In this document: in pieces, positions 1-64,000 of the stretch | Layout: every line of letters begins with the position of its first letter | Position numbering within the stretch: position 1 is the stretch's first letter | Assembly: GCF_000949135.2 (NCBI RefSeq) | Contig: NZ_JTAN02000005.1 | Location: 248,001-312,000 of the forward strand | Reading direction: 5' to 3' | Origin: Burkholderia sp. USMB20 | Lineage (GTDB): Bacteria; Pseudomonadota; Gammaproteobacteria; Burkholderiales; Burkholderiaceae | Length of the DNA: 64,000 nucleotides | Translations under genes and position numbers: made by a program | The notes under the pieces: model-generated | Database searches by the model: none | Told to the model about the DNA's origin: nothing | Seen by the model: the letters and a program-made list of their open reading frames with translations, nothing else

Positions 1-501
1 GACCGGCCGTTGCTCGAACTGACCGTCGAAGCGCGCTCCAGCGAGGAACTGCAGCAGCTGTTTTCCCGCGGTCAGCTCGACATCACGATTGCCGTCGTGC
101 CGAAAGCGCTGCCGCACGCGGAACTGCTCAGCAAGACCCATCCGGTGTGGGTCGCCGCGCGCACGTTCAAGTTCAATCCCGACGCGCCGCTGCCGATCGC
201 CGTGCAGCTGCAGGGATGTCCGTACCGCGACACCGCGCTGAACGCGCTGAAGAAGGCGAAGATCGCGCACCGGATGCTGCTCGAGAGCGCGAGCTCGCCG
301 GCGGTCGAGGCGTGCATCGCGAATGGCCTCGCGGTCGGCATCATCGAGCACGACCGCGTGTCCGGCAACCTGACGAGCAACGTCGCGGGGATCGCGCTGC
401 CGGATCTGCCGCCGCATCTGATCACGATCCTCACGGACGACAGCAATCGCGCCGCGCTGCATTTGCGCGACGTGCTGAAAAGTACGTTCAGGATCGGCTA
501 G
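1..501 (+). CDS. LysR-type regulator, C-terminal part (5' end outside window)
   Basis: The open frame runs from the first base to a stop at 499-501 and has no start in the window. The roughly 166 residues resemble the second half of a LysR substrate-binding domain: a hinge segment (ELTVEARSSEELQQLF), alternating strand/helix blocks, and the typical late block with VEACIANGLAVGI. The DNA-binding half lies upstream of the window. LysR proteins are cytoplasmic effector-responsive transcription factors; the effector cannot be told from this fragment. It converges on the liv operon across a short spacer holding two hairpins, so regulation of liv is not implied. Family confidence is high, specificity unknown. 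Confidence 0.85.
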   Translation, partial: DRPLLELTVEARSSEELQQLFSRGQLDITIAVVPKALPHAELLSKTHPVWVAARTFKFNPDAPLPIAVQLQGCPYRDTALNALKKAKIAHRMLLESASSPAVEACIANGLAVGIIEHDRVSGNLTSNVAGIALPDLPPHLITILTDDSNRAALHLRDVLKSTFRIG

Positions 502-511
502 GGAAAGAAGA

Positions 512-592
512 CAAGGCCGTGACCGGCCTTGCATGTGAAGCGACAACGCATGCGGCAAGCGCCGCCAGCCCATTGCAGGCCGGCGGCTTTCT
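512..592. terminator. Two hairpins between convergent lysR and livF
   Basis: The first is a perfect 8-bp stem CAAGGCCG / CGGCCTTG with a TGAC loop (512-531). The second pairs GCCGCCAGCC with GGCCGGCGGC (one mismatch, about 561-587) and is followed by TTTCTCT. It can act on the lysR transcript and, lacking a strong T-run in the other direction, more weakly on livF. Confidence 0.6.
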
Positions 593-596
593 CTCG

Positions 597-1297
<701 letters not shown>

Positions 1298-1298
<1 letters not shown>

Positions 1299-2071
1299 CA
1301 CTCTTCCCCCAGATACGCCTTGATCACGCGCGGGTCGTTGCGGACCGCTTCCGGCGTGCCGATCACGATCGGCCGGCCGTGCTCCATCACGAGGATGCGG
1401 TCCGACACGCCCATCACGAGGCTCATGTCGTGTTCGATCAGCAGCACCGACACGCCGAACTCGTGGCGCAGCTTGTCGATCAGGTGCTGCAGCTCGATCT
1501 TTTCCTGCGGGTTGAGACCAGCCGCCGGTTCGTCCAGCATCAACAGGCGCGGCTCGGTGATCATGCAGCGCGCGATCTCCAGGCGCCGCTGGTGCCCGTA
1601 CGACAGCGTGCCCGCCTGCCGGTTGGCGACCGACTTCAGCCCCATCCGGTCGAGCCACACGGCCGCGCGTTCGAGCGCTTCCTTCTCGGCGCGACGATAC
1701 GCGGGCGTCGAGAACAGGCCCGGCAACAGCCCCGACTTCACCTTGCGGTGCTGTGCGACCAGCAGGTTCTCGACCACCGTCAGCGACTTGAACAGGCGGA
1801 TGTTCTGGAACGTGCGCACGAGGCCCTTCAACGCGATCTGGTGGCTCGGCAGCCCCGCGATCGCGTGGCCGTCGAGCACGACGTCGCCGCCGGTCGGCTT
1901 GTAGAAGCCGCCGACGCAGTTGAACACCGTGGTCTTGCCCGCGCCGTTCGGCCCGATGATCGCGAACACCTCGTTGCGGCGCACGTCGAAATCGATGCCG
2001 TCCACCGCGAGCAACCCGCCGAAGCGCATCTGCAGCCCGGCGACCTTCAACAGTTCCGTATTCGCGCTCAT
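1298..2071 (-). CDS. livG: Branched-chain amino-acid ABC transporter ATPase LivG
   Basis: A 257-aa ATPase with Walker A at residues 40-47 (GPNGAGKT), signature LSYGHQRR, Walker B LLMLDEP and the LivG-type ending (VIKAYLGEE). The start at 2071 ([10 protein letters not shown]) gives an ATGA overlap with the livM stop at 2068; a longer frame to 2125 is only the overlap with livM. It works as a heterodimer with LivF on the cytoplasmic face of LivH/LivM. Translational coupling on both sides fits equal production of the two ATPases. Confidence 0.95.
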
Positions 2072-3339
2072 TGCGGCAGCTCCACGTGGGGACGGCTCGC
2101 GGGCAGCAGGCCCTGCGGACGCCACATCATCATCAACACCATCACCAGACCGAAGATCAGCATCCGGTACTCCGCGAAGCCGCGCGCGACTTCCGGCAGC
2201 ACGGTCAGCAGGATCGCCGCGAGGATCACGCCGAGCTGCGAGCCCATCCCGCCGAGCACGACGATCGCGAGGATCAGCGCCGACTCGATGAAGGTGAACG
2301 ATTCAGGATTCACGAGGCCCTGACGCGCCGCGAAGAACGCGCCGCCGATGCCCGCGAACGCCGCGCCGAGCGTGAACGCCGACAGCTTGATGCGCGTCGG
2401 GTTGAGACCCAGCGAGCGGCAGGCGATCTCGTCGTCGCGCAGCGCTTCCCACGCGCGGCCCATCGGCATGCGGATCAGGCGGCTCGTCACGAACAGCGTG
2501 AAGCCGACCAGCACCAGCGCGATCAGGTACAGGAAGATCACCATGTGCTCGCCGCTGTATTCCAGCCCGATCAGTTCATGGAAGGTCTTCGCGCCTTCGA
2601 CGCTCGCCGAGCGCGCCATCTCGAAGCCGAACACCGTCGGCTTCGGAATGCTCGAGATGCCGTCCGGGCCGCCGGTGAGGCTCGTCAGGTTGTTCGCGAG
2701 CAGGCGGATGATTTCGCCGAAGCCGAGCGTGACAATCGCGAGATAGTCGCCGCGCAGACGCAGCACCGGGAAGCCGAGCAGGAAGCCGAACGTCGCCGCG
2801 GCGATCGCCGCGATCGGCAGGCACTCCCAGAACGACAGCCCGAAATACTGGTTCAGCATCGCGTACGTATAGCCGCCGACCGCGTAGAACCCGACATAGC
2901 CGAGATCCAGCAGCCCCGCGAAACCGACCACGATGTTCAGCCCGAGGCCGAGGATCACGTAGATCAGCGCGAGCGTCGCGACGTCTACCGCGCCGCGCGA
3001 ACCGAAGAACGGCCACACGAGCCCGACCGCGAGCAGCACCCAGATGATCGCGCGCTGCTGCTGCGCGCCCATCGCGGGCATCGCCGGCAGCTTCACCGCC
3101 GATTTCGCGCGCACGAGCCACGGCTTGAACAGCTGGAACAGGAACACGGCCGCGACCGCGATCCACACCGGACGCCAGTGCGGCGTGAGCACCACCTGAT
3201 AGCCGTCGAGCTTCAGCTGCAGGCCGAGCACCGGAATCGTGAGGATCGCCGTCAGCAGCGCGGCGGCCGCGGCATTCTTCAGCGCCTGGCCGACCGACGC
3301 GTCGGCGGCCGGGCGGCGAACGGAAATGACTTGACTCAT
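2068..3339 (-). CDS. livM: Branched-chain amino-acid ABC transporter permease LivM
   Basis: A 423-aa inner-membrane permease. It has many hydrophobic segments, and the central block [27 protein letters not shown] is diagnostic of LivM. Compared with short LivM proteins it has about 100 extra N-terminal residues including two hydrophobic stretches, as in E. coli LivM. The start at 3339 ([10 protein letters not shown]) is preceded by GGGAGA at good spacing; the frame upstream of it reads arginine-rich shadow inside livH. It pairs with LivH to form the channel and sits 11 bases downstream of it. Confidence 0.95.
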
Positions 3340-3350
3340 CTGCGTCTCCC

Positions 3351-4277
<927 letters not shown>

Positions 4278-4409
4278 GTGCGGGAAGCTCCCGTTGGCGC
4301 TGGGTCGCGTGCCGTCGCCGGATCACGGCGGTCGGCCGCGCGCAACGCACGGTGTCGTCTCGGGCCGCCCGTCGGCCGCGCAATGCGGTCATGCGCGGCG
4401 CGAATGCAC

Positions 4410-4443
4410 GCCCGCCCCGTCCGGGTCTCGGACAGGGCGGACG
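4410..4443. promoter_or_regulatory. Stem-loop between livJ and livH
   Basis: A GC-rich inverted repeat with core GTCCG-GGTCT-CGGAC, extended by CGCCC/GGGCG arms with one mismatch. No T-run follows, so it more likely stabilises the livJ mRNA 3' end or attenuates read-through than stops transcription fully. Confidence 0.5.
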
Positions 4444-4462
4444 CGCGGGCGGGTACGCCGGA

Positions 4463-5581
4463 TTACTTGGCGGCGGTCTTCGTCGCGTCCTTGTGCCATG
4501 TGTAGACGACGAACTTGAACGCCTTCAGGTCGCCCTGGGCGTCATACGCGACCTTGCCGATCGGCGTGTCGAACGTCGTCTTGTGCATGTACGCGGCGAC
4601 CTTCGTCGGGTCGGTCGTCTTCGCGCCGGCGATCGCGTCGGCGATGATCTTCACCGCTGCGTACGACGGCATCTGGAACGGGCCGTTCGGGTCGCGCTTC
4701 TTGTCCGCGAACGCCTTCACGAGCGCCGCGTTGGCCGGGTCGGCCGAGAAGTCGGCCGGCAGCGTGACGAGCATGCCTTCCGAAGCCGGGCCGGCGATCG
4801 CCGTCACGTCCTTGTTGCCCACGCCTTCGGGGCCCATGAACGTCGCCTTCACGCCCTGCTCGCGCGCCTGGCGCATCAGCAGGCCCATTTCCGGGTGATA
4901 GCCGCCGAAGTAGACGAAGTCGACGCCTTGCGACTTCAGCTTCGTGATGATCGCCGAGTAGTCCGAATCGCCGGCGTTGATGCCTTCGAACAGCACGACC
5001 GGGATCTTCGCGCCTTCGAGGTCCTTCTTCACCGACGACGCGATGCCCTGGCCGTACGACTGCTTGTCGTGCAGAATCGCGACCTTCTTCGGCTTCACGT
5101 TGTTGATGATGTAGTGCGCGGCGGCCGGGCCTTGCTGGTCGTCACGGCCGATCGTGCGGAAGATGAAGTGGCGCTTCTTGCCTTCCGTCAGCTGCGGCGC
5201 GGTGGCCGACGGCGTGACCATCACGATGCCTTCGTTCTCGTAGATGTCGGAGGCGGGGATCGTCGAACCCGAGCACACGTGGCCGATCACGTACTTGATC
5301 TTCTGGCTGACGATCTTGTTGGCGACGGCGACGGCCTGCTTCGGTTCGCATGCGTCGTCCATCTGCACGACTTCGAACTTGTTGCCGCCCGCGCCGCCTG
5401 CCGCGTTGATCTGTTCGATCGCGGTCAGCGCGCCGGCCTTCACCATGTCGCCGTATTGGGCGACCGAGCCGCTCATCGGACCAGCGATGGCGATCTTCAC
5501 GGTTTCCGCTTGCGCGGCGGCGGCGCCGGCGGCGAACAGCACGGCGGCGACGGAAATGGACGTAAGACGGGACAGCGTCAT
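4463..5581 (-). CDS. livJ: Periplasmic branched-chain amino-acid binding protein (LivJ/LivK type)
   Basis: A 372-aa type-I periplasmic binding protein. Residues 1-25 form a Sec signal peptide ending in AQA; the mature start ETVKIAIAGPMSGSVAQYGDMVKAGALTAIEQINAAGG is typical of Leu/Ile/Val-binding proteins. A pair of cysteines (DDACEPK and GHVCSGS) fits the conserved disulfide of the first lobe. It is the first gene of the liv operon and delivers substrate to LivHM. Exact ligand (Leu/Ile/Val, amide or urea-like) is not decided by sequence, but amino acid is most likely. Confidence 0.93.
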   Translation of the reverse strand: MTLSRLTSISVAAVLFAAGAAAAQAETVKIAIAGPMSGSVAQYGDMVKAGALTAIEQINAAGGAGGNKFEVVQMDDACEPKQAVAVANKIVSQKIKYVIGHVCSGSTIPASDIYENEGIVMVTPSATAPQLTEGKKRHFIFRTIGRDDQQGPAAAHYIINNVKPKKVAILHDKQSYGQGIASSVKKDLEGAKIPVVLFEGINAGDSDYSAIITKLKSQGVDFVYFGGYHPEMGLLMRQAREQGVKATFMGPEGVGNKDVTAIAGPASEGMLVTLPADFSADPANAALVKAFADKKRDPNGPFQMPSYAAVKIIADAIAGAKTTDPTKVAAYMHKTTFDTPIGKVAYDAQGDLKAFKFVVYTWHKDATKTAAK

Positions 5582-6394
5582 CTGGGAGCTCCTCGATGTT
5601 GTTTAGTCATACGGGCAAAGGCGGCATGACTTGCGCAATCGAACAGCACCCGGGGCGAGGACATGGGACACGCCCGAGACACATGAAGACGGACCTGCGG
5701 ATGAATGTTGCGTAGCGGGGCCCGGCTCTTGCAGTCCCCCAAGGGGGACGTCTGGTTCGGAAAGACATCGTGATGCGTCTTGCATTGCGCAAGCGTTTCG
5801 CCTGCCCCGCTTGCCAACTGCTTGTTCGGAGGGATGGTCCGACAGCCGTTGGCAAGGCAGTCGAAATTATATGGGGGTTTTTAAATCGTCTGTCAAAAAT
5901 GCCGCTTCTATGAGGGAAAACACGGAGAAACTGGGCTGGGGAGAGGTGGCGATTTGGGAGCAACTCGGGCGGGTGGAGAACGTTTGCGGTGGGTGCAATT
6001 GGGTTGCGATTTTGGGTCTGGTTGTGGGGTTGTGGCTTGATGGGTGGGGGTTTGCGGCGATTTGTGGTTGTGGATCGTGCGATTTTTTGTTTTTGGGGGT
6101 CGGTGCTTTTTAAATCAATCGACTGAGGATTGCGTTGGCGTGTACCGAGGTGGGGCGGTGTGTTGGATCGGCAAATCCTTCCATATGCTGACGTTTACGG
6201 CATATACGAAAGCTTTTTGTTATTTTTATGAAATAATGCGAACTCTCCTCTGCAATCCAGCCAGCCTTCCCGCGAACCGCGCCCGCCGCGCTTCGCCGTC
6301 GCTTCAGGGCCGCTTCAACGCCCGTCCGCCGTTCAGTCTCGCCAGCCAGTGATCTGCCGTTTTTTCAATGCACATCACCTGCTTCGGATCGCAT
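5582..6394. other. Gene-free stretch: liv leader and left edge of island
   Basis: No convincing gene. The part next to livJ (5582-5860) is GC-rich and holds the liv promoter/leader, with a palindrome at 5734-5749. From about 5870 composition changes sharply: the + strand becomes G/T-rich (5930-6110), then A/T-rich (6170-6245, e.g. TTTTTGTTATTTTTATG), which may contain the promoter of the next gene. Short frames here have no codon bias. Confidence 0.6.
5734..5749. repeat. Short perfect palindrome in liv leader
   Basis: GTCCCCC-AA-GGGGGAC, 7-bp arms. It lies about 150 bases upstream of the livJ start and could be an operator or an RNA hairpin. Confidence 0.5.
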
Positions 6395-7012
6395 ATGAAT
6401 CATCCCTTCCGTCTTTCTTCCGCCGCCGCGCTTGCTTGTGCGCTTTCTGTTTCTACCGTCGACGCCTCGGGCCGCGATTCGCTGGTCGATCGCTCGGGCG
6501 GTGCCAACGTGTTTCGTTCGGAACGTCAGGCCGTGGCTCGCGATGATGGGCGCTCGGCACGCGCAACCCGACGCGTAAAGTACGCTGCGCCGGCTGAACG
6601 CAGCCCGTTCGATACGCCTGATACGCGGCCGGTGCGGGTGTCAGGCGATACGCTCGAATCGCAAACTCCGTCGGTACACGAATCCGATTTTGTATTGCCC
6701 GCGAATCGCGTTGCGCTCGGCGCGGGTGGGAGCGACAGCCTCGGGCGCGCTTTGCCCGGATATGAACAGCGTGCGCAGAACTGGAACGAATACCTGCGGG
6801 CAAATGGATCGCGACGTGTCGGCAGCGGCGGCTCGTATGCGCCAACGCGGGCTTACGATGCCGCGCGCGGGCCGCACGGTACGCCGAATCCGTTTGATCC
6901 ATCGGTACCGCAACCGGAGACCCGGACGTTCTACGACAACGGCGCCGGTACGCATTGCACGGCTACAGGTGGTGCGGGAACGTCGCGGTCGTCGTGCAAT
7001 ATTGCCTGGTGA
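6395..7012 (+). CDS. Putative secreted protein of unknown function
   Basis: A 205-aa protein starting MNHPFRLSSAAALACALSVSTVDASG, a plausible Sec signal peptide (basic n-region, alanine-rich core). An earlier ATG at 6368 would add nine residues. The rest is hydrophilic, rich in Ser, Gly, Arg and Pro, with no recognisable domain. Two cysteines near the end (HCTATGG, SSCNIAW) could form a disulfide. No clear ribosome binding site. It stands alone at the left end of the island, upstream of and convergent with symE. It could be a surface or cell-envelope protein; function not recognised. Confidence 0.55.
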   Translation: MNHPFRLSSAAALACALSVSTVDASGRDSLVDRSGGANVFRSERQAVARDDGRSARATRRVKYAAPAERSPFDTPDTRPVRVSGDTLESQTPSVHESDFVLPANRVALGAGGSDSLGRALPGYEQRAQNWNEYLRANGSRRVGSGGSYAPTRAYDAARGPHGTPNPFDPSVPQPETRTFYDNGAGTHCTATGGAGTSRSSCNIAW

Positions 7013-7102
7013 TGCATTGGGGCGGCTGATAGCGGCTACCCTGCCTTGCCCGGCGCGCTGCGCGACGTCGCGCAGCGCGGCCGCGTCTTGCGGCGTTGCC
7101 TT

Positions 7103-7321
7103 TTACAGTTTCGTGATGATCAGCCTGCCAGGCTCAATATCAATCCGTGCCTTCTGGCCGGGTACGAAACACGCATCTTCGATCAGCCACATTCCACCAA
7201 TCTTCATGTACGGGTAGAACTTCTCCGGCTTGATGTCCGTTTTCGGGGTACCCCACATTTCCTGGATCGTGACGAAACGTTCCGTCTTCGGTGGTCGTGC
7301 TTTATGATTCGGCTTAGCCAT
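7103..7321 (-). CDS. symE: SymE-like toxin family protein
   Basis: A 72-aa basic protein. The C-terminal half YPYMKIGGMWLIEDACFVPGQKARIDIEPGRLIITKL matches the SymE pattern (a hydrophobic G-x-WL motif, then an F-x-x-G-x-x-x-x-I block and a G-x-L-x-I end). SymE of E. coli is an SOS-induced AbrB-fold toxin controlled by the antisense RNA SymR. The ATG at 7321 has AGGAG six bases upstream, which decides it over the TTG at 7327. I saw no LexA-like box in the 100 bases upstream and cannot identify a SymR-like RNA by eye. Toxicity here is an inference from family. Confidence 0.75.
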   Translation of the reverse strand: MAKPNHKARPPKTERFVTIQEMWGTPKTDIKPEKFYPYMKIGGMWLIEDACFVPGQKARIDIEPGRLIITKL

Positions 7322-8043
7322 GGGCAACTCCTGATAAGTTGGCTGTGGTTAGCGGGTCGTGAGTGTTGGTAGCACTTGCGGCCCGCGCTCGTTTACTGCG
7401 GCGTTTTTTGTGGTTGGGATTCCTCCTTTGTTTTTGCCCCGATGAAAGCAATGTTTCGATAGGGCCTACCGGTTACGTTGCGTCCATTCGCGCGCGCGAT
7501 GCCCGCGCGATCATCATTGGACATTGCCTATTAGACCATCGTTAACGCTCAATATTTTCGGCTTGTGCGAACGTTAGCCGTTAGGCATAGGTACGAAATT
7601 TCGCCTGCGTGCGTAGCGCCATTGCATGCGAAGATGCGGAAGGAAAAGCTAATCGACGCGGACGCCGATCGGCCTCGGACGCGATCATTCGAAACAGTTG
7701 GAATGAATTGGCTTCACTCACGGTACGGGCACAGTTCGATACAGAAGCGACTGCTGCTCCGTCTCTTCCAACTGCCCCGACATGAAGAAGTTTCTCGCTG
7801 GAAACGTTCTTTTTCTACACCTTCTACAGGCTGCAATCGGCCCTGAGTCGTCATCCGCTTGCCGTCGCGAATGGCTCGCCAAAGCAACTCTTCCATATCA
7901 TACGAGCACGCGATCCAACTAGGTACCGACAAACGCCACCTCAATCTCGTACTCGTTCCGGACATGTCTCTAGATACCAGCAAAACTGATATACACAACC
8001 AACTATTGAACAGTACGTCGCGACCCGGATGCGTGTAATTTCG
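7322..8043. other. Gene-poor spacer in island
   Basis: About 720 bases without a supported gene. The symE promoter must lie at its left end. Frames at 7565-7846 (+) and 7714-7998 (-) lack codon bias, good starts and recognisable content. Base composition is near 50% GC, well below the flanking core. Confidence 0.55.
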
Positions 8044-8541
8044 CTACAAATAACTCGTCGTAAACGATGCGAAAATCGCCGAAACACCATCTTGAAAATC
8101 GCCGGGAGCTTTGGGAGAAAGAAGTACGAACACGTCGGTGCGCGAGAAAAGCAAGCTGGTGCGGTACTGTTCTATCCTCGCAACGACATCATATCTATGT
8201 GGTAGATTCCCCGGCTCGTTTGGTCCCGGCCGTGTTCCGACTGAAAATCCCGCGGCGCGAAGAATAACTTCGGCGTCGTCAAATGAGCTTCCGAGCGGAA
8301 TGTAGCGAACTGCGAGCCAAGTAATGTCCCCGGCTTTATCTATCTCTTGGGTCGAGCCGCTTTGGGGAACCTTCTGATACGCCTTGTCGATTTCAATGCG
8401 AAATCTTTTTCCCAGTACTTCGAGATCTTGCCGAGGGGATGCGTGCGACGCCCAAGGTACGAGCGCAAGATAAAGCGGCACCCATAATCCCGCGCGTATC
8501 GCGGTACGTCGTTGGGAGGCCAGCTTCCGACTTTTTGCCAT
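8044..8541 (-). CDS. Putative exported protein of unknown function
   Basis: A 165-aa protein. The start at 8541 (MAKSRKLASQ) is fixed by a strong GGAGGT five to six bases upstream; the frame itself reaches 8577. Residues about 12-36 (IRAGLWVPLYLALVPWASHAS) form a signal peptide or anchor. The mature part has no cysteine and no recognised motif; it contains a stretch (SSFDDAEVILRAAGF) seen in small lipoprotein-like proteins of proteobacteria. It diverges from the 603-aa nuclease-like gene with a 345-base gap. Function unknown. Confidence 0.65.
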   Translation of the reverse strand: MAKSRKLASQRRTAIRAGLWVPLYLALVPWASHASPRQDLEVLGKRFRIEIDKAYQKVPQSGSTQEIDKAGDITWLAVRYIPLGSSFDDAEVILRAAGFSVGTRPGPNEPGNLPHRYDVVARIEQYRTSLLFSRTDVFVLLSPKAPGDFQDGVSAIFASFTTSYL

Positions 8542-8748
8542 TGCCACCTCCGATTCGCGGGACCAGTTACATCGCAACGAGGATGGTTCTCACCGGAACA
8601 TCGCGGGCGATTGGGTTGGAGCATGCGTCCGTGGAGCCCTATCTAGCCCCAACTATTGGAAGACCGCTTCTGGCCGAACCGGGCCAACCGCCCCCTCCGG
8701 ACATCGCCCACCGCACGACCGGCGGCTGAACGCGACCCTGAGCCGCCG

Positions 8749-8782
8749 TTTGTAAGCGGTCGTCGCAACGACCGCTTACAAA
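8749..8782. repeat. Perfect 15-bp inverted repeat with 4-base loop
   Basis: Arms TTTGTAAGCGGTCGT (8749-8763) and ACGACCGCTTACAAA (8768-8782) around CGCA. It lies between two divergent genes, 105 bases before the ATG at 8887, so it is not in terminator position for either. It may be an operator, a structured leader or the scar of a small repeat element. Confidence 0.85.
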
Positions 8783-8886
8783 ATACATCCGTCCCTCGTC
8801 GTAACGATTCGACCCGGGATTAGTGAGCCATAATAGTCGCCCGACAGCGGCGCATAGTGCGCTTCAACCAACCGAACGACGAAAAA

Positions 8887-10698
8887 ATGGCGCTCCCTGC
8901 TTGGACGAAACGAACCTCTGACACCGCCAAACCAGCTCGTACCGCACGTCCAGCGGCAGAATCGGCGGGATCCAGCACGCTCGCGGCCAAGCCGCAAAAA
9001 TTCAATCACCCAAAGATTCTGCTTCTGGACGTTGATTCAGAGGTTGGGGATACGCTGCGTGAGAATTGGGCGAATGTCACGACCGCTTCCCTGGGCACCC
9101 CGTATCGCGTGGAGGTGAGCGCTGGGTTCCTTCCGGTCATACAACACGACGAACTCAATGGGCATGAAGAAGTCGACATCGTTGTTGCGGATCTATCCAT
9201 GGACGACATGGACACTCATCCTAATGGCGAACCACATCGCCCTAAAGGTGAGCTCGATTTATGGGCGAAGTGCGACATGGGCTTTATCGATGCTCGGGTC
9301 CGTACAGTCTTGCAAGAATTCCCTGCGTTCGACCGCGTACTGGACAACGGTGGCATTTTTGTGGTGTTCGCGACCCGGCGCATCCCGCTGACCTTTGTGA
9401 TGGCACGCTCGACGCCCTACGGATTTAACCAAGAACGTCAGGTTAATAGGGACGTGTGGGGCATCACGTCTGAACTTAACGACATGCGCGTCAAAGAGGA
9501 CGCAGGCGAAGAAATCCGGGTCGTCGATACATCATCCGTTGGCGCAGTGCTCGCGAAGCACTTGGATATGGCTCGGTTCGACTGCACCTTGGTGGGAGGG
9601 TACAGGGAAGAAGACGAATGGCAACCGCTGGCCGTGAACAAATACGGTCATGCAGTTGGTTTGATGCGCCGGCGTGGAAAGGGATTAACGATTGTATTAC
9701 CGCAGATAGCGCGGAAGGCCGCGTTTCTTCGAGAGTTGATGGCGACTGCGTTACCAGAACTATCGCCGCATCTCTTTCCTGAGATTGAGCGCGGGAGTTG
9801 GACTAATCGGATCGAATATGAACTACCGCGCATAGCTGAATTGCAGTCGGAGCAGGCCCGTATTGCTGCGGAAGCCAAGGCAGCGATCGCGCGGCTTGAC
9901 AGCGATATCGAGGCGGAGCGTGCGACGAATGGCTGGTTACACGACTTGCTGACGGGAACGGGCGACTCGCTAGTGATGGCGATAAAGAGAGCGCTTGGCG
10001 AAATCGGCTTTGAGCGTGTGATAGACGTCGATGAAATCCGGGATCAGGAAGGCAAAAGCCGGCGCGAAGATCTGCGTATCGAGGATCGGAGCCCATTGCT
10101 GATCATCGACATCAAGGGCATTGGTGGGTACCCAACCGACGAAGACGCGACGCAGGCGAACAAGCACGCCTTCATTAACACGAAAGAACTGGGTAGGACG
10201 GATGTGCAGGGACTTGCAATTGTCAACCATCAGCGACACCTGCCGCCCCTCGATCGTGAGAACAAAATGCCATTTCGGCAGGAACTGCTGGACGTCGCGG
10301 GCGAAACGAGTCTCGGCTTGATGACGGCGTTCGATCTGTACCGTCTGGTCGTCAACATGCGCAAACACGGATGGTCCGCGGAGCAAGTGATGGCGGTTTT
10401 CTACAGCCAACAACGTATCGAGGCTGTGCCGGCACACTATCGGTATATTGGCACGGTCGCGAAAGCCATGACGGGGAAATTTGGCGTTGTCATTTCGGAG
10501 AACAGCATCGCGGTCGGCGATCGGATAGCGGTGGAGGGGCCAATCTATTTCGATGAAGCCGACGTAGAATCTATCCAAATCAAAGGGAGTGCCGTGGAGC
10601 GTGCGCAGGAGGGCGACCCGGCTGGTTTCCTGTGGCCAGAAGGTAACGCAAGAATCCGGGAGGGCATGCGCGTATTTGCGATACCGAAGTCAACTTGA
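8887..10698 (+). CDS. Coiled-coil / PD-(D/E)XK nuclease-like / EF-Tu-domain-2-like fusion protein
   Basis: A 603-aa soluble protein. After a low-complexity leader (1-40) comes an alpha/beta region (about 43-300) with Rossmann-like strands (KILLLDVD, VDIVVADLS, GGIFVVFATRR, KGLTIVLPQ). A charged coiled coil follows (about 314-347). Residues 350-450 look like a restriction-endonuclease fold: RREDLRI gives E394/D395 and LLIIDIKG gives D408-x-K410. The end (519-600: YIGTVAK, FGVVISENSIAVGDRIAVEG, VESIQIKGSAVERAQEGDPAGF, IREGMRVFAIP) closely follows the translation-factor domain-2 beta-barrel pattern. The ATG at 8887 is preferred; a GTG at 8857 is possible and neither has a clear ribosome site. 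It sits among other nuclease and HEPN genes, suggesting nucleic-acid-directed defence. This is inference. Confidence 0.7.
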   Translation: MALPAWTKRTSDTAKPARTARPAAESAGSSTLAAKPQKFNHPKILLLDVDSEVGDTLRENWANVTTASLGTPYRVEVSAGFLPVIQHDELNGHEEVDIVVADLSMDDMDTHPNGEPHRPKGELDLWAKCDMGFIDARVRTVLQEFPAFDRVLDNGGIFVVFATRRIPLTFVMARSTPYGFNQERQVNRDVWGITSELNDMRVKEDAGEEIRVVDTSSVGAVLAKHLDMARFDCTLVGGYREEDEWQPLAVNKYGHAVGLMRRRGKGLTIVLPQIARKAAFLRELMATALPELSPHLFPEIERGSWTNRIEYELPRIAELQSEQARIAAEAKAAIARLDSDIEAERATNGWLHDLLTGTGDSLVMAIKRALGEIGFERVIDVDEIRDQEGKSRREDLRIEDRSPLLIIDIKGIGGYPTDEDATQANKHAFINTKELGRTDVQGLAIVNHQRHLPPLDRENKMPFRQELLDVAGETSLGLMTAFDLYRLVVNMRKHGWSAEQVMAVFYSQQRIEAVPAHYRYIGTVAKAMTGKFGVVISENSIAVGDRIAVEGPIYFDEADVESIQIKGSAVERAQEGDPAGFLWPEGNARIREGMRVFAIPKST

Positions 10699-11394
10699 AG
10701 CCACCTAGCGCGCAAGGTGCGCCAAACCCGATACCGGAGCAACTGCTTAGCGCGCAACGGGCGTACAAGACGGCGACTTAGATCACAAACGCCTGGCATA
10801 GCTAGACTGGGAGTGCCCGTGACCTCCGCAGTCTCGGTGATCGCTCAGGACCGAACTTGCCTGGCGTGGCGTACATGCTCACGAGGTCCGCTGTACGGCC
10901 ACTGCCCCTAGTGGGGCGAATGCACAGGCATACGTCCGCTATCCGGGCGGAGCCGCCTTTCGAATGGCCGCCCGAAAGATGATCGAACGGCCGCAATTGG
11001 CCGAACTCGGCCGGCAGCCGGGCCACTGCCCTGTGACGCGCAACCGGCCGTGTTCCTTTTCAGTCATTCAGATCCGCGTAATCAATGTTCGTTGGTTGCT
11101 CTTCAGCGGACATTAGACGCGTTTTTACGAGCAATGTCTCATTAGCTTATCGTCAATTTCGCGAGAAATCACGTTGTCGATTCCTTGGCCAACACTCCTC
11201 GGCCAATCTATTAGATGCATGGATTAGGGTTCGTCATTTCTTCCCAAGTCGCCTAGTCATTGTCATAATGACAGCCGCACCGTTCTGCACCGCTCTGCGG
11301 CACAATAAAAGTTGCTGATCTATCGTTCATCAGGCCGTAGTGCGTCGTAGGTACGGCATCCAGCCTGCTCTAGACGACGACCTAACGGTACCTC
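10699..11394. other. Gene-poor spacer in island
   Basis: About 700 bases with no supported gene. It contains a hairpin GCCCC-TAGT-GGGGC at 10904-10917, probably at the 3' end of the upstream gene, and a run of GGCCG/CGGCC words at 10980-11025. The last 200 bases are A/T-richer and should hold the promoter of the next gene. Confidence 0.5.
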
Positions 11395-12459
11395 ATGCCA
11401 TCCATAACCATTACGCTGAAAATACCGTTCGAATGCGACCCGCCTGGTGGCTTGGTGCCCGCGCTCACCTTCACTCATTGGCTTCCGTTGGGCCGCGATA
11501 AAGGTATCGCAGTTGATGACGGTGACGTGCGATTTATCTTGTGGTTTGACGAGAAGTGTACATGGTGGGCATCACAACCAACCGCTGACGAACTGAAGAA
11601 CTATGTCAACGTATTGGCACATTACGTCAATGTCGAAGTCCAGGCCTTAGACCTATCCGACGAACTGGTGGCCTACGTGCAAACTGCGAAAAATTCGGAA
11701 TCGTCCACCAAGATCAACGATAGTTTGCAGGTAGAGTACGGAATCCTCGCGCGAAAAATTTTGCTTTCCGTGCTTCAAAGGGTTAATCGACTTATCGCGT
11801 TTGCACGATCTCGGAAAGGACAGTACTGGCTAACTGAGCATAATATTGATCATGATCAGTTGCGCTCCTGTTTTCTAAAGTTCGATGCCCGAGGGCGCGT
11901 CGACGAAGGACCTTGGTTTACTTTTGTACCGCCGACTACTGACTCTATTACGATAAGGGCGGGAGGCACGAACAGCTACATAGAGGAGGATGATTGGCCG
12001 GCATTCCGCGACTTTGTCGTTGGTGCAAAGAAGCCAGACTTGGTAGGTGAACTATTGGCAGGTGCGGAGTACCTGCTTAGAGCCGGGCATCGTCGGAGCG
12101 CGCTTACAGAAGCCGTCACGGCGCTTGAGATAGTCGTATTTAGATTCTCGCAGAGCCCCAAGGCGGAAGCTGAATTCGGTGACCGTTTGGGTGGGCGATT
12201 AGGCCTTTCGACCCTTTATTCGCAAGTGAGCCACCTCGGGCTAAGTGCCACGGTAAAATATCTTTTGCCGACAATTCTTTCTGAGGATATATTGCCGGGC
12301 ACTATTCTTTCGGAGTGTCAAGAGGCGCTGACCCAGCGACAGAACGTCGTGCACAACGGTCAACGGGATGTTGACGAACGCTTTACCCAGCGCGCAATCT
12401 CGGCGATCAGAAGATTTTGCGATATTCTCAACTCACTGACGCAAACCCGGTCTGACTAA
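11395..12459 (+). CDS. HEPN-motif protein (possible RNase), unknown family
   Basis: A 354-aa soluble protein. The C-terminal third (about 215-345) is helical, with LLAGAEYLLRAGHRRSALTEAVTALEIVVFRF followed by LTQRQNVVHNG. R315 and H320 form an Rx4H motif, the active-site signature of HEPN ribonucleases; a polar residue next to R is usual and Gln316/Asn317 fit. The layout resembles Apea-like HEPN proteins. The N-terminal 200 residues are not recognised. HEPN domains are common in toxins and anti-phage systems and can also act as simple scaffolds. Codon use is less GC-biased than the core. Clear start ATG, weak ribosome site. Confidence 0.65.
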   Translation: MPSITITLKIPFECDPPGGLVPALTFTHWLPLGRDKGIAVDDGDVRFILWFDEKCTWWASQPTADELKNYVNVLAHYVNVEVQALDLSDELVAYVQTAKNSESSTKINDSLQVEYGILARKILLSVLQRVNRLIAFARSRKGQYWLTEHNIDHDQLRSCFLKFDARGRVDEGPWFTFVPPTTDSITIRAGGTNSYIEEDDWPAFRDFVVGAKKPDLVGELLAGAEYLLRAGHRRSALTEAVTALEIVVFRFSQSPKAEAEFGDRLGGRLGLSTLYSQVSHLGLSATVKYLLPTILSEDILPGTILSECQEALTQRQNVVHNGQRDVDERFTQRAISAIRRFCDILNSLTQTRSD

Positions 12460-12874
12460 TTGAATACGGCGAGGGATCACTTGAGCACCGTAAAATAGCT
12501 GGCAGAATGAAACTGGCGGTGAGGATTGCGCAAAGAGCGACGGGTTGTACTCATCGTCGCTCTTTCGTATGCCCGTTAACAAATCTTGAGCAGACGTTAG
12601 CGTATGTGGTGCGAGTGCTCGTTCTTGGCCGTCTGGAGCCCAATGCACTTGGCAGTAGCCGACCCGAACCTGACTTTCGCTTTGGAGAAAACGTAGCGGC
12701 TGCCTCCGGAGAAAAACGGCCCTCCGCTTCGGACCTCGCACGACAAGTCACCCTCGCATCGGCGATCAGGGAGCGCCGTGATCTTGACGATCCGGCGCAC
12801 CTTCGCCGAAGCGGTGAGCAGATGAATCGGCTTCACCGGTCGCATCGCTCGCCGCCTTGGCGAAGCAACCGCGG
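12460..12874. other. Spacer between convergent island genes
   Basis: About 415 bases between the HEPN gene and the next leftward gene. No supported gene; contains the word GTAGCCGACCCGAA (12656-12669) that recurs at 14732-14745. Higher GC than the adjacent genes. Confidence 0.5.
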
Positions 12875-14116
12875 CTATGCTGTCTCTGACGGACGCAGTT
12901 CTCGCAACTTCCGCGCAAGGGATGGACGCCCGGCCTTCACCAATCCATCTGCGACCATGTCAAGAATGGAGATCCTTGATAGCAGATGGTCCACGGCTTC
13001 CCACGTAAGGGTCTCGCCCAACGTCGAGGTGGTGTTAGCCAGGAGCCCTTCGTGGTGTTCGCCTAACACTTGATCCCTTCCCAAATAGTAGAGCGTCTGT
13101 ATTTCCGCGAATTCTTGTACTGTTAGCAGTGCGGAGATCGATTCAAAAAGCCGTTTGCGGCGTAACCCCTGTTCTTTGTATTTCTCGAAATCGCGATCAA
13201 AGTAATCCAATCCGAGGCCATCGCCTCCGTCGGTTTCCGGCTTGCTAGCCACCCAAAGCCGCATGGCCTCGATTGCTTTCTCATCACTGATATACTTAAG
13301 GCCTGTTTCCTTTCCGATCAAGGCCGCGAGGGGCCGCGATTGCCGGATCGAATCTATGGCATCGGAAAACTTACGGCCACTTAGACCGTATTGCTTCATG
13401 ACCTGAACTTTCTTCTCGAGGAAGCTCTCATCATTCCACGCTGATTGATCTCCCATGAAAATCGCGATAGCTTCGAGATCTTTGCGTGAACAATGCGAAG
13501 TATGCGTCCCCGTCAGCCGCTCCTCTACAATGTCTTGAACACGGTGTTTAAGGCATTGAAGGATCTCGCTGAGGTTCCCGATACTGTTGCGCACATGTTG
13601 GAGATTAATAACAGCAACATCGGACAAGCTAATTTGACCGTCCCTATTAAGCGCGTAGCGAAGCTCTTGACCGTCATCGTCTACGGCCGCCAAGCTTCTA
13701 ACAAATGGCTCAAGGTCGGAAACGGTTTTTCTCAACGATGCGTCTCCGAGGGCGGCATTGGGGCCGCCCCCTGCGGATTGCAGATGTTGCCAATGACCAT
13801 CAATGTCGTGATTAACTGGAAAGCCTTGCGTAAGCATCCCTGACTTGTGCAGGCGGTCAATTGCATATTTCAGCGACAGTTCAAGACCGTGCCGGCAGTT
13901 ATAAAGTATGGGCATAGCCAACGTATCGCGGCTGCCAATCAAGCGCTTGTCAATAACGGCGCTTGCGAGTTCAAGCGCTGCCTCAAGATAGCCGTCAACA
14001 TAATTTTCAGCGTCACCTTGGATACCTACACAGGCATTCCATTCCCCATCGTAAATCGTCTCAAAAAAGGGATCCATCGCCTTTGAGGTGGCACCAACGT
14101 TGTCTTCTTTTTTCAT
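12875..14116 (-). CDS. Hypothetical island protein
   Basis: About 413 aa if started at ATG 14116 (MKKEDNVGATSKAMDPFF); a GTG at 14161 would lengthen it by 15 residues, and ATG 14077 is another option, since no start has a strong ribosome site. An early helical motif NCRHGLELSLKYAIDRLHKSG resembles helices found in HEPN-like and DNA-associated island proteins, but the R-x4-6-H signature is not clear. The rest is acidic and helical, with no membrane segment. Convergent with the HEPN gene. Lower GC. Function not recognised. Confidence 0.65.
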   Translation of the reverse strand: MKKEDNVGATSKAMDPFFETIYDGEWNACVGIQGDAENYVDGYLEAALELASAVIDKRLIGSRDTLAMPILYNCRHGLELSLKYAIDRLHKSGMLTQGFPVNHDIDGHWQHLQSAGGGPNAALGDASLRKTVSDLEPFVRSLAAVDDDGQELRYALNRDGQISLSDVAVINLQHVRNSIGNLSEILQCLKHRVQDIVEERLTGTHTSHCSRKDLEAIAIFMGDQSAWNDESFLEKKVQVMKQYGLSGRKFSDAIDSIRQSRPLAALIGKETGLKYISDEKAIEAMRLWVASKPETDGGDGLGLDYFDRDFEKYKEQGLRRKRLFESISALLTVQEFAEIQTLYYLGRDQVLGEHHEGLLANTTSTLGETLTWEAVDHLLSRISILDMVADGLVKAGRPSLARKLRELRPSETA

Positions 14117-15040
14117 ATAGATTTTGCCGAGGCGATCAGTCGCCCGCCAGTATGCCAACACACCGCGGTAACGTCACCTGGTTCTCAAGCGACTCAGCCC
14201 CGATGACCTTGAAGGTCTGCCTCCAAAGGCGGAACCGACGCGGGATGTTCGGAGTCGCCCTACTGCCGAATGTTGCCTGTTTGCCGGTGCCGGAAGGATC
14301 GGATTCGAAGTAGCACTCCCGCCCGAACTGCGTCGTGCTCTAGCCACATTGCCCACATATCAACCGAACGATCGCCGACAACTCCGGAGTTGGTGCCTGT
14401 ACCCGTGGTAAGCGCCGTTCGCTGCCTATGGATACAGGGACCGAAAAAGCAGCGTTCAGCTTCCAGGAGCGAATGGCCGATTGCCGGGTATAGTGTTGAA
14501 AAACTCTTCCGTCAGGTGCCCGGGCAAGTTTTCGGGAGTCGTCTTACCCCTAGCCGATGCTCACGGGCGGCTTGTAGAGCGATCTGAGAGGCTGATTTTT
14601 CTCGGCGCGGTGCGCCCGCGGGCAAAAGTGAATTTTTCAACACTATCCGGGTACAGCCGACGCTTGAACGTCAGGGAAACAAAATGCGCGAACGCCCCCT
14701 CATGGCCGCCTGCCGCCCGACGCGGTCGGCCGTAGCCGACCCGAAGCGGTCCTTCGGACTTGGTTGAAGCGGACGGTCACGTGGACGTTGAGTCGCGAGC
14801 GGCGGCCTGCCAAGGTGAGTCGGCTCAAGCGACCGGTCGCTCCCCCAACGATTGAACGCAGATAACTCTTCCGGCAGCTTGCAGCGTGTGGCGCTATCGT
14901 GCACAGATTCCATGTTGGCAGGGCCCACTGAAGATGCCGGATATACGACTGCAACTATTCCCTCTTGGTCAGACGTATCGATCAATTTCTTATTGAATTG
15001 GGGGAGTCCATATGTGCCATGTTAGAGAACGGGTTAGCAA
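14117..15040. other. Gene-poor spacer in island
   Basis: About 920 bases with no supported gene although both neighbours read leftwards. It holds the first copy of a 22-base GC-rich motif (14736-14757) and a hairpin CCGAAG-CGGTC-CTTCGG inside it. Short frames here lack codon bias. It may represent remnants of older inserts. Confidence 0.5.
14736..14757 (+). repeat. Dispersed 22-base motif, copy 1
   Basis: CCGACCCG, three variable bases (AAG), then CGGTCCTTCGG. The second copy is at 17142-17163 in the same orientation with TTT in the middle. Confidence 0.6.
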
Positions 15041-16174
15041 CTACATTGAGAGCCTGAACCTCTCGATGGCCTGACCAATTATCTTCTCTGGATTGCCCCC
15101 CGCCATTTTGGCCAGCAGCATTGCTTCCATATCTTCGTCATTTACGACCAAGATCATTTTATGGTTGGCCACCCACTGCTCTCTTATAGTTAGAAGAGCA
15201 CCATTGTCCGCACCAATTCGCGTCACAATCATCGCGAACATTCCTGCGCCGTGGACCTTAAGATAGTTCGCCAACTGCAATACCTGGCTCTTTGAAATCG
15301 CTGCCCTATAATTCTTCGCATCAACAACAATGTAGTCAGCGCGGTACTTTTCTCTCACAAAATTCCAAAAACCTTGGTCAGCATAGTTCGGGATGATCCA
15401 GTCCCGTCTGTTAATGCCTTCACGATCTGCCAACTCGGAAATTGGCGTTTCCAAAGGAGGGCAAAATAAATGCTCAAGAATTTGTCCAATGAGCTTTTGG
15501 TATTCCGACCAATACTCTTTACCCTTCTTGCATGCCTTCAGGCTGGCTATGAATTCTTCTTCTAGTGTCTTGCTCGCCGATGGCCGGGAAGCGGAGAGGA
15601 TCGCCTGAAATACCGGGTGTGGTATTGATGAAACTTCGGACTTGAATTTGTTTGCCAGTGTATTGACATCCCAAGACTCAATGCCATGGGCGCTTAATGC
15701 GCTTACTTGAGCTGCAGATAACAGCCCGGGAAACGCCAATACATACCTATCAAATTTCGTTAGCGCTTTATACGACTCGATCTGACTGATCGCCTGATCC
15801 ATGCGCGCAGGGGTGAACGAAGAAGAATTTTTACACTCGATCAGCCAAGTCTTACCATCCTTAGATCGTGCGGTTATGTCGGCTCGAAACGGCTTTTCCC
15901 GTGAAAGGCGCTCTTCAAGCTTGATATCTTCAAATTCCGATGACCTTGTGAGGAGGCTCGCAAGATAGTGATTGAATTCAGCTTCGGTAAAATTTCGATT
16001 GGTGATTGACCGATTACAGTTGGCGCATATCAATATCAAATTGGCTTCGTCATCGGTGCCACCTGCTGAGCGAGGGAGAATGTGGTGAATTTCTAGCGGG
16101 ACTCCAGTTGCACCACAAATGGGGCAGCGCTCACCATGTTTCTTCATCAGCCGGTCCTTCAGTTCGCGCCTCAT
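15041..16174 (-). CDS. HNH plus double PD-(D/E)XK-like nuclease
   Basis: A 377-aa protein with three nuclease-type modules. Residues 14-58 form a zinc-ribbon HNH (C17, C20, H30-H31, N45, C50, C53). Residues about 95-170 resemble a restriction-endonuclease fold: RADITARSKDGKTWLIECKN gives D99 and E113-x-K115. Residues about 225-370 give a second: R257-D258 in INRRDWIIPNY and D285-x-K287 in YIVVDAKNY. ATG at 16174 follows GAGAGA. HNH and Mrr/PD-(D/E)XK domains are typical of restriction and anti-phage enzymes, usually one per protein. A palindrome lies about 50 bases upstream. A likely DNA-cutting defence protein, but no methyltransferase is next to it, so it could target modified or foreign DNA. 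Confidence 0.8.
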   Translation of the reverse strand: MRRELKDRLMKKHGERCPICGATGVPLEIHHILPRSAGGTDDEANLILICANCNRSITNRNFTEAEFNHYLASLLTRSSEFEDIKLEERLSREKPFRADITARSKDGKTWLIECKNSSSFTPARMDQAISQIESYKALTKFDRYVLAFPGLLSAAQVSALSAHGIESWDVNTLANKFKSEVSSIPHPVFQAILSASRPSASKTLEEEFIASLKACKKGKEYWSEYQKLIGQILEHLFCPPLETPISELADREGINRRDWIIPNYADQGFWNFVREKYRADYIVVDAKNYRAAISKSQVLQLANYLKVHGAGMFAMIVTRIGADNGALLTIREQWVANHKMILVVNDEDMEAMLLAKMAGGNPEKIIGQAIERFRLSM

Positions 16175-16224
16175 TGTGTCTCTCAGGAAAATCGGATGTT
16201 ACTAGTTCTCTAACTTTGAATAAC

Positions 16225-16240
16225 CTGACCTCTTGGTCAG
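16225..16240. promoter_or_regulatory. Palindrome upstream of HNH/PD-(D/E)XK gene
   Basis: CTGACC-TCTT-GGTCAG, perfect 6-bp arms, 51-66 bases before the start codon in an A/T-rich patch. Placement suits an operator; no regulator is encoded next to it. Confidence 0.4.
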
Positions 16241-16456
16241 CGTAACAATTATTATCAGAGCGTAAAATTATGCCATCGTACCCCGCATGTAGCCTCGATT
16301 CTTGCAAAGCCGGGTCCGTATAACAACACGCCTAATCATTACGTGGAATTGAACACCTGTCCATGAACGAGTTGCCGCCCGAATGGCAGCTTTGCAGCCA
16401 CCTTCGCGAACTTCTGCTTTTGGCCGGCAAGCGACCGCTCGCCGGCCGCGATGCCA

Positions 16457-17083
16457 TCAAACCTCCGTCTGCTCCGCCATCTCAAGGGCATCGTCGACCT
16501 CGATGCCGAGATAGCGAACCGTGCTTTCCAGCTTCGTGTGTCCGAGCAGCAACTGCACCGCCCGAAGGTTCTTCGTTCGCCGGTAGATCAGCGAAGCTTT
16601 TGTGCGTTGCATCGTATGGGTTCCGTATGCAGTATCGTCAAGGCCAATCGATGCAATCCAACGATGTACCAGCCGGGCATATTGCCGCGTCGACAGATGC
16701 GGTGACGTGTGCGACCGGCTCGGGAATAGAAAATCTGCCGCCTTCAGTCCTCGCGCTTCGATCCAAGCTTCGAGGCTCTCACGGGTCTGTTCCGTGATCT
16801 CGAATTGCACCGGCCGCTGGGTCTTCTGCTGCATGATTGTCGCTCTGGACGCCACTTGGCTTCCGTGGCGGACATCTTGGACCAGCAACCGCGTAAGATC
16901 GCACGCTCGGAGCTTGCTATCAATTGCGAGATTAAACATCGCGAGCTCACGAAGGTTCGACGCTATTTGAAGTCGCGTCCGAATCGCCCAGATTTCTCGG
17001 AGCTTTAACGGCGGCTTCTGCCCGGTAAGCTTGCCCTTGTTCCATGGCACACGGTGACGAACGACGACATTCTCGGATTCCAT
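16457..17083 (-). CDS. Short tyrosine recombinase with altered catalytic box
   Basis: A 208-aa protein spanning mainly the catalytic domain of a phage-integrase family recombinase. R59 (SKLRACDL), H182 (LLGHTKLESTVRYLGI) and nucleophile Y191 are present. The HxxR box reads H156-T-M-Q159-R160, so the catalytic arginine three residues after the histidine is Gln (CAA; one transition from CGA). The family is the short island integrase type seen in Burkholderia and Bordetella. GAGAGGAGA upstream of the ATG at 17083 supports the start. It probably mobilised this island but may now be inactive. Confidence 0.88.
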   Translation of the reverse strand: MESENVVVRHRVPWNKGKLTGQKPPLKLREIWAIRTRLQIASNLRELAMFNLAIDSKLRACDLTRLLVQDVRHGSQVASRATIMQQKTQRPVQFEITEQTRESLEAWIEARGLKAADFLFPSRSHTSPHLSTRQYARLVHRWIASIGLDDTAYGTHTMQRTKASLIYRRTKNLRAVQLLLGHTKLESTVRYLGIEVDDALEMAEQTEV

Positions 17084-17141
17084 GACAATCTCCTCTCAAG
17101 CGAAGGGGGATTGAGTGTGCGCCTTTTCCGGCGGGCGCTAT

Positions 17142-17163
17142 CCGACCCGTTTCGGTCCTTCGG
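17142..17163 (+). repeat. Dispersed 22-base motif, copy 2
   Basis: CCGACCCG, TTT, CGGTCCTTCGG; matches 14736-14757 except for the three central bases. It lies just upstream of the recombinase gene. Confidence 0.6.
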
Positions 17164-17332
17164 CGCATCACACCACAAATGGCAGTATCGGGTGCACAAG
17201 GGACATTCTCATTCCCAGCCATCGACAAGCCGAAGCCGATTTGCCACCGGACGATTTGGCCTGAGTCCCGCGCCGTGTGGTGCCGAGACCGAAACTCCTA
17301 TGTGCTGTTGTTCGAATATCCAATTGACTTCG

Positions 17333-18316
17333 TCAAATAGTTAGTGGAATTTGATTCCAGTTGCCAATGAATTCATCCGCACGACCACAAACCAAATGGC
17401 CTTGATACGCAGCCGGTAGTTGCACCAGCGGTACATAAAACGACGTGACATCTGGGTCCCTAAGCCTTATCGTCATATGCTGACGAATCAACCCTGATAG
17501 CGGTCCATTGCTGTTGAGCAACGGGAATGGGCTATACCTCACGCAGAACATAACCACCGCTGCTGCAATCGCATGAAGGCAATTTTCAAGCGTTGCCAAA
17601 TTAAAGTGCGTCGCTCGGTCATGCTTCGTCTTGTTGTATGCATCATACCAAGGTAGCGACGCGGTAGGGTTAGATGCGCGCCACCCGCGAAACGGTGTTA
17701 CTACAGGCAGCGTCTGAAACAAAGAATAAGAAATTTCATAATCGGCGAGATGCAATGGTCTCAATAATCGCACGTATTGATTTGTAGTGGGCCGCACCGT
17801 AGCAGATCCAGCTAACCTTAAATATTGACTCCATGCATTCTCGATTTCGGTGCAAGCCAGAATGAGCAATTCTCGCGTTTTGTGCCCATAGGAACCCAAG
17901 CCTGTAGGTGACGGTTCGATGTACAACAAAATTTCGTCAAGTTTTTCGACGAGGATACGCAACGCCTGTTCGGCGGAGCGTTGTTCGAATTGGTTCGTCG
18001 ATAACGCTTGATGAATATGCGATTCGGAATATAGGCCGGGGCGCCATACTCCGGCGACAACGGTTCCCGGGGGAGTTTGCAGCTCAACGATGTTCTGCGC
18101 CCCGAATGTGGCGGCAACCCAATCATCTAGGGACGCGGCACCGATCACTTGGGTGACGGTTAAGCCAGGCGACATGATAAAAAGGTGATCATTGTGTGCA
18201 TAGACGTGAATATTGTAGCCGTCAGCTTGATACGCGTAACCTCGCGGTTGATCGTTGTGTATGGGAGCCCAGCCTGGAATGGTTGTAATCGTATTCTGAT
18301 AGCTAATTGCGCGCAT
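17333..18316 (-). CDS. Hypothetical protein with NKTKHDR motif
   Basis: A 327-aa soluble protein. The ATG at 18316 (MRAISYQNT) has GAGG five bases upstream, better than the upstream ATG at 18367. Around two thirds in, WYDAYNKTKHDRATHFNLATLENCLHAIAAAVVMFCVRY combines a polar N-K-x-K-H-D-R signature with a long hydrophobic helix. This block occurs in many uncharacterised island proteins and may be a HEPN-like helical bundle, but the catalytic spacing is not convincing. Low GC, A/T-rich codons. It is followed upstream by an HNH gene in the same direction (141-base gap), so they may be co-transcribed. Confidence 0.65.
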   Translation of the reverse strand: MRAISYQNTITTIPGWAPIHNDQPRGYAYQADGYNIHVYAHNDHLFIMSPGLTVTQVIGAASLDDWVAATFGAQNIVELQTPPGTVVAGVWRPGLYSESHIHQALSTNQFEQRSAEQALRILVEKLDEILLYIEPSPTGLGSYGHKTRELLILACTEIENAWSQYLRLAGSATVRPTTNQYVRLLRPLHLADYEISYSLFQTLPVVTPFRGWRASNPTASLPWYDAYNKTKHDRATHFNLATLENCLHAIAAAVVMFCVRYSPFPLLNSNGPLSGLIRQHMTIRLRDPDVTSFYVPLVQLPAAYQGHLVCGRADEFIGNWNQIPLTI

Positions 18317-18457
18317 ATATTCCTCAATTTTGAAGCAATCACTCAATTTTGGAGTGCACCCGGTCATCTGCGTGGCTCTCTAATCTCCGAATGAGTTTTC
18401 GTTGAGTTGGCCAATGGCGCGACCCCACCGACCAGCGAATGCGAGGCAGCAAAAAAG

Positions 18458-19225
18458 TTACAACTCGATTTCCTCTAGATCACGAGCGAGTCTGCCGAGG
18501 AGTGTCGGTGAAACCCATGTGGTTTTGTTGACTGGAATAGAAGCCACATTCTTGTTCGGTTCTAAAGGCACGCCCATGGGGGTCACCCAGCCTCCAAGAC
18601 ATTTAATGAACTCCCTCCAAATATGCTGCGGTTCATTTTTGTAAGGGATGATGACGTAGAACCAGTAACTTCTAAATGCGATCAACCTAATGCAAAATCT
18701 ATTGCTAAATCTTCCATCGTAGGAGACAGTGGCGGATCTCAAGACTTCGGGTCTCAGCGCTCCGACTTCATGGCCAATCACAGTAGTGGCTCTTGATGTC
18801 GTTACGATCTGCAACCGCACCATCACCGACGGAAATGCTCCGCCTTGAAGGATCTGCTTCGCGAAGCGTGACAACAGTTTTCTTTGCTTTTCATTTGCTG
18901 TTGATCGCACTGAATTATACGAAATCTTCAGCAAGCCGCGAAGCAGCGTATTGTAATCATAGATGAGATCAGCAGGCTGCCCGGCCTCAATGCAGTTGGA
19001 AAAGTAACGATCGAACAAGTCCGCCAGATACATATCAACCTTGCTTAAGTGGCGATTGTTACATTCCCCGCAAACATCTTTGACAACGGGCTCACCTTGA
19101 TGAAAATCCTCATTCTTAGGATTGTACGTCAGGAGAGATTCGCACTTCCGAAGTATGTTGGCGGGCCAGATATGCTCTCTCGTAAATTTTTCATTCGCAG
19201 TATTGCAATACGCGCATCTTTTCAT
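18458..19225 (-). CDS. HNH endonuclease-like protein
   Basis: A 255-aa protein beginning MKRCAYCNTANEKFTREHIWP. C4, C7, H18 and C52-x2-C55-N56-N57 make a zinc-bound HNH-like motif (HNH_5 type: C-x2-C, EHI-x-P, C-x2-CNN). The remaining 180 residues are not recognised and may bind DNA or a partner. ATG at 19225; weak ribosome site. Low GC and A/T-rich codons mark it as acquired. It is upstream of and probably co-transcribed with the 327-aa gene. Could be a homing-type, restriction or effector nuclease; function unproven. Confidence 0.72.
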   Translation of the reverse strand: MKRCAYCNTANEKFTREHIWPANILRKCESLLTYNPKNEDFHQGEPVVKDVCGECNNRHLSKVDMYLADLFDRYFSNCIEAGQPADLIYDYNTLLRGLLKISYNSVRSTANEKQRKLLSRFAKQILQGGAFPSVMVRLQIVTTSRATTVIGHEVGALRPEVLRSATVSYDGRFSNRFCIRLIAFRSYWFYVIIPYKNEPQHIWREFIKCLGGWVTPMGVPLEPNKNVASIPVNKTTWVSPTLLGRLARDLEEIEL

Positions 19226-19572
19226 AGCTCGGCTCCCGTATGTATTTTTATGGGTCTAGCCTAACGCAGACCTTCTCCAAAAATCCCCGCAGAAAACTAA
19301 AACTCGGCAACTAATTGTCGGCTGTCAGATTAGAACCTTGAGTGTCCCGTCGATACCTTTCTGGTACGTACGTCTGCAGTCGCGTGTAGAGCCGACGTTC
19401 GAACGTCCGCATGGTCGCGTTTGCGACAGTCCGATTGTGGCCGGAAGTCGCCAGTCGCCGCCCTGCGCGGCTCGACCAGCAACCTCCGCCCCCGGAGCGG
19501 CCTCGGGCCATCTCGGAAACTGCCGTTCGCAGTACGCAGAGCAGCGACAGGAGCAATCGTGACGCCCCTTTC
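19226..19572. other. Spacer in island
   Basis: About 350 bases; no supported gene. GC rises back to above 60% from about 19370. Probably contains the promoter of the HNH gene at its left end. Confidence 0.45.
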
Positions 19573-20220
19573 TCACGAGCTACTCGCTCCTCCATCCAGC
19601 TGGCTCAAAAAACCCCAGATATAGAAGGTCGGGGTGCGCCGCCGAACCCCCAAACGATAGATGCCGATGCCGCTCGTGAGATGGCGCTCACCTAGGTGCG
19701 GGGCCTGCAATTGCCACGCGTTCCATAGAACTTCTGATTCGCTGAATGCATGGCCGTCTTGCGCATGGCATAACGTCGGCGGCTTGTGGCTGCCCTTTGG
19801 ACCGAAAGGTGCGAGGTAAATGGCCGATGTCTTTAGCAGCGAAGCATTATCGCGCGGGTCTTGATGGCCTCGTGCTTGGACGATCTGTTGAGCCAGTTGC
19901 AACAAAGATTCGGGCCTTTGCTCATGCCAGTTCAACGATTCGAACTGACCGTAGGCCAAGGGAAGATCTGGCCTGTGAATGCTAGCCTCGAGCTCCGAGT
20001 ATTCATCGGTCCGCAGATAATGCGCTCGCGACCAGAACACAGTACGTCGCACGCGGTAGTAGCTAAAGGTGCCGGACAAGTTCTCCATGCCCCAGGCTTG
20101 CTTCTGTGGCCACCAAGCGTCATACATGACCACATCTGCATCAAACGCGATCACGCGAATAGGATGTTCTGTCCAGTCAGTTTGGAAGACAGCACCAAGT
20201 TCAAGTGGAGGATGGTTCAT
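19573..20220 (-). CDS. Hypothetical protein
   Basis: A 215-aa soluble protein. The N-terminal half has HPIRVIAFDADVVMYDAWWPQKQAWGMENLSGTFSYYRV, with strand-like and aromatic-rich segments. This looks like a conserved family but I do not recognise it. The start at 20220 lacks a clear ribosome site. Stop is followed by spacer sequence. It is the rightmost gene of the island before composition returns to that of the core. Function unknown. Confidence 0.55.
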   Translation of the reverse strand: MNHPPLELGAVFQTDWTEHPIRVIAFDADVVMYDAWWPQKQAWGMENLSGTFSYYRVRRTVFWSRAHYLRTDEYSELEASIHRPDLPLAYGQFESLNWHEQRPESLLQLAQQIVQARGHQDPRDNASLLKTSAIYLAPFGPKGSHKPPTLCHAQDGHAFSESEVLWNAWQLQAPHLGERHLTSGIGIYRLGVRRRTPTFYIWGFLSQLDGGASSS

Positions 20221-20613
20221 GTATGACTAGGCACCTCATACGCTTTTTGTGACTGGCAGCGGCCAAAGACACGTACGCAATTGTCGACGATCTGGACGTT
20301 AACATCGACCGGTTGAATCCCGAAACGCGTACGGATAGTTAGCGATCACTCAAACCTTCCCGACAGGCGTTTGTGCGACGATACCTTGGAAATGAAAAGT
20401 TCAATGTTCGAATCGTCTGGCGATACCGCAACCTTTGTCCTATATGCAGAAAAGTCGCGCAAGAATATTGAAAATCGCCATTACATCTGACGATGAACAC
20501 ACCTGAATCAACATGTTTCCGGCCGAAATCGCCCACGCATATTGAACCCCGCGCAAGAATGAGTAAGATGCCCGAAAGGCTGTCAAAAACAACCCATCGC
20601 GCGGGGTAGCCAA
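20221..20613. other. Right edge of island / promoter region of luxR-type gene
   Basis: About 390 bases without a supported gene. Composition shifts back towards core GC. No tRNA gene or obvious attachment-site repeat is visible. Confidence 0.45.
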
Positions 20614-21705
20614 ATGCAACGGAACGAGTTGATTCCATCGGCATTGCTCGATGACATCTACGCTGCAGCACTGGGCGATCAGAGATGGGAAGTCGTGCTC
20701 GACGGCTTGCGATCGTCGGTAGGCGTGCGCATGGCCACGCTGCTGTCGTTCGACGATACGGCGGGAGTGCCGGTCATCGACCGGGCTGCGGGCGACGACG
20801 AGCCGTGGGTTGCCGATTGCCGCCGCGCATACAACACCGAGTTCTATCTGTATGACCCGGTCGTACCGATCGCCGGCAACTGGCCGACTGGTCGCTGGTT
20901 CGAGGACGTCAAGCAACTGTCCCGCCCGCAGCGCGAACACTGCGTGTTCTACCAGGAATTCCTGAGGCCATACGGAATCGGCAGCATCGCCGGCCTGTAT
21001 ATCCATCGCGGCGAGCACACCGGCGCATTCCTCAGCGTACAGAGCGGCCCCGAATCGCAGGGCCTGTCGGACGCACAGCGCGTCGCGATCGAAAGCATGG
21101 GCGCACACATCAGCCGCGCGTTGCGGATCGAGGCACGCATCGGCGAACTCGAAGCACGCGTGGCCGCCGCGGAATCGGCGCTCGATGCGCTTCCGGTGCC
21201 GGTGTTCTTACTCGGCGCGCAACGCGAACTCCGCTATACGAATCGCGCAGCCGATCAACTGATCGCGGCGGAACCTGCGCTGCGGATCGTGAATGGGCGC
21301 TTCGCACCGGAAGGCTGCGTCGAGGATGCGCAATGGCGGCACGCGTTCGCGCGCGGTGGGCTGTTGCTGCGCCGTGCGACGGGTGAACCGCTACCGCTTG
21401 CGCTGATACCGGTGCCCGAACAGTCACGCCTCGTGCGCGAGCGGCCCGGCGTCGTGGCATTGATGACGGCAGCCGACCTGCGTTCGCCGGCGGCACGCGC
21501 GCAGCGGCTGCGCGTGTTCTACGGACTGTCGTCGGCCGAAGCCGATCTCGCGGTGCTGCTGTGCTGCGACGGACACTCGCCGCAGGAATGCGCCGAGCTG
21601 CGCGGCGTGTCGATCGGCACGATCCGCTCGCAGATCAAGTCGATCTATGCGAAGACGGAAGTGACGCGGGCGGCGCAATTGACGTCGCTGGTCATGCAGA
21701 CGTGA
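20614..21705 (+). CDS. LuxR-family transcriptional regulator
   Basis: A 363-aa cytoplasmic regulator. Residues about 290-355 form a LuxR-type helix-turn-helix (LSSAEADLAVLLCCDGHSPQECAELRGVSIGTIRSQIKSIYAKTEV). The region around 190-230 (ALDALPVPVFLLGAQRELRYTNRAADQLI) looks like a PAS domain, and the first 170 residues like a GAF-type sensor. The effector is not predictable. It converges on yfiB with only 7 bases between stops, so it is not part of that operon. Start ATG with a weak GGGGT upstream. Confidence 0.88.
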   Translation: MQRNELIPSALLDDIYAAALGDQRWEVVLDGLRSSVGVRMATLLSFDDTAGVPVIDRAAGDDEPWVADCRRAYNTEFYLYDPVVPIAGNWPTGRWFEDVKQLSRPQREHCVFYQEFLRPYGIGSIAGLYIHRGEHTGAFLSVQSGPESQGLSDAQRVAIESMGAHISRALRIEARIGELEARVAAAESALDALPVPVFLLGAQRELRYTNRAADQLIAAEPALRIVNGRFAPEGCVEDAQWRHAFARGGLLLRRATGEPLPLALIPVPEQSRLVRERPGVVALMTAADLRSPAARAQRLRVFYGLSSAEADLAVLLCCDGHSPQECAELRGVSIGTIRSQIKSIYAKTEVTRAAQLTSLVMQT

Positions 21706-21712
21706 CGCCCCC

Positions 21713-22222
21713 TCACCTCGGCGACACCACAATCGCCGCCCGCCGATTCTGCGCCCGCCCGGCCGGTGTCCGGTTATCCCCCACCGGATCGCTCTTCCCC
21801 TTCCCGACCACCGCGATCTGCTTGCCGTCCAGCCCCACATCCACCAGCTCGATCGCCACCACCTCCGCCCGCCGCCGGGACAACTCGAGATCGTAAGCCG
21901 TCTCCCCTTCCTCGTCCGAGTACCCATAAACCCGCACACCGTTGATCCCGGCCGACCTCAACGTCCTCCCGATCCGCTCGACGATCCGCCTGACGACCGG
22001 CTTGAGGTTATACCGATCAAAGTCAAACAAAATCGGCCCCGTCGACCCGAACTCGAACCCCTGCTCGGTCTCCTGAAACCCGGCCGACTTCAGCGCCGTG
22101 ACCTGCGTCTGCGTGAGCCCACGATGAAGCGGCGGCGTCTTGCACCCGCCGAGCAGCAGGCACAGCAGCACCGCGCTCGCGACGCACATCCTCCCCATGC
22201 TCACAGATAACGCGTTTTTCAT
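21713..22222 (-). CDS. yfiB: OmpA-family lipoprotein YfiB
   Basis: A 169-aa outer-membrane lipoprotein. The lipobox LLGGC places the lipidated cysteine at residue 27. The OmpA/peptidoglycan-binding domain follows (ILFDFDRYNLKPVVRRIVERIGRTL, VYGYSDEEGETAYDLELSRRRAEVV, NRRAAIVV). The start at 22222 has AAGGGG upstream and beats the upstream in-frame start at 22243. In Pseudomonas, YfiB sequesters the periplasmic inhibitor YfiR and so activates the diguanylate cyclase YfiN. Here it is third in yfiR-yfiN-yfiB, 88 bases after yfiN. Confidence 0.87.
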   Translation of the reverse strand: MKNALSVSMGRMCVASAVLLCLLLGGCKTPPLHRGLTQTQVTALKSAGFQETEQGFEFGSTGPILFDFDRYNLKPVVRRIVERIGRTLRSAGINGVRVYGYSDEEGETAYDLELSRRRAEVVAIELVDVGLDGKQIAVVGKGKSDPVGDNRTPAGRAQNRRAAIVVSPR

Positions 22223-22310
22223 CACAGTCCCCTTCCTTCGCATGCGCGCGCATCGCGTGCGCTTCTTATCCCGCCGCCGCGGCCTCGCCCGCAGCGCGAA
22301 ACGATCGACG

Positions 22311-23579
22311 TCAAACCGGCCCGGCTACGCCTTCCGACAACTGCCACGACCCCGGCCGCGCACGCTTGGCGCGGTACATCGCGGCATCCGCCGCGCGCAG
22401 CAAGCCGCTCGCGTCGGACGCATGGTCGGGATACAGCGCAACGCCGGCACTCATCATGGTGGCCACCATGCGTCCGTCGGGCAACTCGATCGACGACACC
22501 ATGCCGGACAAAATCTGGTCGGCGATCAGGCACACGCTGTCCGTGTCGCGCACGCCCGTCAGCATCACCGCGAATTCATCGCCGCCCAGGCGAGCGACGA
22601 GATCGGTTTCGCGCACTTGCGCGCGCAACCGTGCCGCGACGCCGACCAGCACCGCATCGCCGGCATCGTGGCCAAGGCAGTCGTTGATTTCCTTGAAGCG
22701 GTCGCAGTCGAGATACAGGATGGCGACCCGCTGCCCCGTCAACACGGCGTCGCAGAGTGCAAGCGACAGACGCGACTCGAACTGCACGCGGTTGGGCAAA
22801 CCCGTGAGCGCATCGTGCGTCGCCTTGTATTCGAGCGACGCGTTCTCGTCGCGCAGCGTGTTCTGCCACTCCTCGAGTTCATCGAGCAGCGCATTGAAGT
22901 CGTCGCCGAGCTGGTTCAGTTCGGCGATCGCCACGGGCTCGACGCGCCGCGCGAACGCACGCTCGCGCCGCACGGCGTGCGCGACGGCGGCGAGCGCGCG
23001 CAGCGGCGCGACGATGTTGCGCAGCAGACGCTTCGAGCTGATGTAAGCGCCGAACACGCTGACGACGAGACAGCCGAGAATGCCGCCGATGCCGCCGAGC
23101 AGGAATCCGAAGAACTGATGCCCGCGGCCACGCACGATCACCTGACCGACGACGATGCCGTCGTGCATCACCGGAACGGTCACGGCCCCCGGCAACGCGA
23201 GATCGGCGACGACGCGCTCGAGCCCGGCGATCCGGCCGCCGGCAGGCAGCTTCCAGGTCGCGAATAACTGCCCCTTGTTGTCCGTGACCACCACCTGCGC
23301 GACGTCCTCGTCGCTGGCGATCGTCGCGATCGCTTCGCTCGCCGCGGCACGGTCGCCGAACACGAGCGCCGCCTCGACCGTGTAACCGAGCGAGCGGGCC
23401 AGCAGGTTCAGGTTGTTGCCCGCATACGCACGCAACGCGATCACGGCGACGACGATCAGCGACACGGCGGCCATCGTCACCGCGACGAACGCCAGGCGCA
23501 GGTGCGCGCGTCGCAACACGCTTTGCAGCGTCGGGCGCGGCACGCGTGAGGACGCAATGGGGGGCGCGGAACGTGTCAT
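22311..23579 (-). CDS. yfiN: Membrane diguanylate cyclase YfiN (TpbB)
   Basis: A 422-aa inner-membrane enzyme making cyclic di-GMP from two GTP. Transmembrane helix at about 29-51; periplasmic CHASE8-like domain about 55-150 (LARSLGYTVEAALVFGDRAAASEAIATIA); second helix about 156-180; HAMP about 183-240; GGDEF domain from about 253. The active-site GGDEF is at 332-336, and the product-inhibition site RETD is at 323-326, five residues before it. The ATG at 23579 overlaps the yfiR stop (ATGA); longer reading upstream is shadow. The order and overlap strongly support control by YfiR. Confidence 0.93.
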   Translation of the reverse strand: MTRSAPPIASSRVPRPTLQSVLRRAHLRLAFVAVTMAAVSLIVVAVIALRAYAGNNLNLLARSLGYTVEAALVFGDRAAASEAIATIASDEDVAQVVVTDNKGQLFATWKLPAGGRIAGLERVVADLALPGAVTVPVMHDGIVVGQVIVRGRGHQFFGFLLGGIGGILGCLVVSVFGAYISSKRLLRNIVAPLRALAAVAHAVRRERAFARRVEPVAIAELNQLGDDFNALLDELEEWQNTLRDENASLEYKATHDALTGLPNRVQFESRLSLALCDAVLTGQRVAILYLDCDRFKEINDCLGHDAGDAVLVGVAARLRAQVRETDLVARLGGDEFAVMLTGVRDTDSVCLIADQILSGMVSSIELPDGRMVATMMSAGVALYPDHASDASGLLRAADAAMYRAKRARPGSWQLSEGVAGPV

Positions 23580-24361
23580 GGCGTCAGCGTCCGCCGCGCG
23601 AGGTTGAGCACGTTCGGATGCACGCGCACGCCACTGCGCGCGACGGCGTCGAGATTGATGTCGAACGTCACGTGCTCGCCTTCGACCGTCAGACAGAACA
23701 TGCTGCCCGCGGTGCACGACGGATCGTGTTCGGCGATGGTCAGCACCGGATGGCCGGCGAGCTCGGTTCTCACCCGCATTCGCTCGTCGTTGCCGAGCGC
23801 GCCGAGATACACGACGTCACAGGCGATGCCGAGCGAGGGATCGTCGAAGGGGACGCGCTGCACGTCGAGCACGGTCGAGCCGGCCTGCATCGTGTCGGTG
23901 AGGTCGCCCGCGTAGTCGGGCCTGCCCGTCACGCACAGACGCAGGCGCGCGGGCGTCGTCGGCCAGCGCGTGAAACTGACGATGCCGAGCACGACCTGGC
24001 GTACGTTGGAGTCGTGTGACGAAAAGGCGGGACCCGTCGGGCCGGCAGGCGTCGCGGTGGCTGCGACGGGCATCGTGTCGACCGGGTCGTCCCTGACGGC
24101 AGGCGATCCGGCGAGGACGGAAGGGACAACGCTCAGAACGCAAACGATTGCGATGAATGCGTGGCGCAACGACGCGACTCGGCCCGACCGGCCGGACGCC
24201 GTCCGCGCGGCGATTGCCGCCGCGCCCGCTGGCGTCGATGCGGCCGCATGCTTCGCGGCCGTCGCGCACACACTCGCATCCATGATGGAAACATCGGTTG
24301 CAGTCGTTCCCGGCCCTGCCTCCTGCCTGCCGTGTGCGCGCGCAGGTACCGTGTCACGCAC
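23576..24361 (-). CDS. yfiR: Periplasmic regulator YfiR
   Basis: Up to 261 aa, DUF4154/YfiR family. The core SNVRQVVLGIVSFTRWPTTPARLRLCVTGRPDYAGDL ... VVYLGAL ... HPVLTIAEHDPSCTAGSMFCLTVEGEHVTFDINLDAVARSGVRVHPNVLNLAR is characteristic, with cysteines available for disulfides. A hydrophobic segment (HAFIAIVCVLSVVPSVLAGS) serves as signal peptide, but the long Ala-rich leader before it is unusual. GTG at 24361 has GGAAG seven bases upstream; ATG 24283 is an alternative. YfiR represses YfiN in the periplasm and may sense envelope redox state. Confidence 0.85.
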   Translation of the reverse strand: MRDTVPARAHGRQEAGPGTTATDVSIMDASVCATAAKHAAASTPAGAAAIAARTASGRSGRVASLRHAFIAIVCVLSVVPSVLAGSPAVRDDPVDTMPVAATATPAGPTGPAFSSHDSNVRQVVLGIVSFTRWPTTPARLRLCVTGRPDYAGDLTDTMQAGSTVLDVQRVPFDDPSLGIACDVVYLGALGNDERMRVRTELAGHPVLTIAEHDPSCTAGSMFCLTVEGEHVTFDINLDAVARSGVRVHPNVLNLARRTLTP

Positions 24362-24752
24362 ATGATTGCTTCCATCTTAGGTAAAAATTCGCAACCCGAA
24401 CCAGTGGGATACTCCCGCCAAATCGCAATCGGAAAATAGGGCGAATCGGTGCGATGCGCGACGATGCGAGCGAACGTGTTTGCCGACGACGATCGAGCCT
24501 CGACTTCGGAAAATTGATCAGTGGATTGAACGCACGCGCGCGTCAACCTTCATACATTCGTCCCGGCTTCGACGGATCTTCATCCACCGCCCGACGCGCA
24601 TCTTCTGCCAGAAGCGGTCACGTCATTTCTCCCGTCGCGATCGCCCCGCGAGCGGCACCGCCGGCCACGAATCGATATCGACGAAAATACCGGTGCGTGA
24701 ATCCTGCCGCCACACGCCGGCATGCGGGAACCGGCCTGCACATTGGAGCGCC
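24362..24752. other. Divergent promoter region yfiR / lysR
   Basis: About 390 bases between divergent genes. The 24370-24480 part is A/T-richer and probably holds both promoters. No gene supported. Confidence 0.5.
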
Positions 24753-25640
24753 ATGAAAGTCGAAAACTCGGAACTCGAAGCCTTCGTCGCCGTTGCGGAA
24801 CTCGGCACGTTCCATCGCGCGGCGGAAAAGCTGCACCTGACACAGCCGGGGCTGTCGCGCCGCATCCAGAAGCTCGAACAGACGCTCGGCGTCGAGTTGT
24901 TCCAGCGCACCACGCGCAGCGTGACGCTCACGGGCGTCGGCCGCCAGTTCCTGCCGATGGCGCGCGAGCAGATCGCGCAGCTCGGGATGATGCTGTCGTC
25001 GATCCAGGAGATCGCGCAAAAGCGCTACGGCAAGGTGCGGCTCGCGTCGATCCCGACGGTCGTCGCGCAGGCGCTGCCCGACGTGCTGCGCCACTATGCG
25101 GCCAGGTATCCGCAGGTCGCCGTGCAGATCCTCGACGGCAATCACGACTTCGTGCTGTCGCAGGTGCGCGCGGGCATCGCCGAGTTCGGCGTGAGCCTGC
25201 ACCCCGGCGACGACGACGATCTGGTGTTCGAACCGCTCTTCACCGACCGCTACGTGCTCGCGACCCACGAGGACGATCCGCTGGCGCGCGCGGACGCCGT
25301 CACGCTCGGCGAACTGCGGCACGCGAAGCTGATCATCGGCGGCCGCGACAGCGGCAACCGTCTGCTGCTCGAAATGCTGATGGGCCAGGAGGCGGTGCGA
25401 ACCCGCTGGTTCTACGAGGTCGAGCACATCTCGTGCGTCGCCGCGCTGGTGGCGGCCGGCGTCGGCAGCGCGATCCTGCCCGAAAGCGCGCTGCGTGCGT
25501 ACGGCTCGCCGGCGGTGCGCGCGGTGCCGATCGCGAGCCCGACGATTGACCGCACGGTCGGCATCGTGCGGCATCGCACCATCTCGATGTCGAGCTTCGC
25601 GAGCGATCTCCTTGCGCTGGTGAAGGCAGCGTTCGCGTAA
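24753..25640 (+). CDS. LysR-type regulator near D-amino-acid cluster
   Basis: A 295-aa regulator. Residues 1-60 form the winged helix-turn-helix (LEAFVAVAELGTFHRAAEKLHLTQPGLSRRIQKLEQTLGVELFQR), followed by the linker helix and the substrate-binding domain. ATG at 24753 follows GGAG; the open frame upstream to 24480 has no LysR content. It reads in the same direction as the D-aminoacylase gene 158 bases downstream, making it the likely regulator of that cluster (inference). Confidence 0.92.
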   Translation: MKVENSELEAFVAVAELGTFHRAAEKLHLTQPGLSRRIQKLEQTLGVELFQRTTRSVTLTGVGRQFLPMAREQIAQLGMMLSSIQEIAQKRYGKVRLASIPTVVAQALPDVLRHYAARYPQVAVQILDGNHDFVLSQVRAGIAEFGVSLHPGDDDDLVFEPLFTDRYVLATHEDDPLARADAVTLGELRHAKLIIGGRDSGNRLLLEMLMGQEAVRTRWFYEVEHISCVAALVAAGVGSAILPESALRAYGSPAVRAVPIASPTIDRTVGIVRHRTISMSSFASDLLALVKAAFA

Positions 25641-25798
25641 TGCGGCGGGCGCGGCGGCGCTCGCATTGATGCCGGTTTCGCATGAATCGCGAGCCGAACG
25701 GCATTGGACGCCTGAAAAATGGCTGGTGACGATGGTGGCGAACATGAACGACGGACGCGGGCAGCACCCGGGTCCGGGCAGATTCCGGAGGAGCCACC

Positions 25799-27235
25799 AT
25801 GCATTTCGACGTGATCCTGCGCCGCGGCGAGTTGATCGACGGTACGGGGGCCGCGCGCTTCGAGGCCGATCTCGGCGTGACGGGCGAGCGCATCGCCGCG
25901 ATCGGCGATCTGGGCGACGCGACCGCGGCACACACGCTCGACGCAAGCGGCCTGGTCGTCGCGCCGGGCTTCATCGACAGCCATACGCACGACGACGCGT
26001 TCGTGCTGACCGATCCCGACGTCGAACCGAAGGTCGCGCAAGGCGTCACGACGGTGATCGCCGGCAACTGCGGGATCAGTCTCGCCCCCCTGCTCGCCGA
26101 ACGCGACGTGCCGCAGCCGCTCGACCTGCTGGGCGCCTGGCAGTCGTTTCGCTTTCCGTCGTTTCGCGCATATCTCGACGCGCTCGACGCAACGCCCGCC
26201 GCCGTGAACACGGCGGCCCTGGTCGGCCATTCGACGCTGCGCGTGCGGCACATGGCCGATCTCGATCGAGCGGCCAGCGCGGCGGAGATCGCGGCGATGG
26301 CGGCCGACGTGCGCGAAGCGATGACGGCCGGCGCGTTCGGCGTCTCGTCGGGCACCTTCTATCCGCCCGCGGCGGCGGCGACGACCGACGAACTGATCGA
26401 CGTGTGCGCGCCGCTGCGCAAGACGGGCGGCGTGTTCGCGACGCATCTGCGCGACGAAACCGACGCGATCATCGCGTCGCTCGACGAAGCGTTCTCGATC
26501 GGACGCGCGCTCGACGTGCGCGTCGTGCTGTCGCATCACAAGGTGGCCAGCAAGGCCAACCACGGCCGCTCGGTCGAAACGCTCGCGCATATCGACGCGC
26601 AGCGCACACGGCAACCGCTGTGCATCGACTGCCATCCATATCCCGCCACGTCGACGATGCTGCGCGCGGATCGCATCCGCCAGTCGTCGCGCGTGATCCT
26701 GGCCTGGTCGAAGCCGCATCCCGAGCTCGCGGGCCGCGACTTCCACGAACTGCTGCCGCTGTTCGGCGATTCCATCGACGCCGCGATCGACGCGCTGCGC
26801 CCCGCCGGCGCGATCTACTTCGTGATGGACGAGGCGGACGTGGAACGCATCATGCGCCACGAACTGACGATGATCGGCTCCGACGGCCTGCCCAACGACA
26901 CGCGCCCGCACCCGCGGCTGTGGGGCACGTTCCCGCGCGTGCTCGGCGAATTCTCGCGCGAGCGCGGCCTGTTCCCGCTCGAAACCGCCGTGCGCAAGAT
27001 GACGGGCCTCACGGCCGAGCAATTCGGCATCGCGGCGCGCGGGCGGCTCGCGGTCGGTCATTACGCGGATCTCGTCGTGTTCGATCCCGCCCGCGTGATC
27101 GACCGCGCAACGTTCGCGAGCCCGACGCTGCGGCCTGAAGGCATCGAGCACGTGTTCGTCAACGGGCGTGCCGTGCTCGAACACGGCCGGCACACCGGCG
27201 CGCACCCCGGCCGGGCGCTGCGCCGTGGACGCTAG
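25799..27235 (+). CDS. N-acyl-D-amino-acid deacylase (D-aminoacylase)
   Basis: A 478-aa amidohydrolase-superfamily enzyme that removes the acyl group from N-acyl-D-amino acids. The metal motif SHTHDD gives H62 and H64, followed by the D-aminoacylase block GVTTVIAGNCGIS with C91. Further blocks include THLRDETD, VVLSHHK and MIGSDGLPNDTRPHPRLWGTFPRVLG. The last supplies the catalytic Asp. A clear GGAGGAG precedes the ATG. It heads a run with an MFS carrier, an amidase and a DadA-type dehydrogenase, consistent with use of N-acylated D-amino acids. The exact side-chain preference is unknown. Confidence 0.92.
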   Translation: MHFDVILRRGELIDGTGAARFEADLGVTGERIAAIGDLGDATAAHTLDASGLVVAPGFIDSHTHDDAFVLTDPDVEPKVAQGVTTVIAGNCGISLAPLLAERDVPQPLDLLGAWQSFRFPSFRAYLDALDATPAAVNTAALVGHSTLRVRHMADLDRAASAAEIAAMAADVREAMTAGAFGVSSGTFYPPAAAATTDELIDVCAPLRKTGGVFATHLRDETDAIIASLDEAFSIGRALDVRVVLSHHKVASKANHGRSVETLAHIDAQRTRQPLCIDCHPYPATSTMLRADRIRQSSRVILAWSKPHPELAGRDFHELLPLFGDSIDAAIDALRPAGAIYFVMDEADVERIMRHELTMIGSDGLPNDTRPHPRLWGTFPRVLGEFSRERGLFPLETAVRKMTGLTAEQFGIAARGRLAVGHYADLVVFDPARVIDRATFASPTLRPEGIEHVFVNGRAVLEHGRHTGAHPGRALRRGR

Positions 27236-27325
27236 CGTCGGCCGATCGATGGCACGCCTGTCCGTCGTCGCGAAGGCCGCCGCCCGCGCGGCCGTCGCCC
27301 CGGAATCAACCTGCACGGAGTCACC

Positions 27326-28666
27326 ATGACGAATTCCAACGGCATCCCCACGCCGCGCGGCATGCAAACCGGCGCGGCCCCGCACGCGGACACCGCCGCG
27401 CCCGGCCTCGACGCGCTGTACGCGCGCCTGAGCCGGCGCATCATTCCGCTGATCCTGGTCTGCTATTTCTTCGGCTATCTCGACCGCGTCAACGTCGGCT
27501 TCGCGAAGCTGCAGATGGTGACGGACCTGCACCTCACGGACGCCGCCTACGGCGTTGGCGCCGGGTTGTTCTTCGTCGGCTACCTGCTGCTGCAGGTGCC
27601 GGCCGGCTGGCTCGTGCGGCGAATCGGCGTGAAGCGCTGTCTCGCCGGCTCGATGCTGACGTGGGGCGTCGTGTCGGTCGCCACGCTGGCGACCCGCGAC
27701 ACCGCGAGCTTCTATGCGCTGCGCTTCCTGCTCGGCGTGACCGAGGCCAGCTTCTTTCCGGCCGTGATCGCGTACTTCAGCGTGTGGTTTCCGTCGCACC
27801 GGCTCGCGAAGGTCATGGCGTTCCTGTTTCTCGCGATGCCGCTGGGCGTGATCGTCGGCGGCCCGCTGTCGGGCTGGATCATGGACGCGACGCATGGCGG
27901 CCTGGGGCTGCGCGGCTGGCAGTGGATGTTCCTGATCGAAGGGCTGCCGGCGATCGTGCTCGGCCTGTACCTGCTCGCACGCGTGACGGAGCGGATCGAC
28001 GACGCGACCTGGCTGACCGACGCGGAGAAACGGATGATCCGCGCGGAGATGGCGCAGGAAGCGGCCGGCAAGCGCACGCAGCTCGGCGCCGCGCTGCGTG
28101 AACCGACGCTGTGGCTGCTGTTCGCGACGTCGTTCCTCTACAACGTCGGCAACTACGGGCTGGTGTTCTGGATGCCGACGATGATCAAGGCGCTCGGTTC
28201 GCTGAGCAATCTCGGTGTCGGCCTCGTCAGCGCGATCCCTTATCTGGTCGCATCGGTCTCGATGGTCGCGAACGCACAGCACTCGGTGCGCACCGGCGAG
28301 CGCCGCTGGCATACGGCGCTGCCCGTCGCGATCGGCGGCGTCGCGCTGCTCGCGAGCCTCGGCATGCGCGCACATCCGGTGCTCGCCGTCATGTGCCTGA
28401 CCATCGGCGTGGCCGGCATCATGAGCACGCTCGCGATGTTCTGGAGTCTGCCGTCGCGGATTCTCGCCGGCGAGGCGGCCGCGGGCGGCGCGGGGCTCGT
28501 CAACATCGGCGCGGCCGTCGCCGGGTTCGTCGGCCCGACGCTGATGGGCTACGCGACCGGATTGACGGGCAGCACCGAACTCGGCGTCGCGCTGCTCGCC
28601 TTCACGCTGTTCGCCGCCGCCGCGCTGATCCTGTCGATTCCGCGCCGGCTGATGGTGCGCACGTGA
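27326..28666 (+). CDS. MFS transporter (anion:cation symporter family)
   Basis: A 446-aa inner-membrane carrier with about 12 hydrophobic helices. The N-terminal block RIIPLILVCYFFGYLDRVNVGFAKLQM and the loop motif GWLVRRIGVKRCL are typical of the ACS family, which imports organic anions such as phthalate, tartrate or sugar acids. Its place between D-aminoacylase and amidase suggests import of the N-acyl amino acid or amide. The downstream amidase start overlaps its stop (GTGA). Confidence 0.88.
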   Translation: MTNSNGIPTPRGMQTGAAPHADTAAPGLDALYARLSRRIIPLILVCYFFGYLDRVNVGFAKLQMVTDLHLTDAAYGVGAGLFFVGYLLLQVPAGWLVRRIGVKRCLAGSMLTWGVVSVATLATRDTASFYALRFLLGVTEASFFPAVIAYFSVWFPSHRLAKVMAFLFLAMPLGVIVGGPLSGWIMDATHGGLGLRGWQWMFLIEGLPAIVLGLYLLARVTERIDDATWLTDAEKRMIRAEMAQEAAGKRTQLGAALREPTLWLLFATSFLYNVGNYGLVFWMPTMIKALGSLSNLGVGLVSAIPYLVASVSMVANAQHSVRTGERRWHTALPVAIGGVALLASLGMRAHPVLAVMCLTIGVAGIMSTLAMFWSLPSRILAGEAAAGGAGLVNIGAAVAGFVGPTLMGYATGLTGSTELGVALLAFTLFAAAALILSIPRRLMVRT

Positions 28667-30021
28667 ACCCGGTGCCTTCGATGCGCAGCGCGCTCGCGCT
28701 GGCGGCCGGGATTCGTGCGGGACGCGTGAGTGCCGTGTCGCTCGTGCAAACCGTGCTCGCCGATATCGCCGCGCGCGACGGCGCGATCCATGCCTGCGCC
28801 CGCACCTTCGACGAGCGGGCGCTGCGCGACGCGCTGCGGATCGATCGCCTCGTGCGTGACGGACGCGATCCCGGGCCGCTGGCAGGCGTGCCGTTTCTCG
28901 TGAAGTGGAATATTGACGTGGCGGGCTACACGACGGTCGCCGGCTCGCCGGCGCGCGCCGCGTTGCCGCCCGCCGTCGCCGATGCCGCGATGGTCGAACG
29001 ACTCTGCGCGGCCGGCGCGGTGCCGATCGGCGCGACGCACATGGACGAACTCGCGTGCGGTGCCACCGGCGTGAATCCGCACTATGGCGCCGTGCGCCTG
29101 CCAGCTGACCCGGCGCGCATGACGGGCGGTTCGTCGAGCGGCTCGGCCGCTGCCGTCGCGGCCGGCTACGTGCCGCTCGCGCTCGGCAGCGACACCAACG
29201 GCTCGATCCGCGCACCGGCGGCGCTATGCGGCGTATGGGGGTTTCGCCCGAGCGACGGGCGGCTGTCGGCGGTCGGTTGCCTCCCCTATGCCGAATCGCT
29301 CGACACCGTCGGCGGCTTCGCGAACGATATCGACGACCTGGCCGCGCTGTATGACACGCTGCGCGATACGCATGCAGCGCACTCGCAACCGGCTCGCGAT
29401 CCGGCAGCGCCGCTTCGCGTCGCCGTGCTGACGGGTGATTTCGAACGACATGCCGATGCGGATGCGCAACGCGCGGTGCGGCGTGCGGCGGCGTGTCTGG
29501 ATGCGGGGGAAGCGGTGCCGGTCGACAGCGACGAAGTCGCACGCGTGCGGGAAGCCGCGGTCACGATCTCGAACGTGGAGCTGGCCCGCAACCATCGCGG
29601 GTTGCTCGACGCGCCGGCGGCGCACGTCTCAGAACGCCTGCGGTCGCGCATCGCAACCGGCCTCGCCACGTCCGGCGCCGCCCATCGGGAAGCGCTTGCC
29701 TGCCGGGCCGCGTGGCGCGCGCACGTCAAAGCGCTGTTCGCGCGCTACGACGTGCTGCTCGCGGCCGCGACGCCCTATGCCGCGCCGCGCTTGACCGACG
29801 CGACCGTCGATGTCAACGGCGTCGCGCTCGAACCCGCGAAGACGCTCGGCCTGCTCACGCAGCCGATTTCGTTCGCGGGGCTGCCGGTCGTCAGCGCACC
29901 GTGCTTCGTGCGGGGTGAATTGCCAGTGGGCGTGCAGTTGATCGGCGCGCCGCAACGCGACGCGGTTTGCTTCGACGCCGCGCGGAAATTCGCGGCTGAG
30001 TGGCGCGGGCTGCACCATTAG
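28663..30021 (+). CDS. Amidase (amidase-signature family)
   Basis: About 452 aa from GTG 28663, which overlaps the MFS stop; ATG 28681 is an alternative. The Gly/Ser-rich signature MTGGSSSGSAAAVAAGYVPLALGSDTNGSIRAPAA supplies the cis-Ser and nucleophile Ser. The Lys of the Ser-cisSer-Lys triad is in PFLVKWNID, where the usual Asp after VK is Trp. Such enzymes cleave amides and are cytoplasmic. Closest in type to AtzE/Gat-like amidases. It probably acts in the same catabolic route as the D-aminoacylase and the dehydrogenase. Confidence 0.87.
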   Translation: MNPVPSMRSALALAAGIRAGRVSAVSLVQTVLADIAARDGAIHACARTFDERALRDALRIDRLVRDGRDPGPLAGVPFLVKWNIDVAGYTTVAGSPARAALPPAVADAAMVERLCAAGAVPIGATHMDELACGATGVNPHYGAVRLPADPARMTGGSSSGSAAAVAAGYVPLALGSDTNGSIRAPAALCGVWGFRPSDGRLSAVGCLPYAESLDTVGGFANDIDDLAALYDTLRDTHAAHSQPARDPAAPLRVAVLTGDFERHADADAQRAVRRAAACLDAGEAVPVDSDEVARVREAAVTISNVELARNHRGLLDAPAAHVSERLRSRIATGLATSGAAHREALACRAAWRAHVKALFARYDVLLAAATPYAAPRLTDATVDVNGVALEPAKTLGLLTQPISFAGLPVVSAPCFVRGELPVGVQLIGAPQRDAVCFDAARKFAAEWRGLHH

Positions 30022-30136
30022 CGCCCCCTCTTGGTGACCCGCGCCGCCGCGAGTATGCTTGTCGTTCGAGCCTCTCCAATCCGGGCGCGCGCACCGCACT
30101 GCGAGCAGGCGCCCCACTAACCGCCAATCACCACCG

Positions 30137-31378
30137 ATGGACTTCGACGTAATCGTTCTGGGCGCAGGCATCGTCGGCGTCTCCGCCGCGCTTCACCTGC
30201 AGGATCGCGGCCGCAAGGTCGCCCTCGTCGACCGCGGCGCGCCCGGCGAAGGCACGAGCTTCGGCAACGCGGGGCTGATCGAACGCTCGTCGGTCGAGCC
30301 GTATCCGTTTCCGCGCAGCCCGTTCACGCTGATGCGCTACGCGCTGAACCGCTCCACCGATCTCTACTGGCACAGCACGTCGCTGCCCGCGTTCGCGCCG
30401 TGGCTCGCGCGGTTCTGGTGGGAATCGGCGCCGCTGCGTCACGCGGCGGCCTCGCGCGACATGCTGCCGCTGATCGAGCGCTGCATCGTCGAGCACGACG
30501 CGCTGATCGCGCGCGCCGGCGCCACCGAGCTGATCCGCGCGAGCGGCTGGATGGAAGCGTTCCGCACGCCGGCCGCGTTCGAACGCGCCGTCGCCGATGC
30601 GGGACTCACCGCGCGCCGCCACGGGCTCGGCATCACGCCGCTCGATGCCGCGACACTGCGCGCGCAGGAACCGAGCCTCGCGCCCGGCTTCTGCGGCGCG
30701 CTGCACTGGCTCGATCCGAAAAGCGTCGTCGATCCGTCCGCGCTCGTCAAAACCTACGCGCAACTCTTCGTGCAAGGCGGCGGCACGCTGCTCACCGGCG
30801 ATGCGGCGAGCCTCGACGCGCTGTCGCCCGGCTGGCAGGTCACGACGGACGACGGCAAGATCGCCGCGCCGGCCGTGGTCGTCGCGCTCGGCCCGTGGTC
30901 CGACACGGTGTTCGGCAAGTTCGGCTACAAGATTCCGCTGCGCGAGAAGCGCGGCTATCACATGCACTACGCGCCGTCCGAACGCGGCGCGCCGTCGGCG
31001 CCGATCGTCGATCGCGAATACGGCTACGTGATCGCGCCGATGCGGCGCGGCTTGCGGCTGACCACCGGCGTCGAGATCGCCCGGCGCGGCCTGCCGCCGA
31101 CCGGCGTGCAGCTCGAGCGCGCGGAACGCGTCGCGCGCCCGGTGTTCGGCTTCGGCGAACGGCTCGACCCGCAGCCGTGGCTCGGCTTCCGGCCGTGCAC
31201 GCCCGACATGCGGCCGGTGATCGGCCCCGCGCCCGCGCATCGCGGGCTGTGGTTCTCGTTCGGGCACAACCATCACGGGCTCACGCTCGGCCCCGTCTCC
31301 GGCCGCCTGCTGGCCGAGATGATGACGGGCGAAGCGCCGTTCACCGACCCGACGCCCTACCGCGCCGACCGCTTCTGA
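30137..31378 (+). CDS. DadA-type FAD-dependent D-amino-acid dehydrogenase
   Basis: A 413-aa FAD oxidoreductase. The dinucleotide fold is at the N-terminus (VIVLGAGIVGVSAALHLQDRGRKVALVDR, GxGxxG at 9-14), followed by EGTSFGNAGLIERSSVEPYP, which is characteristic of the DadA family. The C-terminal block is FRPCTPDMRPVIGPA ... SFGHNHHGLTLGP. ATG 30137 begins exactly at the fold; an upstream extension to 30059 has no family content. It would oxidise D-amino acids released by the D-aminoacylase to 2-oxo acids and pass electrons to the respiratory chain. Substrate range is inferred from neighbours. Confidence 0.9.
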   Translation: MDFDVIVLGAGIVGVSAALHLQDRGRKVALVDRGAPGEGTSFGNAGLIERSSVEPYPFPRSPFTLMRYALNRSTDLYWHSTSLPAFAPWLARFWWESAPLRHAAASRDMLPLIERCIVEHDALIARAGATELIRASGWMEAFRTPAAFERAVADAGLTARRHGLGITPLDAATLRAQEPSLAPGFCGALHWLDPKSVVDPSALVKTYAQLFVQGGGTLLTGDAASLDALSPGWQVTTDDGKIAAPAVVVALGPWSDTVFGKFGYKIPLREKRGYHMHYAPSERGAPSAPIVDREYGYVIAPMRRGLRLTTGVEIARRGLPPTGVQLERAERVARPVFGFGERLDPQPWLGFRPCTPDMRPVIGPAPAHRGLWFSFGHNHHGLTLGPVSGRLLAEMMTGEAPFTDPTPYRADRF

Positions 31379-31394
31379 TTGCGCTCGCCCGCGC

Positions 31395-32156
31395 TCAGTC
31401 GAGCGCGCGGCCGAAGATCCGGATCACCTCGTCGAGATGCTCGGCCATCGCACGGCGCGCGGCCTCCGGGTCGCGCGCGCGGATCGCGTCGAGGATCGCG
31501 CGGTGTTCGAGCTCCGACCGGTGCGGCATGTCGTTCGGCATGTACAGCGACTGCAGCCGCTGGAACATCAGGTCGTACTTGTGCGCGAGCAGCTGCTTGA
31601 TCATCAGCGCATAAGCCGGGTTGTCGCTCGCTTCCGCGATACGGATATGGAACAGCCGGTCGCCCGGATGCGTGAGCGAGCCGCTGCGGTTGTCTTCCTG
31701 GTTGCGCAGGAACGCCGCGTGAATCCCTTCTATCTGCGCATCCGAACCGTGCTTCGCGGCGAGCGACGCGGCTTCCGGCTCGATCAGCCGGCGCGCCTGC
31801 AGCAGCGCGAACGGCGGGATTTCGGTATCGAGGTCGAGCGCGATGCCCAGCTCGGGATCGATCTCGACGACCGGGAACGGCGCAACCTTCGTATCGGGCC
31901 GCGGCTCCGGCGCGGCCGCCGCCTCGGGTTGGCGCACCTTCACGCCGTCGCCGACACGCACGCTGACGAGCCCGCTGACTTCGAGCGCGATCAGCGCCTC
32001 GCGCACCGACGTGCGCGACACGCCGAACTGCTCGGCCAGTTCGCGCTCGGGCGGCAGGTAGCTGCCCGGCGGGAAGTCGCCGGACTCGATCATCGCGCTG
32101 AGCTTGTCGGCGATCTGCTGGTAGAGGCGGCGGTTCTGAATCGGCTGGATGGACAT
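31395..32156 (-). CDS. GntR/FadR-type regulator of the L-fucose operon
   Basis: A 253-aa regulator. The winged helix domain is at about 8-75 (YQQIADKLSAMIESGDFPPGSYLPPERELAEQFGVSRTSVREALIALEVSGLV), and the all-helical FCD ligand domain at about 115-240 with metal-binding-type residues (D..H...H). It is the last gene in the direction of the L-fucose operon, 77 bases after the lactonase, and is likely a repressor relieved by a fucose-pathway intermediate. Its stop converges on the DadA-type gene with 16 bases between. Confidence 0.9.
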   Translation of the reverse strand: MSIQPIQNRRLYQQIADKLSAMIESGDFPPGSYLPPERELAEQFGVSRTSVREALIALEVSGLVSVRVGDGVKVRQPEAAAAPEPRPDTKVAPFPVVEIDPELGIALDLDTEIPPFALLQARRLIEPEAASLAAKHGSDAQIEGIHAAFLRNQEDNRSGSLTHPGDRLFHIRIAEASDNPAYALMIKQLLAHKYDLMFQRLQSLYMPNDMPHRSELEHRAILDAIRARDPEAARRAMAEHLDEVIRIFGRALD

Positions 32157-32233
32157 ACGTTGATACAGGTAAGCGATTGCATTGCGGACGGTCTGACGAA
32201 TGGCGCACGCGCGTCGGGCCGTTCGCGCCTATT

Positions 32234-33124
32234 TTATATGCCGGGCTTCGAATCGCCCGGCAGCGCATAGCAACGCGCGGCCGTGCCGCCCCACAGCGCG
32301 TTGCGCTCGGCCGCCGACAACCGCGCTTCGGCCCAGCGCTCGACCAGCGACGCCACTTCGTCATACGACGCCGCGAGCAGGCACACGGGCCAGTCCGACC
32401 CGAACATCAGCCGCTGCGGGCCGAACGCGTCGAGCGCCGCGTCGAGGCATTGCTCGATGTGCCGGATGTCCTGCCCGCGCAGGCCGCGCCGCCAGTCCGT
32501 CTCGGTCACGAGCCCCGACAGCTTGCACACGACGTGCGGCAGCGCGCCCAGCTCGCGCAACCCGGCACGCCAGCGGGCGAGCGCAGCGCCATCGCGGTGG
32601 AATTCGGCGAGCGGCGGCTTGCCGGCATGATCGAGCACGAGCCAGTGCGCATCGTGCCGCGCGCAGAACGCGCGCACGTCGGGCAACTGGCGCTCGAACA
32701 CGAGCACGTCGTACACATAGCCGTTCGCCTGCAGCCACGCGACACCGCGATTGAACGCGGGATCCGCGACGAACGCGCCGACGTCGGCTTCGTCCTGAAC
32801 CTGATGACGAAAGCCGCGCAGCTTCGGGCTGCGCCATTCGGCGATGCGCTCGGCGAGTTCCGGCGCACCGAGATCCTCCCAGCCGACCACCGCCGCGATG
32901 TGCGCGTCGTCGCGGGCGAGATCGAGCAGGAACGCCGTCTCGTCGCGCCCGGCGCGCGCCTGCACCGCGATCGACGCGCCGAGCGCCTGCGCGTGCATCT
33001 GCGGCCATAGCGCGTCGGGCAGGTAGTCGCGGGCGAGCACATCCATGCCGGGGCCGATCCACGGATAGTCGGCCGCGCGGTAACGCCAGAAGTGCTGGTG
33101 GGAATCGATACGCACTGCGCCCAT
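32234..33124 (-). CDS. L-fucono-1,5-lactonase-type amidohydrolase
   Basis: A 296-aa amidohydrolase-2 family (COG3618) enzyme. Metal and active-site motifs are IDSHQHFWRY at the start, LDHAGKPP and FGSDWPV. ATG 33124 follows GAGGA; the open frame extends to 33160 without family content. The COG3618 protein of the homologous B. multivorans cluster was shown to hydrolyse L-fucono-1,5-lactone to L-fuconate, the second step of the pathway encoded here. It sits directly after the sugar ABC genes. Confidence 0.9.
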   Translation of the reverse strand: MGAVRIDSHQHFWRYRAADYPWIGPGMDVLARDYLPDALWPQMHAQALGASIAVQARAGRDETAFLLDLARDDAHIAAVVGWEDLGAPELAERIAEWRSPKLRGFRHQVQDEADVGAFVADPAFNRGVAWLQANGYVYDVLVFERQLPDVRAFCARHDAHWLVLDHAGKPPLAEFHRDGAALARWRAGLRELGALPHVVCKLSGLVTETDWRRGLRGQDIRHIEQCLDAALDAFGPQRLMFGSDWPVCLLAASYDEVASLVERWAEARLSAAERNALWGGTAARCYALPGDSKPGI

Positions 33125-33167
33125 GGTGTCCTCGTGATTCACCGTTGCCCGCCGCGTCACGTCGCGC

Positions 33168-34109
33168 TCAGTCGTACAGCACCGCCGTGATTTTCGGGTC
33201 GTCGATATTGGTCTTGTCGTACCAGTAGAAACCGGTATCGATGACCTTCGGCAGCTTCTCGCCCTTGGTCGCCTTCACGGCCGCCTCGACCGTCTTGTAG
33301 CCGATCCCGACCGGGTTCTGCGTGATCGCGCCGGCCATCAGCCCGCTGCGGATCGCGTCCTTCTGCTGCTTGCCGGAATCGTAGCCGATGATCACGACCT
33401 TGCGCTTCATCTCGCGCACGCCGTTCACCACGCCGATCGCCGAGCCTTCGTTGGTGCCGAACAGGCCCTTGAGCTTCGGATACGCCTGCAGGATCGACTT
33501 CGTCACTTCGGTCGACTTCAGCTGATCGCCCTCGCCATACTGCACGGTCACGACCTGCACCTTCGGGTGCGCGGACTTCATCCGTTCGAGAAAGCCGTCG
33601 CGGCGGTCGATGCCCGTGCGGCTCGTCTGGTCGTGCGCGACCACGGCCACCTCGCCTTCGTCGCCGATCAGCGCGGCGAGCTTGTCGGCGGCGAGCGCGG
33701 CGGCGGCCTTGTTGTTGGTCGCGGCGGTCGTCACCGGGATGTCGCTGTCGACACCCGAGTCGAACGCGATCACCGGAATCTTCTCGGCCTGCGCCTTCTT
33801 CAGGAGCGGCAGCGCGGCCTTGCTGTCGAGTGCCGCGAAGCCGAGCGCGGCCGGCTTCTTCGCGATCGCGGCGGACAGCATGTCGATCTGCTTGTCGACC
33901 ATCGCCTCGGTTTCGGGGCCTTCGAACGTCACCTTCACCTTGTAGTCCTTCGCCGCCTGCATCGCGCCCGCCTTCACGGCCTGCCAGAACTGATGCTGGA
34001 AGCCCTTCGAGATCAGCGGGATGTAGGATTCCTGCGCCTGCGCACCGGCCGTCACGCCGACGGCGAACGTCAGCCCGACGATCGCGTTCAACACCTTGCT
34101 CCTGATCAC
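33168..34109 (-). CDS. Periplasmic sugar-binding protein (RbsB type)
   Basis: A 313-aa type-I sugar-binding protein. Signal peptide ends in AGAQA at about residue 25. The sugar-binding blocks KGFQHQFWQAVKAGAMQAAKDY, VIAFDSGVDSD, RTGIDRRDGF and FGTNEGSAIG are typical of ribose/fucose binders. GTG start at 34109, preceded by GGAGACGC. The same 14-base initiation region occurs at the fucose dehydrogenase gene. It probably binds L-fucose for the RbsC/RbsA-type importer upstream in the operon. Confidence 0.9.
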   Translation of the reverse strand: MIRSKVLNAIVGLTFAVGVTAGAQAQESYIPLISKGFQHQFWQAVKAGAMQAAKDYKVKVTFEGPETEAMVDKQIDMLSAAIAKKPAALGFAALDSKAALPLLKKAQAEKIPVIAFDSGVDSDIPVTTAATNNKAAAALAADKLAALIGDEGEVAVVAHDQTSRTGIDRRDGFLERMKSAHPKVQVVTVQYGEGDQLKSTEVTKSILQAYPKLKGLFGTNEGSAIGVVNGVREMKRKVVIIGYDSGKQQKDAIRSGLMAGAITQNPVGIGYKTVEAAVKATKGEKLPKVIDTGFYWYDKTNIDDPKITAVLYD

Positions 34110-34170
34110 TTCGCGTCTCCTTGGTTGGTATCGACTGAAATGCCGGCCCGGCCGGCGGTGAAGCGCCTGT

Positions 34171-34203
<33 letters not shown>

Positions 34204-34213
34204 CGCGCACGCG

Positions 34214-35251
34214 TCAGCGGCGGCGCCGGCGCAGGATGTCCACGTAGACGGCGAGGATGATGATCACGCCCGTCACGACCGTCTGCCATTCCTGCGCGAC
34301 CGACATGATGCGCAGGCCGTTGGTCAGCACGCTCATGATGAACGCGCCGATGATGGTGCCGACGATGCTGCCCGCGCCGCCCGACAGCGACGTGCCGCCG
34401 ATCACGACGGCCGCGATCGCGTCGAGCTCGTAGCCCTGCCCGAGCGCGGGCTGCGCGGAATTCAGCCGCGACGCGATCAGGAGTCCTGCGATCCCGCACA
34501 CCGCGCCGCTGAACGTGTAGACGGCGATCTTCCACGCATCGACATTCACGCCGGACAGCCGCAGCGCTTCCTCGTTGCTGCCGAGCGCGAACGTGTAGCG
34601 GCCGAAGATCGTCCGGTTCAGCACGATCGACGCGCCGACCGCGACGAGGAACAGGATCAGCACCGCGTTCGGAATCGGCAGCGCGGGAACGAGGCTGCCG
34701 ATCAGCGAATCCTGCGCGATCGACGTGAAGCCCGGCGTGTCGTTGAAGTAGATCGGCCGCGTGCCCGAGATCACGAGTGACAGCCCCTTGAGCAGCATCA
34801 TCATGCCGAGCGTCGCGATGAACGGCGGCACCTTCATCTTCGCGATCACGAAGCCCGACACGCTGCCCGACAGCGCGCCGAACAACAACGCGGCCAGGAT
34901 CCCGAGCGGCAGCGGCATGCCCCACTTCGTCAGCACGACGCCGGCCATCACCGCGCAGAAGGTCATCAGCGTGCCGACCGACAGGTCGATGCCCGACGTG
35001 ATGATCACGTAGGTACACGCGACGGCCAGCACACCGTTCACGGCGGTGGCCTGCAGGATCGTCACGAGGTTGTCGACTTCGAGGAAGTTCGGCGACGCGA
35101 AGCTGAAGAACACGATCAGCAGCACGAGGCTCGCGAACGCGAGCAGCTTCTGCCGCGCGGCCGGGTTGAAGAAGCGGGCACGGAGGCCCGCTGCGCCGGC
35201 CGGCGTGTCGCCGGTGGCCAGAGGCGGAACGGGATGCGTATCGTTGGACAT
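34214..35251 (-). CDS. Sugar ABC transporter permease (RbsC type)
   Basis: A 345-aa inner-membrane permease with 8-10 hydrophobic segments. Family blocks are IITSGIDLSVGTLMTFCAVMAG, IATLGMMMLLKGLSLVISG, ALGSNEEALRLSGVNVDAWKIAVY and AAVVIGGTSLSGGAGSIVGTIIGAFI. It ends in an arginine cluster. It follows the ATPase by 19 bases and precedes the binding protein. It forms the channel for L-fucose import. Confidence 0.93.
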   Translation of the reverse strand: MSNDTHPVPPLATGDTPAGAAGLRARFFNPAARQKLLAFASLVLLIVFFSFASPNFLEVDNLVTILQATAVNGVLAVACTYVIITSGIDLSVGTLMTFCAVMAGVVLTKWGMPLPLGILAALLFGALSGSVSGFVIAKMKVPPFIATLGMMMLLKGLSLVISGTRPIYFNDTPGFTSIAQDSLIGSLVPALPIPNAVLILFLVAVGASIVLNRTIFGRYTFALGSNEEALRLSGVNVDAWKIAVYTFSGAVCGIAGLLIASRLNSAQPALGQGYELDAIAAVVIGGTSLSGGAGSIVGTIIGAFIMSVLTNGLRIMSVAQEWQTVVTGVIIILAVYVDILRRRRR

Positions 35252-35270
35252 GATCGGGTAAGCGTCGGAA

Positions 35271-36815
35271 TCAGGACAATACGGTCGACTCGCGCTGCGT
35301 CGCGAGCTGCATGATCTTTTCCTGCGTGGCGTCGGCCGCGCGCAATTCGCCGGTCACGCGCCCTTCGCACATCACGAGGATCCGGTGGCTCATGCGCAGC
35401 ACCTCGGGCAACTCCGACGAGATCATCACGATCGCCTTGCCGTCGGCGGCGAGCGCGTCGAGCAGCTTGTAGATCTCGCTTTTCGCGCCGACGTCGATGC
35501 CGCGGGTCGGTTCGTCGAAGAACAGGATGTCGCAGTCGCGCAGCAGCCACTTCGCGATCACGATCTTCTGCTGGTTGCCGCCCGACAGGAGCCGCGCCGG
35601 CTGCGCGACGGACGGCGTGCGGATCGCGAGCTGGCGCACGTACGACTGCGCGGTGTCGCGCATCCCGCGCGCATCGAGGAACATGCCGCGGCGCACGAAG
35701 CGCCGCATGCTCGACAGCGCGATGTTGTTCTGCACGTCCATCCCGACCGCGAGCCCGAAGTGCTTGCGGTCCTCCGAGAGATAACCGATCCCGTGCCTGA
35801 CCGCGTCGGCCGGCGTGCGGATCGTCACGGCCTTGCCGTGCACGCGGATCTCGCCCGCGTCGACCGGGTCCGCGCCGAACACCGCGCGCGCGACCTCGGT
35901 GCGGCCCGCGCCCATCAGCCCCGCGAAGCCGAGGATCTCGCCTCGCCGCAGCGTGAAGCCGACGTCGCGGATCGCGCGGCCGCGCGACAGCCCGCGCACC
36001 TCGAGCGCGACCGCGTTGGCCGACGTATCGGGCGGCGTGCGGAACGTCGCATCGAGCTGGCGGCCGACCATCATCGCGATGATCGCTTCCATCGACGTAT
36101 CCGCCATCGGCACGGTCGCGACGTACTTGCCGTCGCGCATCACCGTCACGCGATCGGCGATCTGGCGCAGCTCGTCCATCTTGTGCGAGATGTAGACGAT
36201 GCCGACGCCGCGCGCGCGCAGGTCGCCGATGATGCGGAACAGCTCGGCGATCTCCGCGTTGTTCAGCGCGGCGGTCGGTTCATCCATGATCAGCACGCGC
36301 GAGTCGAACGACAGCGCCTTCGCGATCTCGACCATCTGCTGCTTCGCGACCGTCAGCCGGCCGACCGGCGTGCGCGGATCGAGATCGAGCCGCATCCGCG
36401 CGAAGATCGCGGCGGCGTCGCGGTTCAGCCTGTCCTCGTCGACGAACACGCCGAAGCGGCCGCGCGGCTCGCGGCCGATGAAGATGTTCTGCGCGACGCT
36501 CAGGTGGTTCATCAGGTTCAGTTCCTGATGGATGATGCCGATCCCGAGCGCCTGCGCGGCGCGCGGATCGTCGATGTCCACCGCGCGGCCGTCGATCCGG
36601 ATCTCGCCTTCGTCCTTCTGATAAACGCCGGCGAGAATCTTCATCAGCGTCGACTTGCCGGCGCCGTTCTCGCCCATCAGCGCATGCACTTCGCCGGCGC
36701 GCAGGTCGAAGCGGCAATCGTCGAGCGCCAGCACGCCCGGAAAGCGCTTGCTGACGCCGGTCAGCTCGATCAGCGCCGCGGGCGCGAGGGTCGTCGGGTT
36801 CGGATCGGGTTGCAT
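35271..36815 (-). CDS. Sugar ABC transporter ATPase (RbsA type)
   Basis: A 514-aa protein with two ATPase domains. Domain 1 has Walker A at 48-55 (GENGAGKS) and a long EAM-like helix region; domain 2 has a degenerate Walker A (GLMGAGRTE) and the signature LSGGNQQK, as usual in RbsA/MglA. It energises the importer and is cytoplasmic. It is 12 bases downstream of the fucose dehydrogenase gene. Confidence 0.94.
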
Positions 36816-36827
36816 GGCTCGCCGCCC

Positions 36828-38965
<2,138 letters not shown>

Positions 38966-38988
38966 AACGAACCGTCCGGGAAAGGGTT

Positions 38989-39831
38989 TCAGGCCTGCAC
39001 GGTGCGCTGGCGCTGCTCGCCGAGCCCGTCGATGCCGAGCGTGATCACCTGCCCGGCGCGCAGATAGACGGGCGGCTTCTGCCCGAGGCCCACGCCCGGC
39101 GGCGTGCCGGTCGAGATCACGTCGCCCGGCTGCAGGCTCATGAAGCGGCTCAGGTAGCTGATCAGGTGCGGCACACGGAACACCATCGTCGCGGTCGTGC
39201 CGTTCTGGTAGCGGTGGCCGTCCACGTCCAGCCACAGCCGCAGCGCGTGCGGATCGGGCACTTCGTCGGCCGTCACGAGCCACGGGCCGAGCGGCCCGAA
39301 CGTATCGTTACCCTTGCCCTTGTCCCACGTGCCGCCGCGTTCGAGCTGGTACTCGCGCTCCGACACGTCGTTCACCACGCAGTAGCCGGCGACGTGCGAC
39401 AGCGCGTCGGCTTCGTCGATATAGCGGCCGCCCCGGCCGATCACGACGCCCAGCTCGACTTCCCAGTCGGTCTTCTCCGAGCCGCGCGGGATCTCGACGT
39501 CGTCGTTCGGCCCCGAGATCGCGCTCGTCCACTTGCCGAACACGACCGGCTCCTTCGGGACGTCCATCCCCGATTCGGCCGCGTGGTCGGAATAGTTGAG
39601 CCCGATGCAGATGAACTTGCCGACGCGGCCGACGCACGCGCCGAGCCGCGGCGCGCCTTCGACGAGCGGCAGCGACCCCGGGTCGAGCTCGCGCAGCCGC
39701 GCGAGCGACGCGGGTGCGAGCGCGTCGCCGGCGACGTCGTCGATCACGCCCGACAGGTCGCGGATCCTGCCCTGCGCATCGAGCAGGCCCGGCTTTTCAT
39801 GGTGTTTGTCGCCAAATCTCAGCAGTTTCAT
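38989..39831 (-). CDS. 2,4-diketo-3-deoxy-L-fuconate hydrolase (FAH family)
   Basis: A 280-aa fumarylacetoacetate-hydrolase family enzyme. Motifs include [15 protein letters not shown], the metal-binding E-x-E in [11 protein letters not shown], and [15 protein letters not shown]. In the oxidative fucose/rhamnose route it splits 2,4-diketo-3-deoxy-L-fuconate to pyruvate and L-lactate. It is the second gene of the operon, between the KDF dehydrogenase and the dehydratase. Confidence 0.92.
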
Positions 39832-39885
39832 GTGGTGTGGGCGGAAATGGAAAGTGAGTGGAAAGGCGCGGTCGGCTAGACGCGG

Positions 39886-40650
39886 TCAGTTCGACCAGCC
39901 GCCATCGATCAGGTGAATCGCGCCGGTCGTGAACGACGCTTCGTCGGACGCGAGATACAGCGCGAGCGCGGCCACTTCGTCCGCGGTGCCGATACGGCCC
40001 ATCGGCTGACGCGCGACGAACGCCTGGCGCACGGTATCGGTCGACACCTGGCGCGTGCGCGCCTGCTCGGCGATCCGCTGCTCCAGCGACGGCGACTCGA
40101 TCGTGCCCGGGCAGATCGCGTTGCAGCGGATGCGCTGCTCGACGAAATCGGCGGCCACCGACTTGGTCAGGCCGATCACGGCCGCCTTGGTCGTGCCGTA
40201 GACGAAGCGGTTCGGCACGCCCTTCACGCTCGACGCGGCCGACGCCATGTTGACGATCGACGCGCCGCCCGCTGCCAGCATCGCCGGCAGCAGCGCACGG
40301 ATCAGCCGGTACATCGACGTGACGTTCAGGTTCAGCGAGAACGCCCACGCGGCGTCGTCGCAGTCGAGGATCGAGCCGTGGTGAACGAAGCCCGCGCAGT
40401 TGAACAGCACGTCGAACGCGCGCTCCTGCGCGGCGAGTGCGGCAACGTCGCCCGCATCGGTCACGTCGAGCCGCCGCGTGGCCAGCCGGCCGCCCGCGCG
40501 TTCGGCGTCGGCCGCGAGTTGCGCGAGCGCGGCTTCGTTGATGTCGGTTGCCAGCACGTCGGCACCCTCGCTTGCGAACCGCAGCGCGGTCGCGCGGCCG
40601 ATACCCTGCCCGGCCGCCGTTACCAGCGCGCGCTTGCCCTGCAATCTCAT
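39886..40650 (-). CDS. 2-keto-3-deoxy-L-fuconate dehydrogenase (SDR)
   Basis: A 254-aa SDR: TAAGQGIG nucleotide motif, NCAG in place of NNAG, catalytic Ser in NMASAASS, Tyr-x3-Lys in YGTTKAAV. The family oxidises 2-keto-3-deoxy-L-fuconate to the 2,4-diketo acid, the substrate of the next enzyme. ATG 40650 follows GGGAGAGG; an upstream in-frame start at 40716 falls in the promoter region. First gene of the operon. Confidence 0.9.
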   Translation of the reverse strand: MRLQGKRALVTAAGQGIGRATALRFASEGADVLATDINEAALAQLAADAERAGGRLATRRLDVTDAGDVAALAAQERAFDVLFNCAGFVHHGSILDCDDAAWAFSLNLNVTSMYRLIRALLPAMLAAGGASIVNMASAASSVKGVPNRFVYGTTKAAVIGLTKSVAADFVEQRIRCNAICPGTIESPSLEQRIAEQARTRQVSTDTVRQAFVARQPMGRIGTADEVAALALYLASDEASFTTGAIHLIDGGWSN

Positions 40651-40686
40651 GAGCACCTCTCCCGAAGAAGCCGGCCGGGCCGGCTG

Positions 40687-40717
40687 ATTGGCACAAAGGA
40701 CTAAAGGTCCAACCAAT
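40687..40717. promoter_or_regulatory. Candidate operator upstream of L-fucose operon
   Basis: GGAC-TAAAG-GTCC (40698-40710) flanked by ATTGG and CCAAT, 37-67 bases before the first start codon. Position and dyad symmetry suit a GntR-family repressor, probably the one encoded at the operon end. Confidence 0.4.
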
Positions 40718-41327
40718 CATAGGAACAGATTCCGGATTTGTCACGTTCGCGTGATTCAGTATTTTCCCGAGCGGGAGAATCGGGCGGAAGGCGCTGCGGC
40801 GGGCTTCGATTACCGTATTTTTCAGGTTCCGCCGATCGGCCGCGTATCGCGCAAAGCCAATACCGGTGGGCGTTTCGGCGACACCCGGGGCACCGGAGTC
40901 GCGCCGTCGGCACGGCGAAACTGACAAAAAAGTCATGTTCCCGTCAGGGTGTCAACGGCGGGCGCGCGCGATCATGGTGTTGCCGGACCGCGCTTCCCCG
41001 GACACCGCCCCCGCCCGTCGCCGATCCCTGACGGGCGTCTCCGTCCCCCGCGGTGTCCACGTGACTGAGCGAGCAGACACGGGGGCGCGGGCCGATTTTC
41101 CGCCCCGGGCGTGCGCGTCCGGGGCGCTTTTGTCGTTGGCTTTTTCACGAAAATGCGCGTCGATTGTTTCTGATTCGGCAAAAGGTAATTTGAGCCAGAC
41201 AGGATGTTTTTTCCGGTCACAGACGCTTACATTTAGCGCACCACTCATGGAAACCGCTACGGATTCGCCCTCGGGTAGTGACATCCACTGCCACGGCCGA
41301 AACCGCACGAGCTTTAGGAAACGGCAA
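40718..41327. other. Spacer between L-fucose operon and DUF3331 gene
   Basis: About 610 bases; fucose promoter at the left, promoter of the rightward gene at the right. An A/T-rich patch (41130-41230) precedes the DUF3331 gene. No supported gene. Confidence 0.5.
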
Positions 41328-41618
41328 ATGAAGGCCTCCAAATCCCTGCCTGTGCTCGATCCCGCCGACGTCCACGTCGAAATTCTGGAACGCTCCGATA
41401 CGCTGCTCGTCGTCCGCTGGGTCGAACCCGGCCGCTGTCACTACGGCGAACAGCGCTGGCGCCGCCGCTTCGCGCAGCGCACCGGTACCTGCGCGCTGTC
41501 GCGCCAGGTCATCCAGCGCGGCGACGAAGTATTCCGCCCGGCCGAGCGCCCGGCACCCGCGAATGCGGCGGCAATGATCTCCGCCGCCGAAGTGCTCGCG
41601 CTGGCCGGCAGCCGGTAA
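41328..41618 (+). CDS. DUF3331 domain protein
   Basis: A 96-aa protein matching the Burkholderia DUF3331 pattern: LLVVRWVEPGRCHYGEQRWRRRFAQRTGTCALSRQVIQRGDEVFRP, then PANAAAMI. C-terminal GDxVFRP and PxNAxAMI are the conserved ends. Two cysteines (GRCHYG, GTCALS) might bind metal. AGGAA seven bases upstream supports ATG 41328; ATG 41247 is in frame but less well placed. Family function is unknown, possibly nucleic-acid or metal binding. Confidence 0.8.
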   Translation: MKASKSLPVLDPADVHVEILERSDTLLVVRWVEPGRCHYGEQRWRRRFAQRTGTCALSRQVIQRGDEVFRPAERPAPANAAAMISAAEVLALAGSR

Positions 41619-41789
41619 CGCCCACACCGGCCACCCGTGCCGCGGGGCCCGCGGCGTGATGCGCTTGCGCGCCCTAGAAGCGCCGGTCTAATTCCCCCGC
41701 TTGTCTGTCCCGCCCGCGCGGACTATCGTTACACCACTCAATGTAACGATTGCGCGTCGTGGCGCACCGCCACGCCGATGGAGGCAGAC

Positions 41790-42776
41790 ATGCATGCATG
41801 GAGCGCGCGCCACGTCCCGGCGCAAGGCGGCAAGGTCGCGGTCGTGACCGGCGCCAACAGCGGCCTCGGCTGGCACATCGCGGAAACGCTGGCCGCCAAG
41901 GGCGCGACGGTCGTGATGGGCTGCCGCGATGCCGCGCGCGCCGCACAGGCCGCCGCTGCGATTCACCGGCTCCATCCCGCCGCACGGGTCGAAGTCGATG
42001 CGCTCGACCTCGCCGATCTCGCGTCGATCCAGCGCTTCGCCGCCGGTGTCGCCGACCGCCACGGCCGCGTCGACATCCTCTGCAACAACGCCGGCGTGAT
42101 GTTCCTGCCGCTGCGGCACACGCACGACGGCTTCGAGATGCAGTTCGGCACCAATCACCTCGGCCACTTCGCGCTGACCGGCCATCTGCTGCCCGCGTTG
42201 CGCGCCGCCCGGCGCGCGCGAGTCGTGACGATGTCGAGCGGCTTCAACCGCGGCGGCCGGATCCGGGTCGACGACCTGCGCGCCGAGCACCGTTACAACC
42301 GTTATCTCGCCTACTGCGACAGCAAACTCGCGAACCTGGTGTTCGCGCTCGAGTTGCAGCGCCGCTTCCAGCGCGCGGGGTTCGCGGGAATCAGCGTCGC
42401 CGCGCATCCCGGCTACGCGGCAACCAACCTGCAGTTCGCGGGCCCCGCGATGGACAGTTCGCCCACGCGCGCCGCGCTGATGCGCGCGGCGAACCGATAT
42501 CTCGCGCAACCGGCCGAGCAGGGTGCGTTGCCCGCGATTCATGCGGCGACGTCGCCCGACCTCGCCGGCGGCTCGTACATCGGGCCGTCCGGCTGGCTCG
42601 AGTCGCGCGGCCTGCCGGCACCGGCGAGCGTGCCGCGCGCGGCACGCGACGTGGCCCTCGCGGCTCTGCTGTGGGAGGCGACCGAAGCCGCGACGGGCGT
42701 GCGTTTCCTGAGTTCGGGCGCGCCCGCCGGCCGGCCGCCCGCCAAGCCGTTCGACGCGGCCGCCGAGGCGCGCTGA
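41790..42776 (+). CDS. SDR-family oxidoreductase
   Basis: A 328-aa extended short-chain dehydrogenase of the retinol-dehydrogenase/WWOX-like type: TGANSGLG, NNAG, catalytic Ser in MSSGFN and Tyr-x3-Lys in YCDSKLAN. The ATG at 41790 has GGAGG five bases upstream, which decides it over 41778. It is a single-gene unit; substrate unknown. A short hairpin (GCCGGAT/ATCCGGC, 42833-42855) lies downstream and may help termination. Confidence 0.88.
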   Translation: MHAWSARHVPAQGGKVAVVTGANSGLGWHIAETLAAKGATVVMGCRDAARAAQAAAAIHRLHPAARVEVDALDLADLASIQRFAAGVADRHGRVDILCNNAGVMFLPLRHTHDGFEMQFGTNHLGHFALTGHLLPALRAARRARVVTMSSGFNRGGRIRVDDLRAEHRYNRYLAYCDSKLANLVFALELQRRFQRAGFAGISVAAHPGYAATNLQFAGPAMDSSPTRAALMRAANRYLAQPAEQGALPAIHAATSPDLAGGSYIGPSGWLESRGLPAPASVPRAARDVALAALLWEATEAATGVRFLSSGAPAGRPPAKPFDAAAEAR

Positions 42777-42832
42777 ATGCGGTGCGCGTCGCGGCCACAT
42801 TCTTCATACTTATTACGCTTACAGAAACGAAA

Positions 42833-42855
42833 GCCGGATGAAAGCGTGATCCGGC
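42833..42855. terminator. Weak hairpin after SDR gene
   Basis: GCCGGAT / ATCCGGC, 9-base loop, no T-run. Confidence 0.3.
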
Positions 42856-42990
42856 GTCCCACTGTTACCGCCTTGGAAACAATCTATCGTCAAAACCAGC
42901 GTTTACCCTGAACGACCCGGTGACTAAGATTTAGTCAATCGCTGCAGACATGGTGTCGCAAGCGAACCCAATAAAACACCGGAGGTCATC

Positions 42991-43293
42991 ATGAAATCGC
43001 TCGTTTCCGCAGTTGTTGCCGCTGTCGCCCTGTCCGCTTCGTTCGGCGCTTTCGCACAAAGCACCGTGACCCGCGCGCAAGTCCGCAACGAACTGGTTCA
43101 GCTCGAACAAGCCGGCTACAAGCCGGGCGTGTCGAGCCCGTACTACCCGAACGACATCCAGTCGGCGGAAGCGCGCGTTCATGGTGCCGACGCCAGCGGC
43201 TACGGCGCGCAACCGGCTCCGGTCGTCCACTCGGGCGCCCCGGCTGCCGCAACGTCGTCGAACGCACGCGACTCGGTCTTCTTCGGCCAGTAA
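42991..43293 (+). CDS. DUF4148 exported protein
   Basis: A 100-aa protein with a clear Sec signal peptide (MKSLVSAVVAAVALSASFGAFAQ) and the DUF4148 core TRAQVRNELVQLEQAGYKPGVSSPYYPNDIQSAEARV. CGGAGG precedes the ATG. Several copies of such small periplasmic proteins exist in each Burkholderia genome; function unknown. A strong terminator follows. Confidence 0.92.
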   Translation: MKSLVSAVVAAVALSASFGAFAQSTVTRAQVRNELVQLEQAGYKPGVSSPYYPNDIQSAEARVHGADASGYGAQPAPVVHSGAPAAATSSNARDSVFFGQ

Positions 43294-43349
43294 GCCGACG
43301 CGCCCCCGGCGGGCGCACCGCGCATCGCGCGATGAAGAAGCTGGATCCG

Positions 43350-43381
43350 GACGAGCCCCTCATGCGGGCTCGTCTTTTTTT
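43350..43381 (+). terminator. Rho-independent terminator after DUF4148 gene
   Basis: Perfect 9-bp stem GACGAGCCC / GGGCTCGTC with a 7-base loop, followed by seven T residues. Confidence 0.93.
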
Positions 43382-43515
43382 GTGAAACGCATACCTCCGC
43401 CGCCCGGCAGCGGGTGGCTTCGCCCGGGCGCCCTGCGTCCGGGCGCTTTTTCCCCGGCGAGGTATGCGTAACGAAGTCGAATGCGGCAGCCGACTGCGGA
43501 AGTCGAATGCGCCGA

Positions 43516-44712
43516 TCAGCGCCCGGCGGCAGCCGCGGGCAGCGCACGCGACAGCACACGCCAGCGCGACAGCAGTTCGTCGCGATCGACGTAGCAGCCC
43601 TGCAGATGCCGGCGGCCCGTCGACGGATCGAACTCGGTGCGCGCATGCAGCACGCGCCGGTTGTCGAACGCCCACATGTCGCCCGCCCGCAGCCGGCGCT
43701 GCACGCGGAAACGCGGCTCGCGCGCGAGCGCGAGAAACCGCCGGTACGCGCGGTAGACGGCCGCGACGGCGCCGGCCGGCGCATCGAGCGGCCCGCGCAG
43801 GAAATTCGCGACGCGCACCTCGGTCACGTTGCCGCGCGCATCGAGTCCGATCACCGGCGCCGAACAGCGGTAGTCGCTGTTCGCACTCTTGTTCCAGAAC
43901 TCGAACGGTGTCGACGCAAGTTGCGTGAAATCGTCCGGATATTCGTGCCGCAGCGCATCCGCGAGCGCGAAGCCGTCGAGAAACACGCTGTCTCCGCCCG
44001 TTGCGTCGTTCGCGAGGCAGTGCAGGAACTGCACGCCCGGCTGCAATTCACGCGTCGGCAGGTCGGTGTGCGGCGGCAGGTTCAGCGACGTATAGGCATT
44101 GCTGTCCGGCCGCGGCTTCGATTCGACATCGAACAGCACGCCGAAATTGCTTTCGCGGATCAGGCCGACACGCCGCGCGATCTGGTCGACCCGGCCGGGT
44201 TCGGCCGGCACGCCCTCGACGAGCGTCAGCCCGGTGCGCTGCAACGCGGCGAGCCAGGCGAGCAACGCGCCGTCGTCCTCCATCACGTCACGCCACGCGA
44301 ACACGCCGATCGCCGTCGCATCGTCGCCGGTCCACACGTGCCGCCCGTGCGCGGCCTGGCGTTCCGCGCGGGACGCATCGTCGTAAGCATGCGCGCGCAA
44401 CCATCCCGGCGACCAGGCGCTGCGATGCCCGTCGTTCCACTCGACGTGCAGCGCGCCGTCGGTTTCGACATGCACGACGAGCGCCGACAGATCCTCGCGC
44501 GCATCGGCGATCTCGAACACCTGTTCGCGCGTGAGCGCATGCACGCACGCGGAACACGCGCAGTTGTCGCGCAACCAGTCGAAGTGAAACGGCGATCGTC
44601 GCGTGTCGCTCCACTCGACGTTCACCGCACCCTCGCCGATCGTCGCCGCCGCAATGGCCGCGTCGGCGGAAAAGGTCCGCCAGTCCTCGATACGGTGTTG
44701 CGCTGCCTGCAT
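43516..44712 (-). CDS. Gamma-butyrobetaine dioxygenase
   Basis: A 398-aa Fe(II)/2-oxoglutarate oxygenase. The metal triad is H215-x-D217 (PPHTDL) and H356 (RVLHAR). N-terminal C51, C53, C56 and probably H96 match the zinc site spacing of human BBOX1 (C-x-C-x2-C, then H). It hydroxylates gamma-butyrobetaine to L-carnitine. Last gene in a leftward carnitine cluster, 23 bases after the hydrolase gene; it therefore feeds the substrate of the carnitine dehydrogenase in the same cluster. Confidence 0.9.
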   Translation of the reverse strand: MQAAQHRIEDWRTFSADAAIAAATIGEGAVNVEWSDTRRSPFHFDWLRDNCACSACVHALTREQVFEIADAREDLSALVVHVETDGALHVEWNDGHRSAWSPGWLRAHAYDDASRAERQAAHGRHVWTGDDATAIGVFAWRDVMEDDGALLAWLAALQRTGLTLVEGVPAEPGRVDQIARRVGLIRESNFGVLFDVESKPRPDSNAYTSLNLPPHTDLPTRELQPGVQFLHCLANDATGGDSVFLDGFALADALRHEYPDDFTQLASTPFEFWNKSANSDYRCSAPVIGLDARGNVTEVRVANFLRGPLDAPAGAVAAVYRAYRRFLALAREPRFRVQRRLRAGDMWAFDNRRVLHARTEFDPSTGRRHLQGCYVDRDELLSRWRVLSRALPAAAAGR

Positions 44713-44735
44713 CGTTGCCTCCCGGAAAACGCCCG

Positions 44736-45695
44736 CTACGCGTGTGGTGCGAGCAGAAACCCGCCGATCATCCGGTGCATCCGCGCCGCCTGCGGGCTCT
44801 TTCCGAGCGCGCGCCAGCAGCCGTGCACCAGCCCCTCTCCCATCCAGTAACGCGCGGCGCCGCCGGCCGCAAGAATGTGTTCGACATAGACGCGCGCATC
44901 GTCGCGCAGCGGATCGTGTTCCGCGCCGATCGCGAGCACGGGCGGCAGGCCGTCGAAACGCGCCGCCGCGAGCGGCACCGAAGCGCGCAGCAGCGGATCG
45001 TCATCGCCCGGCGCATCGTCGCGTTCACTGCCCCAGTACAACGCGCGATAGCGATGGACGTCGTCGAGCGTCAGCATCGGCGCGTGTGCCTCGGTTTCGC
45101 GCGCCGGCGATTGCGGTTCGAAGCCGAGCATCGGATAGACGAGCGCGATCCCGTCGATGCCGCCTTCGCCCGCATCGCGCAGCGCGGTCGCGACGGCGGC
45201 CGCGAGGTTGCCGCCGGCACTGTCGCCGGCGAGCGTCAGCGGTCGCGCGCACGCGTCGAACGGCCAGTGCGCTGCGTCGCGCGCGGCGCGCGTGACGGCC
45301 AGGCAATCGTCGAGCGCGGCCGGCGCGCGATGCTCGGGCGCGAGCCGGTAGCCGACCGCGATCACGGCCAGCCCCGTGTCGGCCGCCAGTTGCGCGGTGA
45401 TCAACGCATGACTGTCGAGCGAGCCGACGACGAAGCCGCCGCCATGAAAGAACAGCACGGTGCCGCGCGGCTCACCGTGCGCGGGCGCATAGCGCCGCAG
45501 CGCGATCGCGCGTCCGTCCGGCGCATGCCACACCGCATCGTGCCGGACGATGCCGGCCGGCAGTTCGGCGGGCGTCCATGCGGCCGCGAAGCGATCGTAG
45601 ACGCGGCGTTGCTCGTCGGGCGAGCGCGCCGCTGTGTCGGCCGGATACCACGCGTCGACGGCCGCGACGAACGCCGCGATTTCCGGTTCGAGCAT
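44736..45695 (-). CDS. Alpha/beta hydrolase (HSL family)
   Basis: A 319-aa esterase-type enzyme: oxyanion motif HGGGF, nucleophile GDSAGG, Asp in GAEHDPLRDD, His in GLVHGCW. The HSL family prefers short acyl esters. Within this carnitine cluster it may release carnitine from short-chain acylcarnitines, as the hydrolase HocS does in Pseudomonas; this is inference. 43 bases downstream of the thioesterase gene. Confidence 0.88.
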   Translation of the reverse strand: MLEPEIAAFVAAVDAWYPADTAARSPDEQRRVYDRFAAAWTPAELPAGIVRHDAVWHAPDGRAIALRRYAPAHGEPRGTVLFFHGGGFVVGSLDSHALITAQLAADTGLAVIAVGYRLAPEHRAPAALDDCLAVTRAARDAAHWPFDACARPLTLAGDSAGGNLAAAVATALRDAGEGGIDGIALVYPMLGFEPQSPARETEAHAPMLTLDDVHRYRALYWGSERDDAPGDDDPLLRASVPLAAARFDGLPPVLAIGAEHDPLRDDARVYVEHILAAGGAARYWMGEGLVHGCWRALGKSPQAARMHRMIGGFLLAPHA

Positions 45696-45738
45696 CGTGT
45701 GCGCTCCGCGGTCGAAGGTCGAAAGTTGAACGCCGACG

Positions 45739-46227
45739 CTAGCGGCGCGGCGGCAGTCCGATCACGCGGCCCGCATACGCGGGGGCCGCGCAATCGCGCT
45801 GCACCGCATGCAGTTCGGCCACGCGCGCGGCGACGTCGTCGTCGAACGGCGCCGATTTCGCGCCGTCGCGCGTGTCGACGTGCAGCAGCATCTGCTCGCT
45901 CGCCGACACCGCGCCGTCGTGCCCGTCGGCGAACAGTTCGAGATACAGGTGCAGCCGCTTCGCGTCGTGCGCGAGCACGCGCGCATCGACGCGCACGCGC
46001 GTGCCCTCCTTGATCTCCTGCAGATAGTTCACGTGCGCTTCGAGCGTGTAGACCGAGCGGCCCCGCTCGCGACGCGCGGCGTCGTCGAGACCGATGCGGT
46101 CCAGCAACGCATCGGTCGCGAAGCTGAAGATCAGCAGATAGAACGCGTCGCGCAGATGGCCGTTGTAGTCGACCCATTCGGGCCGCACGACGTCGCGGTA
46201 GATCGTCAGCGGGGTATCGCCTGTCAT
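45739..46227 (-). CDS. cdhB: Betainyl-CoA thioesterase (CdhB-like)
   Basis: A 162-aa hot-dog fold thioesterase: RPEWVDYNGHLRDAFYLLIFSFATDALLD carries the Asp of the 4HBT family. In carnitine catabolism CdhB hydrolyses betainyl-CoA to glycine betaine and CoA. It starts 6 bases after the carnitine dehydrogenase gene, consistent with coupled translation. Confidence 0.88.
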   Translation of the reverse strand: MTGDTPLTIYRDVVRPEWVDYNGHLRDAFYLLIFSFATDALLDRIGLDDAARRERGRSVYTLEAHVNYLQEIKEGTRVRVDARVLAHDAKRLHLYLELFADGHDGAVSASEQMLLHVDTRDGAKSAPFDDDVAARVAELHAVQRDCAAPAYAGRVIGLPPRR

Positions 46228-46233
46228 GTTCGT

Positions 46234-47199
46234 TCAGTCCTCGAATCGCATTCCGTGCCGCGCCTTCACCGCGGCGATCGCCTTCAGCACCTCGGTGATG
46301 CACTCGTCGCGATAGCGCTCGAGTTCCTTGATGCTGCGCGTGCCCTGCTGCTCGCTCGTGCCTTCGACGACGCTGTCGATCAGTGCATCGGTCAGCTTCG
46401 GCGCGACCAGCTTCGTCCATGGCAGTTCGAGCGCGGGGCCGAACTGCTGCATGAAGTGTCGCATGCCCGCGTCGCCGCCAGCCAGCGTGTACGTCAGGAA
46501 GGTGCCCATGAACGACCAGCGGATGCCCGCGCCGAAGCGGATCGCATCGTCGATCTCGCCGGTCGTCGCGACGCCCTCGTTGACGAGATGCAGCGCCTCG
46601 CGCCACAGCGCTTCGAGCAGCCGGTCCGCGATGAAGCCCGGCACTTCCTTGCGCACGTGCAGCGGCCGCATGCCGAGCTTGCGATAGATCTCCATCGCCG
46701 CCTCGACCGCTTCCGGCGAGGTGCGCGCGCCGCCGAGCACCTCGACGAGCGGCAGCAGGTAGACCGGATTGAACGGATGACCGACCACGCAGCGCTCCGG
46801 ATGCGTCGCACGCGCATAGAAGTCGGTCGGCAGCAGCCCCGACGTCGACGATGCGATGATCGCGTCGGGCTTCGCCGCGCGGCTGATCTGTTCGTGCAGT
46901 TCGAGCTTCAGCGCCTCGCGCTCGGGTGCGCTTTCCTGGATGAAGTCCGCGTCGGCGACGCAGGCCTCGATCGTCGACTCGAAGCGCAGCCGCGCGGGAT
47001 CGGCGCCCGGCGCGAGGCCGACGCGCTCGAGCGCGGGCCATGCATTCGCGACGCTCGCGCGCAAGCGCGCTTCCGCGTCCGGCGCGGGGTCCCACACGAC
47101 CACGTCCAGACCATGCGCGAGCGCACGGCAAATCCATCCGCTACCGATCACGCCGGTGCCGATCGCGGCGAACGTCTTGATGTCGGTCTTCACTGCCAT
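46234..47199 (-). CDS. cdhA: L-carnitine dehydrogenase (CdhA)
   Basis: A 321-aa NAD-dependent enzyme of the 3-hydroxyacyl-CoA dehydrogenase family. NAD-binding GTGVIG (14-19), then [33 protein letters not shown] and [21 protein letters not shown]. It oxidises L-carnitine to 3-dehydrocarnitine. Neighbours CdhB and CdhC make this assignment strong over a generic hydroxybutyryl-CoA dehydrogenase. Confidence 0.92.
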
Positions 47200-47284
47200 G
47201 TCAACACATCCTTCAAATCGAGGAGAATCGGACGGCGGCGCACCCGTGTGCGCCGCCGCATTGAAGCGGAATCAGCGTTGAAAC

Positions 47285-48214
47285 TCACGCGAACTCGGCC
47301 ACCGCGCGGCGTTCGAGCAGGCGCTCGCCACGCGCCGGCAGGCCGAGCTTGCGACGCCCTTCGGCCGGCGTCAGCACGCGGCCGCCGAGCCGTTCGACGA
47401 TTTCCCGCGCACGCTCGACGAGCGTGCCGTTGGTCGCGTGCACGCCGCGATCGAGCCAGATGTTGTCTTCGAGGCCCACGCGCACGTGGCCGCCGAGCAG
47501 CATCGCCTGCGCGACCATCGGCATCTGCATGCGGCCGATCCCGAAGCCGGCCCAGTGCGCGCCCGGCGGCAGGTTGTCGACCATCGCCTTCATCGTGCCG
47601 GTGTCGGCCGGCGCGCCCCACGGAATGCCGAGGCACAGCTGGAACAGCGGCGGATCGTCAAGGAGTCCTTCCTTCAGCAATTGCTTCGCGAACCACAGAT
47701 GGCCCGTATCGAAGATTTCCAGTTCCGGCTTCACACCGAGTTCCTGGATGCGCTTGGCGCCGGCGCGCAGTTGCGCGGGCGTCGACACGTAGATGTAGTC
47801 GCCGTCGCCGAAATTCAGCGTGCCGCAGTCGAGCGTGCAGATTTCCGGCAGCAGTTCCTCGACGTGCGCGAGACGCGTGAGGCCGCCGACGAGATCGGTG
47901 CCCTTGCCGAAGCGCATCGGGTCTTCGCCCGGGCCGATCTCCAGATCGCCGCCCATGCCGGCCGTCAGGTTGATGATCACGTCGACGTCCGCCGAGCGGA
48001 TCCGGTCGACCACTTCGCGGTAGAGGTTCGGGTCGCGGCTGCCGCGGCCCGTCTGCGGATCGCGCACGTGGCAGTGCGCCACCGTCGCGCCGGCCTTCGC
48101 GGCCTCGATCGCGGCGGCCGCGATTTCCTTCGGCGTGACCGGAATCGCCGGATGTTTGCCGACCGTATCGCCCGCGCCGGTGACCGCGCAGGTGATGATG
48201 ACTTCGTGGTTCAT
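47285..48214 (-). CDS. cdhC: 3-dehydrocarnitine:acetyl-CoA trimethylamine transferase (BKACE, CdhC)
   Basis: A 309-aa DUF849/beta-keto acid cleavage enzyme. Zinc ligands H47-x-H49 in VAHCHVRDP, the catalytic region VGLEDNIW, and [11 protein letters not shown]. It converts 3-dehydrocarnitine and acetyl-CoA to betainyl-CoA and acetoacetate, linking CdhA and CdhB. First enzyme gene after the binding protein. Confidence 0.92.
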
Positions 48215-48314
48215 GCTGAGTGCCCTCGTTTGCTTCGGTTCGTGTCGCTCGATTTCCGTCGTACTGCAGATGATTTTTCGCTGCGCGCCGCACGCTCGCG
48301 GCGCGTGCGGGCCG

Positions 48315-49268
48315 TTACAGGCCGAGATAGGCCTTCACGGCAGGCAGGCCGTCCTTGCCGTCGAACGTCTTGACGCCGGCGAGCCAGGCATCGAGCACCT
48401 GCGGATTCTTCTTCAGGTACGCCTTCGCGGCGTCGGCCGGCTTCGTCTTGTTCATCACCGACTGCATCAGCTGGTTCTCCAGCTGCGTCGTGAAGCGCAG
48501 GTTCTCGACGAGCTTGCCCGCGTTCGGGCAGCGCGAGATGAAGTCGGGCGCCGTCAGCGTGTACACGCGCGCTTCGCCGTAGTTCGGGCCGAACGCCGCA
48601 TCGCCGCCGGACAGGTAGTTCATGCTGATCTGGATGTTCATCGGATGCGGTTCCCAGCCGAGAAACACGACCCACTTCTTGTCGCGGATCGCGCGCTCGA
48701 CCGTGACGAGCATCCCCGCCTCGCTCGATTCGACCAGCTTGAAGCCACCGAGGCCGTACTGGTTCGTGTCGATCATCTTCTGGATCGTCGCGTTCGCGCT
48801 GCTGCCCGGCTCGATCCCGTAGATCTTGCCGTCGAGCTCCGCGCGGTGCTTCGCGATGTCCTCGAAGGTCTTCAGGCCGGCCTGGTATTCGTAGCTCGGC
48901 ACCGCGAGCGTCGCCTTCGCGCCCGACAGGTTCGGCGGTTCGACCACGTTGATCGACTTGCTGTCGAGGAATGGCTGGAGCTGCTTCTGCTGCACCGGCC
49001 ACCAGTAGCCGAGCGAGATGTCCAGCTGCTTGCTCTTCAGGCCGGCGAACGAGATCGGCACCGATGCGATCGTCGTCGTCGGCTTGTAGCCGAGCCCTTC
49101 GAACACCGTCGACGCGAGCGCCGTGGTGGACGTGATGTCGGTCCAGCCGATATCCGCGAAGCGTACGTTGCGGCAAGTCGCGGCATCCGTTTCGGCCTGC
49201 GCCGCGGTCGCGAACGCGCCGGTCGCCAGCACGGCCGCGACGAACGCGGCGATCTTTGTCGACTTCAT
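48315..49268 (-). CDS. caiX: Carnitine/quaternary-amine binding protein (CaiX-like)
   Basis: A 317-aa periplasmic OpuAC/ProX-type protein with signal peptide ending in AAQA. Aromatic cage-type residues ([20 protein letters not shown]) fit binding of a trimethylammonium group. No permease or ATPase gene is adjacent; in Pseudomonas CaiX likewise uses the shared CbcWV core transporter. It leads the carnitine cluster, and the induction promoter should lie in 49269-49530. Confidence 0.9.
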
Positions 49269-49530
49269 GGTTTCTCCCCTTCGGTTGGACCGATGTCCGA
49301 CGGTGCGCGGAGTGCGTCCCGGCCTGCATCGTGGGAGTAAAAGTAACGAGCCATATTCACCGCAAGACGACCGCCGGCGACCTGTTCTTGACTATTTGCG
49401 ACTATGGGTGGAAACCACTATGCGCGGGGAGTGGCTTGTATGGCGGGGGTTTGGGGCGGATTTCGATGAGGAGGGGTTTGTCCGGATGCGGCGTCATGAG
49501 ATGCCGTACGCGACAGCCAAACGGGGTCAG

Positions 49531-50136
49531 TCAGGTCCGTGCGGCTGCAAGCGCGTTGCCGAAATGCTCGACGGCGCCGTCGAAGCGCGCCGCGCCGACG
49601 TCGAACACCCAGCGGCGCAGCGCGGGGGGCGTGGCAAGACCCAGCTCCGCGACCCGATACCCGGTGTCGATCGCGGCCAGCACGGCCTTCACCATCGCTT
49701 GGGGCATGCCTTCGGTGGCGGCGGTCGTCAGCCCGCCGTCGAGTATGCTAGGCGCAAAGGCCGCGCTTTCGACACCCTGCTGGATCGCCGTCCGCGCGGC
49801 CGTGGCGACGGCATCCGCGGTTCTTTCGATCGTCCAGCTTGCCGGATCGCCGAGCCCGACCAGCAACAAGGCACGCGCCGCGATGCCCGCGGGCGGATGG
49901 CTGATCCACAGCGTTTCCATCGGCGCGGCCAGAAAACGGCCCTCGCGCCGCAAGCCGGTGAGTGCCCCCGACAGTGCGAGGTCGAGATGGCGTAACCCGC
50001 CGGTCGGGCCATCGCCCGTCGCCTCGCGGGCAAACATGCAGCCACAGGAGAGGTCGACCTGCGCGCCTACGCCATCCCATGCGGCGACCTCGAAGGCCAC
50101 CTCCCGCCAACGACCGATATTTTGTCGAAGAACCAA
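49531..50136 (-). CDS. Stand-alone M17 aminopeptidase N-terminal-domain protein
   Basis: A 201-aa protein. GGLRHLDLALSGALTGLRREGRFLAA ... ARALLLVGLGDPASWTIERTADAVATAARTAIQQGVESAAFAPSILDGG follows the N-terminal regulatory domain of leucyl aminopeptidases (M17). No metal-binding catalytic domain follows. The start at 50136 (TTG, with GGGAGAG upstream) is uncertain; GTG codons a few residues on are possible. It lies 145 bases after the PQQ dehydrogenase gene and may be co-transcribed. Role unknown. Confidence 0.65.
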   Translation of the reverse strand: MVLRQNIGRWREVAFEVAAWDGVGAQVDLSCGCMFAREATGDGPTGGLRHLDLALSGALTGLRREGRFLAAPMETLWISHPPAGIAARALLLVGLGDPASWTIERTADAVATAARTAIQQGVESAAFAPSILDGGLTTAATEGMPQAMVKAVLAAIDTGYRVAELGLATPPALRRWVFDVGAARFDGAVEHFGNALAAART

Positions 50137-50281
50137 ATCGTCTCTCCCGCAAGATTGGAACAGGGTCCGGAGCGCAGCGCGCGCCCCGGTGTCCGGCGTT
50201 GCGCCTCTTCATCCGCCTGGCCGGGCTTGCGCCGGCGCACGAGCAACCCGTCATCCGCGTACGCCGGTATCTGCGTTGCGC

Positions 50282-51847
50282 TTATTGCCTGGCGGCAAGA
50301 CCGAACGCATAGAGCTTGTGACTCGTGCCGTCGTACGGCAGACCGAGTACCTTGGTGTGGTAGCCCGCCCCCCAGTACACCGACCCGTCGACGATGGCAG
50401 CGCCCGACACCACCGCGCCGTTGTTCTCGTAGCTCCACTTGATCTCGCCCGTCGCCGCATCGAGCGCATACATGCTCGCGCCCGTCCCGGCCAACGAGCC
50501 GGCATAGACGACACCGTTTGCGGCCGACATCGCCACCGTGTCCATCTTGCCCTGCGGGTCGGCCGTGCGCCACAGCACCTTGCCGGTGGCGGCGTCGACC
50601 GCCGCCCAGATGCCGCCCTTGGTCGTCTTCTGGCCGTTCGGACCGTTGTCGACGTCGATCGATTTGCCGTCCAGGTTGCCGATCGAAACGTAGATGCGCT
50701 TGCCGTCGGCGGCCGTCCCCCACAGCATGCCGCCCAGCAGGCTGCCCGGGCCGACCTGCGTCTGCCAGACCACCTTGCCGGTCTTGGGATCGAGCGCCCA
50801 GTACACGCCGCTCTTCGCGCCTGCGCCCACCAACGTCCTCTCCTTCCCGTTGATGGTCGCCTTGAACAGGTTGGGCCCCGAGCCGAAATCGTAGTCCGGG
50901 CCGTCGTCGTGGTCGTAGTTGGTCGACATGTCGGCCGCCAACGTACGGGTATGCCAGACGATCCTGCCGGTCTTGAGGTCGAGCGCGACAAAGCTGTCGA
51001 TCATGTTGGCCGGCGTATCGGGTTTGCAGTTCTTCTGGGTCGGGTAACGGCAGTGACCCGGCGGAACCGAGAAGTTGTTGCCCGTGGTCACGTAGAGCAG
51101 GCCGGTTTCATGATCGACCGCCGCCGTGTTGCCCCACACCGAGCCGCCGGTATATCCCTTCGGCACCATATAGGTCTTCCACAGCATCTTGCCGGTCTTG
51201 GCGTCGAGGGCGACCACCGCGCCGCGATAGGTCGGCTTGTCCTTGAGCGCCTCGGCACGCGACGAGAGGCCGACGTACACCACGCCGCGATCGACGATCG
51301 GCGACTGGGTAATGATCGCGGTCGGATCCGAATCCACCTTGGTCCGCCACAGTGGCGCACCATCGTCTGCCTTCGCTGCCAGCACGAACGCGCCGGTCGG
51401 GTTGTTCGCGACCTGGGTGCCCTGCCCGAAGATCAGCGTGCCCTCCCAGTAGGCCGGGCTGGTGCGCGACGCATCGTTGTCGATGCCGCTGTATTCGGTG
51501 ATCTTCTTCTTCCACTTCACCTTGCCGCTGGCGGCATCGACCGCCCACAGCGAGCCGCCGAAGTCCGGCACATACACGGTGCCGTTGGCGACGGTCGGCG
51601 TGGCCGACACGTTGCCGTCGGTATCCAGCGTCCAGCGCGGCGCAAGCTGCGAGACGTTGTCGACGCCGATCACGCGCTCGTCCGGCGCGGTGCGCGTGTT
51701 GTCGACACCCTGCCCGGCAAAGACCCAGTCTGCCGCCGCACCCGGGCCGCTTGCGATCATGCCGAACAGGGCAAGCGTTCCGATCATGGCCGGCGTACGC
51801 CGGCGCCACGAGGCAAGTCCGGCATGCTGCTTGTTGGAGGTTTTCAT
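50282..51847 (-). CDS. PQQ-dependent dehydrogenase, polyvinyl-alcohol-dehydrogenase type
   Basis: A 521-aa periplasmic beta-propeller protein. A signal peptide ends in GAAADW; repeated WALD/VYVGxxDGxLYALDAATG blades form an eight-bladed PQQ fold. Block HCRYPTQKNCKPDTPANMIDSFVALDLKTG is typical of polyvinyl-alcohol dehydrogenase relatives. No C-terminal cytochrome c (no CxxCH), so electrons would go to a separate carrier. Substrate unknown, probably an alcohol. Confidence 0.87.
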   Translation of the reverse strand: MKTSNKQHAGLASWRRRTPAMIGTLALFGMIASGPGAAADWVFAGQGVDNTRTAPDERVIGVDNVSQLAPRWTLDTDGNVSATPTVANGTVYVPDFGGSLWAVDAASGKVKWKKKITEYSGIDNDASRTSPAYWEGTLIFGQGTQVANNPTGAFVLAAKADDGAPLWRTKVDSDPTAIITQSPIVDRGVVYVGLSSRAEALKDKPTYRGAVVALDAKTGKMLWKTYMVPKGYTGGSVWGNTAAVDHETGLLYVTTGNNFSVPPGHCRYPTQKNCKPDTPANMIDSFVALDLKTGRIVWHTRTLAADMSTNYDHDDGPDYDFGSGPNLFKATINGKERTLVGAGAKSGVYWALDPKTGKVVWQTQVGPGSLLGGMLWGTAADGKRIYVSIGNLDGKSIDVDNGPNGQKTTKGGIWAAVDAATGKVLWRTADPQGKMDTVAMSAANGVVYAGSLAGTGASMYALDAATGEIKWSYENNGAVVSGAAIVDGSVYWGAGYHTKVLGLPYDGTSHKLYAFGLAARQ

Positions 51848-52179
51848 GACATCACCTTACCGAGAGAAGAGTGACTGATGACCGGCCGAACCGAAACGGC
51901 CGCGGTGAAAAAAACTGGCGCGCCGGGGCGACTGGAAGCGACCGGGACGCTGGCGATACCCGACCTGCGCGTGCTTTCAAAAGCGGGGAAAAGATCGACA
52001 TGGCCGGGATGAATCATTTGACGCAGCGTGAATATCGATACCCAAAGTTCGGTTGCGAAGCGCGAAACATAGGACCACTGCATGAAACCACCACACGCGC
52101 CGATGAAACATGCGCGCCCGTGACGACAGCGCGTGACGACGCGCGAACCCTGAAGCCGATGCACCGGCGGATCCGCCGC
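51848..52179. other. Promoter region of PQQ dehydrogenase
   Basis: About 330 bases; no supported gene. Confidence 0.45.
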
Positions 52180-52511
52180 TCAGAACGTATGCATCATCCC
52201 CACATACGCGCCCGTCTGCGACTCGCCCGTCATCGGGCTCGTGCCCGACGTCGCGTCGCGCGGCGACGGTTGAAGACCGTCGACATCCCGCCGCCGAGAT
52301 CCTCGAAGCCCTTCAGGCCGAACATGCTGGTGCCCCAGTCGCCGCCTTCCGCGCTCCAGCGCGTCGAACTGCCGCCGGGCGTCGCGATGTGGTTCAGGTA
52401 TTCGACGCCGCCGTCGATCCGGCCGTACAGCGTCACGCTCGTCTGCGCGAACGCGGCCGCCGGTGCGGCGGCCACGATCAGCCATGCGAAATGTTTGAGT
52501 CGCAAAATCAA
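52180..52511 (-). pseudogene. Gram-negative porin, internal deletion remnant
   Basis: The first part reads a porin signal peptide and N-terminus in one frame (RLKHFAWLIVAAAPAAAFA, then QTSVTLYGRIDGGVEYLN ... SMFGLKGFEDLGGGMSTVFN, about 80 residues). At about 52265 the frame shifts and the last 25 residues read TSGTSPMTGESQTGAYVGMMHTF, a typical porin C-terminal strand ending in Phe. The middle of about 250 residues is missing. The start is probably TTG near 52505-52511 behind GGAGGGGG. It cannot make a barrel. Confidence 0.8.
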
Positions 52512-53149
52512 GCTCGCCCCCTCCACGCCTCGACCGCCCGCGGCATGCCTCGCGAGCGCGCACGTTGTGTCCGCAATCGATCGAAAAAACACCCGGGCCC
52601 TCGCCGCGCCAGGCGCGAGCAGGTTGCCCGACATCCCGATACCCTTCCGGCAAACGACTGCTTGCCGATCGCACCGCACACGCCGGCGCATTATCGTTGG
52701 CCGGCAACCCATGCCATCACGGCAGCGATGGTGCAACGCACACCATACGAATCGACATGCACGCGTCTGACGTTGATAATCCGCCGAACTGCGACGGAAC
52801 AAGCGACAAAGACGATGGAATCGATACGGTACGCGGCCGCCGCGAGCCTTCCTTGTGGACCGATTATGAGGGTAGGACAAGCACCGCTCGATGAACAACC
52901 ACTATTTGGAAATCCACCCATGCCGCTCGTTTCTTGATGACGAAATCGAGTCGTGCCAGCATCGGACTTGCCGCCTCTGTTGCCGGCCATGCGCCGTGAC
53001 GATCCAGTGATGGTTGACGACGCAGTTGACGATGACGATCCATGCAATTGCAGCACGCCCGCCGCAGCACGCCATGTGAATCGGCGGACGATGAAAAGCG
53101 GGAATGACGCGGTTGCCGGCCGCGCACGTACCGGCCGGCACCCGAAGGC
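52512..53149. other. Spacer upstream of porin remnant
   Basis: About 640 bases without supported gene; composition is less biased than core genes. It probably contains the former porin promoter. Confidence 0.45.
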
Positions 53150-54121
53150 TTATCGCGGCGTTTCGACGTAGGTTTCCCTGCAGATCTCGCGCAGCGCCTG
53201 GACGAGCACATCCCGCGTCGGCGCATGCGATTCGGCGGCGCGGGTAAACAGCGCGATGGGCGGCAGCGTCCAGACCAGCGAGTAAGGCACGATCGCCACG
53301 CCGGCGATGCGCACCATTTCTTCCGCGATATCGGCCGGCACGATCGACACCGCGTCGTCGCTCGACGCGATCATTTCGCCGATCAGCTTCGACGAGTAGC
53401 TTTCGACGATCGGCACGGGCGGCGCGATGCCCGCCGACAGAAACAGGTCGGTCACCTGCTCGCGCATCGGCGTGTGGGGCGCGCCGAGAATCCAGTCCAG
53501 CGCGTGCAGCTTCTCCCAGTCGAGCTTCGTGCGGGCCAGTTTCGCGGCGAGCCGCCGGCTCGCGATCATCCGGGGCTGCTGCTGGTACAGGACTTCGAAG
53601 GAGACCTGCCCCAGATCGATCGCCGACGACGCCCGCCCGATCACGAGATCGACGCTGTGATCCTTGAGCTGCAACAGCAGCTGATCGCTGGTGCCCTCGT
53701 GGATCGTCACGGTCAGGCGCCGTTCCATCCGGGATTGCAGCCGCTTGAGCGCCGCCGACAGCATCTGGCCCGAAATAAACGGAATCACGCCGATATGCAG
53801 GTGCGCCGCATGGCCGGCGGCAACCGCCTCCATCTCGCGGGCGAGATGGTCGAGATCCTTCAGCATCGCCTTGGCGCGCTCGAGCACGACCGAACCGAGC
53901 GCGGTCGGCCGCATCCCGCGCGACGAGCGCTCGAACAGCGGCGTGCCGAACATGCTTTCCAGCTCGGACAGCGCATTCGTCACGGCGGGCTGGCTGCTGG
54001 CCATGTGCTCCGCGACGCGCGTCAGCGACCCGTGCTGCTGGATCTGCAGCAACAGCATCAGGTGCCGCATCTTCAGGCGCGCGCCAAGCCGCCTGACCAC
54101 GTCGTTCGCGTCGAATGTCAT
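53150..54121 (-). CDS. LysR-type regulator divergent from maeB
   Basis: A 323-aa regulator: helix-turn-helix LMLLLQIQQHGSLTRVAEHMASSQPAVTNALSELESMFGTPLFERSSRGMRPT, then a substrate-binding domain. It resembles GbpR/PcaQ-type aromatic or sugar-acid regulators. It diverges from maeB with 136 bases between, so it could control maeB, itself or an unlinked regulon. Confidence 0.92.
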   Translation of the reverse strand: MTFDANDVVRRLGARLKMRHLMLLLQIQQHGSLTRVAEHMASSQPAVTNALSELESMFGTPLFERSSRGMRPTALGSVVLERAKAMLKDLDHLAREMEAVAAGHAAHLHIGVIPFISGQMLSAALKRLQSRMERRLTVTIHEGTSDQLLLQLKDHSVDLVIGRASSAIDLGQVSFEVLYQQQPRMIASRRLAAKLARTKLDWEKLHALDWILGAPHTPMREQVTDLFLSAGIAPPVPIVESYSSKLIGEMIASSDDAVSIVPADIAEEMVRIAGVAIVPYSLVWTLPPIALFTRAAESHAPTRDVLVQALREICRETYVETPR

Positions 54122-54257
54122 TGCCGTACCGCCGCACCATCATGAAAAAGTGATGGAGCGATATTAAAACAGAATCATCTCCTTATGGCCGATCCCTAGA
54201 ATCACCTCCATGGATCGCGTCGGGACTGGCCTGGCGCGCACGCCCGGACCCGACAAC

Positions 54258-56558
54258 ATGAAACAGACAGAGACCCAGCAGCAGGCCGCGTACGACTATC
54301 ACGAGTTTCCGACCCCGGGGAAGATCTCCGTCGTCGCCAGCAAGCCGCTCGTGACGCAGCGCGATCTCGCGCTCGCCTACACGCCCGGCGTCGCCAGCGT
54401 CTGCGAGTCGATCGCCGCCGAGCCGCTGAACGCGCACCGCTTCACGAGCCGCGGGAATCTGGTGGGCGTCATCACCAACGGCACCGCCGTGCTGGGTCTG
54501 GGCAACATCGGCGCGCTCGCGTCCAAGCCGGTCATGGAAGGCAAGGCCGTGCTGTTCAAGAAGTTCGCGGGGATCGACGTGTTCGACATCGAGATCAACG
54601 AGACCGACCCGGACAAGCTCGTCGACATCATCGCCGGCCTCGAGCCGACCTTCGGCGGGATCAACCTCGAGGACATCAAGGCGCCGGAGTGCTTCACCGT
54701 CGAGCGCAAGCTGCGCGAGCGCATGAAGATTCCCGTCTTTCACGACGACCAGCACGGCACCGCGATCACCGTCGCCGCCGCGTTCATCAACGGGCTGAAG
54801 GTGGTCGGGAAGTCGATCAAGGAAGTGAAGGTCGTGACGTCCGGTGCCGGCGCGGCGGCGCTGGCCTGCCTGGACCTGCTCGTCGACCTCGGGCTGCCGG
54901 TCGCGAACATCTGGGCGACGGATATCGAAGGCGTCGTCTATCGCGGCCGCACCACGCTGATGGATCCGGCCAAGGAACGCTTCGCGCAGGAAACCGATGC
55001 GCGCACGCTGTCCGAAGTGATCGGCGACGCGGACGTGTTCCTCGGGTTGTCGGTCGGCGGCATCCTGAAGCCGGAGATGCTGAAGGCGATGGCCGCGCGT
55101 CCGCTGATTCTCGCGCTCGCCAACCCGACGCCGGAGATCTTCCCCGAACTCGCGCATGCGACGCGCGACGATGTCGTGATCGCGACCGGCCGCTCGGATT
55201 TCCCGAACCAGGTCAATAACGTTCTCTGCTTCCCGTACATCTTCCGCGGCGCGCTGGATGTGGGCGCGACGACGATCACCCGCGAAATGGAAATCGCCGC
55301 GGTTCACGCGATCGCCGGCCTCGCGCAGGAAGAGCAGAACGACATCGTCGCGGCGGCCTACGGTGGCGACGAAGTGTCGTTCGGTCCGCAATACCTGATT
55401 CCGAAGCCGTTCGATCCGCGCCTGATCGTGCGTATCGCACCGGCCGTCGCCAAGGCGGCGATCGAAGGCGGCGTGGCGACGCGTCCGCTCGCGGATCTCG
55501 ACGCGTATGTCGAGCAGCTGCAGCAGTTCGTCTACCACTCGGGCGCGTTCATGAAGCCGCTGTTCGCGACCGCGCGCCAGCTCGTGCGCGACGGCGGCAA
55601 GGCACGCATCGTGTTCACCGAAGGCGAGGACGAGCGTGTGCTCCGCGCGGTGCAGGTGATCGTCGACGAGAAGCTCGCGCGTCCGATCCTGGTCGGCCGT
55701 CCGGAGGTGCTGCTCGCGCGGATCGAGCGGTTCGGCCTGCGCCTGCGTCTCGGTCAGGACGTCGAGGTGACCAATCCGGAATATGACGAGCGCTTCCCGC
55801 AATACTGGACCACGTATTGGGAACTGCGCTGCCGCGACGGCATCTCGAAGGAAATGGCGCGCGTCGAAATGCGCCGGCGCCTGACGCTGATCGGCGCGAT
55901 GATGGTGCGGCTCGGCGATGCGGACGGGATGATCTGCGGGACGGTCGGCGAGTATCACAATCACCTGCGCTTCGTCGACGAAGTGATCGGCAGGAAGCCC
56001 GATGCATCGACCTACGCGGCGATGAATATCCTGCTGCTCAACCAGCGGACGGTCGCGCTCGTGGATACCCACGTGAACGACAACCCGGATGCGGAGCAGA
56101 TCGCGGAATTCACGATCGCGGCCGCGCGGCAGATGGAATGGCTGAACCTCACGCCAAAGGCTGCGCTGCTGTCGCGGTCGAACTTCGGGTCGGGCAGCGC
56201 GGCGTCGGGCGTGAAGATGCGCAAGGCGCTCGAGATCATCCGCGCGCACGCGCCGGATATCGAAGCCGATGGCGAGATGCATGGCGACTGCGCGCTCGAT
56301 GAGGCGCTGCGTGCGCGGCTGCTGCCGATGTCGCCACTGAAGGGCGCGGCGAACCTGCTCGTGTGCCCGAACGTCGATGCAGGGAACATCGCTTACAACC
56401 TGCTCAAGACGGAAGCCGGCAGCAACGTCGCGGTCGGGCCGTTCCTGCTGGGGGTCAATGCGCCGGTGAACATCCTCACGTCGAGCGCGACCGTGCGACG
56501 GATCGTGAACATGACGGCGTTGACCGTGATCGAAGCGAATCGGAACGTGGCGGGTTGA
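54258..56558 (+). CDS. maeB: NADP-dependent malic enzyme with phosphotransacetylase domain
   Basis: A 766-aa enzyme. The malic domain is at the N-terminus ([71 protein letters not shown]), followed by an NAD(P) fold ([16 protein letters not shown]). From about residue 430 there is a phosphate-acetyltransferase-like domain, probably allosteric ([15 protein letters not shown], ... [33 protein letters not shown]). It decarboxylates malate to pyruvate, making NADPH. ATG 54258 (MKQTET) gives the usual length; ATG 54210 is an alternative. Confidence 0.95.
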
Positions 56559-56682
56559 GTGCGGCCCAGGTAGTCGCATGATGGGTGCCGGCTGCGGCCG
56601 GCCCTGTCCTGCGAGCGAAGTATTAGAATCGTCGGCAATCGGCTGCCGATTCGGCGGCCGTCCCTGCTCGCGAGAAGACGCG

Positions 56683-57411
56683 ATGAAGGTAACGATTGCA
56701 TACCTCGACGAACCGCCATTTGGATGGACGGAACCGGACGGCACGGCAACCGGTGCCGACCTCGATCTCGCCGGCGAGATCCTTCGGGCGATCGGTGTCA
56801 CGCGGATCGAACCTCACCTGACGACGTTCAGTGAACTGCTGCCCGGTGTCGCCGCAGGCCGCTGGGACATGAACGTTCCGCTCTTCGTTACGCCGGAACG
56901 CGCCGCCAAGGTCGCGTTCAGCGTACCCGTGTGGGGAATCGCGGACGGCTTTCTCGTTCGTGCCGGAAACCCGAAGCAACTGACCGGCTATGCGTCGCTT
57001 GCCGCACGTCCCGATGCACGTCTTGGCATCATTACCGGACAGGTACAGCACGACTCGGCGAAAGCCGCGGGCGTGAGCGAGCATCAGATCACCCTGTTCG
57101 ACCGGCAAGCCGATGCGATCGACGCGGTGTGCGCTGGCGCGGTCGACGCGTACGCCAGCACTGCGCTCGGACTTCGGATCGTGGCGAAGCGGATGGGCGG
57201 CGCATTGCTCGAGGCCGTCGCGCACGAACCGGTGGCGGACCGGATACACCACCGGCCGCCGTTGGGTGCCTTCTCGTTCAATCGACAAAACAGCGCGTTG
57301 CTCGATGCGGTCAACCGGCAGCTGCGCGCGTATCTGGGCTCGCCGGAGCATCGCGCGCGCATGGCGGGATTCGGATTGAGCAGCGCCGAAATCGATCCTG
57401 CCCTCCGCTGA
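56683..57411 (+). CDS. Solute-binding-protein-like protein without signal peptide
   Basis: A 242-aa protein of the SBP_bac_3 (polar amino-acid binding) fold: KVTIAYLDEPPFGWTEPDGTATGADLDLAGEILRAIGVTRIEPHLTTFSELLPGVAAGRWDMNVPLFVTPERAAKVAFSVP. ATG 56683 follows GAGAAGACG and starts directly at the first strand, with no signal peptide; a longer frame to 56578 has Cys-rich, non-hydrophobic text that is not a signal. No ABC partner genes adjoin. It may be cytoplasmic, or an unusual regulator or enzyme-like derivative. 124 bases after maeB, same strand. Confidence 0.75.
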   Translation: MKVTIAYLDEPPFGWTEPDGTATGADLDLAGEILRAIGVTRIEPHLTTFSELLPGVAAGRWDMNVPLFVTPERAAKVAFSVPVWGIADGFLVRAGNPKQLTGYASLAARPDARLGIITGQVQHDSAKAAGVSEHQITLFDRQADAIDAVCAGAVDAYASTALGLRIVAKRMGGALLEAVAHEPVADRIHHRPPLGAFSFNRQNSALLDAVNRQLRAYLGSPEHRARMAGFGLSSAEIDPALR

Positions 57412-57628
57412 AACGGTGCCGCGAGGATGAGCACCGGCAACTGGATAAGCGCATTCGAGATGGTGACGCTGGAAGCTGCGCATCGCGCACGCTCGTGCTC
57501 GTGCTAGTGCTCGCGAAAACAGCGCACCGGCACGCCAAGGCGCGACTGCGCCTCACCCAACTCGCCCGGACCGAACACGGCCGCGCTTTGCCGCAGGTCT
57601 TCCCATGCGAAGACATCGTCGTTGACGA

Positions 57629-57886
57629 TCAGGCGGTTACCGAACTGCCTCGATATGCGTCAAACAGCTGTGAGCACAGGGCCGCCAGGGCCGCGAGATT
57701 CACAGCCTGGTCCGCGTGCTCGACTTCGCCGGCATTAAGCACGTCATCGAGGACAGGAGCCAGGCGACGCAGTTTTCGGAAGGTAGCGGCATCAAGTTTC
57801 ATGTGATGATGCGCGAAGGGGCACGCTGGACTTCTGCCAAGCTCTTCGCGCTGGAACTTCAGGAAGCCTTCGATCAGGTCTTGCAT
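57629..57886 (-). pseudogene. Possible carbonic-anhydrase remnant (first 15 codons only)
   Basis: MQDLIEGFLKFQREE matches the N-terminus of beta-class carbonic anhydrases, but the next residues (LGRSPACPFAHHHMK...) do not and no CxDSR motif is found in any frame nearby. It may be a deletion scar. No good ribosome site. The rest of 57412-58015 holds no supported gene. Confidence 0.35.
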
Positions 57887-58015
57887 GATGTCGCCCGTTT
57901 GGTTGTGTGGGAACTCGATGTGCAATCGAGGTGGCCACGAAAATATGCCTGCGCTTTATGCTCAGATCGTGCACCCCCGACATCCATGACCGGGGGCGCG
58001 TAGGCTGGGAATGCT

Positions 58016-58837
58016 TCAGACCGACTTACCTTCCAGCATCTTTACCGTATCGTCTGTGGTCCAGACTCCATCGGCGATGAAGCGATAATTGACTAGCGCA
58101 GCGCCATAGCCATCGCCTTCCGGCAGCTTCGGTCCCGCTACGGCGTCACGCACGACTGCCACCTCGAAGCCATTCTCGAGCAGATCGCGCAGATGCGACT
58201 CCACGCACAGGTTGGCCAGCATGCCCGCCAGAATGACCTGCTCCACGCGCTGCTTGCCCAGTTGGAGCTTCAGGTCGTTGACCTGGGGGCCATAGAGCTT
58301 GTGCGGCGAGCAAATGATTGTCTTGTCATCCTCGATGTACGGTTTGAACTCCGGAAGGAAGTCCGAGCCTGACCCGCGGAAGCCTTCAAGCGAGAGCGCA
58401 CTCGGACGGTCGAACAGGCCGAGGTTGTGCTGAAATATCTCCGCCCCACCCTGGAACTTCCACCGATGGTCCTGCGGATAGTAGTAGTGGGGGGAAATCG
58501 CTATCGTAATTCCGGCCTTCTTGGACGCCTGAAACAGTCGCACCAGGTTCGGCACCATATTCTGTTCGGTCACGCTTTCGCCCACCACCGGCCACGCCTT
58601 GCCCTTCGGGCTCATGAAGTCAATCTGCGGATCGATCACGACGAACGCAGTACGGGTGAGGTCAAGCTTCATGCCCGTCTTGGGCAGTGCCGGTTTGGCC
58701 GGATCCGCGTACTTGGCACCGCCACCGGCGGGCGCTGAGTTGGCCAGCGAGGGCAGTTGCGTGGAGGCCACTGCCGCGGCGGCAGCCATGCCCTTGAAGA
58801 AGGTACGGCGGCCATGAAATTTCGAGGATTCACACAT
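58016..58837 (-). CDS. Tat-exported cysteine hydrolase (isochorismatase-like)
   Basis: A 273-aa cysteine hydrolase. A twin-arginine signal (GRRTFFKGMAAAAAVAS) leads to a mature domain with catalytic D69 (VVIDPQIDFM), Lys in SPHKLYG and Cys in ANLCVESHLRD. The family hydrolyses amides or isochorismate-like substrates, usually in the cytoplasm; export is uncommon. Genes around it (haloperoxidase-type hydrolase, catalase) suggest a peroxide-linked function. Substrate unknown. Confidence 0.88.
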   Translation of the reverse strand: MCESSKFHGRRTFFKGMAAAAAVASTQLPSLANSAPAGGGAKYADPAKPALPKTGMKLDLTRTAFVVIDPQIDFMSPKGKAWPVVGESVTEQNMVPNLVRLFQASKKAGITIAISPHYYYPQDHRWKFQGGAEIFQHNLGLFDRPSALSLEGFRGSGSDFLPEFKPYIEDDKTIICSPHKLYGPQVNDLKLQLGKQRVEQVILAGMLANLCVESHLRDLLENGFEVAVVRDAVAGPKLPEGDGYGAALVNYRFIADGVWTTDDTVKMLEGKSV

Positions 58838-59009
58838 AGTAATTCTCCGGTTGGCTGCGCGGGAACGCTAGCAGGTGCGGCCGACGCGCTGTCACGGGTC
58901 CCAAGCGCACGTTCGCTAAAGCAACTTCCAGAATCGGGAAGAGACGGAGTGGTCGTCACAGCCGCCAGGTTTCATCACCGCCTGGAAAGCGCACTGCGGC
59001 TACCCGAAC
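58838..59009. other. Promoter side of cysteine hydrolase gene
   Basis: No supported gene. Confidence 0.4.
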
Positions 59010-59239
59010 TCCTTGTCAGACGAGCCGGGCGATGCAGGACGCAACGTTTACGGGGTTCCAGTTGTTGATCGTCCCCACGAGGCAGGTGAGGATCGGCAGT
59101 TCCTGCTAGCTGTATTGCGTGTGTACACGTTCTCGCGAATAGGCCCTTCGATCGTGATCTTCTGAAACAGCGGGCCGAACTCCATGCGATTCGTGGACAG
59201 TTCTCTGGACTTCTTAACGTAGGTAGGAATCTGAGTCAT
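59010..59239 (-). pseudogene. Carboxymuconolactone-decarboxylase / AhpD-like remnant
   Basis: ATG 59239 with AAGGAA upstream begins MTQIPTYVKKSRELSTNRMEFG. After about 45 residues the original frame is lost; in another frame, the downstream DNA reads ELPILTCLVGTINNWNPVNVASCIARLV and stop, a typical C-terminal helix of carboxymuconolactone-decarboxylase (AhpD-type) proteins. Frame change and missing CxxC centre mark it as broken. Its start overlaps the stop of the next upstream fragment (TAATG). Confidence 0.5.
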
Positions 59240-59394
59240 TAGGTTTCCTTTATGAACTGACTGAAGGCGTGTTTCTCGACCATGGCGGTGCGTTCCAGAT
59301 CGAGTGTCATCGTGGGGAACGGGCATGGCGCGCGCGCTCGGATCGGTGTACCAGGCCGCTTGTTCTGCTGTTGGTAGTTGCTGTGTTGGATCAT
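59239..59394 (-). pseudogene. Truncated cysteine-hydrolase N-terminus
   Basis: A 51-residue frame from ATG 59394 (AGGAA upstream) to a stop overlapping the following fragment. PTMTLDLERTAMV resembles TGMKLDLTRTAFV of the intact cysteine hydrolase at 58016-58837, just before its catalytic Asp, then continues in unrelated text (VEKHAFSQFIKET). Likely a deletion remnant of a second cysteine hydrolase; a functional small peptide cannot be excluded. Confidence 0.45.
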
Positions 59395-59759
59395 GTTGGT
59401 TCCTGGGACTGGGGTGGACAACGAACACGCCGCGAGAATCTCGAGCCGATGCATCGATGCTGACGTGATGCGTTGAAATCTAGAGGCAAATGCCTGCCTG
59501 AACTAGGGGCCGGGTGCGGATAGTTCTGTCAATCGCGACGCACCAATCGCGTTTAGCGAGAGTTCATCAAGAATGAGCCGGCGCATTTGAAGATCCTGTC
59601 GTGCGGATGGCTGAGCCCGGTGAACGACCCAGCGGCACGCGCTGGATGCGTTGCCGCGACATTGGTGAAGCACCTGCAACATCGAATTGCACGTGATGCA
59701 TATCGCACGGCGAGGTGACCGTGGCTAGACTGATCGCGTCTCCCCTCAGGCCTATACCC
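59395..59759. other. Spacer upstream of haloperoxidase-type hydrolase
   Basis: No supported gene; presumably the promoter region of the hydrolase-catalase pair. Confidence 0.45.
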
Positions 59760-60755
59760 ATGAAGATCGATCCCGTGCCAATGCAGCGTGGCTTCGCCAG
59801 AGTCACGCGTCGTCAGTTGTTGATCATCGGGGCAGGCACTGCAGCAGCAGTGGCTTTGCCATTCGCAGCGTTCGCTGCACCTACTGCGCCGAATGGCGCC
59901 GAAACTCCGGAAGGAAATCCACCCATGAGCTATATCACCACCAAAGACGGAGTCCAGATCTTCTACAAGGATTTGGGTCCCTCCAATGGCACTCCGATCG
60001 TCTTCTCGCACGGATGGCCTCTGAGCTCCGACGATTGGGACGCGCAGATGATGTTCTTCCTCTCCAAGGGCTATCGTGTCGTCGCGCACGATCGGCGCGG
60101 GCATGGTCGCTCGGCGCAAGTCTGGAACGGCCACGACATGGATCACTACGCCGACGACCTCGCCGCGGTCGTGAACCATCTCGACCTCAAGGGCGCGATC
60201 CACGTCGGGCACTCCACCGGCGGCGGCGAGGTCGTGCGCTATCTCGCTCGCCACGGCGAGAAGCGGGCCGCGATGGCCTGCCTCATTAACGCCGTGCCGC
60301 CGCTGATGGTCAAGACCGCGTCGAATCCCGGCGGCCAGCCGAAGGACGTGTTCGACGGCCTGCAACGGCAGACGGCCACGAACCGGGCGCAGTTCTACCG
60401 AGACATTCCCGCCGGGCCGTTCTACGGCTTCAACCGGCCGGGCGCGAAGCCGCAGGAAGGCATCATCCAGAACTGGTGGCGCCAGGGGATGATGGGCAGC
60501 GCCAAGGCGCACTACGACGGCATCGTCGCGTTCTCGCAGACCGACTTCACCGACGACCTGAAGAAGATCGGACTGCCGGTGCTGGTGATGCACGGCGACG
60601 ACGACCAGGTCGTCCCCTACGCCGACTCCGCGCCACTGTCGGCCAAGCTGCTGAAGAACGGCACGCTGAAGACCTACAAGGGCTTTCCGCACGGCATGCC
60701 GACAACGCACGCGGACGTCATCAACGCGGACCTGCTGACATTTATCCAGGCCTGA
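59760..60755 (+). CDS. Exported alpha/beta hydrolase, non-haem haloperoxidase type
   Basis: A 331-aa protein. A twin-arginine-like leader ([26 protein letters not shown]17-R18) is fused to a chloroperoxidase-type hydrolase: oxyanion [10 protein letters not shown], nucleophile GHSTGGGE, Asp in [10 protein letters not shown] and His in HGMPTTHAD. The mature region starts near [16 protein letters not shown] (59925). Non-haem haloperoxidases are perhydrolases that use H2O2 and a carboxylic acid, or plain esterases. Directly followed by a catalase gene with a TGATG overlap (see next). Confidence 0.87.
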
Positions 60756-60892
60756 TGGAGTCCGAATCAGTCGGCACCGTCGATGGCCGGTCCACGCTTG
60801 TGGTGAAGGCCATCGACGCGACGCCCACTCCGGACGTCCAGTCCTCCCTCCTGAAGACGCTCCGCCGAACCCTTCTTCTTGCCCACATTGCC

Positions 60893-62323
60893 ATGACCAA
60901 ACTCACTTTTGCCAACGGCGCCCCCGTCGTCGACAACTTCAACATCGAGACCGCCGGTGCGCGCGGCCCCGCGCTGTTGCAGGACATCTGGCTGCTTGAG
61001 AAGCTCGCCCACTTCGACCGCGAGGTGATCCCCGAGCGGCGCATGCACGCCAAGGGCTCCGGCGCATTTGGCCACTTCACGGTGACGCACGACATCACAG
61101 CGTTCTCGAAGGCCAGGCTCTTTTCCGGCGTCGGCAAGAAGACGGACGTCTTCGTGCGCTTCTCCACGGTGGCCGGAGAGCGCGGCGCGGCGGATGCCGA
61201 GCGAGACATCCGCGGCTTCGCGGTGAAGTTCTATACCGAGGAAGGCAATTGGGACCTGGTGGGCAACAACACGCCCGTGTTCTTCCTGCGTGACCCGCTG
61301 CGATTTCCCGACCTGAACCACGCCGTCAAGCGCGACCCGCGCAGCAACCTGCGTAGCGCCCAGAACAACTGGGACTTCTGGACGCTGCTACACGAGGCGC
61401 TGCATCAGGTGACCATCGTGATGAGCGATCGCGGCCTGCCCGATGGCTATCGCCACATGCACGGTTTCGGCAGTCACACGTTTAGCCTCATCAACGAGGA
61501 CAACGAGCGGCACTGGGTGAAGTTTCACCTGCGCAGCCGGCAAGGCATCCGTAACCTCACCGACGCACAGGCCGCCACGATCGTCGCCAACGACCGCGAG
61601 AGCGCGCAGCGCGACCTGCTCGAGGCAATCGATGCCGGCGACTTCCCGCGCTGGACGTTGTGCATCCAGGTGATGACCGAGCAGCAGGCGCAGGTCTGCC
61701 CGTTTAATCCCTTCGACCTCACCAAGGTCTGGCCGCACGGCGACTACCCACTCATCGAGGTGGGTGTGCTGGAACTCAACCGCAACCCCGACAACTACTT
61801 CGCCGATGTGGAGCAGGCGGCGTTCTCGCCCGCCAACATCGTGCCGGGCATTGGCTTCTCGCCGGACAAGATGCTGCAGGGGCGGCTCTTCAGCTACGGC
61901 GACGCGGTCCGCTACCGTCTGGGCGTGAACGCGCAACAGATCCCGGTGAACGCCCCGCGCTGCCCGATGCACAGCTATCACCGCGACGGCGCGATGCGCG
62001 TGGACGGCAACCAGGGCGGGCTGCCCGGCATCGTGCCAAACAGCCGCGGCGAGTGGGCCGACAGCCCGCGGCTGGCGGAGCCACCGCTGGCAGTCTCGGG
62101 GGCAGCCGCGCACTGGGACCATCGCACGGACGAGGACTACTACTCGCAGCCGGGGGCGCTGTTCCGACTGATGTCGCCCGAGCAGAAGCTGCAGCTCTTC
62201 GACAACACGGCGCGCTCGCTCGGCGGCGCGAGCGAGGACGTGCAGCAGCGGCATATCCGCAATTGCACGATGGCCGATCCCGCCTATGGTGCAGGAGTTG
62301 CCGAGGCGTTGAAGAACCGCTAG
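60893..62323 (+). CDS. Monofunctional haem catalase (clade 3 type)
   Basis: A 476-aa catalase: distal His H52 ([13 protein letters not shown]), [44 protein letters not shown] with the active Asn, proximal Tyr in [14 protein letters not shown]. The ATG at 60893 fits the usual start ([15 protein letters not shown]) but has no ribosome site. A continuous frame extends upstream to an ATG at 60755 that overlaps the hydrolase stop (TGATG), adding 46 residues. Decomposes H2O2 and could protect against the hydrolase partner's peroxide chemistry. Confidence 0.93.
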
Positions 62324-62334
62324 TCAGGCACGGG

Positions 62335-62365
62335 GCGCGTTGGTGCTGCAAGTTGCCCAACGCGC
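62335..62365. terminator. Hairpin between catalase and LysR fusion gene
   Basis: GCGCGTTGG / CCAACGCGC, 13-base loop; no T-run, between convergent genes. Confidence 0.4.
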
Positions 62366-62403
62366 TCGTGAAAGGCGCGGCAGGGTGCATACGCTTATGC
62401 GCA

Positions 62404-64000
62404 TCAATGAAGAGGGGGCACCCATGGCGCCGAGACGGCCTGTCGATCATCACGCGTTGGTGAAAGAGCACCTGCGCATTGAAGGTTCAGCGCCCGGATT
62501 GCTTCCGTCATGTGATCAACGAACACGCGGATACGCGACGGCAGATGCTGACGACTCAGGTAGCAGATGTGGTGGCCGCGGTCATCGGGTGCGTACTGTG
62601 ACATGGAGTAAACCAGTTTCCCCTCGCGCAGCAGATCGCAGATCAGGTACCCGCCCAACTGAGCGATGCCTTTGCCTTGGAGGACGGCCTCCAGCACTAG
62701 CCCGACATCGTTGAACATGAGGCGCGATGGCGGAGTCAGCTTGCGCGATCCCCCCTCCACCTTGAACTCCCATTCGTAGACGCGGCCCGACGGCAGACGG
62801 ACGTTGATGCAGTCGTGCTGCATCACCGCGTCCGGCGACTCGGGCATACCGCGCCTTACGGCATACTCGGGCGAGGCGCATACCAAAGTCTGCATCGGGA
62901 CGATCTGTTTTGCGACGATCCGGGTGTCGGCCAGGCGCCCATTGAGAAACGAGACGTCGATGCGGTCCGACGTGAAGTCGCTCGCGACATCGCTCAGGTG
63001 CAGCTCGATCTCGATGTCGCGGTACTTCTCCTGGAAGCCCCACAGCAACGGTGCAACCACCTTGCGGCCGAAGCCCACGGAAGCGGAGACCCGCAGGCGT
63101 CCTCGCGGCGGACCGTCGCGCAGATCGCGCATGTCTTCCATCGCCTCTTTGATGAGAGCGACGCTGGGCTGGCAGCGGGCATAGAAGATCTCGCCTTCGC
63201 GCGTGAGCGAAATGCTGCGCGTCGTCCGACTCAACAAACGCAAGCCGACCTGCGCCTCCAGTTTCTGGATGCCGCGGCTGACCGCGGAACGCGTGATCCC
63301 GAGCCGGTCAGCAGCCTTGGAAAAGCCGCCTTCGGCCACAACCGTGATGAAGGCGACGACTCGGGGATAGCTCATCGCGAAACTCGATGCAAGCGCGTCC
63401 GAGTTATCCGCGGCGGCAATCTCCACAAGAGGGGACTGCATCGCGAAGCAGGACTGAGCCTTGTAGCGATCGAGCCAGTCCTCGAACCGGATCGCGCCGA
63501 TGCGGGGGTTCTCCCCGGGCGTGAGCGTCCGATCCGAGAGGAGGCCACCGAAGTAGCGCGCGTGGATGTCCGGCACGACCTTGCGCGTATCCTGCGTCGC
63601 CCGCAGGAAGCGCCTGACCAGTTCGTCCAGTGGCATCGCCTCCGGACCGGCGACTTCCACCGTGCCGTTGACCGGCGGCGCGACTGCGACCTCGGCAAGC
63701 GCCGCTGCCACGTCCGCTGACGCGATCGGCTGGATCAGCGCCGGCGACAAGCGAATCTCCTTGCCTAAGGTGGCCAACCGGGCAGCCGACTGGGCAATGT
63801 AACCGACAGACTCGTAGAACTGCGTCGCACGCACGATGGTGTATGGAATGCCGGATGCCTTGATGAGGCCCTCCTGCGCGACCTTCGCCCGGAAATTGCC
63901 GCAGTCGGTAAGCCGTTCGCTACCAACGATCGACAGGGCCACATGGTGGCGTACGCCGGCGGCAGCGCCCGCAGCCAGCAGGTTGCGGCCCGATGTCTCG
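62404..64000 (-). CDS. NmrA-like NAD(P)-binding protein fused in frame to a LysR regulator (5' end outside window)
   Basis: One open frame runs from beyond base 64000 to a stop at 62404. The first about 180 codons encode the C-terminal part of an NmrA/SDR-like protein (GRNLLAAGAAAGVRHHVALSIVGSERL, AKVAQEGLIKASGIPYTIVRATQFYE, ending near RIGAIRFEDWL where such proteins stop). With only about 20 intervening residues it continues into a full LysR protein (from about 63375: MSYPRVVAFITVVAEGGFSKAADRLGITRSAVSRGIQKLEAQVG, then a substrate-binding domain). LysR might also start separately at 63441 or 63375; neither has a clear ribosome site. Normally these are neighbouring genes, so a lost stop codon is the simplest origin. 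Confidence 0.8.
   Translation of the reverse strand, partial: ETSGRNLLAAGAAAGVRHHVALSIVGSERLTDCGNFRAKVAQEGLIKASGIPYTIVRATQFYESVGYIAQSAARLATLGKEIRLSPALIQPIASADVAAALAEVAVAPPVNGTVEVAGPEAMPLDELVRRFLRATQDTRKVVPDIHARYFGGLLSDRTLTPGENPRIGAIRFEDWLDRYKAQSCFAMQSPLVEIAAADNSDALASSFAMSYPRVVAFITVVAEGGFSKAADRLGITRSAVSRGIQKLEAQVGLRLLSRTTRSISLTREGEIFYARCQPSVALIKEAMEDMRDLRDGPPRGRLRVSASVGFGRKVVAPLLWGFQEKYRDIEIELHLSDVASDFTSDRIDVSFLNGRLADTRIVAKQIVPMQTLVCASPEYAVRRGMPESPDAVMQHDCINVRLPSGRVYEWEFKVEGGSRKLTPPSRLMFNDVGLVLEAVLQGKGIAQLGGYLICDLLREGKLVYSMSQYAPDDRGHHICYLSRQHLPSRIRVFVDHMTEAIRALNLQCAGALSPTRDDRQAVSAPWVPPLH

What the first reader, a model, noticed from the sequence alone, without database searches (positions are those of the whole stretch)
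8887..10698. 603-aa island protein: alpha/beta region, coiled coil, PD-(D/E)XK-like nuclease and EF-Tu-domain-2-like barrel
The C-terminal 80 residues follow the translation-factor domain-2 pattern almost position by position (IGTVAK, VVISENSIAVGDRIAVEG, VESIQIKGSAVERAQEGDPAGF, IREGMRVF). Residues 394-410 give a nuclease-like E/D ... D-x-K. A ribosome- or tRNA-factor-like barrel joined to a nuclease suggests RNA- or translation-directed defence. I know of no named system with this layout.
Basis: partly seen in the sequence, partly recalled or inferred. Interest (0 to 1): 0.75.

Follow-up and report, generated by a model that had tools for sequence, protein, structure and literature searches.

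The report
Phage-cargo nuclease with translation-factor barrel
This gene belongs to an unnamed family of nuclease-like proteins found on bacterial viruses, plasmids and chromosomal islands and ending in a barrel like that of translation factors, so it may be a new kind of bacterial antiviral enzyme that acts on RNA or the protein-making machinery.

Summary
The 603-aa ORF is a divergent member (best identity 26%) of an unnamed family found here at 33 genome loci, 21 viral-contig loci, 9 plasmid records and 1 phage record. Nineteen residues are invariant in 42 full-length rows, including E394, D395 and K410.

The C-terminus matches EF-Tu domain 2 (hhalign 90.9%; 0 of 200 shuffles as high), a U32-like protein's C-terminus and small stand-alone barrels. 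The middle matches NERD nucleases at the motif (53%; 0 of 200). The coiled coil is not supported; the N-terminal fold is unassigned.

Context suggests defence cargo: between P2-type replication and portal genes, a published antiviral hotspot (4 of 20 viral loci examined); next to a prophage repressor-like gene (5 loci); near a Pycsar gene and an HsdS gene (one locus each). In the window it lies in a 14.7-kb low-GC stretch missing from a close relative.

The same barrel ends one HEPN-like protein (RX4H motif) behind a DUF262-like gene. It may be a module shared by unrelated nucleases, favouring RNA or translation targeting. Substrate and antiviral activity are untested.

The parts
8887..10698 (+). 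whole gene, 603 aa (an alternative GTG start lies at 8857)
   Evidence: relatives over nearly the whole length
9004..9786 (+). residues 40-300: conserved N-terminal domain, probably alpha/beta, fold unassigned
   Evidence: leave-one-out profile 82.7 bits; E95, G207 and P272 invariant; no PDB match and no useful Pfam family
9802..9921 (+). residues 306-345: poorly conserved, possibly helical linker (coiled coil claimed, not supported)
9904..10431 (+). residues 340-515: PD-(D/E)XK-type nuclease domain; nearest of three tested families is NERD
   Evidence: leave-one-out 114.9 bits; hhalign to NERD 53.3%, 0 of 200 shuffles as high; Pfam NERD and NOV_C in 2 of 35 rows each
10066..10116 (+). E394-D395 ... 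D408-x-K410 active-site-type motif
   Evidence: E394, D395, K410 invariant in 42 of 42 rows; sequence read directly
10441..10686 (+). residues 519-600: EF-Tu-domain-2-like beta-barrel
   Evidence: hhalign 90.9% to EF-Tu domain 2; profile matches to stand-alone barrels, a U32-like protein and a HEPN-like protein
7025..21706 (.). 14.7-kb stretch absent from the closest relative found
   Evidence: the relative G298 (L121) aligns to 597-7024 and again from 21707, with about 0.23 kb between; GC 0.543 against 0.65 and 0.686 in the flanks

Best explanation
The gene encodes a single-protein nuclease effector carried as cargo on mobile elements to block other phages or plasmids. The N-terminal domain probably senses or regulates, the PD-(D/E)XK-type domain cuts nucleic acid, and the EF-Tu-domain-2-like barrel directs the enzyme to its target. 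I think the target is more likely RNA on or near the translation machinery (tRNA or rRNA) than phage DNA, because the other carriers of this barrel that I met are translation factors, U32-like proteins, one HEPN-like protein and small proteins of unknown function. Shown here: the family, the conserved motif, the barrel homology, and mobile or hotspot context. Inferred: nuclease activity, defence function, and the roles of the N domain and the barrel. The stated confidence is for a defence nuclease; the substrate is left open.
For: Motif residues are invariant in rows from Pseudomonadota, Bacteroidota, Cyanobacteriota, Ignavibacteriota and Myxococcota. In 4 of the 20 viral loci examined (L017, L021, L027, L030; the L021 copy is interrupted) the gene lies between homologues of the P2 portal and replication genes; PHROG confirmed both in L017. 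PMC9122126 (passages) calls this site an antiviral hotspot. A repressor-like gene adjoins or slightly overlaps it in 5 loci (L008, L010, L011, L026, L039), confirmed by PHROG in L039. A relative of a gene annotated as site-specific integrase (L001) lies within about 6 kb in 10 of 58 loci. Pycsar cyclase gene 1.1 kb downstream in L036. HsdS-type gene directly upstream in L055. Shedu-type gene 12.5 kb away in L035's genome. Beyond integrase and phage or plasmid backbone genes, no partner was seen in 3 or more loci across lineages, which fits a single-gene system. The barrel also occurs on a U32-like protein (L143), on stand-alone lysine-rich proteins in 4 of 399 Burkholderiales genomes, and on a HEPN-like protein with RNDCSH, overlapping a gene with DGQQR, the DUF262 motif. 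TrhP carries U32 plus U32_C and is needed for tRNA hydroxylation (PMC6599085, passages).
Against: No activity is known for any member. No Pfam model above cut-off hits P0001 (the only listing was Phage_Mu_Gam at E 0.33), its three parts hit none, and NCBIfam and PADLOC do not hit the whole protein. The neighbour scans had no control set, and they show only 25 of 106 PADLOC and 25 of 102 Pfam families; the PycC and HsdS searches were chosen after seeing them. Neighbour ORFs were called by a crude script. P0001 is a long branch (3.47) with at most 26% identity, so its function may have drifted. Two actinobacterial relatives (L007, and L009 at E 8e-3) end without a barrel, so the barrel is not part of every version. 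The NERD match covers 28 columns and is moderate. The best PDB row for the barrel was not a translation factor: PRPP synthetase at E 0.74, with eRF3 at about 1. Pribosyltran_N also hit 2 of 35 barrel rows. The HEPN reading of L158/L159 rests on motif, operon and recall, not on a profile search, and is one case.
Confidence: 0.62

Rival explanations
1. It is a DNA-directed, restriction-like nuclease: the barrel or N domain recognises phage DNA, replication or packaging structures, and the nuclease degrades DNA. The barrel is then a general protein or DNA contact with nothing to do with translation. (This overlaps the best explanation, which leaves the substrate open.)
For: The nearest tested nuclease family is NERD. 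Most defence enzymes of the PD-(D/E)XK fold cut DNA (established knowledge, recalled). The tails of the stand-alone barrels weakly match a histone H1-like DNA-binding family: 24.6 bits at best, cut-off 80.
Against: The other barrel carriers met are translation factors, U32-like proteins and a HEPN-like protein. No methylase or other self-protection gene was seen in 3 or more loci beside it.
Confidence: 0.33
2. It is mobile-element cargo with another job, such as plasmid or prophage upkeep, recombination, or exclusion by a non-nuclease route.
For: No functional data; it lies on plasmid records; the N domain is unassigned.
Against: Invariant catalytic-type residues; the P2 hotspot position; copies beside a Pycsar gene and an HsdS-type gene.
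Confidence: 0.12
3. It is a toxin-like addiction gene that keeps its element in the cell.
For: In L002, L004 and L060 it lies beside a RelE-type toxin and antitoxin pair, and in L007 beside a PIN and antitoxin pair.
Against: Those pairs look complete in themselves, and the RelE-type pair is near the gene in 4 of 58 loci. No small partner gene recurs across lineages.
Confidence: 0.06

Closest known systems
NERD nuclease domain (PF08378)
   Same: E/D ... E-x-K motif region aligns; hhalign 53.3%, 0 of 200 shuffles as high
   Different: P0001 is not hit by the Pfam model; 2 of 35 family rows are, best 0.0026; NERD proteins lack this N domain and barrel (recalled)
Shedu (SduA, PF14082)
   Same: single-gene PD-(D/E)XK system with a further N-terminal domain (recalled)
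   Different: hhalign score 14.8 against 8 SduA sequences, within its 60 shuffles (mean 12.8, maximum 21.2); no Pfam or PADLOC hit for P0001; no such barrel in Shedu (recalled)
P2 old/tin and other gpA-gpQ hotspot systems (PMC9122126, passages)
   Same: same genomic position between replication and portal genes
   Different: [quoted passage not shown] tin is another family (recalled)
EF-Tu domain 2 (PF03144), U32_C-type barrel (PF16325) and stand-alone EF-Tu-like barrels
   Same: C-terminal domain similar by profile; PF16325 itself was not searched as a model and is named from PMC6599085
   Different: there the barrel is joined to a GTPase, to a U32 domain or to a lysine-rich tail; here to a nuclease-type domain
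DUF262 plus HEPN systems (for example PD-T4-2, listed under both domains in PMC10952713, passages)
   Same: the L159 pair has a DUF262-like gene and a HEPN-like gene, the latter ending in the same barrel
   Different: the window gene carries a PD-(D/E)XK-type domain, not HEPN, and no DUF262 partner was recognised beside it

Membership tests
PD-(D/E)XK nuclease superfamily | conserved D and (D/E)-x-K after a beta-strand | tested here: met
   D395 and K410 invariant, position 408 E or D; NERD alignment at this site
PD-(D/E)XK nuclease superfamily | alpha-beta-beta-beta-alpha-beta core | not testable with these tools
   structure prediction switched off
NERD (PF08378) | score above the Pfam cut-off | tested here: not met
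   no hit for P0001; 2 of 35 rows hit weakly, best 0.0026
Shedu (SduA) | SduA_C (PF14082) domain | tested here: not met
   not listed in Pfam scans; hhalign within shuffles
EF-Tu domain 2-like barrel | profile similarity to the domain-2 family | tested here: met
   hhalign 90.9%, 0 of 200 shuffles; GTP_EFTU_D2 in 4 of 35 rows, not in the window's own row
EF-Tu domain 2-like barrel | closed beta-barrel in three dimensions | not testable with these tools
translational GTPase | GTPase domain before domain 2 | tested here: not met
   no GTPase-domain family listed for P0001 or for the 42 rows
anti-phage defence system | position in known defence hotspots or islands | tested here: met
   P2 gpA-gpQ-type site in 4 of 20 viral loci examined; Pycsar and HsdS neighbours, one locus each; enrichment not measured
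anti-phage defence system | protection against phage on expression | not testable with these tools
   needs a bench test

The most novel reading that the evidence does not exclude
The EF-Tu-domain-2-like barrel is an interchangeable targeting module used by unrelated defence nucleases (PD-(D/E)XK here, HEPN-like in L159) to bring them to tRNA or the ribosome. The family would then be a class of single-gene, translation-directed PD-(D/E)XK defence enzymes.
Probability: 0.3. Interest if true: 0.85.

Novelty: new variant of a known kind. Interest (0 to 1): 0.62.

Why it matters
If true, it adds an unnamed single-gene defence family, spread over at least five phyla, that the libraries searched here do not hold. 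It would also show a translation-factor barrel re-used as a targeting part on nucleases of different folds, which makes RNA or ribosome targeting directly testable.

Tried and rejected
Membership in Shedu, NOV_C or NERD proper. NOV_C gave hhalign 20.2 against a shuffle maximum of 20.0, from three template rows. ThuA-like N domain: hhalign 5% from four template rows. PDB relatives by sequence: none for the whole protein, the full-length profile, the nuclease part or the N part; the barrel gave 11 rows at E 0.74 to 1.5, among them eRF3. Copies in E. coli: no match by three DNA searches of 5,426 genomes with relatives' genes. A partner gene across lineages: none seen in 3 or more loci beyond integrase and phage or plasmid backbone genes. 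Other barrel architectures in plasmids: one record, the known family member. Further HEPN-barrel copies: none in plasmids or viral contigs. Shared words of 12 to 30 bases between the two island ends: none. Coiled coil: not supported.

Full report
What is there. The window carries an open frame at 8887-10698 (+), 603 aa. It lies in a stretch (7025-21706) of GC 0.543 between flanks of 0.65 and 0.686. The closest relative among 399 sampled Burkholderiales genomes is G298, with 97% DNA identity at the neighbouring transporter gene. It aligns to window 597-7024 and again from 21707, with about 0.23 kb between. So the gene sits in a 14.7-kb inserted or replaced stretch. The window is from Burkholderiales; the species was not determined.

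A family. P0001 has no Pfam match above cut-off (Phage_Mu_Gam at E 0.33 only), and none in PADLOC, NCBIfam, PHROGs or PDB sequences. tblastn found 9 of 72,556 plasmid records and 1 of 50,697 phage records. Alignment-led scans found 21 loci in viral contigs, from 60 candidate stretches, and 33 in genome contigs, from 50 (two of them on one contig). A first genome scan with the single sequence found none. It is rare. In 399 Burkholderiales genomes only the genome used as centre has a full-length copy, and 4 more match at the barrel alone. In 398 Pseudomonadota genomes the centre has a full-length copy and one other matches at the barrel alone. In a tree of 42 rows the window protein is a long branch (3.47) with at most 26% identity to any row.

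Nuclease part. In 42 rows, E394, D395, K410, G411, D418, Q423 and K426 are among 19 invariant positions, and position 408 is E in at least 90% and D in the window. Pfam matches of the 35-row sub-alignment are weak. NERD and NOV_C hit 2 rows each and PDDEXK_9 one, and unrelated families also appear, such as Ehrlichia_rpt in 3 rows. hhalign to 12 NERD sequences gave 53.3%, score 32.6, with 0 of 200 column shuffles as high, maximum 23.0. SduA of Shedu gave 14.8, within its 60 shuffles (maximum 21.2), and NOV_C gave 20.2 against a maximum of 20.0, from three template rows.

Barrel. GTP_EFTU_D2 is the top Pfam family for the C-terminal sub-alignment (4 of 35 rows, best 4.5e-4; the window row itself none), followed by GTP_EFTU_D4 (2 rows) and Pribosyltran_N (2 rows). 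hhalign to 30 EF-Tu-domain-2 sequences gave 90.9%, with 0 of 200 shuffles as high. The profiles also find other carriers. One is a 418-aa U32-like protein in G005 (E 1.4e-7; sequence); a second such match in G001 is weaker (5.8e-4). U32 was recognised from memory. Others are stand-alone lysine-rich proteins in 4 Burkholderiales genomes; three of them were scanned and their tails match a histone H1-like model far below its cut-off. The last is a 361-aa protein in G992 (E 3.2e-9). In a joint test the HEPN-like protein scored 44.2 bits, the U32-like protein 30.3, three stand-alone barrels 25.2 to 34.7, and the best of 2,000 shuffled decoys 10.9. The G992 protein holds RNDCSH, the RX4H pattern of HEPN RNases (recalled; no profile search was left). 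It overlaps a gene with the motif DGQQR, which PMC10952713 gives for DUF262 (passages), with a recombinase-like gene nearby (read by eye). TrhP has domains U32 and U32_C and is needed for tRNA hydroxylation (PMC6599085, passages). PMC3710099 (passages) lists HEPN families in operons with ParB-like nucleases.

Where the family lives. One search compared 840 neighbour ORFs of 58 loci (20 of 21 viral, 31 of 33 genome, 6 of 9 plasmid or phage loci fetched, and the window). A relative of the gene annotated as site-specific integrase in L001 occurs in 10 loci. The other recurring clusters look like phage or plasmid backbone genes; ten neighbour proteins from four loci were checked by PHROG. In L017, L021, L027 and L030 the gene lies between portal-like and replication-A-like genes. 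PHROG confirmed both in L017 (portal 2.7e-144, replication 3.2e-259). PMC9122126 (passages) describes the P2 gpA-gpQ region as an antiviral hotspot that holds old and tin in P2. In L008, L010, L011, L026 and L039 a repressor-like gene adjoins it, confirmed by PHROG in L039 (phrog_4). L006 is a plasmid record with phage head, tail and lysis genes. L036 has a Pycsar cyclase gene 1.1 kb downstream (G009:C29:24518-25228, the same bases as a neighbour in A8). It is one of two strong PycC hits in 29 genomes, about 150 Mb, both in that genome. L055 has an HsdS-type gene directly upstream. L035's genome has a Shedu-type gene 12.5 kb away. PycC and HsdS were chosen after seeing the neighbour scans, and no control set of neighbours was scanned, so this is description and not a measured enrichment.

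Limits and mechanism. No structure could be made. The N domain is unassigned. The coiled coil is not supported. Two actinobacterial relatives, one of them weak, lack the barrel. The mechanism proposed is a sensor or regulatory N domain, a metal-dependent nuclease and a targeting barrel. It is inference from anatomy and context; RNA or translation targeting is favoured but open.

Noticed in passing
window 15041-16174 (-): 377-aa protein with HNH (1.3e-13) and Mrr-type (1.1e-7) nuclease domains; PADLOC candidate models PDC-M36A (1.1e-15) and PDC-M01B (1.7e-7) match. A second likely defence gene in the same stretch.
   Followed up: partly
window 11395-12459 (+): 354-aa protein with a NurA-domain match (2e-5, above the Pfam cut-off) over residues 67-165, and a weak PglZ match (0.0089). 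Function unclear.
   Followed up: no
window 16457-17083 (-): 208-aa phage-integrase-family protein (2.9e-17), short for an integrase; may be a fragment of the island's recombinase.
   Followed up: no
window 18458-19225 (-): 255-aa protein with a weak HNH_5 match (5.2e-4, below cut-off).
   Followed up: no
window 24470-30136: A second stretch of about 5.7 kb that the relative G298 lacks at this place (about 0.33 kb there).
   Followed up: no
L159 5359-7645: DUF262-like gene overlapping a HEPN-like gene that ends in the EF-Tu-like barrel, with a recombinase-like gene at 3253-4263.
   Followed up: partly
L123, L124, L125, L126: Stand-alone EF-Tu-domain-2-like barrels with long lysine- and alanine-rich N-terminal tails, next to a similar membrane-protein-like ORF in L123-L125.
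   Followed up: partly
L021, L026, L028, L038: Copies of the family that are interrupted or truncated; intact copies exist elsewhere.
   Followed up: no
L034 and L056 (one Trichocoleus contig): Two family matches, one of them only to the C-terminal half (query residues 290-577), on one 24-kb contig.
   Followed up: no
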